A stretch of 64,000 nt of DNA from Sipunculus nudus (taxonomy: Eukaryota; Annelida; Sipuncula; Golfingiida; Sipunculidae). Each line of letters starts with the position of its first letter. Position 1 is the first letter of the stretch. Made by a program: the position numbers and the translations under genes. The stretch is taken from NCBI GenBank assembly GCA_026874595.1, contig CM049310.1:46351058-46415057 (forward strand), in the 5' to 3' direction. Under the pieces are notes generated by a model. That model ran no database searches. It was not told where the DNA came from and was given only the letters and a program-made list of their open reading frames with translations. This document shows, one piece after another, positions 1-64,000 of this stretch.

Positions 1-875
1 GGACTAGTATCATTCAGTTTATGACAGTTAAGTACCATCACACACATCAATACAAAAGTCCAGCATCACACATATGTAGAGTGTTGATCAACATCACACG
101 CATGTAGACAGTGGCCCCGCAACACACACATATAGAGACAAAGGACAACCATCACACATGACGCCAGCGGACCACCATTACACACATATAGACAATGGAC
201 CATTATCACACACATGCAGACACCAAAAAAAAAACACGATCACACATGTAGTCACTGGACCGTCACACACCCACATGGAGAATTTAGACCATCAACACAC
301 ACAAGTGGAAAGTGGACCAGCATCACCACATGTAGACGGTGGACCACCATCACACATATGTTAACAGCGGACCAGCATCACCCCCAAGTAGACAATGGAC
401 CACCATGACACACATGTAGACAGTGGACCACTATCACTCACATATAGATAGTAGACCACAATCACACACATGTAGACAGTGGACCACCATCACACATATT
501 TAGACAGTGGACCACCATCATACAGATATAGACAGTGGACCAGTATCTCAAACATGTAGACAGTGGATCACCATCATATAGATGTAGTCAGTTGAAAGGC
601 ATCTTAAAATGTAGACTTTGGATTAGTATCACTGTAGACAGTGGACCAGCATCACACACATGTAGACAGTGGACGTGCATCACACACATGTAGACAGTGG
701 ACCACCATCACACATGTAGACAGTGGACCAGCATCACACACATGAAGATTACACACAGGGAGAGAGTGCATCACAAAGATAGACAGGATACCTGTATCAC
801 TTAATTATAGTAAATGGGCAAGCACCAGAAACATGCAGACAGTGGGAAACTTTCACACGTAGGCTTTCGTATGCT
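1..875. repeat. degenerate ~28-bp minisatellite
   Basis: A unit of about 26-28 bp, core GTAGACAGTGGACCACCATC followed by ACACACAT, repeats about 30 times with substitutions and small indels. It is most regular between about 360 and 740 and decays at both ends. Open frames crossing it are His/Thr-rich products of the repeat and are not genes. Confidence 0.9.
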
Positions 876-2836
876 TCGAATTTCAAGATAACCATTATGT
901 CAGCTAACGAGGATTTTTTTACTATCGTTTTCTGCCCCTGTCGCCTCAAACATTAATGCTACCAAGGAAAAGCGGAGTATAAAAAGAAGAAAATATGCTA
1001 ATCCGTCATTCTGGAGAAACCACAGTCTCGTTCCAGTGAAAGGAGTCGACTGGCTGACATATAATTGTAAAGGACAAGCAACAACCAAGGTTACATGCCA
1101 AACGGCTACTGCGCCTTAGTTTCTCAAGGGATGAGTTTGTCGGAGTCAAACATCAGGTTTGATTTGGTAAAACGTCAATGCTAGCCTAAAAAGGTAAGAA
1201 CTACATTATTTCACATAACAAAGAAATAAGACACACAAGTGATAAATAATGATATAAACAAAAAAAGGACATATATGAAGAACATAGATATGTGATTAGG
1301 AATATACACAGAGAAAGGTATAAGAATGAGCCTAGACAGCGGCGTACCTAGGCTCATTGCCGCCCGGGGCGGTCTTAGATATTTCCGCATCTCTAATAAA
1401 ATATAACAACACTAGACAAAGAAGAAATCCGATCACGTCAAATTTCCTTGTTCTAGGCTTTTAGTTGACAACAACACAATAATATGGATGAATTCATTGG
1501 CAGGGAATTCCGTCGTCACACATTAAAAAGCAGTCATCCGTCTGCTAATGTAAATCAAATGACCCTCCTAACTTCAAACAAGTATATTTCATTATGAAGT
1601 GCACAGAAAAGAATAAATTGTTACTAGAAAAAAAATTACACTGCAGGATACACATATGATGTAGTAACTTAATTATATGTAGACACGATTTATGATTATC
1701 TAAAAATGAGCATGGAAAAAAACTCATTGGACAAGTTTTATTCAATTCTCAACGCATATAAATACCATGTCACTTCATATTCACACTGCTTGTTGTCTCA
1801 TATGAAAGCAGCTACACCTAATGGTACGCTGTGACTTGCATGATACTGCAGCAAGCAATTAGGCACTTATACTTTATTCTTCACACAAAACGCGTCATTT
1901 CATGAGTTATATGTTGACATGGTATGTGTTTTATTTGTTTGGATAAACTGTGACTTTTTTGTTGAATTAAAATATCTTCAAAGTTAAAAGCATGCTTAAA
2001 TTCCAGGCTAGATCGATTTCATTTTAGAATTAGGGATTATGATTCTGCACTCAGCGAGGTTTTATCTATGAATTCAATAATGTTATTCAATAAAGTATTT
2101 GAATAAATTTCAAGTAATTATATCATTGATATATATTTTATGTATCAACTTGAAATGATTTTTCACAGCAAACAACAATTGTCTGTAGGTTGTGGATCAT
2201 TGAACGGTTAATAACAGTAAAGGCAAATATATTTTTATTTCAAGTTTGAACTCAAAAATTTAAAACTGATACTTGATATACATATACGGATCGTGTGACA
2301 TAGCGGCCAAGGAGATTAATCCTGCCGGACATTTAATATAGATTTATATTTGAAACGCAATCTTTAAGACTAAATAACTCGTACATAGGTCTTGATGAGA
2401 GATTATTAATAATAATATCATAAAAGATTATGCAGGTCATATATCCATTAAATTCTATAACCAGTGTTAAATTAAAGACATAGAAATTTAGACAGTACTC
2501 AATATATTCACGATAGTGTAAACGTTTGTATTTTAACGAAAACGTTGTAAGAGTATGGGGTATCAAGGAAGAGGACATTTCAGGTTTTTTCAGCCTGTTC
2601 AAATTTCATGGAATGTTGGGAATTCAAAAGTGGAAATTCTTTATATATTCCAAGGTAAGAGCAACAGAATTCCTTATAATATTTTCCGCACAATGTGTAA
2701 AATAGACACCCCACCCCATCACCAGGGGCCACTGGTCTTCTGGCAGGGATATTCCCTTAGACAGTTAAATAAGAATTTTTAGAAGAAAATGATATAGACA
2801 TGCTATTGATATTGTTATGGGGTGCATATAAAAGCT
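876..2836. other. gene-poor AT-rich stretch
   Basis: I see no supported gene here. Short open frames lack codon bias, homology and splice context. A palindromic GCGTACCTAGGCTC followed by a GC-rich patch near 1340-1370 resembles a transposon end, but no partner end was found. Confidence 0.6.
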
Positions 2837-2925
2837 GAGTCAACTGTCTCGCTGGTGGAGCTTGCTTTTTCCGGTTGGAACGTTATTTGCACCACCGACA
2901 TAGGTTCGAAACCCGGAGAGGGCAA
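2837..2925 (+). repeat. possible tRNA-derived SINE head
   Basis: A perfect-looking B-box (GGTTCGAAACC, 2903-2913) lies about 50 bp after an A-box-like TGGTGGAGCTTG (2853-2864). That is the spacing of a pol III promoter in a tRNA-derived SINE. The sequence does not fold into an obvious complete tRNA, so it is called a SINE relic rather than a tRNA gene. It runs directly into the next repeat. Confidence 0.4.
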
Positions 2926-2979
2926 ACATATTTTTTCCTGCGCAAACTGTTTACATAACATTCCTTTCGTCGGGTTCCA

Positions 2980-3265
2980 TTTCATATGTGTGTCCGTCGG
3001 GAGAGTGTGCGTTCATTACGTTCGTGTGTGTGTTTTTGGGTGGTTGTGTGTGTAAACAATTAGGTATGATTGTTCACAACATAACTCGCGCAATCATGAA
3101 TGGAAACTCATGCCATTTTCTTGGGCATTTCGGGAATGGGCCGATGAAGATTCGATGAGAATTTTGTGTGGATCCGGCACATGATCATCAAGGGATATTC
3201 ACAAACGTTCAGTCACTCATGCACAAAAGAACCTGGGAATATAGGCCGATTAAGTGAAGGCATGA
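2980..3265 (+). mobile_element. CCTCCGCCA-family MITE, degraded copy
   Basis: It shares an ordered core with copies at 7374, 8920, 11903, 44940 and 57969: a GT-rich start, TTCACAACATAACTC, CAATCATGAATGGAA, GGGCATTTCGGGAATGGGCC, TGTGTGGATCCGGCACATG, then ATTCACAAA and GAACCTGGGAATAT. The terminal repeats are lost in this copy. Confidence 0.7.
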
Positions 3266-4369
3266 GCATAGGAAAGGTGAAAGCTGCGAAGGGTTTATCT
3301 TTTGTGCCTGGTATTTAAGTAAAGCTAGACAAACAAAGACACGAGCTAATATTTGGTTGGGGAGGGGATAGGTAATATGATATCAGGCTTCCATACAATA
3401 ACACCAAACTATTCTCTAATAATTCGCGGTTACCAAAAATTATTTTAAAAAACTATTCTCTAATCCAAACTCTCACGCAGGATAGTGGATCCTAACACCC
3501 TTGTCATTCTTAACAAAACGACATCCAAAGTAACCTTAAGTTCATGGATACTTCTATTGCGTAGGCATGTAATTACCGAGGTGAATCGGGCGCGGATAAT
3601 TACACTCTGTCCGGTAAATTAGTATGGCTTTACGAGCTGACATCAAATACCCATAATGCAACTGCAAATAAAGGTTTTGTTTCTACTCTTTTTACTAAAT
3701 TTATCAATTTATCAATTTACTGACAATAACCAAATTTTTCATAAGAAACATATATAATAAATATTTGTAAATAGACAAACAATCTTTTAAACATTGGAAG
3801 AAAATAGTTTTTCTGTATTCAGTGTGATTATGTGTAAAGTGATAAAATATCTGACGTATTACAAAAGTGCTGAATCAAAAAATTTATTTGGTATGTCACC
3901 CCATTGAAAGCCTACACGACTATTTTGTATTGAGCCTTCTGTGACATAATTGCCTTGCTTTGACAAAAACCCAACACAGAATATTTTACTGCAGTGCCCA
4001 TGAACCAGACTTGAGAAATTTAACAAATTAGAACATATGCCAACTCTTATCTTGAACACTTATTGAATCTTCACACAGGGAAATATCACATTATTACAGC
4101 TAAATGCATTTCCGGGTTCTGAAAATTAAATATGTCTAATCCACCTGTCGTGCCCAGATATAACCGAAAAAGTTCTCCATGGGGGTGTTCGATAGATGGG
4201 TGAGCCTTTGACCTACAAACATCTAATTAAATATTAGGGAAGATCTTTAAATGTTTGGGCGAATCCGGACTTGGTTTGGAGTGCACTCTTAAGTTAAGTA
4301 TTGTAGAGTGAAAGTGTACTTGATTTGTCATGAAATTGTTTCTACTAGCCTGCAGTTTTCTTATCGATA
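3266..4369. other. intergenic, nothing recognised
   Basis: AT-rich sequence with no supported gene, no long repeat shared with the rest of the window and no RNA gene that I can see. Confidence 0.5.
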
Positions 4370-4378
4370 GGTAATACC

Positions 4379-4467
4379 TAGACTGGTACCCCGCTCTATT
4401 ATGGCACCGCTGCTCTAGGCCAATCTATGCTTGGCTGAGGGCAATAATAGAGCAGGGTACCAGTCTA
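4379..4467. mobile_element. 89-bp fold-back MITE
   Basis: Nearly perfect inverted arms (left TAGACTGGTACCCCGCTCTA, right its complement with one mismatch) of about 30 bp enclose a short loop. The element is flanked by a direct repeat GGTAATACC (4370-4378 and 4468-4476), a plausible 8-9 bp target duplication of hAT type. It has no coding capacity. Confidence 0.75.
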
Positions 4468-4587
4468 GGTAATACCCTCATTTATACAAGAAGTGACCTA
4501 TCAGACCAATCTATTTATTCAGTACAGAATCAAACATTGATGGACATGACTAATGAAGGTCTGTTTAACTGAATGATAAACATCTTA

Positions 4588-4870
4588 GGCCAAAAAAAAA
4601 GAAGGTGTGGCTCTCAGGAACCGCCCGCGTCAATTTCAAACCCCTGCATAAAAATTTTTATTTTGATTTTCATCTTACAAGAAGATAAAAAATACTTTTT
4701 GATCAAGTTTTCCTTTGTTATGTAGTTCTTTTGCCTGTTAAAAAAAAAATAATATCTTGCTTTTCCCTGATCATATAACGTTTTTATCGAAACATACAAA
4801 AAAGGATAAAAATCGTCCGCCCGCACTGATTTCTAAAAAAGAGTGACTGAGAACCATACCTTTTATGGGC
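4588..4870 (+). mobile_element. fold-back MITE, family F, copy 1
   Basis: The left end is GGCCAAAAAAAAAGAAGGT followed by TCTCAGGAACCGCCCGC. The right end is the inverted complement (GTCCGCCCGC, GACTGAGAACCATACC). The AT-rich interior, with CTTTGTTATGTAGT and TTTATCGAAACATAC, is shared with copies at 8131 and 8542. Non-autonomous. Confidence 0.8.
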
Positions 4871-5227
4871 CATACTTGTACCACAAACATAACGACTGGG
4901 CCGTCTCCACTTTGCATTCACACTTCGTTGCAGTTTTGAAGAATTGGTTACTTTATTTTTTTTCCCTGAATGATGAAAGTGGCATAAATGTGTTGTGCAA
5001 TTCAAAACAAATTACCTGACTAAAGAGCTCGACGATGGCTGCTAAAATGATTTGCCAGAAAGTGTCGAGATTTTATACGGCACCAGAAGCCAGTTTTGTT
5101 ATCCAATAAAAATGTTGAACTCTGCACAAGAAGGGAAAGCATTAGGAATACCATGACAATCCAAATGATCATTACTGAGAGACCATACCTTTATAATATA
5201 ATATTTATATATGTGTTGAGACGCCGG
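4871..5227. other. intergenic, nothing recognised
   Basis: No supported gene. It ends at the target duplication of the hAT element. Confidence 0.5.
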
Positions 5228-5235
5228 GTCATAGC

Positions 5236-6106
5236 TAGTGGTGGGCTGATCATCGAGTTTTATCGAAAGTCTCGGTTTGCTGCCACTTTCAAGGGCTCGA
5301 TTACCAAAGGCAACTATCGATTACATCATAATAATGATTGTATTCTTTCCAGAATGCCTTTATGTTAGGCAAAATTTATTCTTCAATTTTTACCACATTC
5401 CGCGCTTCATATAATGAGTCTGTGTTCCCAAATAACTTCCGTATGTAACTGAGTATGACACGGTATAGAGATGCGAGAACGAAGGACTTATTAAACTTAG
5501 TATTTGTGAACTCGCAGGGAGCTGCAGAATTAGCGGAGAGTTTTCTAACGAGATGTACATTGCAAAATATGGACGGGTAGGCGTTAAAATACTCTATAAA
5601 TTCTCCAGGTCTATGCCAATTTTGCGAGATTCTCTTAGAAATAATCTATTCAACCGATGCCAGGTGCCGCTGTTTAGGCCGTCCTTAAAAAAATCTTTGT
5701 TGGGGCTAACCCGGCCGGTCGAGTATTTGGATTTCAGCTGGAATTTTTTTTGACTAGTCTGCAAATTTTTGTTTGGTATGATCTGCCCCAAGCGCACCTG
5801 GGCCCGTAAAATCTGCCTTCATGTGCTAGAAAAACAGCCCCTCTATTTAATTTCCAAAATGAAAGATATTACCCGTCGTTAAATTTGATCCTTAAATTAG
5901 TCTGATTGTCTTCATACGTGGAGGGATAGTTATACTCGTGCGCGAGAGGAGAATACCTGCCGGGGAAACGCAGGTACAGTTTCACAGATAATTGCATATT
6001 TCTTTGATAATTGCATATATTTGTCTGAACCGATTAATAATCGATCATCAGTCGGTTTGCTCAAACCGATGATCGATTATGAAAAAGAAACCGATTCCCA
6101 TCACTA
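5236..6106. mobile_element. non-autonomous hAT transposon, 871 bp
   Basis: The element starts TAGTGGTGGG and ends CCCATCACTA (inverted, one mismatch). It is flanked by a perfect 8-bp direct repeat GTCATAGC at 5228-5235 and 6107-6114, the hallmark of hAT insertion. A second copy at 25761-26560 is homologous along its length, sharing for example CGAGTTTTATCGAAAGT, ATCGATTACATCATAATAAT, CCAGGTGCCGCTGTTTAGGC and GAGGAGAATACCTGCCGGGG. No transposase frame is present, so mobility would depend on an unlinked hAT transposase. Confidence 0.92.
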
Positions 6107-6114
6107 GTCATAGC

Positions 6115-7373
6115 AAGGTCTGGTGAAAATAAACGCCCAGGCGTCTGATCAAGGGAATACGGTACCTGGAATGGAAGGATACTGAAAATATTTTACTAAC
6201 CTTTTTTTGTATAGACTTGAAAATTGCCATTTTGACCAGGATACATGAAGGAATCAAGAAAATTTCTTTCCTAAGATAACTGGTACATAAACTCCTAATA
6301 ATAAGTGTACCATTATTGCTGTATTCTTTGGCCTCAAGAATGAAAATATAATTACCAAAATAGGTAGTTAATTAAAGGGTTCACATAAATCCTGTACTCC
6401 GCTGATTTGAAATTCAAGGTCAAGGACACTAGGTGTTGAACGTGTCCGAGTATTTTTGTTGGAAAAATGGTGTATCAAATTTGAGATAAAATACATGCAG
6501 GGGTTCCTCGGTTGTATGACCTAGCAATGGGGACGATTACGCAGGTGTAGCAGTCACCGGGCCTTGTTGACGCCAGGATATAAAATGAGAGGAAGCGTGT
6601 GATACCGCCCTGTCACGTAGTCCGAAACCGGAATGAAATTCTTCAGATGTACATATACGTAGCTAAGTTAGCATTTCAAAAATGGAGGCTGTTACAAAAA
6701 ATATAAAAAAGGAAGAGCTGGGGTATAAAACACCGGTAAAATAAAGAACTCTTGTACTGTAGTGATTTTTATATAGTTCCAACGCCATATTATGTTTATA
6801 TTGTGTTTATATATCTCGACTTACACCGATCATGTAAATACAATTTCTGCCATTATTTAAATAAAGTAATACATATCTATTGTTTTCAGAATCCTACGAT
6901 ACAGCTTGATATTTATTATGGAATGTACCACTACCTCATCACCAAAAACTGAATGTCACGGTAGTCAAAGGCATTTTTGGTCAAGTTTACACTTTTTCAG
7001 GTTTGACGGTCACGGTTTGATTTTTGTAATATTTTCTTTCACACTTTTCTCCTGTTATAAATAGATTTTCCACAAAACATCGGGATATAAGTAGGGAGAG
7101 GGCAGACACAAAGTATAATTGATACATTGTTTCTCTTTCTACAGAAGGATTTTTATGGTGCATAAAAACCAACGGACATGGCATCATCCTCGGTGCAGCC
7201 AGAGTCAAATTCATCAAAAGAACAGTATCAAACATACTCATCATATGTCGCCACTAGCACTGTGCTGTCCGATGCGATCAGGCGGGGGTCGACAGATTTT
7301 GAATATGAGGTATCCGTGTATTTCCTTATGATTTGAGTCCATTTTCTAAGGGATAAAGAATGTGTTTTACTGG
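6115..7373. other. intergenic, nothing recognised
   Basis: AT-rich with no supported gene. Short open frames lack homology and coding signature. Confidence 0.5.
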
Positions 7374-7668
7374 TTGTCTCCGCCAGGTGTGTGTGGTCAC
7401 TCCGTGCGTGTATGTTATGGTGTGTGTGCGGGTTCGTTCACAACATACCTCACTCTATACTGAACGGAATCTCATGAAATTTTTTAGGGTATTTCAGGAA
7501 TGGGCTAATGAAGAATCAATTTTGGTGTGGAGACGGCACATGATTCGGATACAGGACTGCCATCAATGAATATTCACAAATATAAGTCGCTCATGCACGA
7601 ATGAACCTGCGATTGTTAGCCGAATGAGAGAAAATCCCACAAAAGGGACTCTCACATAGCGGAGGTTT
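7374..7668 (+). mobile_element. CCTCCGCCA-family MITE
   Basis: The left end GTCTCCGCCAGGTG and the right end AGCGGAGGTTTGC are inverted. The core carries TTCACAACATACCTCAC, GAACGGAATCTCATGAAATT, TTCAGGAATGGGC, GGCACATGATTCGGAT and ATTCACAAATATAAGTCGC as in the other copies. Non-coding. Confidence 0.8.
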
Positions 7669-8130
7669 GCATTCCTTTAAATGCAGATTTCTATTTCTTT
7701 CTATTTTCATCGAGAAGTATTGACACCGTTACTCTGACCTACATGTAGCGGCAGAAAGGTACAATGTACCTACACAATTTAAAACTTGCCGACGCATTTC
7801 CTTTATTTTCTGGTTAGATTTGTCTCATGAGACTGTGTGTGGTGAACTTTGTTTTTAGTTCAACGAACTGCCTTCAGAGGGCAGCGAAGTCAGTCACAGA
7901 TGTTTCAAAATACATTTTATCCAGATCAAAATAAACAATATTCTTGCCAAGTTGAGAAGCGGATCGATTTATTACTGGACAGTGTTGACATGTTCCTCAA
8001 CTTAGAAATCATTAACTTTTCCTTTCTTTTTTTTTTTTTTTTGTTTCTTTGTGTATAACGATTTTAAAGGTACATCTATGATTGCCTGCGTTATACCCGG
8101 CAGGTGTTCTCTATTTAAATATAATCGTAG
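7669..8130. other. intergenic
   Basis: No supported gene. A T-rich run near 8025-8050 is the only notable composition. Confidence 0.5.
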
Positions 8131-8457
8131 GGCAAAAAAAAAAAAGGTTGAGTTCTCAGGCACTTGTTTCTGAAATTGGTGCGCGAGGACGATTTTTTTC
8201 TATTACTTTTTTTGTATGTTTCGATAAAAATGAGATATGATCAAGGAAATCCATGATAATAACATAATTGTTTTCTTAAACAGGTAAATGCACTAAATAA
8301 CAATGGAAATGTTACAAAATATTTATTATTTTATCTTCTTGAAAGAAATGACTGGAGCTGAAAATAGGTAAGTATCTATTGAAAATCAAAATCAAAATTT
8401 TTTTATGCGGGTGTTAAATTGACGCGCGCGGTGCCTGAGAACCCAACTCTTTTTGGC
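8131..8457 (-). mobile_element. fold-back MITE, family F, copy 2 (inverted)
   Basis: The ends GGCAAAAAA...AGTTCTCAGGCAC and GTGCCTGAGAACCCAACTC...TTTTGGC are inverted complements. The interior reads as the reverse complement of the copies at 4588 and 8542 (TGTATGTTTCGATAAAA early, CAAAATTTTTTTATGCGGG late). Confidence 0.82.
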
Positions 8458-8541
8458 AAATAACTTAAAAATAGCTTGGTTTATTGTTAATGTCCTAATA
8501 TTTGCCCATAATCTTTTAGTCTGTGTTTATTCTTTATATAA

Positions 8542-8868
8542 GGCAAAAAAAATAAAAGGTATGATTCTCAGGCACCGCCCGCATCAATTTAAAACCCCCT
8601 CATCGACAATTTTTATTTTGATTTTCAATAGAAACTTTCCAATTTTGAGCTGTAGTCGTTCCGACATTTCTTTCAAGAAGATTAAACCATACAATTTCCT
8701 TTGTTATGTAGTGCTTTTACTTGTTTAGCAAAATAAATCTGTTATTATCATGCTTTTCCCTTATCATTTGACATTTTATCGAAACATACCAAACAAATAA
8801 AAATAAAAAAGGCGCCCGCCCGCATTGATTTATGAAAAAAGTGCCTGAGGACCATAACCTTTTTTTGG
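8542..8868 (+). mobile_element. fold-back MITE, family F, copy 3
   Basis: The left end GGCAAAAAAAATAAAAGGT, GATTCTCAGGCACCGCCCGC and the right end GCCCGCCCGC, GTGCCTGAGGACCATAACC are inverted. It lies 84 bp from copy 2 in the opposite orientation, so the pair could form a large hairpin in a transcript. Confidence 0.85.
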
Positions 8869-8919
8869 TTTTTTTTTTTTTTCCTAAATTCTTCATCTAT
8901 TCATAAATTTAATCATTAA

Positions 8920-9190
8920 TCGCCAGGAGGGTAGGGTCATTCCCGTTCGTGTATATGTGTGTTTGTGTATTTGTTAACAACATAAGTCACGCAATCATGA
9001 ATCTAATGAAATTAAGCGCATTTCGGGGGTAGGCCAATGAAGAATCGATTAGAATTTGGTGTGAATCCAGCACATGATCCGGATCCAGCAACGTCCTCAA
9101 GGAATATTCACAAATGTACAGTCACTTATGCATGAAAAAAAACCCCATGAGAATATGGCTGAAAAAGTAAATGGCGGATATATAATGCAG
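8920..9190 (+). mobile_element. CCTCCGCCA-family MITE, degraded
   Basis: It retains a CGCCAGGAGGGTA-like left end, GTTAACAACATAAGTCACGC, CAATCATGAATCTAATG, GGCACATGATCC-type core and ATTCACAAATGTACAGTCAC. The right end is ATGGCGGATATA. It lies just upstream of the T/C-rich tract before the GPCR. Confidence 0.72.
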
Positions 9191-9816
9191 ATTTCTGATT
9201 TGTCTATGTTCTTCCTTTGTATATGTCCTTTACTCGTTTATATTATTAATGTCTTGTGTATGTTCTATCGTTGTATACTTTCTTTCTTGCATTATATTAT
9301 TTTTTATGTGTTCTTTCTTTTTATACGCTCTTTTTTGTCATGCGTTTTCTGTAAACATATGCGGAATATATTGTCTATAATTGTATGTGTTATTTCTGTA
9401 AATTCTTTATTTTCTTCTATGCTCTTACTTTCTTCATATTCTTTCATATTCTTTCTTTTAATATATCCTTTCTATGTATATGGTCTCAATAATTTTATCA
9501 AAGTTCTAGCTTTGTCTGTAATAAGAATCAGTATTGTCCTTTTATTGTTATCATTATTTTTATCCTCTAACATTATATCTTCGCGTATATGGCTGACCAT
9601 ATGTACTTTATTTCCGGTATATATCCGCTCCAGGAAAGCATATTAATGTATACATTGCCTGTAGGTATATACCAACCGGCACATCCAAAGAAAACCCAAG
9701 AAAATTAACGGAATGAGGATATACCATTATATTATTTTCACAATTATGAGTTATTTTTTGTTCCTACTTGTTATCTTTCATGTCCTGTATCTTTTTTTTT
9801 TTTCTTATCTTTTCAG
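9191..9816. other. T/C-rich tract ending in a splice acceptor
   Basis: A strongly pyrimidine-biased plus strand (repeated TTCTTT/TATT words) ends in a long poly-T run and CTTATCTTTTCAG at 9816, an excellent 3' splice site 15 bases before the GPCR start codon. I read it as the 3' part of a 5'-UTR intron. An open frame of 190 codons here encodes only Leu/Ile/Phe/Ser low-complexity sequence and is rejected as a gene. Confidence 0.55.
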
Positions 9817-9817
9817 A

Positions 9818-9835
9818 ATGGTTTTCACAGGATGA
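9818..9835 (+). promoter_or_regulatory. 5-codon uORF overlapping the GPCR start
   Basis: The first ATG after the predicted splice acceptor opens a frame of five codons whose TGA (9833-9835) overlaps the GPCR ATG (9832-9834) as ATGA. This geometry favours either leaky scanning or termination-reinitiation and could keep receptor synthesis low. It depends on the acceptor at 9816 being used or on transcription through this site. Confidence 0.55.
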
Positions 9836-10812
9836 CTTTCTCTGCAATTGTGACAGATAATTCATCCTCCGCCCTAACAACAGAGGGCGCCACTAATCAG
9901 ACGCCCGTTTCCTCCAGAATGGGCAGTATCGACCTAGCAACAGCAAATGTATTCTTCGGAATCGAATGCGTTATATGTGTACTAATATTACTCAACAACA
10001 TTGTTACTATTACCGTGTTGAAGAAATACCCAGTTTTACGGCATGACTTGAGCGTTTTTATCATCAATTTGTGTTGTGCTGACCTCAGTGTGGGCGTTTC
10101 CATGGTATTTTGTGCCGCCATAGATTATTTCCCACCCCAGTTGAGCTTCACGGGTGAAGCCGTGTCATGTTATTTATGTCTGTTTGTGCAGACCTCCGGG
10201 ATCCATGGATCCGCTTTCGGTTTACTCTTGGCTGCAACTGAGCGGTTTGTGGCAATTGTCCATCCGTTACGCTACCAGGCACTTTTGAATCAGTCACGAG
10301 TTAAAAAGTTAATATTGCTCACGTGGGGTTGGATCGGCTTCTTCAATCTAGCTCCACTTTTCTTTGTGCATTTTACTGAAGGCGATCCGTGTTTCGGTGG
10401 AGCCTTGCTGCCACCTCTTGTGTCGGATCTGACTTACGTGTTTAACTCCGCGCTGCCGCTATGTGTCACTTCTATCATGTATCTCCATATTGCTGTGGTG
10501 GCCCGCAGGCAGAAGAGAAGAATTATGGCACAAGAGGCGGCCGTTGGGATCCAAGAATTAAAGGCTGACTACAAACTTATGAAAATGATGTCATTGGTCC
10601 TGGGCGTCTACGTTCTCTGCTGGCTACCTGGACTATGTTTTGCAATTTACTTGACACATAGCGACGCATCCGTTCACCCAAAATGGCTCCTCGTAGGTTT
10701 CAAAGCGTCCCTGACCCTTGTACTTGCCAACTCATTCCTGAACCCTCTGATCTACGTGTGGAAGAGTAACGCTTTTCGGGAATCCTTCAAACGTTTGTTT
10801 GGTTATTTTTAA
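9832..10812 (+). CDS. class A (rhodopsin-like) GPCR
   Basis: Seven-transmembrane receptor of 326 residues that should couple an extracellular ligand to G proteins at the plasma membrane. Visible features: two N-glycosylation sequons (Asn10, Asn22), TM1 with Asn56, TM2 Asp84 in CCADLS, a probable disulfide Cys113-Cys187, ERF at 137-139 in place of DRY, TM4 Trp165 or Trp167, TM5 Pro209, CWLP at 263-266 in TM6, NPLIY at 304-308 in TM7, and a basic helix 8. The second extracellular loop and third cytoplasmic loop are short. The ligand is not evident. General style resembles amine/adenosine/melanocortin-type receptors, but this is only a class-level assignment. The coding sequence is one exon. A strong splice acceptor at 9816 implies a 5'-UTR intron, and the start ATG overlaps the stop of a tiny upstream ORF. 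It appears intact. Confidence 0.9.
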   Translation: MTFSAIVTDNSSSALTTEGATNQTPVSSRMGSIDLATANVFFGIECVICVLILLNNIVTITVLKKYPVLRHDLSVFIINLCCADLSVGVSMVFCAAIDYFPPQLSFTGEAVSCYLCLFVQTSGIHGSAFGLLLAATERFVAIVHPLRYQALLNQSRVKKLILLTWGWIGFFNLAPLFFVHFTEGDPCFGGALLPPLVSDLTYVFNSALPLCVTSIMYLHIAVVARRQKRRIMAQEAAVGIQELKADYKLMKMMSLVLGVYVLCWLPGLCFAIYLTHSDASVHPKWLLVGFKASLTLVLANSFLNPLIYVWKSNAFRESFKRLFGYF

Positions 10813-11427
10813 AATGTCCAAAGCCAAAGCCATTTTGTACGTTTTGTCACTCGATATAACAGATAAGAGATATATATCGAGTTATAATAATATCAATTGA
10901 CATGATTTTTTTGGCATCTTTGCAGTTATTATTTTAATCATTATGTAAGATTTCTTGTTTAGTTCCTTTGTATACATTTTTGCTGTATAGATTGTATATA
11001 TATTCATATGAAAATATAAATCGTGCGATATTTTTCTTAAAATATTACATGTAATCCTTTTCATGTATATGTGACCTACATAATTATTTATTTTCCGCCT
11101 ATTTGTGTAACAGGATTACTGTTTAAGTTTAACTGTTATACGTTTAGCAATGTATATTTTATAACTTAGGTCTGGCCAAATTAAATAACTACTTTTGATA
11201 GGTGTCATTTAATTCGGTGGAATCAAGGGTTTACAATGTATATAATCATATGTGTTAAGAACGCTGTTAATTCTGTAGTTATATTATTGTTTGTAACATC
11301 TGTCGTAACATTGTTGTCATGACAAAACCAGTACGTCTATAAATGAAACGTAACAAGCAAGATGACAAGTATCTAGGCACACAGGACTGTCTGAACTGAT
11401 GGTCCTGTGGCTGACACCCGGATGTGC
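10813..11427. other. GPCR 3' flank
   Basis: AT-rich, non-coding. I find no canonical AATAAA in the first 500 bp. ATTAAA near 11181 is the best polyadenylation candidate. Confidence 0.45.
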
Positions 11428-11620
11428 AGAAGAGGATCCAGGAGGAGAAGGGGGATCAGGACTTTTTTCAGCCGCCGCAACTTTTTTTAAGGGTTTTTGC
11501 GGCCTATCCCCCCCCCCCCCCACCCATCCCCCACCTTCCCGGCCTGGGGAACTTTTTTTTTATTGTCATAAGTTCTCCTGGGTATGACCCCCCTTTTCCT
11601 AAATCCTGGATCCGCCCCTG
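11428..11620 (-). mobile_element. GGATCCAGG-family MITE
   Basis: It begins GAGGATCCAGG and ends AAATCCTGGATCCGCCCCTG, inverted termini of a short non-coding family also seen near 21725, 45105 and 47612. The interior has runs of C and G and a GGGTTT..GCGGCC core. The long C run (near 11510-11521) makes frames across it unreliable. Confidence 0.7.
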
Positions 11621-11902
11621 TTATGCGTACTGATAAGGATTTTCATTTCATTTTTGTTTACAATACCATTTTATGTGACGTGGCATGTCAACAGTGGTTC
11701 CTAGTGCCAATGCTGTGATTCACAAATGTGCATTCCCAAGAGACTGTAGAATACAAATATACAAACAACTGATAGTTTTTTTTGTCAAATGTGAGTTGTG
11801 TTCGTCAGATTATCTGCGGCTGACTTTTGTCATCTACTCGTATATGATGGTGATTTTGTGTTTTATTGGCTCGCCTGGCAACTTGATTTCATGAGCATTA
11901 TT

Positions 11903-11925
11903 GCCTCCGCCAGAAGGGTATGCGT

Positions 11926-11987
<62 letters not shown>

Positions 11988-12320
11988 TTGTGTGTGTGTA
12001 AGGAATGGGTTGAGTGTATGTGTTTATGTGTGTGTTCATGTGTTTGTTCACGGCATAGCTCACGCAATCAGGAACGGAATCTCATGACATTTTCAGGGTA
12101 TTTAGGGAATGGCAAATGAAAATGCGTTCAGATTTTGGAGTGGATCTGGAACTTGATCCGGATTCAGAAGCGTCATCAAGGAATATTCACCAATGTACAG
12201 TCACTTATGCACGAATGTACCTGGGAATATTGGCCGAATATTGAATACACACACGGGTTTGGGAGCATCCAAGAATAGGTAACCCCCCCCCCTTTCATAG
12301 AATACAGATTTCTAGTTTGG
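11903..12320 (+). mobile_element. CCTCCGCCA-family MITE with expanded microsatellite
   Basis: The left terminus GCCTCCGCCAGAAGGG is intact. The usual GT-rich segment has expanded to (TG)n at 11929-11962 followed by (GA)n to 11987. The core then follows: TTCACGGCATAGCTCACGC, GAACGGAATCTCATGAC, GATCCGGATTCAG, ATTCACCAATGTACAGTCAC, ACCTGGGAATATTGGCCGAA. The right terminal repeat is missing beyond a C run. Confidence 0.82.
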
Positions 12321-13308
12321 TATATTTTAAATAACGCCGTATCAAATACATCTTCACATTTATTATGAACTGGAAAATGGGGACCCGTTGGGTCCCGTTG
12401 CAGAGGAAGGGTATATTGCCGCGTAGTGTTTCCCCATATCCGTAAGGTAGCGAAATCCCCAGACCCGTAAGGTAGCGACATCTGGTGGTCGATACGGAAC
12501 CAATTATTTATGTCTTTGTGGTTATGGGACATGGTGATGGTCAGCAATGGCGAAGTTCGACAGCGGTGTGATGCTGTGCGACAGACGTGTGATGTTGCCG
12601 TAATTTCAAATGTGTGCAAGTTGGAGGGCCAAATTGGCATGCATTTTGTAAATTAGGGCATCTGACGCTGATAGCAAAACTGGCCCACTGTCATATAATA
12701 TGTCGCATATTTTCATCTTAGGTTTCCGGCAAGGATTTTTTTCCCATGCGGTTCACTGTATGATATAAAGGTAACTTGTGCTAGAATTCTCCAGAAAACC
12801 CTCCTCCCCTATTAAAAGTCAGCAAAGAATGGCAAAAAGTGTCATTCAACAGATCACCCAAAGAAATACGTTTTTCAAAAAGACGTGAGGCACATATAGG
12901 GTCTATGAATTATGAATGAGATTTTTTTATGATAAACAACATGAGTATGACATCATAATTACTGGAGTGATGAAAATACTATATATATGAAGATTGCATA
13001 TAGAAGCCACCTACTGTGAAAATAATTTGAAGAAATGATAGTTGTCGACAGTCGGTTGAGGGTAATCTTAGGCAGGATTACAGAAACATGTATGTCGGTG
13101 AAGGCTCATGCTTGCGAAAATATAGCTGCCAAAGTGAAATAATAGGCTCAGGTGAAAAGATTCCAACAGGATTAAATATTTGCCCTGATCTTTCATGATT
13201 GACCTGGAATAAGCAGGTCTGGTCAAAAACTGAAAACGCTCCAAGATAAAAGCAGGTTCACATCTTCCGGTTGTAGTCATTTGCAAAGAAATAAATTTGC
13301 TCTGTCTC
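12321..13308. other. intergenic
   Basis: No supported gene. CCGTAAGGTAGCGA occurs twice near 12440-12480 as a short local duplication. The stretch ends at the Harbinger insertion site. Confidence 0.45.
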
Positions 13309-13329
13309 TAATGCTACGGTCACAAATCA

Positions 13330-13640
13330 CTAAATGCCGCCTGCCGGCGTGGTAACTGCCAGTTTTCACTAAAATTCGTCAGGTGGCAGCTCGGTGGCAG
13401 GCACAATCGGCAGGCGGCAGTCGGCATTTTAGGCGCCGCTAGGACGCCGCTGAAATTTTAAAAAAAGTTAAAATTCTGTCTGCCACCGGCCGATTTTTTC
13501 CAATTATGCCAGTCGTCAGGTCGCCGGCCGGGCGCATTTCGAAGTCGCGCGGGGGCTATTAAGCGGCAGGCCGGCAGCAGAGCGATTTTTTTTCGGGCGT
13601 GGGGCTCGAGGTCCTTCAAACTTCGGCCGGCGATCGGTAT
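13330..13640. repeat. left subterminal GGCAG/GCCGG motif cluster
   Basis: Many copies of short words of the type GCCGCCTGCCG, GGTGGCAG, CGGCAGGCGGCAG, GCCACCGGCC and GCCGGCCGGG in both orientations. Similar clusters lie at 18370-18740. In PIF/Harbinger elements such subterminal repeats are where transposase and its Myb-like partner bind, and that role here is inferred. Confidence 0.65.
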
Positions 13641-13859
13641 GATCTAACTGACACTCTCTAGCATCCGACCTGCTGCCGTTATGCTACCGACATGCCACCG
13701 TACGATTTCAAAATATCTGCCGGCGGCAGGGCGGAGATTGAAAGGCAGCTGGGAGGCGGCTGTCGGTGTAAGTGGGTGGCAGGACGGCGATCTGCCGAGT
13801 GCAGACTCCCGGACCCCTGAATATTAATCCGAGGCCATCCACCATACAACATACTCGTC

Positions 13860-15179
13860 ATGGCCATTCTAATAGCACCAGAGCGACTCAGAGACTTGCA
13901 TATCGCAGAATTGAGATGGCGGCTGAGAAAGATTGACAGAAGACAGTTGCTGGTGACTTCCCTGCTGCTTGAAGAAGACCAGCGTGCTCAACAGAAGCGA
14001 AGAAGACGGACTTGTTGGGTGCGGCCATGGTTGCAGCGAAGAGTGCTACTCGGCCAGTACGACACCCTTATGGACGAGCTGCGGATGGAAGACCGTGGGG
14101 GCTTTAAATCCTTCCTACGGATGGATTTCGACATCTTCCTTCATATACTGGGGAGAGTGGCGCCCCGCATCACGAAGTGTCAGAAGAACCGAGCGCCACT
14201 AAGCCCGGGTATCAAACTTGCCATCACCCTGAGATTCCTGGCAACAGGAATCTCATACCGAGCGCTGGGGTTCAACTTTCGGGTGGCACACAACACCATA
14301 TCGCTGTTTGTGCCGGAGGTGTGCCAGGCCATAACTGAAGAGTTCAGAGAAGAACAGTGGACCACCCCCAGCACCGAAGAAGAATGGGAGGAAGTTGCCG
14401 AGAAGTTCAGCACCAGATGGAACTTCCACCATGCCTGCGGGGCTTTGGACGGGAAACACATCCGCATCCAGAAGCCAAGGAAGTCGGGCAGTCTCTATTA
14501 CAACTACAAGGGATTCTTTTCGATCGTGCTGCTGGGCCTTGTTGAAGCCGAGTACAAGTTCCTCTGGGTCAGCGTGGGGTTCCCTGGATCGTACTCAGAC
14601 TGTGGTGTCTTCAATAGGTCTCTATTAGAGCCTGGACTTCGACTGGACACCCTCGCCTTCCCCAGGCCGAGCCCCCTGCCCCACGACGACAGAGACATCC
14701 CCTATTTCCTCGTCGGTGACGACGCATTCCCCCTTCGGACGTTTATGATGAAGCCATATCCGGACAGATTACTGGATCACGACCAACGCATCTTCAACTA
14801 CCGGTGTTCACGGGCCAGACGCGTGGTTGAAAACGCTTTCGGCATTCTGGCTGCCCGGTTTAGATGTCTTCACTCATGCCTGTGGGTTGAACCACAAGTC
14901 GCTGCGTGGATGACAAAGGCCTGTGTGACCCTCCATAATGTGATGCGTGACCTGTGCCCTGCCATCGCTGCAAACGAAGTGGACGTTGAGCTGGAAAACG
15001 GGGACATAATACCAGGGGCATGGAGAGATGCTGGAGTTTTGGAGGAGATTCGTACAGAGGGACGTGGGCCACGACAGACTGTACAGGGAAAAGAACTGCG
15101 CGCATACCTCAAGGCCTATTACAACAGTGACGTTGGCAATGTGCCATGGCAGGAGGCAGCCATCGCACCACGTGAATGA
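13860..15179 (+). CDS. PIF/Harbinger DDE transposase
   Basis: A 439-residue, single-exon nuclease/integrase that would cut and paste the surrounding element. The N-terminus is basic (residues 40-62). A helix-turn-helix-like segment near 110-150 (LSPGIKLAITLRFLATG, YRALGFNFRVAHNTIS) precedes the DDE domain. Catalytic acidic residues appear as Asp197 in ALDGKH, Asp247 in GSYSDCGVF and Glu324 in RVVENAFGIL, with the family's VGDDAF block at 285-290. The length is usual for the family. No stop, frameshift or missing catalytic residue is seen, so the protein looks functional. The ATG is the first in frame after the GC-rich subterminal zone. Antisense frames of 60-100 codons are shadows. Confidence 0.95.
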   Translation: MAILIAPERLRDLHIAELRWRLRKIDRRQLLVTSLLLEEDQRAQQKRRRRTCWVRPWLQRRVLLGQYDTLMDELRMEDRGGFKSFLRMDFDIFLHILGRVAPRITKCQKNRAPLSPGIKLAITLRFLATGISYRALGFNFRVAHNTISLFVPEVCQAITEEFREEQWTTPSTEEEWEEVAEKFSTRWNFHHACGALDGKHIRIQKPRKSGSLYYNYKGFFSIVLLGLVEAEYKFLWVSVGFPGSYSDCGVFNRSLLEPGLRLDTLAFPRPSPLPHDDRDIPYFLVGDDAFPLRTFMMKPYPDRLLDHDQRIFNYRCSRARRVVENAFGILAARFRCLHSCLWVEPQVAAWMTKACVTLHNVMRDLCPAIAANEVDVELENGDIIPGAWRDAGVLEEIRTEGRGPRQTVQGKELRAYLKAYYNSDVGNVPWQEAAIAPRE

Positions 15180-15649
15180 CAATTGGTTTTAGTGTTTTAT
15201 TGACTCTATCATTTGTATCCATACCTTATTTTAACATCTATCTATAATGCTGCTATTGTTGTGTGAGTAATAGTAAAATTTGTCGACATATCTTGTAACA
15301 TTGTAAAAAAGATAAAGGAATTATTATGGTAAATCTATTGCTAAAAAATAACAGATTGAACACCGACGACCATATGTAACCGCCGTTTTAAATATAATGA
15401 AAGAAACAATACAGAAATATTCTCGGACCAGATCATGTTTATTATTGGCCACAAACATAGCAGGCAATGCAATAAAACATATTAAAACTATAAACTTTTA
15501 ACAGTTCAGCACAGTTCCAACACAGTTCCAGCACTGTTCAATCACAAACCCACACATAAGTTACACATAAAACTCTACAGTCTCGTACAATAATCCTAAG
15601 GCACACATAATAATCCAAAGACACACATTATACATTATACTCCAGGGTC
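15180..15649. terminator. convergent 3' region with facing poly(A) signals
   Basis: The two transposon genes converge here. AATAAA on the plus strand occurs near 15470 for the transposase. Its complement TTTATT near 15195 and 15439 can serve the minus-strand partner. The 3' UTRs would therefore overlap. Confidence 0.5.
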
Positions 15650-18298
15650 CTAGTTGTTGCTATCTAACAGTTCCAAGCTGGAATCCTGCTTCCCAGAGGA
15701 TAAGCCGAGGGAAATGCTGAGCGACGAGCCAGGATCTGCGGACTGCTGCGATGACTGTGACTGGGCCGATGACGACTGTGACGAAGGCTGGTACTGTGAT
15801 GTCAGTACCGGGCTGAGCGTGCTGGCGGTCGGTCCCATAGTTGCATTGAAGGCCTGTTGCATGACGTTGGATGACGGCGGGGCGGACTTGGGCCTGAAGT
15901 TACCAGATGAGGTGCCCATCTCACCTAAGGTAAAAGTCTGGAAAATACAGATGTTAAATGGTTAAACATAGATGAGGGCTCGGTAGTCGCGGAGTTATAG
16001 TATCAGACTCTCAATCCCAAGGCTGCTCTGCGCTGGGGTTCGAATCCCGTCACTCCCCAAGTGACGGTGTTTGGATTTCTCGGGAGGGAAAGCTGCCAGC
16101 TGGCTTGCCGCTGCTCGGTGGTTCTACTTGGGTTCTAACTGTGACAGACATCTCTGGGAAAAACAATATGTCTCCCCAGTTTAAATGAAATGAAATGGTG
16201 GTTAACGTCCTATCAGCACGATTTTGGCCATATCAGGACATCCCCCGCCGCCCTTGATAAATGAAGGATAATGTTGGGAGAGATATACACCCGAAAAGCT
16301 CGAACAAATTGGGTTCAAACTAATACCGGGAGTGATCTCCAGCTTTGTAGTAAGGCTCGCTAACCACTCGCCACGGCAGGGTCCTCCCCATTTTAACAAT
16401 TGGGGAGACATAGTTATGTCGAAGTATCATATGACAGTAAAATCAGCAAATAGATACTTACAGGATAGCCCTGTACGTCCTGGGTGGGTGTGTACGACCG
16501 GGGAAGCTGCAGATGCTGCTGCTGCGGCGGCTGGGCTGACACTGCCCAGGCCACTGGTTGCTAGGTCTGGGGCGGCAGGGGCTGGCACATTGACTGTTGC
16601 TGGGGCTGCTGCTGGGAAGACTGCTGGAGGTATCGCATGGACACTGTAAATGTCTCGTGCTGAAACTCCCTGAACCGCTCTTGAGGGACGTCCTGGCAAA
16701 CAGAGGCAAACCACGCAGCCCAAGCCTGCCTGGCATCTGGCGTCTTCCCCAAGTTTTGCACCTGTAAACAACAATGTATGTGAAGTTGGTAGATAGAGAA
16801 GTAAGAGCAGTAATTAATGCCATTACTGCTTTACTGCTTACTTCACATGGGCAGTAGATAAAGATGTTAAGTTACCAGGAACGACATCAGAGCAGTAAAA
16901 CAGTACAACGGTGTGTTTTAAAAATAATGAAAAAAATGTAGGAAACTTGATTAACTGGTCTGGGCGAATAACGTAGAAATGATGTCAATGTTATTTATCC
17001 CAGGAAAATTTATTTATATGGCTTTAAAATCATCGAAATAATATTGGATTTAAAGTGAAGACTGGTATGAAATAACCAACAATAAGATCGCACTTGTATA
17101 ACAGCATAAACGTTAAGAATGTCAAAGTGAACATTGAGTAAACTCTGAATCCACAATAAATCCGTCACCAGACAAACAATGGAACTCACCGTTTTTCTCA
17201 GGTCGTCCTCCTGAGCTCTGTCAGCTAGCAAAACCTCCTTCCACACCGATACAAGGTCCGACGACCCCTTGGGTTTCTTTCCTTGCTGCTTCCGCATGTT
17301 AAACGGACGGCCTTTGTTGAGGTAGAGGGTGTCACTAGGGTGTCGTCTGGGTTGGGAATGTCGTCGTCGACCTCGTCGTCGTCCGGTTGTGTAGGCATCT
17401 GGAAACACAAGCACAAAATTTGTTATCAGTGTTTAACGGCCTACCAATAACTAGGTCATATAAGTAAAATAGGTAAACAATACCAAAACCGGCAAGACAG
17501 TGCCAAACTGGCGCAAAATGCAAAAGAAGAAAGTATTCAAGGCAAAAAATGAAACGGTCTCACAAAGGCCGAGCACCGCCCCTCGCTTGCATCTCTCCCA
17601 TGCAAGCTAAGCAAATGATCCAGCGGTATGTGGCATCCCTTGCAGGCAAGAGAGAATGACGAACCCCACTTCCCACTGCTAGAAGAAAGAAAACATCATC
17701 TGCCCAACACCTGTCACCTTGGTAACAGGTTTTATCAATGTGAAGAATTTAACTCCAGTAATTAATTTGCAAACTTGTCCTGGCTAATCCTTACCCGTCC
17801 AAGCTCTGTGTCTTGGTTGCTGCAGGCTCCGTTGCGGCTGTACGGCTCGAGGAACTGGAAGGCCCTCAGCTTCCACTGTTGTTTCTGCGTCAATTTCTTG
17901 GCCCCAGATCCGCTTTTCCCTTTCTTGAGTTGAGCTTTAATCTTGCCGTAATCGGTCCGCAAGCTTTTGAACCTATTCCATATCTTGTCTCCCGTCCAGC
18001 CTTGGCCAAGCGTCGAAGCAAATTCGGCCAGGGTGTTGTCCCTCCTCTTTTTGTCTTTATAGGACTCGTGCGTCAGGTCATAGTAGAAACTGTTCTGTTC
18101 GAAGAACTCACATATCTTCTCGTCGATATGTTGGGCTCCCTTGGTTTCCTCTTCAGAATCCTCCTTCACATCGTGAGTAGGCACGGGCTCACTCTCGTCG
18201 TCGCTGCTGCTGCTGCTGGGTTCTCGCTGGGGCTGGGGCTCTGGTCTCTTGCGCTTTGGGGCTGGCGCCTTGTCCTTTCCCTTGCCTTTAGGGGGCAT
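15650..18298 (-). pseudogene. Harbinger Myb/MADF-like partner protein, broken
   Basis: Four exons, all joining in phase 0: 17795-18298, 17190-17398, 16462-16761, 15650-15937, with donors gtaagg, gtgagt, gtaagt and good acceptors. Exon 1 encodes a Lys/Pro/Glu-rich leader with an acidic Ser/Asp stretch, then a trihelix/MADF-like DNA-binding domain (residues ~60-150: ICEFFEQNSFYYD, GWTGDKIWNRFKSLRTDYGKIK). Exon 2 continues with an acidic DDDEVDDD segment and a basic KQQGKKPKG segment. Exon 3 has the WAAWFASVCQDVP region and Gln-rich tails, and exon 4 a Ser/Gln-rich C-terminus. Exon 2 is 209 bp: its first half reads in one frame and its second half in another, so one base is lost or two gained. 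Exon 3 has an internal TAG in a Gln-rich run near 16560. Such partners normally carry the transposase to the nucleus and to DNA. Confidence 0.8.
15965..16440 (+). mobile_element. tRNA-derived SINE inside intron 3
   Basis: A class II tRNA-like head (GGCTCGGTAGTCGCGG, ATCAGACTCTCAATCCC, B-box GGTTCGAATCC near 16037) is followed by a body containing AAATGAAATGGTGGTTAACG and CGCTAACCACTCGCCACGG, the kind of conserved domain seen in marine-invertebrate SINEs. It fills nearly all of the 524-bp intron between exons 3 and 4 of the partner gene, so its insertion may be neutral to splicing. Family name not assigned. Confidence 0.72.
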
Positions 18299-18369
18299 CT
18301 TGCTGGAAGGAAATGGTCGATAATAATGGTTGATGGTACACTTTGTAGTGATACGAGAGCAATCTAGGT

Positions 18370-18740
18370 TTATATATCCAACCGGTAACCAGACTGCCGC
18401 TGTCAGATTATCGGGCGGGCGCCGGCCGGTGGCAGTTAGAACGCCCGATTGTTGGCCGGTGGCAGGTGTAAATGGCCGGTGTCCGCCAGGTCACCGGGAG
18501 TTGGCAGGTAAAATCTGACGGCTGCCGGCCTGTCGCCTTACTGCCACCGGCCAACACCCTGATGACGTCACACACCCCCTCGAACTTAGACACTGCCTTG
18601 GGCCGCCCGGAGCCCGTCAGGCGGCCTTTTACTGGCAGTTATTTATGACCACTCGCACCGATTTGCAAAAAATCGGCCGGCGGCATGTAACTTTAAGAAT
18701 CCGCCGATGTCTAAAAATCGGCAGGCGGTAGTTTCACATT
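18370..18740. repeat. right subterminal GGCAG/GCCGG motif cluster
   Basis: Repeated GCCGGCCGGTGGCAG, TTGGCCGGTGGCAGGT, GGCTGCCGGCC, ACTGCCACCGGCC and GGCAGGCGGTAG words mirror the left subterminal cluster of the Harbinger element. Confidence 0.65.
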
Positions 18741-18755
18741 GTGACCGTAGCATAA

Positions 18756-19597
18756 GCAAATTGACACAAAAAGTTATGTGCGTATTTTGCTGAAAATGTG
18801 TAGAGGGTTAGGGTAAAGCAGCATGAACAATCCATTAAATTATGGAGGTAATCAGAAACCCCATAATATGTATTTCGTGATACCATTGTGACAAAGGGCG
18901 ACTTCTTTGTCCCCGTGTAGAAGCAGCTAGCCTATATTCGTATGTATTTGTTCTGCTACTCGCCAGGTGAAACCAGTTACTGAAACGTGCCAGGGTTTAT
19001 ACATGAAGGAGTACACGTGAGCACATGACTGATAAGAAGATTCTGGCAAAGGTTTGTAGGCTCTGACTGCAGAATCTGCTTCTAAATGGAATGCCTATCA
19101 GATGTATTGGTAATATCTCTTTAGCGTCCCTGGAGATTGCGCATCCTTAAAGAAAATATGTGTGCCCCCCCCCCGAACAGTCGTTCAGTTGTTGGACTTT
19201 CTTTTGAACACCCTTTTTTTCCAAACAACCCATAAATCTTCCGAGCTAATGAGACCATGGTTATCATGAAACCAAATACTTATTAATGCATAGATAATAA
19301 CAGTGAACTCGAAATAAAGAAAAATAAACGTGACATGCGTAGAGGACCTTAAAGCATAAAAGAAATAGGGGCACCTGTTGGGGTAATATTAAAATTATTA
19401 ATTATTCAACTTAATAGAAAATAATGCCGCAAAAGAAAACACTTGTCCGAGAAGAGGACACCGGCGATACGTGTGGCGAATTTGGAAAGTCAAATCAGAG
19501 CTGAAACAGGTAAACCATTGTCTAGAAAAAAAACCACTGCGTATTACTTATATAGATAGTGCTGAAACTTGGACTCTTTTTATTATTTCAGTATATA

Positions 19598-19656
<59 letters not shown>

Positions 19657-21613
19657 GCATGTGTAGCATTTCCCAAGCAGCAATATCTGCAACCGACTCC
19701 ATTCTCCCGCTTTATCTCTCCCCCCCCCCCCTCTGCCCCGCTTCCGTTAATCCTTGCTACGCCCCTGAAATAATTCAGCTATATCAGCTCAGTAAATGTT
19801 GTTCCGCCTCGGTAAATGTAAATACTAACACCACAGAGATGAAGTATTTTTGTAATAAATGTCGTTTTGTGCTTAGTTGACTATATATAGTTGATCGAGT
19901 TGTAATATTTTATATCGTGATATTTCATTTTTAAATTCCATTTTACACGCATTTAATTCGATCAATGAATAGGTTAATCAATTGATTGTTCGGGTCAATA
20001 ATCAGTTGATAGTATAATTAAATAAATAACATTAATTTTTACGTTTAAAGAATAGTTCTACAGAATGATGTATAACTGATGTAACATGTGTGCGTGTTGG
20101 TTGAATACCAAAAATTTGTGGCGTGCCTTGGGGGCGTCAGTTTAGATAGTTATTAGATGTTTTAATTCTCCATGACACGCCCCTATGTTATTAAATATAA
20201 TACCTCAGTTTGGAGAGCCTACATCCTATTCCAGAGACGACAAAGTTTACGTTCGTTGTACAGCAGACGGGGTGCCACCGTTCATATTGTACCTGTCCGC
20301 AATAGTAAACAATATATTCTATGCTGCCGAAATATCCCTTTCAAAGCCGCGGCCTTTTCCCTATAGAATTACCGAATAAGCGGACTTAATATTGATCACA
20401 ACTGCCACGCACCGTGTCACCGGTGTTACCCGCTACTCAAAACAAATCCACGTAGAATAATTTCTAATACACCGCGCGACCATGACACGGCTTGTATATG
20501 TAAATTAAGACTGCCTTGTATACAACGTTTACTAGATCAAGGAGCTAGAAGAATTGTAATTGCGGATTTCTGCACGCATCAAAAGCCGGGTCAATGCCTG
20601 AATTACGCTACGCCTTATCAAGGAGAACTATTAACTCTCTCAGAAAAGAAGTATTCGAATTTTCAAACGGCTACAGTTATTTTCCTAGGCGGATAACAGT
20701 GGCGTCAATTTGTCTGCAACTCTTTTCAAATACACACACGCACACACACACATATATATATATAATTATCTGTGTGACTCATTTCAAATATATAACATAT
20801 TACAAATTATAGGTTGAGATATATAATATTTCATATTAAATTCAGAAATTGTAACTAAAGTCTATATATAATTCTCATTATTTATATATTTTATTTCCAT
20901 AAATAAATATTATTATCTAAATATCAGGAGGGGGTGATTACATTGACCATCCCCCCTTGCTGAAAAGTGTGTGTGGGGGGGGGCCAATTTTATTTCTTCA
21001 AGTTCTTTAATTTTAAAACCGTTTTAGGTCCTGAAGAAAACCAAGATCGCCATCGTTTCGGATGTTCTGGAGCCGCGCTGGAACGTGCGTCTTGGATACT
21101 AAAGCCTATGGCTTGGAGTGGCATCTACACAGATTATAGCATTCGGCTATCTCGGCCCTATCTATTCATAATTTCTACTCTAAACAAATCCTCTTCATAC
21201 AAAATTAGATTGAAAAACCCATAGCTATCCACTTTAACCTTGCTGAGGGAGCTGGCCGAGCCCCCCGTTCCGGTCGCGTCAACAGTTCAGCTCGTGCACC
21301 GTCATCCCCTGTTTTTAGCTTAACCTTAAACCGTTTTCAAATAACAATATGTGACACCACCCATTATATCGTGACAAGTACAGTAAGCTCCTTTCTATAT
21401 TTATATCATGTATAGGGTTGGAAAGGTATTGTCGTTAATACCGTAATTATACAGATCAGTTTACCTCGCCATGTTACATATTTGCCAGGTGAGAGGGTGT
21501 GGTACTGCTCGTGGATTATTGTACAAGGATAAATGGATATGGCACCAAAGTCCGTATTAGACAAGTTATTCCTCCATGAAAGGGCCAAACCCCCTATACA
21601 AAAATGGCCGATT

Positions 21614-21616
<3 letters not shown>
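18756..21616. other. gene-poor stretch with (TA)n
   Basis: No supported gene. It contains a (TA)n microsatellite at 19591-19655, a GCCCCGC/CTACGCCCCTG scrap near 19735-19770 resembling a GGATCCAGG-family MITE end, (CA)n and (TA)n near 20730-20765, and AT-rich filler. Confidence 0.5.

Positions 21617-21661
<45 letters not shown>
21617..21661. repeat. (GA)n microsatellite
   Basis: About 22 uninterrupted GA dinucleotides. Confidence 0.95.
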
Positions 21662-21664
<3 letters not shown>

Positions 21665-21724
21665 GTAAACATTGGCAAAACTTTATAACAATGCCTTTCC
21701 CTTTACGGTTGATCATAGCATTGA

Positions 21725-21880
21725 TTTCAGGAGCGGAGGGGTCCAGCCCAGGAGGACTAGTGACAAAACCTAGGTCACCAGGTCTGGAAAAGCAGTGGGG
21801 GGTTCCAGGCCGCAAAAATGGTTTTAAACCCTTAAAACGGTTGCGGCGGTTCAAAAAAAGGGGGGGAGGGACAAAAAGAG
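21725..21880 (+). mobile_element. GGATCCAGG-family MITE, degraded
   Basis: GGAGCGGAGGGGTCCAGCCC, GGGGGGTTCCAGGCCGCAAAAA, TTTAAACCCTTAAAACGGTTGCGGCGG and a G run match the internal order of the copies at 11428 and 47612. The right terminus is absent. Confidence 0.55.
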
Positions 21881-22789
21881 GAACAGCAAACATGGGCGTA
21901 ATTATAGAACAGATATGGACAGTGACCAACTACAGTGAAATTTCGAAAATGGTCGCATTTTCGAGGTGGTCATCCAAGCGGATCTGATATAAAGAGGAAA
22001 ACAGAATTGGGACCTTGAAATAGTGGTCGTTATTTTGAGTTGGTCGCTAAATTGAGATGGTCGTTAGCCATTCTTTTACTCTATATATTTCATTATAGAC
22101 TGTCAATTTGATATCCAAGTTTACTGAAAATGACCAAGACCCAACACTGGCGGTGAAATCTAGTTCTCAATTAATGTCTCTGGCCCATGGAAGACCCTTG
22201 CACTTAAAGCAATACAAAGTGGAAGTGACTTTCCCAGTCTTTTTATCGTTGTGGTTATAACAATGACGTATGTATTTTCTGCAATTTCATATATTTTGTG
22301 GAGGAAAACCTGTATCCTCTTATAACACTATTATTCATATTTAAATAACAATTAATTATTTGCGCTATTTGGACGTACGTATATAAAGTTGTAAAAAGTG
22401 CTTTACAAAGGGGTTGCGAATTTGCGTACGGTCACTTCTTCAGCTTAAAATATTGCGTAAAAAATTAGGTGTCATGAAAAAGTCTAAATGTCAACTGACA
22501 TTGTCAAATATGTCATGTTAAATAAGTAAGTACAGGTCAAATTATCAAAATTGGAGTATTTAACGGGGGGGCATGATATGGCTTTACTTTGTAAAATGAA
22601 AATTACTTAACAAAATCCTGTAACTTTTTGTTGCTTTCCTTAAAGTGGTTTATTCTTGCACTGTTTACCATATAGCTTCTTCGTTCTAAAGTGAGAGAGA
22701 GAGAGAGAGAGGGGTGGGGGGTGGGGTGGGGGGTTTGGTACACTCATTTAATAACATATAATACAATCCACGTTTCAAAGGTAACTATA
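21881..22789. other. intergenic
   Basis: No supported gene. A short segment near 21925-22070 repeats AAATTTCGAAAATGGTCGC / TTTTGAGTTGGTCGC-type words and may be a decayed Tc1/mariner- or pogo-like MITE. (GA)n followed by a G-rich run lies near 22690-22735. Confidence 0.4.
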
Positions 22790-22795
22790 TTTATT
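22790..22795 (-). terminator. candidate poly(A) signal, innexin copy 1
   Basis: TTTATT on the plus strand (AATAAA on the minus) about 960 bp after the stop codon. Copies 2 and 3 have the same signal at similar distances (35290 and 42919). Confidence 0.4.
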
Positions 22796-23754
22796 TTCAG
22801 TATAAAATATAAACATATTTTATGACGCACATCTTTAAACAAGCATCGTAAACACATGAGAACATGCTGACATGCTCATAATAAACAGACAAACAGCAGC
22901 AATGTTTCAAAACATTCACTTTTCACAATTTTCTCTCTTTTGTGATACTTTGCTAACGTATCACATTCCCCATACTGACTAGGTGAAACGAAATAAATTA
23001 ACCGGGCTGGCAATCGGAAATTGTCCACATGAATTATCATCCAGATTGATAATCGGTAATCGGTACGACAACCATATTCTTACAGACAGGTTAAGGAAAT
23101 ATTAAAAGAACCGTGGAAAGGGTTCATCTGGATAAATAAGCAATAAATATGTTGATTTACAAGAATATTGAAATCATGGTTTGTTCCAGCTAATTGTCCA
23201 GCATGTGATGAGCATGTGGTTAAATTACCTCAACTCTTATATTCTCCTAAATAACGCCACAGTTGTCCATGAAACACACTTGCCATGAAATATACATTAA
23301 TTTACTTTAAAAAGGCAGTCTGAGGTAGCAGTTCATGCAAATGCACCTATATTTGATATCGTAGCCTGCCAGAGCCATCGAGAATTTTACATGAAAATCT
23401 TGATTCGATATATCGATGAATTGTGCCAGTGTCATATTATAAACTCTGCTCTAGAAGGAGTAGGCAGCGTCATGCTTGAAATCTTCTCAAAAGTACCGAG
23501 TCCATTTGCGAAGTAATGAAAATTCCAAAAAGGCGAAAACTTTCTGATGAACAACACAGCAACACATTTTAACTATGGCGACAATTAGTTTCTCTGTCTC
23601 TTGACTAACAGAACACTGACACATACAAATCAAGTCCAAGTTCGAAAATGTATGTCCAGACTTTATGGTTCAGTTGAGTACACTGACTACGTATGTGCGA
23701 TGCCTTTTGGACACAGCTATATATGAATGGTCTGTTTTTTAGCTCAAGCAAAGT

Positions 23755-25513
23755 TTAGGGTAAATCTTCTTCGTTAGTGTCTTTACTTTCAAGGAGAGGT
23801 TTTGGGGTTGAAAAGTTGTCCCATAATTTTGACACAAGCTCCGCTACAACAATTTCATTCGAATTCAGAGCAACAAGCCGGAGAAGCAGGACGCCATCTT
23901 GTCGTAAATATTCGTGGACAAATTCCTTGCATTTCTTTATGTCTTGTGCCTCTCCCTTTTTCATTCTGTCTTTGGCGCGCAAATGCCGTCTGACGTATTG
24001 TAACTGGTAAGCCCGAAGAGCACACATAAGGGTCCACTTAAAGACGCTGTACAGGGAAGCGATTGCCACTAATACAAGCCAGAACCATACGAAAATATAG
24101 ATTTTCTCATTAAAAAGATTGATCGGGAGTACACATTGGACGTTGTATTCATGATTATTTCCAAGAACTCTGACTTCGAATTTACACATGGTCACACGCG
24201 GGAACATTGAGGAGGCGACAAAATTTTCACCATTGAGAAGCGCGCGTAACACCTGAATACCGTACATATGGTAATCATTTCCAAGGAAGGCATTTAAGGC
24301 AAAAAGTTGAACCACAACGTTGATAAGGTAGAATAATTTAGTTAGAATATAAAGAAACACCAAATAGTTACCATAACGACGCCCACAAACTAAACAATTA
24401 CGCCGAGATAAATACTGTTTCAGCCCAACTAGACAGCCCTGTCGAAAATCCCGTTGTGCCACCAGGTAGCGCTCCATTTGCGCTGCCATAAAACTAACGG
24501 TTTTATCCATGGTTTCCGTGTATGCAGTGTGCTGAACTGTCATGGCGGACTCCACAATGTTGTTAACGTCAATGCCCAATCGGTTATTCATGAAACGCCA
24601 AACCATACAAGGGAAATAGAAGAACAGAGCTTGAACTAACAGTATCATAGGAACCCACTGGTAATACGTGATGTACTGTTCACGTTCAACTGTGTCCGGT
24701 AACTTCTCACGCAGAGGCACGTAATACGTGTTTGACACCCAACAGACCTGAAAACAAAACAAAAAATACCCGTGAACACATAAATCAGTTCAATTAACCT
24801 GACCATTGCACAAAATACCAACAGAGTTTGTCATAAGATTTAACATAAACTGATAGCTTGCATCTAAGTATTGATTTTGCGAATGGTGCCAGAACGACAA
24901 AGAAAAATATTTAAACTGAATCCTGATAAAGGACAACAGTAACATCACATAAACGAACAACCTATTAAAAGGTCATTATATTTCTCTATAGACGGAATGA
25001 TCTTACGGTGATAACTGCCACATGATCCGATTTTATTTTATTTTTTAGACCAATGGCTTGTGTTCTTTTTTTATAGCCCCGACCTGGTCATAGACCAAGA
25101 AACAGTTTCAATATGCGATTGATTTGTTACAATACTTACGGACGGATTTAGAATTTTAATATAAAATGAAATATCTGCATATACAGTCTTGAAATTTAAT
25201 TTCACGGTCAAATTAAATTAGAAAAATTAACAAAGTGCTCGTTGATTTTTATGTTCCTAACATGTATTACTTAATGGTCAGAACTGTAACATAGTAAATT
25301 TACCTTATTAGCATAATCCTCCCAGTTATCATTAAACTGCGCGGGACACCAGCAGTTGATGGGTTCCCCGGCGTACTGTTTAGTCGACACGACAATCGCA
25401 AACACCACGAGGACAAGCGTCGTGTATCGGTGGTTCAGACGGTCTACGAAATCGTCGTCCGACCGAACCTGCGTCTGTCCCACTTGGGTGGCTATGCCAA
25501 GGAGCTTGTCCAT
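23755..25513 (-). CDS. innexin, tandem copy 1
   Basis: Gap-junction channel protein of 400 residues, exons 25304-25513 (70 codons) and 23755-24747 (330 codons plus stop), phase 0, donor gtaaat, acceptor ttttcag. Four membrane segments at about 31-48, 103-121, 197-225 and 287-306. Extracellular loop 1 has Cys54 and Cys72 (plus an extra Cys56) and loop 2 has Cys258 and Cys275. The innexin signature YYQW is at 98-101, and CVLPINLFNEKIYIF follows loop 2. The start codon is in good context (AAGTCATGG) and is shared by copies 1-3. The first coding exon is preceded by 33 bp of UTR and a splice acceptor at 25547. The coding region and intron are nearly identical to copy 2. It appears intact. Innexins form hexameric to octameric hemichannels, and partner subunits could be the neighbouring copies. 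Confidence 0.95.
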
Positions 25514-25670
25514 GACTTCCGGTCCCGGCTGATGTTATTCTCGTTTCTGAAAAGAAAAGAAGGAAAGATGTTGTGTAGTTTCTCAGTATGCTTAATTCAA
25601 ATCACAAATTAAATGTCTAAGCACTTCAGTTTCTTAATTAAATATTCTACTCTGTGCAAACATTCTTTAT

Positions 25671-25760
25671 ATAATAATAATAATTATAATAATAATAATT
25701 ATAATAATAATAATAGAAATAGAAATAATAATAATATTTTTTATTATTATTATTATTATT
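25671..25760. repeat. (AAT)n microsatellite in the 5'-UTR intron
   Basis: Interrupted AAT/TTA trinucleotides. A trinucleotide array of this kind occupies the same intron in copies 2 (38309) and 3 (45924), so it predates the duplications. Confidence 0.85.
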
Positions 25761-26560
25761 TAGTGGTGGGCCGATCATCGAGTTTTATCGAAAGTCAGTC
25801 GGTTTGCTGTCACTTTCAAGCGCTCGATTACCAAAGGCAACTATCGATTACATCATAATAATGATTTCAGAATACCTTTATGTTATAGGCAAATATTATT
25901 CTTCCATTTTTACCACATTCCGTGCTTCATATAATGAGTGAGTGTTCCCAAATAACTTCCGTATGTAGCTGAGTATGACTCGTTAGATGCGAGAACGGTG
26001 GACTTATTAAACTTATTAGCTGTGAACTCGCAGGGAGTTGCAGAATAAGCGGAGATTTTTCGCACGAGATGTACATTGCAAAATATGGGCGGGATGGCGT
26101 TAAAATACCCCATATATTCTCCAGGTCTATGCCAATTTTGCGAGATTCTCTTAGAGATAAGCGATGCCAGGTGCCGCTGTTTAGGCCGTCCTTTAAAAAT
26201 TTTTGTTTGGGCTTACCCGGCCCATAAAATCTGCATTCATGTGCTAGAAAAACAGCCCCTCTAAAGGCCTATTATTCTTAGATGCTCTTAATTCCCATGA
26301 TGAAAGGTTTTACCCGACTTTACCGATCGTTTAATTTGATCCTTAATATTAGTGTGATTGTGTCTATATACGTGGAAGGGACGGTACATTCGTGTGCGAG
26401 AGGAGAATACCTGCCGGGGAAAGGCAGGTACAGTTTCACAGATAGTTCCATATTTCTTTGATAACTGCATATATTTGTCTGAACCGATTAATTATCGAAC
26501 ATCGATCGTTTTTCTCAAACCGATGATCGATTATGAAAAAGGAACCGACTCCCACCACTA
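25761..26560. mobile_element. non-autonomous hAT transposon, second copy
   Basis: It starts TAGTGGTGGG and ends with the exact complement CCCACCACTA. The flanking 8-bp repeat TTATTATT (25753-25760, 26561-26568) lies inside the trinucleotide array. The 800-bp interior matches the element at 5236-6106. It sits in the untranslated-exon intron of innexin copy 1 and is absent from the same intron of copies 2 and 3. Confidence 0.92.
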
Positions 26561-26780
26561 TTATTATTATTATTATTATTATTATCATTATTATATTAGA
26601 TTGTCAGACATTATACGGTGTCAGACATATTCATTTTGAATATACAGAATATTATAAATATTTATTATGGATATTTAATAAATATTTATAAATTTCTTCA
26701 TATCCTAGGTTTATAAAATTAAATGTATTCACACATATATCATTTATTGATTTGATTTTATTGGTATGTCAAAGTCTTAC

Positions 26781-26936
26781 CTCTTAATGATTAAGTAAAG
26801 ATGCTCAAAGAAGCAATGTTCTGATTCCTTTCTTCTGATGTTAATCCTGTTCTTCCGCTGCTGTGTACAGAAACTTTTCACTGCAGTATCTTGAAGTTGT
26901 TTGGTGATTATGGGAGATACAGGGGCATATATAAAC
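26781..26936 (-). promoter_or_regulatory. innexin copy 1 core promoter and untranslated exon
   Basis: Reading on the minus strand: a TATA box (26926-26936, in GTTTATATATG), then CCCCTGTATCTCCC, then an untranslated exon that ends at donor AGAG|gtaag (26781). The same order, with CCCCTGTACCTCCC, is found at copies 2 and 3. The transcription start is inferred to lie near 26900. Confidence 0.65.
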
Positions 26937-27068
26937 ACCCTAGTAGCCTAGTAGCTATAGAGATAATGAGCTAACAACACAGGCTTGTGGGGATGAAAAG
27001 TTATAACTTGTATTCATGATCAGATCATTAGTCCACTGTTCACCCCTAATTATAATGAGGGGTGTGGA

Positions 27069-27155
27069 AACGTGTAACGCGTGCCGTGGCCTGTCCCCTG
27101 ATCCTTTGCCTGAAGTGGCTTAATTAAAGATGGGATTTGATTGCGACACTTCCGG
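27069..27155 (-). promoter_or_regulatory. conserved upstream block, innexin copy 1
   Basis: An 87-bp block shared with copies 2 (38824-38910) and 3 (46491-46577). It includes GTGCCG, GGCCTGTCC, TGATCCTTTG, the palindrome CTTAATTAAAG (27119-27129) and CACTTCCGG (27147-27155). The last reads CCGGAAGTG on the gene strand, an ETS-type core, and the palindrome is homeodomain-like. The distance between the two motifs is the same in all three copies. Confidence 0.7.
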
Positions 27156-29689
27156 ATTGTTAACGGGGCATATTTTGAAAACGAGCATGCACTGTATATA
27201 TTTTATTCAGAATTCAATAATCTCCTAATTTATGCCAATATTATGATCGTTGCATATTTGGTTATTGTGAATCCGTTGAAGCTTCCAGCTAATATAATCG
27301 AAGCATTTATATATCACGTGGTCGACTTTATATAGTTTTTTTACATGTGTTTTTATACAGTTGTGAATTCTGACTGAAAAATACTGCTTGTGATTAAGAG
27401 TATAATCTTAATCTATCATTTACACAGTGTCAAGGAGCTAATTTGACACTTCTCACATCACGTGTCTCTGACTTATATTGTGGGTGAATCTGCACCTAAA
27501 ACGGTAATTTTCTGTAAATAATTATATATTATTTAACTGAACAAGACGTATTATCATACAACCAAACAAGTTTTATCATTATACAAATGAACAAGAGACT
27601 TACGTCAAAATGTAGTTGTACATGCATGCCTTAAAGACAAAAACTAGATGTTTCTCATCTCTGAGATATTACAGAGATATATAGAGTCACATGGTACGGT
27701 TCTTGCACATGTAAAATGCGCAATTAAAGTATCTGAAGGAGAAAAAACTATTATCCATTAAGCCGAAAAATAAAAAAAAGTTGAAAGTGACCCGACCGGT
27801 TTCCGTTAAATTGTCACGGGTATGATTTTTTTAACCTTTTTAGCAACAACCAATCTATATATGACCTCTGTTATATCGGTATAAATGTGTTATGAACAGC
27901 GTCATAATGTCGGGTTCCGCGTCGGAATTCAAGGTGCACAGTTATATAAATATTATATTGGTGTTTTCGTACTCTTCTTTTGCACAAACGGGATGGGTGA
28001 CTGTGATGAGATTACCAGGCGAGGGACGGCCCGGAAATATCAGCGGGTGTTGAAAATTCAGGACGCACTGGAAATACATTACGTACCGAAATTACAGGAC
28101 GTACTGTTAAATGAGGACAAGTGCTGATATTTTCGCCAAATGATATCATGGACGTTCTCTGGCGACACGGATTGCAAAAATGTTCTTGAGAAGAACACTC
28201 TCGCAAAGTTTTATGTAAACCTTCAAAGAGAACAAATCCACTGCGAAAAGGAATATTTTTTTCCATCGTAGTAGTTTCTGTCATTTATCCATCAAGTTTC
28301 CCAAAGGAATGAAACGTTCTTCTTACATGTTTAACTGATCAACCCTTTCAAATTTGAATGGCCTTCTCTTGTATGCTCTCATCAACCGAAAATAGGATAG
28401 TTCAAACAAATAGTTCCGCTAATGCGGAGAACATTGATCAGGCAAAACTAAGTTTAAAGTGTCTGTATAGGGTTAGCCGTATGAAGGTTATAGGTTTCAT
28501 ATATTTTAGATTCACATTGTTTTCTCAAGTCAAACTAGGCTGCAAAGAGTTGGTTTACTTTCTCTTAAGGCTAGCTAAAACATGTCTTATCTGTTTTTGT
28601 TTTGTGATTTCCGACATACTCTGCGTATATCTAAATGAATTGTAAATATTCCCTGCTAAGAAAGGTATAATACCTTTGTGACGGATCAGATCAAAGGTCT
28701 TGAACGACACACTTCATCCCCTACATTAAGAGTTCAGTTTTTTTACCTTCAGGTAAACGCTTAGATGTAATATTCTGCAGAACTACTCGTTTTAATAAAT
28801 CTCTTGTGCCATCGGTATTAAACTTTTAAACTCACAACCCTCTGGATATTTAATGTTTTAAATTATGTGTTTTACCTGGAGAATTATCTGTTTTATCATT
28901 TTTACATGCTTATTTTTACCTGCATTGCCAAATACGTTCTGTGTTATTGTTATGTATTTATTTACTTTTTATGTAATGAATTGCAAGTCAACAACGAATT
29001 CCTTGAATAGACGGTAGGGAAGGCTTATAAATATTAACTTATCTTACATTATCTTATGAATTGGTTTATCTACAAGCGGTTAGTAAACAAGATATGTCCA
29101 TGGTGACATACATAAGAACTTTAAACTGAAGGGGGGAGGGGATATTGCATATGCGAGGAGGTTTAAAGGTCACTAGCTGAAAAAAATAGCACAACTCTGG
29201 AACGTATGACTTGAAGCAATATGTCCTTGTTGAATGTATATGGATTATTTGGTGGGGCTTCCACATGTAATAAACATGTCGGGGCGAGCTAAAACGTCTA
29301 TTATACTCCAGGCTAATTTTATATATTGCATTCCATGTGCTTATTATACTCTTTGTGAAAATTGGGAAATTGAATCGGTGAACGTATGTATCATTTACCA
29401 ATAAAAAAAACCCAAGGGCCAAAGTTTAAAGCATCCATGTATTTTTAACAGTAAATATCAAAACAATAACAGAATTAAGAGCGTCCGATATGGGGGTGCA
29501 AACCCTGCGCGGATGACAGGCCTAGTGTTCCAAGTTGGTTCCATGAAAAGTTAATTAAACCTATTATTCCTTTTAATTTTTTTTTAATTAAAAACAATTG
29601 AAAAAAAAACCACCCTGGCCATCATGGTATTGCTTTCCTTGATTTTAAACATAGCTAACTAAAAAAAACAAATGCCCCCCCCCCCATTT
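27156..29689. other. upstream part of innexin duplication unit 1
   Basis: No supported gene. Blocks are homologous to the region upstream of copy 2: 27780-28020 with 40010-40250 (shared AGCAACAACCAATC, AAGGTGCACA, TATTATA, ACAAACGGGAT) and 28380-29420 with 41060-41710. 29055-29300 also resembles the TTAA MITE at 33494. Confidence 0.6.
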
Positions 29690-29697
29690 GATGCACG

Positions 29698-29985
29698 TTG
29701 CAGAGAAATAAATCTACAATAGTTGGGAAACAAATACATGACTCAATTAAAGGTGGCCCAAGAACTGTAGACATATTTGTAAACGCAGTCAGTAATGACG
29801 TTCAGGATGATGAACTGAAAAAATATATTGTTAATAAAGGAGTAAATGTATTGAAAATTGAAAAAGTCTCTCATGATGAATCTATGATGAAGTCATACAA
29901 GGTGCAAATAAGGGTAAATGATATAGATATGGTAATGGATGCAGATTTTTGGCCAGAGGGTATTGGTTGTAGAAATTTTTTTTAA
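29698..29985 (+). pseudogene. LINE ORF1 C-terminal fragment
   Basis: Ninety-five residues with an RRM-like pattern (VDIFVNAVSNDV, YKVQIRVNDIDMVMDADF) ending WPEGIGCRNFF, a C-terminal motif of the form WP.G...R.F common in ORF1 of CR1/L2-like LINEs. The true start is missing. Confidence 0.6.
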
Positions 29986-30029
29986 CAAGAAGGCGTGACA
30001 ATAGCAATAGTGGTAAATCATAATCTGCA

Positions 30030-30763
30030 TTGATCATGGCGGCACTGACAACTCCTACAAACCTCAGTTGTATATCATATAACCTAACGGGTGATAACAA
30101 TGATACAAAAAGGTCATATATAGGAAACCTTATTGAAACAAACCATGTCGATTTTATATTTTTTCAAGAGACCTGGTTGCTTAGTGAACGAGAGCCATTA
30201 CTAGCCACTATTCATAAGAATTATATGTTTAATGCTCAGACAGGTATGGACAGCTCAAAGGATATAATGTGTGGTCGCCCATTGGGTGGAGTGGCCATTC
30301 TATGGCACCAGTCGCTCTCAGGCCGTGTTCATCCTGTAAATGTAAAGTCAAATCGTCTGTGTGCTATATCTTTACAACTGTCAGATGTTTTTAATGTCAT
30401 ATTAATTTGTATATATTTGCCGTGTGACAATCGATCACAAACAGATGCTGATCAGGAATTTATTGATACTTTGAGTGAGCTTCAGCATATTTTAGAAACA
30501 CGTGATGCAATTGCTGTTATCATTGGTTGAGATTGTATTGATGATCTAAATAGATATAATGCCCACACAAAGTACTTAAACAGTTTTTGCAGCACCCATC
30601 AACTATACTTTGCTTGGGACAGTCCAGATGATGTGCCAGATCATACTTATATGAATTGTGAGGGAGTGGGTGTATCTACTATTGATCACTTTATATGTTC
30701 CGGTAATATTTACAAATCTATCTCACATGTTAGAATTGTAGATGATCCATTGAACGCTTCCAG
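30030..30763 (+). pseudogene. LINE endonuclease domain, 5' part
   Basis: EEP/APE-type endonuclease fragment. FFQETWL carries the catalytic Glu, GGVAILWHQSL is the usual glycine-rich block, and ICIYLPCD precedes a stretch that should contain the GDFN-like motif. Here VIIG is followed by an in-frame TGA (30528-30530). The frame then continues through DHTYMN and STIDHF to the TRIM insertion. It cannot make a working protein. Confidence 0.8.
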
Positions 30764-32530
30764 TGTTACGGTCCCTTTTCACACCAAACAACTCAGGCCG
30801 AACCGTAACACATATGCTCAGACACGTTCTCTTCAAATGAATACGTAACCAAAATATGGGTGCAAAAACAGTACTATATTACTAGATTACAATATTTACA
30901 TTCATACACAAATAATATAATATTCAATACATAACGTAAATTATAACCAAGTCTCTGACGAAAACTGAGTCTCTAAATAACGAACTGTAACGAAATACTT
31001 AACTGAATCCGGTATACGAGAAACTGAAGTCCATCATCAACACATAATTCGGGCACACACAAAACTGAAGTCCTGTATTAATCCATGTGGCACCAAACAA
31101 ACAAAGTCTCTCCTCTTCTTAAATAATAAAGTTCATGGCGTGGTTCATGGCATTCCGTGGGCTTGGGGACCAAGAGCCCACGGTCACGGTCTCCGGGGAT
31201 AACAGCAATGTGGCGTATCAAAGTCAATAGTCCCGCCTCGTCCTGCAGGCGAGTTCGTTTTATAGGTTTTCAACAATGGGTGAAAACCGCAGAAGTTTGT
31301 GGTTTTGCTTGAGAGAAACGATAGCGCCGGCAGAACTGCAGAACCAGTACTGAATGGTCCAAGAATAGTTTTTATGTTTCTAAAAGCGCGTCAGTAGTCA
31401 CTGATAGCGGGGTGGATCCATAAGCGTGGAAACGGGGGCGGCCACACCACTTCGTGGCGCCATCCTCCGATGTCCGGGTGACGTCCATGCAACACCCCCA
31501 CCCTTAAAAGAAAGAAGGTAAGGAGAGCAAAGCATTAGCACTGTATGACGAGTGTATAAGTAGTTTGATATCTTAAGAATTAGTTTATGCTTCTCAAAAC
31601 TAATTAATTATCATCATCACAAATAGTATAATCAGCAATATCTTAATACATGTAATATATGTAATACAACTCTTCCAAAGGACAGAAAATTCCATTGGAA
31701 TAAAAACTGTCAAAATGCTTTTGAAAGAGCCAAAGCTATATTACAAAGTGCACCTGTGTTACAGGCTCCAAATTTTGATAAACGTCGCGGTCGCCATTAT
31801 GTTACGGTCCCTTTTCACACCAAACAACTCAGGCCGAACCGTAACACATATGCTCAGACACGTTCTCTTCAAATGAATACGTAACCAAAATATGGGTGCA
31901 AAAACAGTACTATATTACTAGATTACAATATTTACATTCATACACAAATAATATAATATTCAATACATAACGTAATTTATAACCAAGTCTCTGACGAAAA
32001 CTGAGTCTCTAAATAACGAACTGTAACGAAATACTTAACTGAATCCGGTATACGAGAAACTGAAGTCCATCATCAACACATAATTCGGGCACACACAAAA
32101 CTGAAGTCCTGTATTAATCCATGTGGCACCAAACAAACAAAGTCTCTCCTCTTCTTAAATAATAAAGTTCATGGCGTGGTTCATGGCATTCCGTGGGCTT
32201 GGGGACCAAGAGCCCACGGTCACGGTCCCCGGGGATAACAGCAATGTGGAGTATCAAAGTCAATAGTCCCGCCTCGTCCTGCAGGCGAGTTCGTTTTATA
32301 GGTTTTCAACAATGGGTGAAAACCGCAGAAGTTTGTGGTTTTGCTTGAGAGAAACGATAGCGCCGGCAGAACTGCAGAACCAGTACTGAATGGTCCAAGA
32401 ATAGTTTTTATGTTTCTAAAAGCGCGTCAGTAGTCACTGATAGCGGGGTGGATCCATAAGCGTGGAAACGGGGGCGGCCACACCACTTCGTGGCGCCATC
32501 CTCCGATGTCCGGGTGACGTCCATGCAACA
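30764..32530 (-). mobile_element. TRIM-like LTR retrotransposon, 1767 bp
   Basis: Two direct repeats of exactly 731 bp (30764-31494, 31800-32530) start TGTTAC and end GCAACA. Only about three substitutions are visible between them. They are flanked by a 4-bp duplication CCAG (30760-30763, 32531-32534), and 305 bp separates them. On the minus strand the order is LTR, then TGGCGACCGCGACG next to it as a primer-binding-site candidate, then a purine run AAGGGTGGGGG just before the other LTR. A TATAAAA box also reads on the minus strand inside each LTR. There is no gag or pol of its own. Confidence 0.9.
31672..31790 (+). pseudogene. Gypsy RT/RNase H junction fragment, antisense in TRIM
   Basis: Translating the plus strand gives a 30-residue piece with FHWNKNCQNAFERAK and SAPVLQAPNF, the recognisable connection between reverse transcriptase and RNase H in Ty3/Gypsy polyproteins. 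It is antisense to the inferred orientation of the surrounding TRIM and ends at its primer-binding site. This could be captured sequence or the result of a rearrangement. It is too short to function. Confidence 0.6.
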
Positions 32531-32534
32531 CCAG

Positions 32535-33268
32535 TCATAGTCCTGTATTTTTTAAATTTAATATTGATGCAGGTCAGTATTACATGGTGAATAATGTGAT
32601 GACTTTCAAGAAAACACAAATTGATTGGGTTAACTCAACTGAGAACGGGATCATAGAATATAAGAATGCTTTAGATATGTACCTTAAGGACATTTGCATA
32701 GCTAGTAATCATTTGACATGTATGGATAACGCGTGCTCATTATCTGAGCATAAGAAAAGTATTGATGTTTTATATACCGATATTGTGAATAGCTGTGTCA
32801 GTGCAAGTAATCATTGTCTACCCTTTAAGAAAACACCTAGGTGTAAACTTAACCAAATACCATACTGGTCGGAGCACGTTAAGCCCTTTAAAGAATAAGC
32901 ACTTTTCTGGCATTTGCCGTGGAACCAAAATGATCGTCCAACAATTAGACATGTAGCCACTACAAGACGCAGAACGCGAGCCCACTATCATCAGGCAGTG
33001 AAGCAGTGTAAACGAAATGAGGATATTTTTTGCTTTATAACAGTTGTGATCGAGACCTGTGGGCGGAGATTTGGAAAATTAGATCAGGTGTTCCTGTGCA
33101 GACTAAGGTTGTTGACAATAAATGTTTATGTACTGAGATTGCCAATCATTTTAGGAAAAAATACGAGGATTTGTATAATAGTCTCCATGACAATGCAGAT
33201 GATCATAGTGCATTAGAAGATGTGACAATGCGAAGGATACATGTGAATGATAAATTAGTATTAAAGTA
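32535..33268 (+). pseudogene. LINE endonuclease end and linker
   Basis: Directly after the TRIM the endonuclease resumes: with one CCAG removed the frame reads through SHSPVFF, the C-terminal S-D-H-x-P-like motif (Asp lost). The segment to 32898 then has WVNSTENGIIEYKNALD and YWSEHVKPFK. It ends at a stop. 32914-33268 shows TTRRRTRAHYHQAVK and, in another frame, LWAEIWKIRSG and ANHFRKKYEDLYNS, which are typical of the segment between endonuclease and reverse transcriptase. Confidence 0.7.
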
Positions 33269-33493
33269 ATAAAGTATTGTTCATTGTCTTGCAGGGTCTT
33301 TTTCCCTCATAAATATATTCATTGCACGCTTTAACACATTTTTATGCACTATGTATACTGTTGAAAATAATGTTGCACGGTTCTCAGCTAAAAGAGTTAA
33401 GTATACATCTGTCGGTGTACTTGGAAACAATCTAAGATATCTTGAAAGTGAGATTGATAAATATCGAATGTGGGGCGACACTGGTAATCTTAA

Positions 33494-33938
33494 AGGGGCC
33501 TTTTGAAAAAGAATTTATGTGATTTCTGGCATCCTCTGTGTATATATCAATGATCTAAGGGTAATTTTGGTTGTAAAAACTTCTTATAAGGCCTTTGTGA
33601 AGGATGTATAAACTTGTTTATCTACAACATGTTTGTAAACACAGTATTGTTGACAAGCGAGAAAAACAAGTAACCTAAGGTAATAGGTTGCATAAATGCG
33701 GAGGTAGAAAGGTCTCTTGTTGCAAAACGCCATTAGCCAAGGTTATCTGACTTGCTGCCAGATGCTCTTGTTGAATTTGTTTTGATTATTTTGGCGGGCC
33801 CCACATATTATAAACACATTGATATAAACGAAACAAGCAGCCTGTGTGTGGTGATATCCATGTTTTCTGGCATACTTTTGTAAAAGCTCCAAGGGATTAC
33901 CTATAGTTTATAAAGGTCAGATTGGTAATTGGGCCCCT
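33494..33938. mobile_element. TTAA-type MITE, 445 bp
   Basis: It begins AGGGGCCTTTTG and ends GGGCCCCT, flanked on both sides by TTAA (33490-33493 and 33939-33942), as for piggyBac- or Kolobok-like insertions. The interior is related to 28600-29300 (GTTTATCTACAA, GGAGGTAGAAAGGTC, CTTGTTGAAT, GGCGGGCCCCACAT against GGTGGGGCTTCCACAT). Non-coding. Confidence 0.75.
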
Positions 33939-33942
33939 TTAA

Positions 33943-35289
33943 AGAGTCACTATCGAAAGGTACCAAGGTCTGTTAACGTAGAATTAATATCGGAGTAATT
34001 AAGACGGATTAAGTACGTGACACTTAACAACTGAGGAAGTGAACGTGCTGGTTAATGTGTTGTCTACTATTGAGGTGATGTCTTTGGACTGAATTGTCCT
34101 ATATCTGTATTTTGATTTGCACTTTTTTGTTTGTTTGTTTGTTTGTTTTTATTGTATACAATCAGTGTACTCTTTTTGGGTACGTATAAAGATACATATA
34201 TAAAACGGAAAGATGGCCATATCGCAACATGCAGGTCGAGTCCTGGTTTAAGTATAATGTTTAATAAGATCCCATAAAACACTCATTCCGGGTTTATTTA
34301 CGCTTGGATTGACACCAAAATTGAATTTTGAAAACACTTCACAATACCAACCTAAATGATAAATTTCGATAACATACGTTATACCGTCTCCAGATATCGA
34401 GCGGACATACATACACAAACACAAACGGAATCGAGTGAAAACAATAACCCTCGCTTAATTAAATATTGTATATACTAATACAGACGACAAGAGTTTAGCA
34501 GGAACTGTTTAAAAGTATTGCATAATCGGGCAAAGAATTTTTGTCGCACCCAATATTCATGTGAAGTATGGAATTTTACTTTTGGCAGAGTTTATACCTC
34601 TGATATTGTAGAGAGACGCCTGTAATTTTATTTTTTTATAAGCGTATGCGTGTAATTTCTTGCTATGAGCGTAAGCGATATACGGGGAGATCCCGGGTCA
34701 AAGGTCATCGATCGGAGAGGAATGCAAAACGAGGGGACGAAGTTAAGTTACTGTAAGGCTGTTTGTCCCTTATTGACGGGAATTATATGTTACTTAAGTT
34801 AATAAACGTTGTCTCAGTCATGGAGCTGTCACTTATAAATATCATCGACCCTGTGCGCCAGTAATCATGACAATATAAAGATTGAAATTTGAAGGTATCA
34901 ATTGTGATTTAATAAACATAAAAATCTGTTTTTCACCTGGACAGAACAGAGAACGTTGAATTACCAATTCCAGGTGTTTCATTTTCATAATTTTATGGTA
35001 GCACCATGCAGGAAATTCAGAACAGTTCGGTTTATTTATACAATTTTGTTTAACTATAATAGTTCCTGAGGTATAAACATGGTTGAACCAATTAGATGTT
35101 ATGAAAAACTGTCAAATTGTCTGCTGCTAATGTCACCTAAGCCAGTCAAATTATTGAATTTAGCTTAAATTATTACAATTTTGATAATTGACGTCGATAC
35201 TTACTGGTATTGTTAGTAATCAGGGATAACAGCATAGTTAAGATGAAATTTACGTATAAATATGTGACATTTTGGTTGTTTTAATGGGG
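33943..35289. other. downstream part of innexin duplication unit 2
   Basis: No supported gene. 34550-35120 is homologous to 42160-42780 downstream of copy 3 (GAATTTTACTTTTG, TATCAATTGTGATTTA, TTTTATGGTAGCACCATGCAG, CAATTTTGTTTAACTAT, GAACCAATTAGATGT). Short poly-T and GTTT repeats lie near 34130-34150. Confidence 0.6.
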
Positions 35290-35300
35290 TTTATTTTATT
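35290..35300 (-). terminator. candidate poly(A) signals, innexin copy 2
   Basis: Two overlapping TTTATT (AATAAA on the minus strand) about 1.06 kb beyond the stop, in the context TAATGGGGTTTATT that copy 3 shares as TAATGGGATTTATT. Confidence 0.45.
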
Positions 35301-36351
35301 ATGGAGTGTTTTCTTCAATATAGGAGAGACAGTACAGACAGACAGAGAAATAAAGAAAATATCAAATTATAACATAAAACACAAGTTCATTTTTCAAAAT
35401 CAACTGTATATATATATGTATATTTCATAAAAGAAACATTTGTTTCTAACATACACATAACAACAAGCAATTCAAACAAGTTAGGATACAGAGTTACGAT
35501 CATTATCGTAAAACAATAAAAAAATGAATCTGCAACGTTTCGAGATATTCACGTTTTCACATTTCTCTTTTGTGCAACGTAATGCACATATCACTTATCC
35601 TTCATTGACTAGGCAATAAATATAAAATAAACTAAGGGTCTGGTATCGGGGGAAAAAGAATTTTCGTTAGGTTGGCCATCGACAATCGGTCCAATATTAA
35701 TATTCTTACAGCAAGAACGTTCAGAAAATTTCAAATTAACCATGATGGCATTTCTCGTAAACGGCGATAATAAAGTTAATTTCAAAAATATATAAAAAAT
35801 ACGGAGCTTGTTTCAGCGTAATTATTCATCTTTTTGTGAGCATGTGGCCATGATACCTCAAGGTTTGTTTAAATTCCACAATTATGTCAAATGTGAAAAT
35901 GAAGTGCACTTGACATGATATAGAATTCAAAGGTAATTTGAAAAAGGAAATTTTAAGGTAGCTGTTCAATGAAATTATACCTATATTGTGCTTTTGATAC
36001 CTTTCAGAGAAATAAAAAATCCTAATAGGAAAATTAGGAAAATCTTTAATTATTATATAGGTATATTGTGCCAGCCTATCATACCATGTACAAGCAGGCA
36101 GCTCCATGCTTGCTTGAAATCTTCTCGATAATACCCACTTTCTGTTGAACATCACAGCAACACATTGTAACTATGGCGACGATTAGTTTCTCTGTCTCTT
36201 GACTATCAGAACACTGACACATACAAATCAAGTCCAAGTTCAAAAATGTATGTCCAGACTTTGTGGTTCACTTGAGAACACTGACTACATATGTGCGATG
36301 CCTTTGGACACAGCTATATATGAATGGTCTATTTTTTAGCTCAAGCAAAGT

Positions 36352-38102
36352 TTAGGGTAAATCTTCTTCGTTAGTGTCTTTACTTTCAAGGAGAGGTTTT
36401 TGGATTGAAAAGTTGTCCCATAATTTTGACACAAGCTCCGCTACAATAATTTCATTCGAATTCAGAGCAACAAGCCGGAGAAGCAGGACGCCATCTTGTC
36501 GTAAATATTCGTAGACGAATTTCTTACATTTCTTCATGTCTTGTGTCTCGCTCTTTTTCATTCTGTCTTTGGCGCGCAAATGTCGTCTGACGTATTGTAA
36601 CTGGTTAGCCCGAAGAGCACACATAAGGGTCCACTTAAAGACGCTGTACAGGGAAGCGATTGCCACTAATACAAGCCAGAACCATACGAAAATATAGATT
36701 TTCTCATTAAAAAGATTGATTGGGAGAACACATTGGACGTTGTATTCATGATTATTTCCAAGAACTCTGAATTCGAATTTACACATGGTCACACGCGGGA
36801 ACATTGAGGAAGCGACAAAATTTTCACCGTTGAGAAGCGCGCGCAATACCTGAATACCGTACATATGGTAATCATTTCCAAGAAAGGCATTTAAGGCAAA
36901 AAGTTGAACCACAACGTTGATAAGGTAGAATAATTTAGTTAGAATATAAAGAAACACCAAATAGTTACCATAACGACGCCCACAAACTAAACAATTACGC
37001 CGAGATAAATACTGTTTCAGCCCAACTAGACAGCCCTGTCGAAAATCCCGTTGTGCCACCAGGTAGCGCTCCAGTTGCGCTGCCATAAAACGGACGGTTT
37101 TATCCATGGTTTCCGTGTATGCAGTGTGCTGAACTGTCATGGCGGACTCTACAATGTTGTTAACGTCAATGCCTAATCGGTTGTTCATGAAACGCCAAAC
37201 CATACAAGGGAAATAGAAGAACAGAGCTTGAACTAACAGTATCATAGGAACCCACTGGTAATACGTGATGTACTGTTCACGTTCAACTGTGTCCGGTAAC
37301 TTCTCACGCAGAGGCACGTAATACGTGTTTGACACCCAACAGACCTGAAAAAAATACCCGTGAACACATAAATCAGTTCAATTAATCTGACCATTGCACA
37401 AAATATCAACAGAGTTTGTCATAAGATTTAACATAAACATATAGCTTGCATCTAAGTATTGATTTTGCGAATGGTGCCATAACGAAAAAGAAAAATATCT
37501 AAACTGAATCCTGATATAGGACAACAGTAACGTCACATAAACGAACAATCTATTAAAAGGTAATTATATTTCTCTATAGATGGAATGATCTTACGGTGAT
37601 AACTGCCACATGATCCGATTTTATTTTATTTTTTAGACCAATGGCTTGTGTTCTTTTTTTATAGCCTGGACCTGGTCATAGACCAAGAAACAGTTTCAAT
37701 ATGCGATTGATTTGTTACAATACTTACGGACGGATTTAGAATTTTAATATAAAATGAAATATCTGCATATACAGTCTTGAAATTTAGTTTCACGGTCAAA
37801 TTACATTAGAAAAATTAACACAGTGCTCGTTGATTTTTTATGTTCCTAACATATATTACTTAATGGTCAAAACTGTAACATAGTAAATTTACCTTATTAG
37901 CATAATCCTCCCAGTTTTCATTAAACTGCGCTGGACACCAGCAAGTGATGGGTTCCCCGGCGTACTGTTTAGTCGACACGACAATCGCAAACACCACGAG
38001 GACAAGCGTCGTGTATCGGTGGTTCAGACGGTCTACGAAATCGTCGTCCGACCGAACCTGCGTCTGTCCCACCTGGGTGACTATGCCAAGGAGCTTGTCC
38101 AT
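36352..38102 (-). CDS. innexin, tandem copy 2
   Basis: Exons 37893-38102 and 36352-37344 encode 400 residues with the same intron position and phase as copy 1. All hallmark features are present: YYQW at 98-101, paired cysteines in both extracellular loops, four membrane segments, the LPINLFNEKIYIF block and the EEDLP terminus. Differences from copy 1 are few and mostly conservative or cytoplasmic, e.g. Ser155 to Arg, Met161 to Leu, Val262 to Phe in loop 2, and Tyr317 to Asn. The intron is also about 95% identical to copy 1, whereas the UTR just upstream of the ATG is strongly diverged. It appears intact, with an acceptor at 38146-38147 joining it to an untranslated exon. Confidence 0.95.
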
Positions 38103-38308
38103 GACTTCCGGTTCCGGTGGATAGGATTAACTTCGCTGTCGTTTTCTAAAAAAAAAATGAAAGATTTTGTTTAATATTGTATGTAAATTTTTAAGTATCT
38201 TTAATTTAAACTCATAGTTTGTATTTATAAGTACTTCAGTTGCTTTATTATAAGTTCTACTAATATAAGTGCAAACCCTTGGAATAGTAAAGATGAATGG
38301 TATATATA

Positions 38309-38309
38309 A

Positions 38310-38340
<31 letters not shown>
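38309..38340. repeat. (AAT)n microsatellite
   Basis: About ten AAT units in the 5'-UTR intron of innexin copy 2, equivalent in position to the arrays in copies 1 and 3. Confidence 0.9.
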
Positions 38341-38342
<2 letters not shown>

Positions 38343-38555
38343 TTTAGTACAATATGCTCATAACACACAGCAGCGCCCTCTTTAGACACACACGTGTTGA
38401 ATATAGAGAAAATTATGATTATACATAATGACCATGTAAATGTTTATTGCTATCAATAAATTGGATACGTCCCGTTGTATTCTTCCCATCCTATGCTCAT
38501 ACACGTTTCAAATATAATTTTTCGTTAAAATAAAATGTTTATGTTATATTCTTAC

Positions 38556-38699
38556 CTCCTAATGATTAGGTGGAAATGTTCAAAAAAGAGTTGCAGTGAT
38601 TCCTTTCTGCTGTTGTTACTCCTGTAAATTCCGGTTGTGTATACAGAAGCTTGTATCTTAAGATGTTTGGAGATGGTGGGAGGTACAGGGGTATATATT
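38556..38699 (-). promoter_or_regulatory. innexin copy 2 core promoter and untranslated exon
   Basis: A TATA box (TAATATATAC, about 38692-38700) is followed on the minus strand by CCCCTGTACCTCCC. The untranslated exon ends at donor AGGAG|gtaag (38556). The arrangement is as in copies 1 and 3. Confidence 0.65.
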
Positions 38700-38823
38700 A
38701 TCATCTTGTAGTTATAGAGATAAAGGGCTAACAACACGGCCTTGGGGGTGATTAGTTATAGCTTGTTTTAATGATAAGGTCATTAGGCAAGGACTCACCC
38801 CTAATTGTAATGCGGTCAGTTTA

Positions 38824-38910
38824 AACGTGTTACGCATGCCGGGGCCTGCCCCGTGATCCTTAGCGTGACGTGGCTTAATTAAAGTTGTTATTTGATTGCG
38901 ACACTTCCGG
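38824..38910 (-). promoter_or_regulatory. conserved upstream block, innexin copy 2
   Basis: It carries ATGCCGGGGCCTGCCC, GTGATCCTTAGCGTGA, CTTAATTAAAG (38874-38884), TTTGATTGCGACACTTCCGG (ending 38910). Spacing between the palindrome and the ETS-like motif equals that in copies 1 and 3. Confidence 0.7.
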
Positions 38911-41740
38911 GTTATTCATGGCGCATATTTTTGAAAACGCGCATGTACAGTTTATATTTTATTAAAAAAATAAATAATATCCCAATATTATCATCGTTGA
39001 GTATATTTGATAATTGTGAATCATACATTCTTCTAACTAATAAATTGGACGCATTTTATAAATCAGGTGGTCATCTTTATATGCATGGCGGTTTTTAAAA
39101 CGTTATATTATTTAGTTATATTTTCGTGTGATTAACTGATACTCAGACATTTATACAGGTTACATATATTGCCAGAAACAGCCAAATCATAGCTGTAGGT
39201 TTAATTTAAACCTATCATTGAGACAGTGTCAAGTCGCTAATATCAGATTTCTCACATCATTTGACTCTAGTTTATATTGTTGTGGAAACTCCATATGAAA
39301 CAAAAGGTTTTTTTTTCTGTATGATGAATAATAAATATTTATTAACAAGATTTATTATCATTTATAGAACAAGATATATTGTTATACAAATGAACAAGAA
39401 ATCACCGAGACCAAATCTCCTTCTGATTCTGAGACACTGAGGTACACTCACACAGAACACTTAATGCACATGTAAGGTTAAGTAAACATATTCCACATGC
39501 GTTTGTTGTGTGAACGGAGATTTAGAATCCAGACTTTGCCCTGATTTGATTGGCTGGTACACATGTGACATCATGGACTGAATTTTATCAATAACTCAGA
39601 TCTAGTAATGCATGTGGGGGTTTTTTCTCTCCTGTAAATTTGGGACTGACAATGGCAGAAATATTGTGCTTTTACTGAGATCTAGTATTATGAGTCACGG
39701 GGGATTTCCCAATGTGTGACGTCACTGCCGAGTTGAAAGTGCTCATAGATGTGTCGATATGTTTTTTAACAAATCACACAACCTCATTTTTTTGTGTGAA
39801 AAAAAAGATAGGAAAAATGTTTTCCTCTAGGAATTGGGCTCATTTTTTGTAAAATCTATATTAATATATTCAAAGGCAATTATGATATATGATAGTACAA
39901 TGAGATTTTGAATACGTTTGCTTAACCTGTAAGATACACGTTTAAAATACCTGAAGTAGAATTAATTTTATCTTCTTAGTGGTGAAATAATCAGATAATC
40001 ACTTTCTTTGAGAAGTGACCCGGCCAGACCCTATAATTTGGTCACAGGTATGATTTTATAATTTGTAGCAACAACCAATCATTGTAAATGTGTTATATTG
40101 TTACACACGGTTATGAGCAGCTTTATAAACAGTGTCATAACGTCGGGGTTAGCGACAGAACTCAAGGTGCACAAGTTTAGTTATGTAAATATTATAGGGG
40201 TGTTTGCGTATTGTTCTATATATATTACAAACGGGATCGGTGGCTGTTATGGCTTTAGGGGAAAGGTAAAACCATTTTGTGTTTTCACAAAAAAAAAACT
40301 ATACTGTTGGATCCATAAATGGTAGAAGGCAACCAGTTAATCATTTTGATGTCATCAATACTTACTCCAAATCTGGCATTTAAATGACCGCTGAAGTTTT
40401 GTAAACAGGGTGACAATTCAGTGGTAGTGATATTCGACGAAATATTCTGCGAAATACTGTGATTGGCATCATATTCGTGATTTGCACTTTTTTTCGTGAT
40501 TTTTTATTTTCACTGTTTCGCGAGGGTTCAATTTTCGCGATTGTCTAATGTATGAATTGTCTAATGTGCTGATGGAAACATTTAAACAATGAGGACCAAT
40601 GGCTGTATCGAACGAATGTAAATAACTTATTATTGACATTATTGACAAATATATCAAAGATCTGATAATATTCGTAATACCAATCTCTGATTTTGCTATG
40701 GCTAACCTACATGATACGTAATCCATTGAGGCTGATAAGTTAACGACTCTTCACCTGTGCGGATAGCACGGACATGTTATTATTTAAATTAATTTTTAAA
40801 ATAGCGGGGATGTTACTCGAGGAAGTTTGAGCGGTATTTGGGGCAACAGGGATTAATTGCGTCAATGATTTCCAGGATGCTATCATAATGTTTTATGTTA
40901 TCCGCCACAGAAAATAAATCCACTGAGAAGCGGAAACATTTTTGCCATCATAGATGTTTCCATAATTTATCCATCAAAGTTCTCAGTGGAATGTCTTTCT
41001 TAACAGTTTAATTGGTCAATCCTTCCAAATTTAAATGCCCCTTTTGGGTATGCTCTCATCAATCGGAAACAGGACAGTTCAACCGAATAGTTCCGCTGAT
41101 GCGGAGAATATTAATCAGGCATAACTAATGTAACAGCGTGTGTATAGGGTTACATTATGAGTTTTTTTAATTAAATGTCACTACCTTGTTCGACTTGAAC
41201 CTATCCCGGTTGGCGGCGCCGGGCTCTGTATACCGGGTTTAGTAATGAAGGCAGGGATGATTAGTGTTCAGAGTGTCAGCACCAGGGGCCGATTAGAGGG
41301 GGTCAGGGGTACCTCTTTCTTAGGCTAAAGGATATAGGAGTTGAAATAATATACGGTAATACGCTTAATACAGAAATACAGCGCCGAATTGTATGTTTCC
41401 AACCTTTAACTTTTCTATACTTCTGCATACGACATAATGTCTGAATCCTTCAGCAATCCCGACCCACATGTTTACCTGTTCCAGGGTGTTGAGGCCCCCC
41501 CCCCATCTTTTCTGAGATTCAGTATGGGCTTCCGAGTATATTCCATTGTATGGACACCCTAGAAACAGACTATGGTATTTCTTCATTCACACTCTAGGCT
41601 CAACTATGTATTTTATATACTGCATACCATTATTAATGTATGGGGGGAAAATCAGTGAACGAATGTTACGTTCAGCAATAAAAGGTCTCAGGGCCTTTAT
41701 GATAATCGACATAAAGCACCAAATCACATGAAAATGTCAT
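38911..41740. other. upstream part of innexin duplication unit 2
   Basis: No supported gene. It contains blocks homologous to the regions upstream of copies 1 and 3 (40010-40250; 41060-41710). Confidence 0.55.
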
Positions 41741-42918
41741 ATACATAATAGCACTGTAATTTTATACTTAGTTTACATATCGAACGAATAAATTAATTAT
41801 TGAGTATATTATGATAACCAAGGGAAGAAGCTGTAATCGTATTGCTTCGTTAATTGTTACTAAAAGTTTCATATCGGGCGACACAGCCTAGCGTGCGATA
41901 TCAAGAATATTTCTCATACCATGTTTTTCATTACATCTGTTAATGGTTCAAGTAGTTTAAAATTTTGAGTTATGGTTAATTAATTTCAAATCCTAAGTGG
42001 AGTGAGGAATGAATTATGCACCCTTGTGAACCTTCATATAAGTCTTTATAAATGTCATGAACCAATCATTTCCAAACGATCACACTAATTTTGCCAACAC
42101 CTGTGACGCAATTTTTTTTTAAATATTGCTTATCAACAGAATTTATGTCGCACCGCATTTCCGTTTGAAGTGTGAAATTTTACTTTTGCCAAAGCATCTC
42201 CCTCTTATATAATGATTTAAAATTGTATGTATCAATTGTGATTTATTATACATGAACCCTGCTTTTACTGTGATAGAATAAAGAATGTTGAGAACAATAA
42301 ATTTCAGGCGTGTAAATAAAAACAAACTTGATTCACGGGCTCGGTTTATTTTGTAAGAGGTGGATGGAAAGGAACAGATGCTTCTAGGCAACTAACCAGA
42401 AATAATTATTTTCATATTTTTTATGCCTAACGCCTCATTAACGATTCAGCTGCATAGTGCTATTTTATTTAGTGACAGAAAGCAGGTTACACTCATAATC
42501 TGTCATCATTGTGCAATACATTTATATAGATTTATTTACTTTGACAAGTTACTGCTAAGTTTATACAAGAACTGGCATCTTTAGTCAATATCAAAGAATT
42601 GTAAGAGTAGAACATTTTCATGAGGACTTTTGTCCTCAATTTTATGGTAGCACCATGCAGTACAGTAAGTGCGGATAATCCATCCAATTTTGTTTAACTA
42701 TTATAGTTCGTCAGGTACAAAAATGGTCTAACCAATCAGATGTCAGGAAAAACCGTCAGGTGTGGACGTCATTATAGTCAGTTAAATTTTAGCTTAAATT
42801 ATCAAAATTGCGGTAGCTGACGTGGGTTATTATTGGTATCGTCATTCAATCAGTGATAAATGCAGAGATTAGGAGTAATTTACGTAATAAACCTGTGACA
42901 TCTTGATTTTTAATGGGA
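41741..42918. other. downstream part of innexin duplication unit 3
   Basis: No supported gene. 42160-42780 is homologous to 34550-35120 downstream of copy 2, with many small indels. Confidence 0.55.
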
Positions 42919-42924
42919 TTTATT
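42919..42924 (-). terminator. candidate poly(A) signal, innexin copy 3
   Basis: TTTATT (AATAAA on the minus strand) about 945 bp after the stop, in a context conserved with copy 2. Confidence 0.45.
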
Positions 42925-43868
42925 ATGCAGTGTACCATACGTCTTCTTCGATTAAGGAGAGAGAGAGTGTGTGAATGTATGTATGTAAGGAGAGAAATCA
43001 GGGCAAATTCCAAATATAACATGAAACACAAATCGATACATTCAAAATAAACTTTTCATCGATGTTTAATTCATAAATCAACACCTGTTTTCACACATAC
43101 ACAAAAAACAAGCACCCCAAACATGTTAGAATATGTAGACACGATTATTATATAGAGTAAAACAATACAAACAATGAAACGATTTGAAAGTTAAAGTTAA
43201 AGTGAGATAACTATTTCCTGTAAAGTTTCGAGAAAAAAATCACTTTTTTTCACAGTTCTCTTTGGTGCAACTCAATGTAAATACACGTATCACGTAATTT
43301 ACGTTCACTAGGCAATAAACAAAGTAAAATTTATGGTCCGGCTATCGGATAAAATGACCATATGGATAATCAACCATATGAATATCGATACCTTTCAGAG
43401 AGATCGATAATCCTAATAGGAAAATTAGGAAAATCTTTAATTGATATAAAGATATACTGTGCCAGCCAATCAAACCATGTACCATGTTGAGTAGGCAGCT
43501 TCATGCTTGAAATCATCTAGAAAATACAGTCCTCTGGCGAAATTATGAAGATTACAAACAGAGAAACAGTGTGTTAAACAATACAGCATCACAGTATCAA
43601 TGTGGAAATGATAAGGTTCTTTATCTGCTTCGTAGCAACTGTTAAAGAAACATTAAGATTGAAGGTATGACTTACGTAACCCATACATAAACAAGTCAAG
43701 TTAGTACTTTTGAAAATGCATGTCCAGACTTTGTAGTTCACGTGGGCACACATATTGCGAACGCGATGCATTTTGGGCACAGCTATGTATAGGTGAGCCC
43801 AATAATGGTATACTGTTAACCTCTAGTCAAGCTTTTCATACTACTCTTTACATCAGATTGCAAACAGT

Positions 43869-45719
43869 TTAGGGTAAGTCTTCTTCGTTCGTGTCTTTAC
43901 TTTCAAGAAGAGGTTCTTTGGTAGAGTAATTATCCCATAATTTTGACACAAGCTCCGCTACTACAATTTCATTTGAATTCAGAGCAACAAGCCGAAGAAG
44001 TAAGACGCCATCTTGTCGTAAATATTCGTGGACGAATTTCTTGCATTTCTTTATGTCTTGTGCCTCTCCCTTTTTCATTCTGTCTTTGGCGCGCAAATGT
44101 CGTCTGACGTATTGTAATTGGTCAGCCCGAAGAGCGGACATAAGGGTCCACTTGAAGACGCTGTACAGCGAAGCGATTGCCACTAATACAAGCCAGAACC
44201 ATACGAAAATATAGATTTTCTCATTAAAAAGATTGATTGGTAGTACACATTGGACGTTGTGTTCATGATTATTTCCAAGAACTCTGACTTCGAATTTACA
44301 CATGGTCACCCGAGGGAACATCGAGGAAGCAACGAAGTCTTCACCGTTCAGAAGCGCGCGCAACACCTGAATACCGTACATATGGTAATTATTTCCAAGG
44401 AAGGCATTCAAGGCAAAAAGCTGAGTCACAACATTGATAAGGTAGAATAATTTAGTTAGAATATACAGAGACACCAAATAGTTACCGTAACGACGCCCAC
44501 AAACTATACAATTACGTTGAGATAAATACTGTCTCAGCCCGGCGAGGCAGCCCTGTCGAAAATCTCGCTGCGCCACGAGGTAGCGGTCCAGTTGCGCTGC
44601 CATAAAACGGACGGTTTTATCCATGGTTTCTGTGTATCCCGTGTGCTGAACTGTCATGGCGGACTCTACAATGTTGTTTACGTCAATGCCCAATTGGTTG
44701 TTCATTAAACGCCAAATCATACAAGGGAGGAAGAAGAACATAGCTTGAACTAACAGTATCATAGGAACCCACTGGTAATACGTGATGAACTGTTCACGTT
44801 CAACTGTGTCCGGTAACTTCTCACGGATAGGCACGTAATACGTGTTTGACACCCAACAGACCTGAAAACAAAACAGAAAATACCCGTGAACACATACATC
44901 AGTTCAATTAACCTGAACCATTGCACAAAATACCAGCATCCTCTTGTAGGATGCTCCCGGAGCCGTGTTTGCATTCCTTTAATCGGCTCATATTCCCAGG
45001 TTTATTCGTGCATAAGTCACTATACATTTATGCATACTCCTTGATGAATCCAGAACATGTTCCGGATAAAACACAAAAATCTAATCAATTCAACATTTGC
45101 CCATTCCCAAAATGCCCAAGGGAGGGTCCAGGATTTGGGAAATGGGAGGGTCACGCCCAGGAAAACTGAAAGAAAACCTAAAAAAGGTACCCTTTCCGGG
45201 AAGGAAGGGGTCAAGTTCGCAAAATTTGGTTTGAAACCCTAAAACAGGTTGTTTCGGATCAACCCCCCCCCCCCCCCACCTCCGGATCCGCCAATGTGCG
45301 AGATACTGTTCATGATAGCGTGAGTTATGTTGTGAAAAAATACACAGAAACACAAGAACGGTGATTATAACACATACCGTCCCGACAGAGATAAAGAGTG
45401 TTAAGCTGCCGGGGTAGTTTAACGTCTTCATATAAAAACGAAACATCTATTATACAATTAGAGGTATATAATAGTCAGAAAATCAGAGAGTGTAAAATTG
45501 TACATTTACCTTATTGGTATAATCTTTCCAGTTATCCGTAAACTGCGCGGGACACCAGCAGTTGATGGGTTCCCCGGCATACTGTTTGGTCGAAACGACA
45601 ATCGCAAACACCACGAGGACGAACGTCGTGTATCGGTGGTTCAGACGGTCTACGAAATCGTCGTCCGACCGGGACTGCCCCTGTCCAACCTGGGAGGCTA
45701 TTCCTAAGAGTTTGTCCAT
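43869..45719 (-). CDS. innexin, tandem copy 3
   Basis: Exons 45510-45719 and 43869-44861, 400 residues, same splice position and phase. The signature YYQW, the loop cysteines and the four membrane segments are intact. It is more different from copies 1 and 2 than they are from each other (first exon SQVGQGQSRSDDD; second segment AMFFFLPCMIWRLMNNQLG; SQRNCIVCG). The intron differs: the first ~75 bases match copies 1 and 2, but most of the rest is replaced by nested MITEs (44940-45390). Downstream 3'-UTR sequence is also diverged. It appears functional. Confidence 0.95.
44940..45390 (-). mobile_element. CCTCCGCCA-family MITE in innexin copy 3 intron
   Basis: Reverse-oriented copy: GTTTGCATTCCTTTAATCGG, CATATTCCCAGGTTTATTCG and GAATCCAGAACATGTTCCGG on one side, TTCATGATAGCGTGAGTTATG and GTTGTGAAAAAATACACAG on the other. 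The element is split by another MITE (45105-45292), so it was inserted first. Confidence 0.75.
45105..45292 (+). mobile_element. GGATCCAGG-family MITE, nested
   Basis: It contains GGGAGGGTCCAGGATTTGGG, GGGTCACGCCCAGG, TTTGAAACCCTAAAACAGG, a C run of about 15 and ACCTCCGGATCCGCCAATG, the family order seen at 11428. It lies within the CCTCCGCCA-family element. Confidence 0.65.
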
Positions 45720-45923
45720 GACTTCCGCTTCAGGTGGATATTATTCTCTTTGCTTTCGTCCCTGAAGAAAGAAAATAGGTTTAAATTTAGCTTTAATTTG
45801 TAAATTTCTTAAGAATTTTTCACTTTAACTTGATATTGATTTTTTTAACACTTCTCTCTAACACTTCTTGTAACATTTCATTTGCTTTAATATGCCTTCT
45901 TTGTAGTGCAAACATCCTTTGAA

Positions 45924-45970
45924 TAATAATAATAATAATAAAAATAATAATAATAATAATAAAAATAATA
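45924..45970. repeat. (AAT)n microsatellite
   Basis: AAT array with AAAAAT interruptions in the 5'-UTR intron of innexin copy 3. Confidence 0.9.
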
Positions 45971-46210
45971 AATATTTATTACACATAGAATTGCCTTGAG
46001 TATTATATACTATGAGTGATATATTTTGAAAAAAAAAACAGAAAATTATTATTATTTTTATGTCCATTTAAATGTAAATTTTATATTCATAAATAATATA
46101 CGGCATGTAAACGTCACCTTTAATATATTATTATAAAAGATTCTTCCTAATGAATTCAGTATTCTGACTAAGCTAAGATCTTTTGAAATAACAAAATGTG
46201 AAATGCTTAC

Positions 46211-46366
46211 CTTAACACAAAGTTGTCCGAAAAAAATTGTTGCAGTGGTTTCTTTTAGTTGATGGTACTCCTGTAAATTCAGCTGGTGCATACAGCAGCT
46301 GTATATACTAATGCATCTGAAGGTTGAGTGTTTGGTGATGGTGGGAGGTACAGGGGTGTATATATC
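46211..46366 (-). promoter_or_regulatory. innexin copy 3 core promoter and untranslated exon
   Basis: TATATA (46359-46364) is followed on the minus strand by CACCCCTGTACCTCCCACC. The untranslated exon ends at donor TTAAG|gtaagc (46211). The layout equals copies 1 and 2. Confidence 0.65.
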
Positions 46367-46490
46367 AACACTTGTAGCTATAGAGATGATGGATTAACAA
46401 CTGGACCTTGAGAGGTGAATGGTTATAATTTGTATTTATGATTAGGTCATAAGGCCCGCACTCACAGTTAATTATGATGTGAGCAGAATA

Positions 46491-46577
46491 AACGTATTAC
46501 ACGTGCCGGGGCCTGTCCCATGATCCTTTGCGTGAAGTGACTTAATTAAAGCTGGGATTTGATTATGACACTTCCGG
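46491..46577 (-). promoter_or_regulatory. conserved upstream block, innexin copy 3
   Basis: AACGTATTACACGTGCCGGG, GCCTGTCCCATGATCCTTTG, CTTAATTAAAG (46541-46551), CACTTCCGG (46569-46577). Distance to the TATA box is about 132 bp, as in copy 2. Confidence 0.7.
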
Positions 46578-47611
46578 GGCTGTTACCGGACACAACCTTT
46601 TTAAAAACATTTCATTATATATATTATATCTTTGTTTTTTTTTTTTTTTTCATTTTTGGATGAACCAAAGTGTATCAATCAATCAATCATTATTTGCATT
46701 ACTTTTTTGCTAAAAACGCTTTAAGTAATACTTATCTTAATATCAACAGGTTTTTACACAGAAGCCTTTTAGACCACAAAGGTGGACTCAGGTTTTATAC
46801 AAAATAGAGCATATATTATTACTTTCACATTCAATTTTACTGTGTAATTATTCTTAGCTTAAATACAACAAACATATCACTTCTGTAATGCCATTGATTT
46901 TATTATACATTTTACTGAACTTGTTGTTTGTACATAAATTGTATATTATTGTTCAGTACATGGTTTATATTCTGTCAACACCACAACACATTCCTATATT
47001 TATATTTTCTTAATGGACTCATCAATCGGATTTAAATCTTAGCTGGTATGAACTTATCTTAAAACCATCATCTCGGCCACTCTATAACTTTTCGTCTAAG
47101 CAATGGTATCGTAACTTTATAAAGTTAAATGTAAATCACACAATTGAACATGGTTGGTTTTCCTACAGTTTTTTTACCATTTAGAGCAGAAAGATTTTAC
47201 ATAAAAAATTCAGAATACCATAAAAGTACCTTAAAAGACTCAGTCTCAGTGTTTAACAGGAGACATTCAGTAATTGATTCGTTATGACTATTGCAAATTC
47301 TGCACAAGTAAAATACATATAAACAGTCTTGGGAGGAAAAATAATATTATCCATTCAGGAGGCAAGATTCAAAATACCTGATCGGAAACCCTCTAAAGAG
47401 TCACGGCCATGATTAATACCGTTTTAGTAAAAGCTCCGTTATAAACATATTAATAATACTGTTATAAACAGCAGTGAAAACGGGTCATGAATGCCAGGCC
47501 AGGTCAATGCAAGAACTCGAGGTGCCCCGTTATTTAAATTTGACAGGATTGTTTCTCTATCGTGTAAATGTAGTCATGAGGGCACATATTATACATATAA
47601 AATATAATCGA
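46578..47611. other. upstream part of innexin duplication unit 3
   Basis: No supported gene. A segment near 47400-47580 is weakly homologous to 27800-28000 and 40020-40220 (AAGAACTCGAGGTGC, GTTATTTAAAT). T-rich run at 46628-46650. Confidence 0.5.
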
Positions 47612-47790
47612 GCTGGAGGGATCCAGGATTTAGGAAAAGCAGGGGTCCGATCAATGAGGAAAAGGTCGCCCGGCACAGAAAAGGGGGGTTGGGGGTCCAG
47701 GCCCCAAAAATTGGTCTGAAACATTTGCGGAGGCTGAAAAATTTGGGAGGGGGTCCGGACCATTGGACCCCTTCCCTGGATGCACTTATG
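47612..47790 (+). mobile_element. GGATCCAGG-family MITE
   Basis: GCTGGAGGGATCCAGGATTT at the left, then GGGGGTCCAGGCCCCAAAAA, TTGCGGAGGCTGAAAAATTT and GGGAGGGGGTCCGG. The right terminus is unclear. It marks the limit of homology of duplication unit 3. Confidence 0.6.
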
Positions 47791-49262
47791 TCGAGTGGGA
47801 GCACCGGTTTTGTTGATATCACACTTGAACGCCCAAGAGCTACAGGTCGCAAGTGGTTCTGCCACGATGTTTCCCCAGCAAATTTACATATTATGTATAG
47901 CCATATTGCCGTTTCTGTCGGAATAATAGTACTTGCGCCACCTGCCGGCGATGAATGATACTGAGTGTTCGGGTCTGTTATATTTATAAAAAAAGATCAT
48001 GTTTTTGTCCTATTTGAAACACAAAATGTAAAATCTACTTTAAACATCGAGCCACCTGTCTCAACCTCTAGCTAATATTAAATTTCATTTGACACAGCTA
48101 GAAATGCTGACTAATAGAACCCGAACACTGCACAAGAACTTTAAGCGCAAAGCACATACTCGTGTATGTATGTTTTGTAACAAATCTATACATTTTCTTT
48201 TTTTATTCATAAGTAGAGATTTAAATGATACAACCGAAAGTACATACGGAGATTAGATTTAAAGGGACATAATCAGGAACAATATTATGTCCTTTTTTCT
48301 CACTATCAGCTTATTTTTGCTTAATACAAAAGTTTCCCAGCAAAACCATCCCAGTACACAGTCTCAGTACCTTGCATACAGCTGTTTAACATCTTGTCAT
48401 GGCTCTGCGTGTTGGTAAACACAGTCCACATGTGTCTGTTTACCATAACAAGGCCGCGTGACCGGAGGTCCGATTGTTAGCCGCAACAGTACTTAAGCCA
48501 GCAGGAACTTGCATTACATTTTTGGGCCAAGTCAGTTAGGTTTCTCCTGAGTGACATGTGTTGTGGCTCCGCGATGCACGCGGTCCCACGCGCTGTGTTT
48601 ATGTTGACACCTGCGATCGCGCCCATGCAGTCCACTGTTTTTAACACTCGTTCACAGGAGTAAGGAAACGGTTTCAAGGCAATATTTTGGCAGGTACAAA
48701 TTTATTTTAAAGGGAATAAGCTATTTTTCGTGTTAATTCAACATGCTTTATGGGTGATAGGGCACTTTTAACAGAGATAATTAATAAGACATTTAACAAA
48801 CATACTTTCGTTAGATCAGGCTTCAGGTAGCAGTAATGAGTGCTTTGCTATACGACATTTGCTTTTGTCTCTTTCAGAACAGATACAAGCTCGTTTAGTT
48901 AATTGATTAATTACCATATGGCGTTTTGCTGATTAGTTCTCCTTATGACGTCATCAGGGCCTGGTTGTGCGATGCATAAAGAGAAAATAACAGTGTTACA
49001 GCGTGCAAATCTACCCTGAGATATCGTAACTTTAATTTTTGCACACCACTAGGCTCAATTTTTATATTTTTATATTTTATAAACTGCCTCTGTTCGTTAA
49101 TTTTAGTGTAAAATTAAATAAAAAGATAAGCCAGAATTAAAACTAATCAATAATTGTCCTATTCAGAAATTTGGCCTCAAGGCCAAATTTTATCATTATA
49201 TGCAAATTTAATTTGTCAAAAAGGGTCAAACTTTAATGAATAATCGCGCACACAACACACAC
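47791..49262. other. intergenic
   Basis: No supported gene. It contains a perfect 10-bp-arm hairpin (AAATTTGGCC TCAA GGCCAAATTT, 49167-49190) and a somewhat GC-richer patch at 48440-48680 without coding support. Confidence 0.5.
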
Positions 49263-49486
49263 ATGTTATAATACTCTTGTTATGTTATTATTTATTATAT
49301 TATATTATATTATATTATATTATATTATATTATATTATATTATATTATATTATATTATATTATATTATATTATTGTTATATTATGTGACATTATGATTAT
49401 AATGTTTTATATGATGATGACTTTATTATTATAATTATAATTATAATTATAATTATAATTATTATTATTATTATTATTATTATTGA
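49263..49486. repeat. (TATTA)n and (AATTAT)/(TTA)n microsatellites
   Basis: A pentanucleotide array of about 18 units (49286-49373), followed after about 55 bp by AATTAT and ATT arrays (49431-49486). Confidence 0.92.
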
Positions 49487-49988
49487 ATTTGATAGATAAA
49501 GAGTGCAACCTCTGTTTTAAGTTTAAAATTTTAAAATTATTTAAAATTAATGATTTAAAATTAATGAGATTAATGAAAACCCCATGTCAATCGGTACCAA
49601 GCACCGGATCACTTACGCATGTCATACATACGCATAATGATTCACTTTTCTATTGAATTCATTCAAAATGGAATGTATGTTGATCATATATAGAAGCAGA
49701 CATGAGCACGTTTTATGTAAGGCTACAGCGTGCGATGTACTTGGATATTACTGCCGTCCAAGATACAAATCAGTTTCAAGATTTCGCAGGTATTTACTCT
49801 TGAACATTTATTATAACTGGAAAGGCAACATAAATCCATAGACCAACTTTCAAGATATCATTTGTAAGATTCTTCATAAAACTCTGGCCTGACCAAAAGA
49901 GAACTCTCTCCCTGTTACTCCTGGCAACCCGCTCCGACCACAACCTCGGGCCTAATCCTCATTTCAACCGCCGGCCTCGCCAACTTTA

Positions 49989-51876
49989 TTGTTACTTTAC
50001 AATAGGTACCTGCAAGCCGGTCGTATCATACAATCCACAACGACGGAGGCCCAGCTGGCCGAAGCGAATACCGCAAGAGCTCAACTCAGTGAAACCCAGT
50101 CACTCAGACTACAGAAACACAAATCTGACTTTGAAACTGCACTGAAAGCAGAAATCACCCTGTTAACTCGTTCACAGCTGACATGCTTTTCCAAAAATGC
50201 ATTTTACGATGAACTAATCAACTATTTGAAAGCAAACCATCAAGATATACCCGAAGTGTTCATTCGGGTTGAATGTTGGTTTCTGTGCAATGGGATCAAC
50301 AATATAATTCAAGATAAATGCAAAAACTTCAGGGTTAAACAATCAATGTCTCAGGCTGCTCTGTTCACTAAACTGCTATCTTCATTACCCAGTCTTGATC
50401 AATGTACCCTCCCTGAACCCTCATCTGCGGAACTTTCATCAAGTCAATTAGAAGGTACTGATGACACCATTCTTAATCTGACATCGCAAATATCTTCCCA
50501 GCCGTGCGATATGCTACTGTCTATCTCGAATACTGTTTCACAGAAATCCATCCCCAATGTCAACCCCACCATCAACAACGAAAATACTTGGTGTACCCCT
50601 GACTGTACACTGAGCGGCTCAGATAAAGAAAATATGCTTCGCTGTTGTCTTTGCATGTCGTGTTTCCACGAACATTGCATGGGCATTACAAATGACCGGG
50701 ATATACCCACCGTATGGAACTGTACTTCCTGTCGAGAACTTCCAAACACTGTCACGCGGTTGTACGCTCGTATAACAAAATTTGAGGACCTCCTCGTGAA
50801 ACAATCTAACACAGCTACTGAGATGAGCAAAGCAATTCAAATACTCACTAAGACAAACATGGATTTGGTTGAGGAGTAAAGAAATAAAACTCTGGACTTG
50901 CAAGCAGCGGCTGATGAAATAAAAGAACTAAAGTCTCAAATAACCACCGGCCACAAAACATCACCAGCTGAGGCTGCACCTTCCCACTTCCCTGACCTGA
51001 GTGAAACCACCAGCACTCCAGCAACTCGAAATCTCTTGATGGGCGATTCCCTCTTAAGGGACGTGGTGGCAACTACACCCTCAATGACCATTAACTCAAA
51101 AAGTGGCGCTAGTCTGCAAGACGCCCTTGACAGACTGACACAAATGAAATCGAATTCCTTTAAAACTGTTAGTCTGTTGGTGGGTAAAATGACTGTTCGA
51201 GTGACTCTCCTGACGAAATACTGGAGAAATATAAACTGGTAATCAAAGAAGCCACCCGCATTGCGGAATCTGATGTTAAAGTATGCAGCATTACTCCTAG
51301 ACTCGACTCAAAAAGTGCAGGGGACAGTGTAAAATCACTGAAGTCATTAGCTACGGAAGTCCCCTGTTGTTTTGTAGATAATGATTCTAACTTTCTTCTC
51401 AGGGACGGGTCAGTTGACGATTCGCTCCTTCTTCGCGATGGTCTCCATCTATCTCGACGTGGAACAGAACGATTATTGAAGAATCTTGATCTGCACTCCC
51501 TTACACGTTATCAGCAACGTACTGTAGCCCCAAGGTTCACGCTATCTTACTCTGATGTAACAAAGTCGCATGTCACTCGATCCCCGCCAGCTCATCTTAA
51601 CCACAGACGGGTACCTCGTCAATCCATTGACTCCTTGCTACGACCAAACTTCGCTTGGTACCGGGACCGCAGACCACCAGCCTCTCGTATATCAACTCAA
51701 ACCAGAAGCAACGAGCTCCTTTAATTCCTGCAGATAGACGTCGCTGCAGGTTTTGTGGCGAGAAAGGACATTCTGAAACCTTTTGTGGACACGGTGCGCC
51801 GATTATATGTTACAAATGTGGCCAGGCTGGTCATAAATCTAAAAACTGTCCACATAATCTTAGTTCATTCTTTTAG
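49989..51876 (+). pseudogene. LINE ORF1: PHD, esterase and CCHC regions, broken
   Basis: RNA-binding/chaperone protein of the LINE. A coiled N-terminal part (AEANTARAQLSETQSLRLQ) leads to a PHD finger at about 50590-50745 (WCTPDC, CCLCMSCFHEHC, WNCTSC: Cys4-His-Cys3). A second coiled segment meets an in-frame TAA at about 50877. The frame continues into an SGNH-esterase-like block (LLMGDSLLRDVV; after a frameshift near 51187 NDCSSDSPDE; then DGLHLSRRGTERLL). After a further shift near 51700, two zinc knuckles follow (CRFCGEKGHSETFC, CYKCGQAGHKSKNC), ending at 51876. The natural ATG is not evident; the open frame extends upstream of 49989. Confidence 0.82.
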
Positions 51877-51942
51877 GAATTTGGCACAGTATCTACGGTT
51901 AATGTCAATAACGTAGATTCCGCCAGTTGCACTGCTCATTAT

Positions 51943-54900
51943 ATGTCAACCACTTGCACTGATGTGATAGTTAATCTTGTTCCTGACGATATTCTTTCCC
52001 TAGTAAAGCCGATTCGGTCTAAAGTTACAGCCAACTCTAAACTAGAGTCAAAAGTGACACAATCGGAAATATCAAGCACGAACTTGTCTCCTACATTAAA
52101 TGGAGCTTTCAACGATGACCATAATTTGAATGTCTCATCCCCATGCAGTGAAGTTAAGCTGCCTCCTCCGCGATCTCTTTCTCAGTTAAATGTATTAAGC
52201 TCACAAAATTCTAAGTTATCACAAGACTCACCCATATATACAACACATTCGAAGTCAAATATCCTTGTTTTTCATTTGAATGTACGTAGCCTACTCCCAA
52301 AATTTGAACAGATCGAAGATCTGTTACATAAAAAGCGTATTGACGTACTATGCCACAGTGAAACCTGGTTAGACGACACAGTATGTGATAACGAGTTATC
52401 AATCTCAGGTTTCAATATGTTTAAAAGACATCGTAACTGGCACGGAGGGGGTTTAATAGTGTATACAAGGGACCACCTCACCTCAACATTTGTGCCCGAT
52501 TTACATATGGATGATATCGAAAACCTATGGATTAATATTAAATGTCCCCGCAAGGGCTCCTTTCTTATAGGCGCTTTTTACCGCCCTCCCTCCGCTCCAA
52601 CCAGCTTCTTCGAATCTTTGTCAATAGACATTGAACATTCCGCTATGCCTAAACATTATTTTAATCGGAGATTTTAACACTGACTACATGAACGATAATC
52701 ACCACAACCCACTAAAGTCCCTATGTAACCTCTTTGATTTAGAGCAGCTAATTGATGAACCTACTCGTGTGACTCAAACCTCTTCAAGTACTATCGATTT
52801 AATTATAACATCCAACCCACAAAATCATAAATTCTTTGGAGTGTATAAAACCTCCCTCAGTGATCAATATGCAATATTTACTAACCTTCAATTTGAATCT
52901 TTGCATACAAAAGATGGGTTACATCACACATACCTTCGACGATCATACAGGAAATTTAATGAAATAGCCTTCCTTGATAACTTAAATAGGATAAAACATT
53001 TACTCATCCGCATCATACTCACTGCATCTGATGTAAATGATGCATGGACTCTCTGGAAAGAAGCCTTTCTCTACGCTTGTAATAAGCATGCACCAATCAG
53101 ACAAGTCAGAGTAAAATCTCAAAAACCTTGTTTTATTGACAACGAAACTCGAGAAATTATGAGGCAACGTGACTTCATGCATAAAAAATGGCTCAAAAAC
53201 AACATTGAGACGGATTTAGTTATTTATAAACAACTTCGAAATTTAGCTAATATTAAAATCAAACAACATAAACGTAGATTTTATATGACTAAGATAGGCA
53301 AAACTGGTATGAACCAGAAAAAGATATGGAACGCTGTAAACAGCATCTTAAAGAAAGCTCAGAATAGCAATGATCTCCGGCACATTAATATTGAAGAAAC
53401 GGCCAAACACTTTGCTGATGTTGGCCTTCTACTTTCTGATAAATTTCCTTCATCATGCGCGCACAGCTTTGACATCCAAACATCGTCCAGTAACTTTGAA
53501 TTTAATCTCATAACCTCCTCTCTAGTACAGCGGTTTCTAACAAGCCTTTCTTTCGAAAGTAAAATCGATGCCAACGGCATAGATTCCAAACTGGTGAGAA
53601 TAGCCTCACATATATTTTGCGTCAGCTTAGCCACCTTATTTAATCGGTGTATTAGTGAAGCTACCTTCCCCACTGAATGGAAATCCGCAAGCATCACTCC
53701 AATATACAAAGGTAAAGGATCCAAGGAAGATATTAATAATTATCGGCCTATTTCTGTTCTTCCCCATTTAGCATGCGTATTTGAAAAGGTTCTACATGCT
53801 CAAATTCTATACCACTTAAATCAACATGACATAATAACACATAATCAACCTGCTCTCTTGAAAAAACATTCGACTCAAAAAAGTTTACATAAAGTTGTGG
53901 ACAACTGGCTCCATGCAATTGATACTAAACGTTTCACAGGGGCTTGCTTCTTCGATCTCAAGAAATGTTTCGACACCATCAGTCATGACATTCTCTTAGA
54001 AAAAATAAAACAATACGGTTTCCATGGTAAATCACATGAACTGATTAAGAACTATCTCTCCGATAGATCTCATGCTGTAAAAAAAGATAACGCAGTATCT
54101 TCACAGCATCCTGTGAAAATTGGAATACCCCAAGGTTCTGTATTAGGACCCATATTATTTTTAATTTATGTAAATGATCTTACTGGAAACACTGGCAATT
54201 GTCAATGTAATCTTTTTGCAGATGACACCATTATTTACTATACAAGTAATGATCCTAACAAAATTAGACAGGAACTTCAACACGGCGTCACTACTTTATC
54301 TAAATGGATTTATAATAATAAGCTCTCAATCAATATAGAAAAAACATCAACCATCCTCTTCAGATCCCGTTCTATGGAGACTTTAGACCTTAATATCACA
54401 GCATTTGACCAGCCCATCAAACGATCTAACAGTATCACTTACTTGGGGTTAGTACTTAATGAAAACCTAACATGGTCGGATCACTCTGAACAAGTATGCA
54501 AAAAGCTCTCGTCTAAAGTAGGTGCCCTCTTCAAGTGCAGTCGATACATACCTCAAGACACCGCATTGAAAATTTACACTGGCCTCAATCAGCTACATAT
54601 TGACTACGGCCTCACAATCTGGGGAAATGCGCCTTCTTCATGTTTTACTCCCATTCAAAGTCTTCAAAATCGAGCCGCACGTATTATAAGTCGCAATTTT
54701 AATCCTGAATGTAGCTTAACAGCTATCCGTCAGTCCCTTTGCATTAAATCAGTTGAACAACGACATGAATATTTGACTCGCATCCTTATGTTTAAAAGTC
54801 TGAATAACCTAAGTCCATCCTATATGACCGACCAGTTCACGTTTGTTCGCCAAGTCCACCAACATGATACACGTAATAGCTATTCCAATAAATTATATGT

Positions 54901-55156
54901 ACCAAACCTCGGACAGACTATTCTTAAAGAAATCATTTTTATGCCGAGGTCCTATTTTGTGGGACACATTAAATCAATCTCAAAGAAACTGCTCCTCCTT
55001 ACAGGTCTTCAAAAAAAAGTATCATGTAATAAACCTCTGTTCTTTATATGTCATATATTGCATGCTATTTCAAACTCTGTTATATTTCATATTTATGTCA
55101 CACTCATGATTGCCTTGTATATAACATACATGTCAGAGTTTTATATTCATGTTTAA
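51943..55156 (+). pseudogene. LINE ORF2: endonuclease and reverse transcriptase
   Basis: The APE-type endonuclease runs 52260-52870: LNVRSLLPKF, CHSETWLDD (catalytic Glu), GGGLIVYTRD, GAFYRPPS, then after a frameshift near 52640 LIGDFNTDY, TIDLIITS and SLSDQYAIF (with Gln in place of the usual His of SDH). Reverse transcriptase follows in frame to 55156: YRPISVLPHLACVFEKVL, FFDLKKCFDTISHDIL, GIPQGSVLGPILFLIYVND and the catalytic FADD (54215-54226), then the CR1-type C-terminal region. The RT domain itself has no stop or frameshift in 2.5 kb, so the copy is young. Confidence 0.9.
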
Positions 55157-55374
55157 TATCACATCTTGCTGTATATTACGTTAAATGTTATAGTTTTATA
55201 CTTTCATGTTAAATATCCCATCTTGCTGCATAATTTTATCTTTAGCCACTTTTATTAATTCTTATTGCATTTTACATGTTTTATACATTGAATAAACTTT
55301 ATATCTAAACAGAGCCCTGTGAACGGGCTACCCTGTATAAAGATGTTTTAATAAATAATAATAAATAAATAAAT

Positions 55375-56135
55375 TTCGAGACTTTAATTTGTCATGTATA
55401 CACCATGTTTAACATTATCTTACTTACGACTAATTCTCCAAAATCCAAGCTGAAAAAGCCTTTTAATTTAAATGGACCAAGGTATGAAAAACGGTACACC
55501 CGTATATAGGTTTATATAGGTTTATAAAAATATCTCAACCCAAGAAGCAAATTATGTTGCCCAGCAACGGTGACGCACTTTGCTTTTGTTTTAAGATATA
55601 TTGCATCGTAATGACGCATGAAAGGTCACCTGAAACCACACAATTATTATATTACCAAAATGGTCAACTACAATCACAAGTACCGTTGGAAACGATCATT
55701 AAAATTTTGACAAGAACGAATCATAGGACTTTTATCTGACACTGAGTTTATTAGAATAAAAAAATCCAAATCATCGTACGTTTTATAAAATCACTTTCTC
55801 ACCTCAGACAATACTATAGTATCTTTGTCATTCTATAGGTCCCATCATTTCCCCGTGTAACTGCATGTCCTTTTCCTGAGGGCTCCATCCAGAAAGTAAC
55901 CTAGCGAACTGCTCTTTGGATACATGATTAGACAATCTAAATCTCCGTCTTCAAAACATTCCTTTAATATATTATGATAATTTATTCTTCGCTTTTGTTT
56001 TTAATTAAAAGGACGGATCTAATACATCCAAGACGTCCTCATTTATTCCATCTATTCACCACATTACTTTAAGTGTAAGATTTGGAGGCCAGGGAGATCG
56101 CCGTCATCTTGGTCCGTCAGAATCCTTTTAATTAA

Positions 56136-56190
<55 letters not shown>

Positions 56191-57968
56191 TGTGTGTGTT
56201 TATTTATTAATCTATTGTTTATTTGTTTTTTATCTGTACAGCTGTCGTCGTCGTTGCTGGGTGAATGGATGAATGACATTTATACTCAGCTAAATAAAAA
56301 AAAAATCACAACTGAGAATAAAATAGGTGTAAAACTGAGGACTCGTGTGTCTACAATACTCAACAACTTTGAAATTTCCTTATACCTATATGGCAGTGCG
56401 ACATTGTACTATAATAACACGTTGGGTATTTGATTTTTTTTCTCAAGGTATTATACATCCGGTAAGTCATCAGAGTTATAGAAACTCTATCCATTCAAAA
56501 TGAAAACTCGCAAAAGACACTTAATGAGGAAACGAAGAACATGGACGGCCCTTCCTTTATAGAGGATGGTTACTTCTAAATATGTGAACAACTCCGTCTC
56601 TTATGGGCATAACATTAAGCAAAAATGGCCTTGCTATTTTGCCAATTTGAAAGATACTTATAGATTTATTACATTTAATCGAGAACCGTGCTGAAGCTGT
56701 CCAAGCTAGACAAAATTAGTCCTAATCAATAAACTAGTGGCCATAGGCCATAACCATCAGCTGACCAAATATTATTAGATACCACAGCACACAAACATAC
56801 GTCAGTGACGTAATCGAAGGTTTAAAGAAAAGTTTACTTCAATCAGTTTGCATATAAAGTCTGGTCTTCCCATGTTCAATGCTTGGAATTCACGCCGTGT
56901 TATACAAAAATATGATCCAGACTTTTTGAGTTCTGAAGTACTAACAACTGTGTCTTTGCACCAACACTGTTCAGGTATTAAAATATAATCCATGTAAATA
57001 GAAACAATTGAAGGAACAACACTATAAACCGTCGAGATGGAAGAAGTAATAAGCAAATCAAAATGCACATGCAGGTAAACAAAGTTAAAGAGATAAAATC
57101 TGTTACAAATGTAAATGAGAGAGAGACAGGCAGACAGACTGGATGAATGAGAGAGAGAAAGAGGCCGCTAGAGAGGCAGGCGGACCAGGTCATCGGTGTT
57201 TTTGTACAAATAATCACCAAACAGTTTGTATCATTTTAAATTTATTATGAATACATTCAACGTGATATACAAATACTGAAGCAGAAAAAAAATAACAGTA
57301 CAACATACAGCTGTTAATATTACTCAGAAAACCGAGTAAAAAACAATTAACGTAAATATCATAATAGCAAATCACCATGACAACGTAAAACATGCAAATC
57401 AGACATGACATTGCAACACAGCAATAGCAAATGAAGTATATATGTTTTCTGTTTCATGCTCGCTCATGTTATGTGTGTGATCTGGGCAGCTAACACACAT
57501 ATATGATTGGCACAAAAAAATGAATAAGATTTACATTAACTCCTGGTAAGCGCATGACTTTCATAAGCACTATGTAGGCTTTTATAACTATAGCGCAAAA
57601 GAACAAATAATCCCGGAGGCTGATACACATATCACCTCTGCTCTGTTTTGATTACCATTGTGACGTCACCAGGATGCGCACGTTGGATATTTATTACCTA
57701 CAAAGCTAGGGGTATCAAATATTTGCATGCACTGGTGTCTGTTTGTGTCTGGGATACACGTGCCTATTTTGACAATCATTTGAACTGTAACAGCAAAGTT
57801 GTTTATATCAGACAATTCATGCGTAAAATTAGACACATATGATTAAAAGCAAACAATAAATTATAGTGCTGCTTATAATGTTCAATGCTTTCGGATATTC
57901 CGTCTTTCTGTAGGCCTACTGTAGGTTCGTGTTGTTTCTTTGTACGTTATTTTAGGTGATTTCCGTTT
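55375..57968. other. gene-poor stretch
   Basis: No supported gene. (TA)n microsatellite at 56142-56187. A purine-rich GAGAGAGACAGGCAGACAGACTGG segment lies near 57118-57180. Confidence 0.5.
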
Positions 57969-58295
57969 ATTGCCCCATGAAGGAGGGTATGCATTAATCC
58001 CCGTTTGTGTGTGTGCTTGTTCACAACATAACTAACGCAAAATGAACAGAATCTCCTGATTTCTTTCAGGGCATTTCGAGAATGGGCCAAAAAAGAAGAG
58101 AGTATATTTTGGTGCGGATCCGGAACATGATCCGGATTCAGGGACGTCATCAAATAATATTCACAAATGCAAGTCACTAATGCACGAAAGAACCTGGGAA
58201 TATGTGCCGAATAAGTGAATGCAAACACGGTTGGGGAACATCCCACAAAAGGGACCCCCCCCCCCCCCCTCACACACGCATGGCGGAGGCTGGCA
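57969..58295 (+). mobile_element. CCTCCGCCA-family MITE
   Basis: ATTGCCCCATGAAGGAGGGTATGC at the left, core TTCACAACATAACTAACGC, GGTGCGGATCCGGAACATGA, TCCGGATTCAGGGACGTC, GAACCTGGGAATATGTGCCG, a C run, and the right terminus CATGGCGGAGGCTGGC. The most complete right end of the family in this window. Confidence 0.82.
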
Positions 58296-60568
58296 TTTCC
58301 TAGAATTTCTTAGATTTCTAGTTATTACTCAATAAGCGTCCTTCATAGAATAACACAAATATTCTTCCTTATACTCTTGCAAAAATGGTAGTAATTTTTT
58401 TTATATACCCCCATAATAAAGTATTTATTATTACATCTGAACTTTGAACTAATCACGTCTGTTTATACTGTGTATAAGATTTGTTTCATTAACCTTTTAG
58501 CTGAAGCCTTGTATACAAAATATCTTCATATCCTACTCTATGCTATGAAATAACATAACATTTTAATGCTCCAAAGAAATCCGATTCTCATGACCTTTTC
58601 AGATTAAAAATGTAAATTTGCAGATTACAGCCCACTCTTGTCATGGCAACAAGAATTAAAAATCCATTTTAAAGATTTTAACCTTTTTGTTATATGCAAA
58701 GGAATGTCACAGGAAATATGTTATGATTCTACAACATACACATCACATAACTATAAATATAAACCTATCACAATGCATTACTTCAGGAAAAAAAATAGAA
58801 ACCTATCACATGCACTGACTATGAAAATGCTGACTGACACTATATATTGGCACAAATTGGAAATTAAGCTATAATATATTAACTTTCTTTCGTTGGCACA
58901 CAGGAAATGGAAAAATAAATTACTCTTGAAGGAATCCTTATCCTTTCGAAGCAACGACAAAATGATAATTTACTGAAATAAGTCTGACAAACAAAACATT
59001 GCCTAAGACTATATAATCGTTGAACAGATAAAAAGAAATAAACCAATTTTACGGCTTTGGGGCCATTACAATGGTACAGTAACAAAATTTGTATGATAAA
59101 TATATAAATACATCGCCCTTTATGGATGACATACATTATAATCAATTTTTTATAAAACATTTTTTGTCATCAGTTTTTCGCCAAGCGTTTTCAAAATTAT
59201 GGTATAACAAAATACAAAATAATAATAGTAACAATATTATATAATGATAAGTTCTGAATCGAACAACGTTTTTCTTCTTGGCTCCCAGGAATATGGTCTT
59301 AGTAGATAAGCATAAGACCGGTGCATGTTTAAGTGCTGAAATATAAATCATATGCTTATTATTCATTATAAATACACATAATCATGGGCCCTGTTGGGGG
59401 GCACTTTTAAGGGTGGGGGCAAGGTACCCTTTTTCACCAATACTTTTTAGTCAAATCAAATAATTTTAAATTGTCAGATATTACCATCGACCAGTATACA
59501 GTTCCATGTTTTCAAAATAATCTTTTAATTATACATCTTCATAATGAGGCAAGAATATTGCATGCATGTATCAATAGCCTCAGTGAGTTGTCATAAATGT
59601 TAGCTTATGTTTAATTCAAATGTAAATTATGAATAATATAGTGGTGAAAATTGAGCAAAAATTATTTTTGTATATAATGAAAATATATATTTGAAAAGAT
59701 GTGGGGGGGGGGGGGTGAAGAAAATTATGACATTCTTGGGAGGGATTTTGTCCTGTTTGTCAAAAGACGGGGTGTTGTCTGGAGATTTCAAGCGGGTATC
59801 CTTATTTCTGGGGGGGGGGGGGGGGGTTGAGGGTTGGCGGCGCTTTACGGTCGCCCTTACATTTACTCAGCAAACAAGGTCCATTCATTGAATACATCCG
59901 AGCAGTAAGAAAATGAGAAATTTATATTAGAACGCTTTAGTATAATAACGGCTCTGTGTGCCACAATTCTTATACTAACAATCATGGCAACGTGTTTGGG
60001 CACGCGGACACTGACAATGGGAGGTCGCCACTTGTTAAATACATACAGCCAGGCACCGTCCTGGGCTCAACTATTAGTCTCCGGTGACATATAGCTCTAA
60101 GCAGTTTTCACCTGTAAACATGCACGTCTGCAATGTATATAAAGCACAAATACACGTTAACACGGATATTATGCTGTCACAAATATCATTTCGAAATTGA
60201 TTAATAATAAAAGATATTAAAAGCCTATCTTAGTTTTCAGCACCTGTTATCACAATATATTATGGGTATATATGTTTTATAATATGCGTGGTACTTTATA
60301 TATCTATTTCTATCAATTAGTATATCTTTGACGTATATGTGTACCAAAGCTCTGCAGATGACATGAGTATATAAAGTGTAATAACTGCTGTATATTTAAT
60401 AACAATTATATATATAATATAATATAATATAATATAATTATATATAATTATGAATAATAATTTATACATGTATATAATTAACACCTGACGAAAAAGCCTG
60501 TGCGCTTCGAAAGCTCGTGTGTTAATAAACAAGTTAGTCTGTCTATCAGGCGTCACTCTTTCTCTTTA

Positions 60569-60570
<2 letters not shown>
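58296..60570. other. gene-poor stretch with poly-G runs
   Basis: No supported gene. Two G homopolymers (59703-59715 and about 59809-59826) lie about 100 bp apart. AT-rich otherwise, with a (TATAA)n-like patch near 60415-60450. Confidence 0.5.

Positions 60571-60616
<46 letters not shown>
60571..60616. repeat. (TA)n microsatellite
   Basis: About 23 TA units immediately left of a palindromic MITE. Confidence 0.93.
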
Positions 60617-60617
<1 letters not shown>

Positions 60618-60636
60618 CTATATATACATATATATA

Positions 60637-60819
60637 GCTAAATTTAAGGCACGTTGGAGCATCGAGTTATCACTACCAAACTGTGCAAAAAGAGAATAGC
60701 AGCAACAATTGGGTCCCCCACAAGCGTCAGTTATCTGATGAGCGCCCGGGTGCAAGGCCGACTACGGCGTGAAAACTCGGGAGTAATAACTCGATGCTCC
60801 AACGTGCTTAAAATTTAGC
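60637..60819. mobile_element. palindromic MITE, 183 bp, TA target
   Basis: Arms of about 38 bp (GCTAAATTTAAGGCACGTTG, GAGCATCGAGTTATCACT) are repeated inverted at the right end with one small indel and one or two mismatches. The flanking dinucleotide is TA on both sides (60635-60636, 60820-60821). No coding capacity. Confidence 0.8.
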
Positions 60820-60878
60820 TAACCTGTTCTACCTCAGCTGTATAAAGCACTATGCTGCAAGCACTGAAACCTACTAAG

Positions 60879-60881
<3 letters not shown>

Positions 60882-60933
<52 letters not shown>
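60882..60933. repeat. (TA)n microsatellite
   Basis: About 26 TA units directly left of the pogo-like MITE. Confidence 0.93.
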
Positions 60934-60937
<4 letters not shown>

Positions 60938-61117
60938 GAAACCTCGTTGTGTCGAACCTGCTTAAGTCGAATACCCCGCTTATGTCGAAGTTTCAGACTT
61001 GACGTTCCGGACAATTTTAATTAAATTATTACCAATTACAACCCGCTTGTATCGAACCTCGGATGTGTCGAAGTTTTCTAAGGGTCCCTTCGACTTCGAC
61101 ACAACGAGGTTTCACTG
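60934..61117. mobile_element. pogo/Tigger-like MITE, 184 bp
   Basis: The termini AAGTGAAACCTCGTTGTGTC and (complement of the right end) CAGTGAAACCTCGTTGTGTC are inverted. They follow the CAGTNNAACCTCG pattern typical of pogo/Tigger ends, with TA on both sides. Internal TCGAACC/TCGAAGTTT words recur. Confidence 0.85.
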
Positions 61118-61134
61118 TATATATATATATATAT

Positions 61135-61180
<46 letters not shown>
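61118..61180. repeat. (TA)n microsatellite
   Basis: Interrupted TA array immediately right of the pogo-like MITE. Confidence 0.92.
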
Positions 61181-61184
<4 letters not shown>

Positions 61185-61485
61185 ACGGAGTTTTGTGCCA
61201 CGTTAGAGTATGCACGTAATTACAGTTATTATCATAGTATATATTACACTTTGTGTAACATTTAAACAAAAATCATGTGTACTTTGCGGTTAAACAAAAT
61301 CAATGAAACAAGAACCACATATTCAGAACGGATGCAAGGCTGACAACATTTGGAACAATATATACCATAAACTTTGTATACAATACAAAAACATTGTAAT
61401 ATATATCGCCACATATAACTCAACGGTTGAAATGAGCGCTGTATAAGTACTTCAGTAGCACTATACATGATTGGAAGTAGTTCGG
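61181..61485. other. innexin copy 4 3' flank
   Basis: Non-coding sequence after the stop of copy 4. No close homology to the 3' flanks of copies 1-3 is seen. Confidence 0.5.
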
Positions 61486-62478
61486 TCAAGGCAAATCGTC
61501 TTCATTCGCGATATTTCGATGCAAGAGAGGTTTCTGGGTAGAATAATTGTCCCACAACTTTGAGATAAGTTCAGCTACCACGATTTCATTAGAGTTCAAA
61601 GCAACAAGTCTTAAAACAAGGACGCCATCTTGTCGTAAATATTCATTCACAAAACGCGCGCATTTCTTCTTGTCCTGAGCCTGTCCTTTTCTCATTTTGT
61701 CCTTGGCGCGCAAATGTCGTCTGACGTAACGTATTTGGTCAGCGCGGAGTGCGCAGTGGAGGATCCATTTAATGATGCCGTAAAGTGACGCGATGGCTAC
61801 AAACACAAACCAAAACCAGATAAAAATATAGATTTTCTCGTTAAAAAGATTAATTGGGAGTACACATTGAACGGTGTGTTGATGATTATTGCCAAGAACC
61901 CGAACTTCAAAATTACACATAGTCACCCTGGGGAACCGTGCGGAAGCAGCGAAATCCTCTCCCTTCAGAAGCGCACGCAGCACCTGAATACCGTAAAGAT
62001 GGTACCCAGTTCCAAGAAATGCGTCTAACACAAATAACTGAGACACCACATTGGCAAAGAAGAGACATTTCGTCATTATGTAAAGACATACTAAATAGTT
62101 GCCATAGCGACGCCCACAAACTAAGCAATAGTGTCGGGATAAATAGTGTTTACATCCAACACAACAGCCGTGACGGTAATCCCGCTGGGCCGCCAGGTAG
62201 CGCTCCATATGCGTTGCCATAAAGCGGATCGTTTTATCCATAGTTTCGGTGTATGCTGTATGTTGAACTGTCATGGCAGACTCCACAATATTGTTTACGT
62301 CAATTCCTGACCGGTTGTTCATGAAACGCCAAACCATACACGGGATATAGAAAAACAGCGCCTGTGTCAGCAGCAACATGGGGACCCACTGGTAATACGT
62401 GATGTAGCTCTCGCGTTCAACGTGGTCAGGTAACTTCTCACGTATGGGCACGTAATACGTGTTTGACACCCAACAAAC
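61486..62478 (-). CDS. innexin, tandem copy 4 (last exon, partial gene)
   Basis: A 993-bp exon of exactly the same length, starting at the same splice phase (acceptor at 62479-62480, first codon Val then CysTrpVal) and ending NEDDLP. YYQW, the extracellular cysteines (TMCNFEVRV and VQCVLPINL), and the membrane segments are present. It differs from copies 1-3 throughout, with extra cysteines in the cytoplasmic loop and TM3 (HGCCVGCKHYL, HYCLVCG, MTKCLFF) and a changed tail (HRNIANEDDLP). No match to the 70-codon first exon is found in the remaining 1.5 kb, so that exon should lie past the right edge or has diverged. The acceptor tract (TTTTAGG) is weaker than in the other copies. Confidence 0.92.
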   Translation of the reverse strand, partial: VCWVSNTYYVPIREKLPDHVERESYITYYQWVPMLLLTQALFFYIPCMVWRFMNNRSGIDVNNIVESAMTVQHTAYTETMDKTIRFMATHMERYLAAQRDYRHGCCVGCKHYLSRHYCLVCGRRYGNYLVCLYIMTKCLFFANVVSQLFVLDAFLGTGYHLYGIQVLRALLKGEDFAASARFPRVTMCNFEVRVLGNNHQHTVQCVLPINLFNEKIYIFIWFWFVFVAIASLYGIIKWILHCALRADQIRYVRRHLRAKDKMRKGQAQDKKKCARFVNEYLRQDGVLVLRLVALNSNEIVVAELISKLWDNYSTQKPLLHRNIANEDDLP

Positions 62479-63158
62479 CTAAAATGGACAAAACATGATG
62501 TATTAAACATGATTCTTTCAAAATTCGACACCACTAAGCTTCAAAATTTACCTTTATTTTTTAAGGCTGAAGCTGTCCGTTTAACCTGTGGTACTTGTGT
62601 GTAACGTACCAATTTTTAATGTCTTTATAATTACATCTTTAAGGCAACAAATCGACGGTTTATCAGCGCCATCAGGGGTCAAAGGAGAGCAAGAATCCAT
62701 GATGGAGACGTTCATTTTATATCTTGATAAAAGGAGCACCACAGTGCAATTTCTAGTTTTGGCATGATGTGTTAGGCCAGTCAATACTTTCATTACCTTT
62801 TAACTGAACTTTTCAATTATTTAACAATTTTGCCTAAAAGCAATTTTAAGATGATAAAATCTAAAGACAAATTAACCAGAATGAAATAAAGCACTTATCT
62901 TGTAAAATAAGCTTTTAATATAATTAGGTTGAAATTGGATAAAGATACTTCATAATTTTTAATAGCCTTCTACCTGTTTTATCTAAAAACTCTCCACATT
63001 CCTCATTTGATTTTTTTTTTTGCAATCTGATCTAACCCCATTATTCAAAATATAAAAATAGGTGTATGTGATAAGAAAATATTTTATATCACGTCTTTGC
63101 TGTGTAACAGGTGCCCTTTTTATTGTGTGCAAAAGTCTTACAGATGTCTTTTTTTGTT
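62479..63158. other. innexin copy 4 intron sequence
   Basis: Presumed intron of copy 4. AT-rich with no recognisable exon or repeat. Confidence 0.5.
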
Positions 63159-63979
63159 GTTGTGTGACACGGGCGTAATTCGTGTTGTGGCTGCCTGGCC
63201 TGGCCGGGTGTTGCACTCTCAGTTTAATCCGTACTGGTTGAACTCTCGTTGTCATGCTAGCTTGGGGCTTTCTCGCCTGGCCGAGCCGGGGCGAGCTCGC
63301 GTGTGAACCCTGACGTGGCGTTTTCTGTTCTAGTATGTTCTTTGAGCGTGTGTACTGTGTATTATGTTAGATTCTTTAGACTGTTCGAGAAGTGGAAAAT
63401 TCTCGGCTTGGGGCGAGAAGTTGTAAAAAGGGGGCTGTGTTTTAGAGCCGGGAGAGAGGTGAGAGAATATTCAAGGGGACACAGACGTGTGTATGTCAGT
63501 TTGTGGGACCTATCCGATTATCCAGTAATTTCAGGGATTCTACTGTTACTAACTCTGTATAATTTAATGCTGCCTGCCTCAAGTTTACTTTCTGGATTGT
63601 TACAAGATATTTGCATTGGACTGTTATTCTCCGAGAGAATTTGTGTGAACTTTTCATCCGGCTTATACATTTTAAAGGATTTATCGCTGTGACAGTGGTA
63701 TCCAGGTACTGTACAATTTGTTTATTCTACTGTGTGATTGTATTGATTTGTTGTTATACTATTATTATACGGTGTAATTGTATTGATTTAGTGTATTGTA
63801 ATGTTAAGGTTGTTTAAGAATAAATTATAGTTATTTGTTAACAAAAAAACACTGACTTTCTTTATTCATTCCCCTAGACATTTCACGCTGCCTGGTGTTG
63901 CAGAATCTGATTTTTTATCGCCTTGACAGACTTTGTGTTCATCACGCATACGTGATCTGTTGATATTAGATTCCGTAAC
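63159..63979 (+). mobile_element. candidate LTR or promoter-like segment
   Basis: A segment starting TGTGACACGGGCG and ending TTCCGTAACA, about 820 bp, GC-richer at its 5' end (CTGGCCTGGCCGGG, GGCCGAGCCGGGGCGAGCTC), with AATAAA near 63818 in its 3' third. TG...CA ends, a GC-rich front and an internal poly(A) signal are what a retrotransposon LTR looks like. No second copy, primer-binding site or target duplication is visible, and the window ends 21 bp later. A frame of 129 codons (63303-63692) inside has no recognisable domain. Confidence 0.35.
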
Positions 63980-64000
63980 AGCTAAATATACAAGGTTCCA

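Follow-up and report, generated by a model that had tools for sequence, protein, structure and literature searches.

Innexin array and its upstream blocks

The window, a 64,000-nucleotide stretch of Sipunculus nudus DNA (C5:46351058-46415057), carries four innexin genes on the minus strand. The exon 3 open frames of all four matched PF00876 with 224-231 bits against a cut-off of 25, and the array accounts for four of the 16 innexin matches in the genome. In a 15-row protein tree (copies 1-4 and 11 further loci; the fragmentary 16th match, L018, was omitted), the four array genes grouped at 100/100 support, with the older gene 4 outside copies 1-3. The coding exons of copies 1-3 are 210 bp and then 993 bp long, and the gene models yield 400 residues each. 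Exon 2 of gene 4 falls outside the window (window-equivalent 64260-64469). Copies 1-3 each present, in minus-strand order, a conserved block, a TATATA site, a predicted non-coding exon 1 with a GTAAG donor, an intron, and the coding exons. The exon 1 starts were guessed at about 25-35 bp after the TATA. The features are as follows:

23755-24747, minus strand: coding exon 3, innexin copy 1
25304-25513, minus strand: coding exon 2, copy 1, with the ATG at 25513
26782-26903, minus strand: predicted non-coding exon 1, copy 1, start putative, GTAAG donor next
26928-26933, minus strand: TATATA, copy 1 (26933-26928 on the gene strand)
27069-27155, minus strand: conserved block, copy 1, with ETS-like CCGGAAGTG at 27155-27147 and CTTTAATTAAG at 27129-27119
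36352-37344, minus strand: coding exon 3, innexin copy 2
37893-38102, minus strand: coding exon 2, copy 2
38557-38662, minus strand: predicted exon 1, copy 2, start putative
38692-38697, minus strand: TATATA, copy 2 (38697-38692 on the gene strand)
38824-38910, minus strand: conserved block, copy 2, with CCGGAAGTG at 38910-38902 and CTTTAATTAAG at 38884-38874
43869-44861, minus strand: coding exon 3, innexin copy 3
45510-45719, minus strand: coding exon 2, copy 3
46211-46329, minus strand: predicted exon 1, copy 3, start putative
46359-46364, minus strand: TATATA, copy 3 (46364-46359 on the gene strand)
46491-46577, minus strand: conserved block, copy 3, with CCGGAAGTG at 46577-46569 and CTTTAATTAAG at 46551-46541
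61486-62478, minus strand: coding exon 3, innexin copy 4, no block detected 5' of the gene

The three blocks align one to one over 87 columns with no indels; 71 columns are identical in all three copies and 16 are variable. Pairwise identities are 76/87, 77/87, and 74/87, the last between copies 2 and 3. Every block carries exact CTTAATTAAAG and CACTTCCGG, with a start-to-end distance of 37 bp in each, and within the window exact matches to either motif occur only in the block copies; the pair was expected 0.00 times (100 shuffles). The block coordinates, the alignment of about 87 bp, and the fixed 37-bp spacing described in an earlier sequence-only reading of this DNA were all reproduced. The blocks are homologous copies and represent one event, not three.

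The consensus core of ETS binding sites is CCGGAAGT, and that of homeodomain binding sites is TAATTA. The former is present in CCGGAAGTG and the latter in CTTTAATTAAG, both exact in 3/3 copies; on these consensus motifs we take the two sites to be ETS- and homeodomain-like. The block alignment and motif search that had been suggested as a check returned gap-free blocks with both cores in every copy. TATATA follows the block 126-135 bp downstream on the gene strand in all three copies, near the 130-145 bp that had been given for a shared TATA box. The block occupies a similar place just 5' of the predicted gene start in 3/3 copies, as a promoter element should.

ETS sites are common at TATA-less starts, and CCGGAAGTG sits at the upstream edge of the block. 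The block could accordingly mark where an alternative TATA-less transcript begins, or belong to the 5' leader of such a transcript, the ETS-like site then lying in the initiation region. We consider this improbable, since a TATA-like site, a predicted exon 1, and a splice donor lie downstream in 3/3 copies.

Block conservation and mosaic history of the flanks

Three-way identity was 71/87 in the block, 75/121 from the block to the TATA, 83/137 from the TATA to the donor, 54/168 upstream, and 22/57 at the start of intron 1. Fisher tests of the block gave p = 0.0016 against the block-to-TATA segment, 0.0006 against TATA-to-donor, 2e-14 against upstream, and 1.5e-7 against the intron 1 start; compared with the rest of the promoter tract, p was 2.8e-4. 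Because the block had been picked for its conserved look, every window of the tract was scanned: each 87-column window was tested, with columns permuted. The block proved to be the best-kept 87 columns of the tract, with scan-corrected p = 5e-5 when gaps were counted as changed and 0.010 when they were dropped. By single pair, the scan was significant for copies 1 and 3 (p = 0.0022), but not for copies 1 and 2 (p = 0.44) or copies 2 and 3 (p = 0.43); unscanned tests of copies 1 and 2 were weak (p = 0.02 and 0.04). The block contained 0, 0, and 0 gap openings by pair, the next two segments 2, 2, 2 and 3, 5, 4. Between copies 2 and 3, identity in the block (74/87) exceeded that in intron 1 (244/371, p = 2e-4). 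The two 11-base invariant runs are no excess given 16 variable sites (P = 0.51). By the three-way test, the block shows a genuine but moderate excess of conservation.

The surroundings of the blocks had been described as diverged. This applies chiefly to copy 3, which in the stretch just 5' of the block matched copy 1 at 65/168 sites and copy 2 at 74/177, whereas copies 1 and 2 still agreed at 141/185. A separate alignment of the stretch just upstream gave 0.49 for copies 1 and 3 and 0.40 for copies 2 and 3. Further upstream, one more feature was delineated:

27695-28008, no strand assigned: distal upstream homology, copy 1, aligning with 39913-40251; part of it (27704-27966) aligns with 47301-47554

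The latter match is colinear (E = 6e-8) and marks the upstream DNA of copy 3 as homologous. Over the whole upstream part, the identity of copies 1 and 3 was 342/777 (0.44), inside the range of 10 shuffles (0.38-0.46). On these alignments, copy 3 has a homologous but nearly decayed upstream flank.

Sites grouping copies 1 and 2 versus copies 2 and 3 numbered 65:7 upstream, 5:3 in the block, 18:20 from the block to the TATA, 21:22 in exon 1, 22:1 in exon 2, and 237:8 in intron 2. Since these groupings differ along the region, the promoter tract has a history unlike that of both sides. Between 23539 and 25528 (1991 bp), copies 1 and 2 share 96.2% identity, a match that stops about 15 bp 5' of the start codon, and their intron 1 matched at only 201/377 sites. 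For copies 1 and 3, synonymous divergence of exon 3 was 0.28, and intron 2 matched at only about half of the aligned sites. This pattern fits gene conversion or unequal exchange. With recombination inside the region, one neutral yardstick cannot suit all its parts.

Could such exchange account for the block itself? The conservation might mainly reflect a recombination or gene-conversion tract, in which the promoter and exon 1 of copy 3 were exchanged with those of another copy, the breakpoint fell at the upstream block edge, and the block is the least changed end. The grouping ratios shift as this reading would predict, both between upstream and block-to-TATA (p = 3e-6) and between exon 1 and exon 2 (p = 1e-4); identity of copies 1 and 2 from block to TATA (0.73) is not above that of the flank (0.75); and the blastn match of copies 1 and 3 ends exactly at 27155/46577. 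However, the grouping in the block is not clearly unlike that upstream (p = 0.057), and a tract alone leaves unexplained that the block, free of indels, is better kept than its own tract on either gap treatment and than intron 1 of copies 2 and 3. We regard exchange as the main cause as possible but rather unlikely. In a lesser role, it probably contributed: the sharp upstream edge, seen versus copy 3 only, may be a recombination breakpoint, and a recombination edge in copy 3 probably accounts for part of the contrast between block and flank. The contrast drawn in the sequence-only reading therefore overstates selection.

Distribution of the block and its motif pair

The pattern GGAAGTG-N17-CTTTAATTAA was found at 3 places in the 1.43-Gb genome, the blocks of copies 1-3 (reversed control, 0), and two longer block parts, with up to 3 mismatches allowed, were found genome-wide only at those 3 places (controls, 0). 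Uniqueness is judged from these pattern searches, the genome DNA search being insensitive (2/3, then 1/3 known blocks recovered). A mobile element fragment, a structured RNA, and a coding exon are all highly improbable identities for the block. The window has many repeats, but the occurrence by pattern at only three places genome-wide speaks against a dispersed repeat. There was no Rfam or tRNA match, fold z-scores ranged from -0.88 to 0.47, and no covarying pair was detected. Stops interrupt 5/6 frames of each copy. The sixth frame, on the gene strand, runs open through each of the three blocks (28 codons); the 16 variable sites are distributed 6:4:6 over its codon positions, and this lack of a third-position excess led us to reject it as coding.

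For gene 4, no block was found in the adjoining 60 kb beyond the window edge or genome-wide by pattern. The block is present in 3/4 array genes and, with none recognisable at gene 4, does not govern the entire array. Near gene 4, an 18-bp match (window-equivalent 64864-64847, E = 0.11) resembles the stretch just 5' of the copy-2 TATA but is too weak to rely on. Searches of the 12 other innexin matches with the three promoters found no block (best E = 0.035) in stretches of 10 kb or 8 kb, reaching about 6.5-8.8 kb upstream of the coding start. The first exons of these 12 innexins may sit further off than the stretches searched. The viral_contigs set contained 0 matches to the block pattern, and neither this set nor genome_contigs yielded a confirmed innexin relative. 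By these searches, the block as a whole belongs to copies 1-3 only in the genome searched.

The ETS-like/TAATTAA pair was also sought apart from the block. A loose scan (GGAAGTG and TAATTA 5-60 bp apart, either order) found five matches in 3/12 non-array innexin stretches, versus a mean of 0.78 and a largest count of 3 in 60 simulations under a first-order Markov model, which may understate clumped TAATTA; 100 kb flanking the window gave 0 matches. One ETS-like site is common to two of the five, and four of the five match starts either lie more than 1 kb away or share that site. Among these matches, only that of a distant innexin on C14, whose protein is 44% identical to copy 1, has CCGGAAGTG less than 1 kb from a coding start. 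The C14 pair, CCGGAAGTGTGACGTGTAATTAA (CCGGAAGTG-N7-TAATTAA), lies at C14:8929016, 878 bp upstream of the innexin coding start, and a GTAAG donor follows it after about 110 bp. In copies 1-3, the pairs precede the coding starts by 1642, 808, and 858 bp, respectively. Order and strand equal those in the array, while the spacing is closer, and the flanks of the C14 pair show no visible likeness to the rest of the block.

Across the genome, CCGGAAGTG-N5-20-TAATTAA was found 10 times (three in the array, one at the C14 gene, and six elsewhere), with no enrichment over the reversed control (10). From the seven non-array pairs in 1.43 Gb, about 5e-4 pairs would be expected in the 101 kb searched, for a spacing range set post hoc. 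CCGGAAGTG with TAATTAA shortly after it lies 5' of 4/16 innexin matches, the three array copies counting as one event alongside C14, and of 1/12 outside the array. The C14 pair lends some independent support to the two block motifs. We tentatively propose that an ETS-like site with TAATTAA shortly after it is a promoter grammar of more than one innexin lineage of this animal. The C14 gene would carry it more closely spaced at a similar distance from the coding start, and the array would lock its spacing in the 87-bp module of copies 1-3, kept while conversion homogenises the coding parts and the other promoter DNA drifts. This idea is speculative and, though possible, rather unlikely.

Putative proximal promoter element and known systems

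The block probably belongs to the proximal promoter of three innexin genes that arose by tandem duplication, where moderate purifying selection would retain it and ETS and homeodomain proteins would putatively bind it; we favour this reading with some reservation. Its sequence, its position relative to the genes, its restriction to three genes in the genome, and its excess conservation in the tract were directly observed. The block would act from roughly 130 to 220 bp 5' of the TATA-like site. The gene ancestral to copies 1-3 would already have possessed it, and gene duplication would have passed it on. Moderate purifying selection on putative protein-binding sites would then retain it, while the adjoining non-coding DNA drifts and is reshuffled by recombination or gene conversion. 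An ETS-family activator is the most likely candidate at CCGGAAGTG, and a homeodomain protein may occupy the TTTAATTAA site. Copies 1-3 would gain overlapping expression from the block. We infer the transcription start, the bound factors, the activation, and the co-expression from sequence.

The sequence-only reading had proposed a preserved promoter module controlling the array. Part of this stands: the block lies 5' of the TATA-like site and predicted exon 1, gives no coding or folding signal, was found by pattern in the array only, and is the best-kept part of its tract, all of which fits a preserved proximal promoter element. Control of the array does not stand, with gene 4 lacking the block, and preservation is weakened by a moderate excess, non-significant in 2/3 pairs taken alone, and by the copy 3 edge. 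An array-restricted promoter block, as read from the sequence, is real and ordinary in kind. The finding as it stands is modest and mostly ordinary, with the C14 pair as one lead. The array offers a small testable case of duplicated promoter parts kept against homogenised gene bodies and decaying flanks. Should both sites prove functional, they would indicate candidate innexin regulators, for which the C14 gene provides an independent test place.

Clustered innexin genes of Drosophila have been attributed to local duplication (cited in PMC6193117), as may be said of the present array, but a shared promoter block is absent from the description in the part of PMC6193117 consulted. Among the titles and abstract starts listed from the open-licence literature on innexin arrays and regulation, no such block was described, and no open-licence paper was found that links innexins in tandem to a conserved promoter element. 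Among duplicated genes, an example of conserved proximal promoter blocks is given by the 5' non-coding blocks of dicot rbcS, as described in the excerpt of PMC1852302. Both systems have short conserved stretches 5' of duplicated genes; the rbcS footprints were compared across 27 genes of three plant families (PMC1852302, excerpt), while the innexin block is known from three paralogs of one genome. In the echinoderm kirrelL promoter, sites for Ets1 and the homeodomain protein Alx1 both mattered for activity (PMC8903837, excerpt). The likeness lies in a promoter-proximal element pairing Ets1 and Alx1 sites; the gene and phylum are different, and the kirrelL sites were tested by mutation (PMC8903837, excerpt), whereas the innexin block shows motif resemblance only. 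By analogy only, kirrelL may serve as a tested precedent for the ETS/homeodomain pairing.

Near-identity of innexin copies 1 and 2

Across ~2 kb, copy 1 (23539-25528) and copy 2 (36137-38117) showed 96% identity in sequence comparison, whereas divergence was far greater in intron 1 and the upstream DNA. The near-identical stretch stops ~15 bp 5' of the start codon. This stretch likely represents a gene-conversion tract.

ETS-like sites and other short motifs outside the conserved blocks

Three features were found in the upstream regions of the innexin genes outside the 87-bp blocks:
25514-25522 (copy 1) and 38103-38111 (copy 2): second ETS-like site, CCGGAAGTC, immediately 5' of the start codon
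L033:7910-7932, at the distant innexin locus (C14:8929016-8929038): CCGGAAGTG-N7-TAATTAA, 878 bp upstream of that gene
L019 about 610-630, upstream of gene 4, the array innexin without a block (window-equivalent 64617-64627): TTTAATTAA, then TATATAA close behind

In copy 3, the counterpart of the pre-start-codon ETS-like site reads GCGGAAGTC. The C14 pair matches the array pair in both order and strand. In gene 4, the two elements precede the start codon by roughly 150-160 bp.

Repeats and other open frames in the window

The following repeats were identified:
15-757: tandem array of 28-bp units
28016-28158: insertion of a dispersed repeat on the upstream side of copy 1
30764-31496 and 31800-32532: 733-bp direct repeat, 99.6% identity, 1036 bp apart

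The dispersed repeat has many matches across the genome, including a tandem array on C6, another sequence of the same genome. The direct repeat could be either a recent duplication or terminal repeats. An open frame of 326 aa (9832-10812) matched 7tm_1 (rhodopsin-family) receptors. The window also contained an intact DDE_Tnp_4 transposase frame and, on the opposite strand, a MADF (Myb/SANT-like) frame (13860-15179 and 17762-18298), a pairing resembling that of PIF/Harbinger elements, in which a transposase frame is accompanied by a frame of the Myb/SANT-like (MADF) type.
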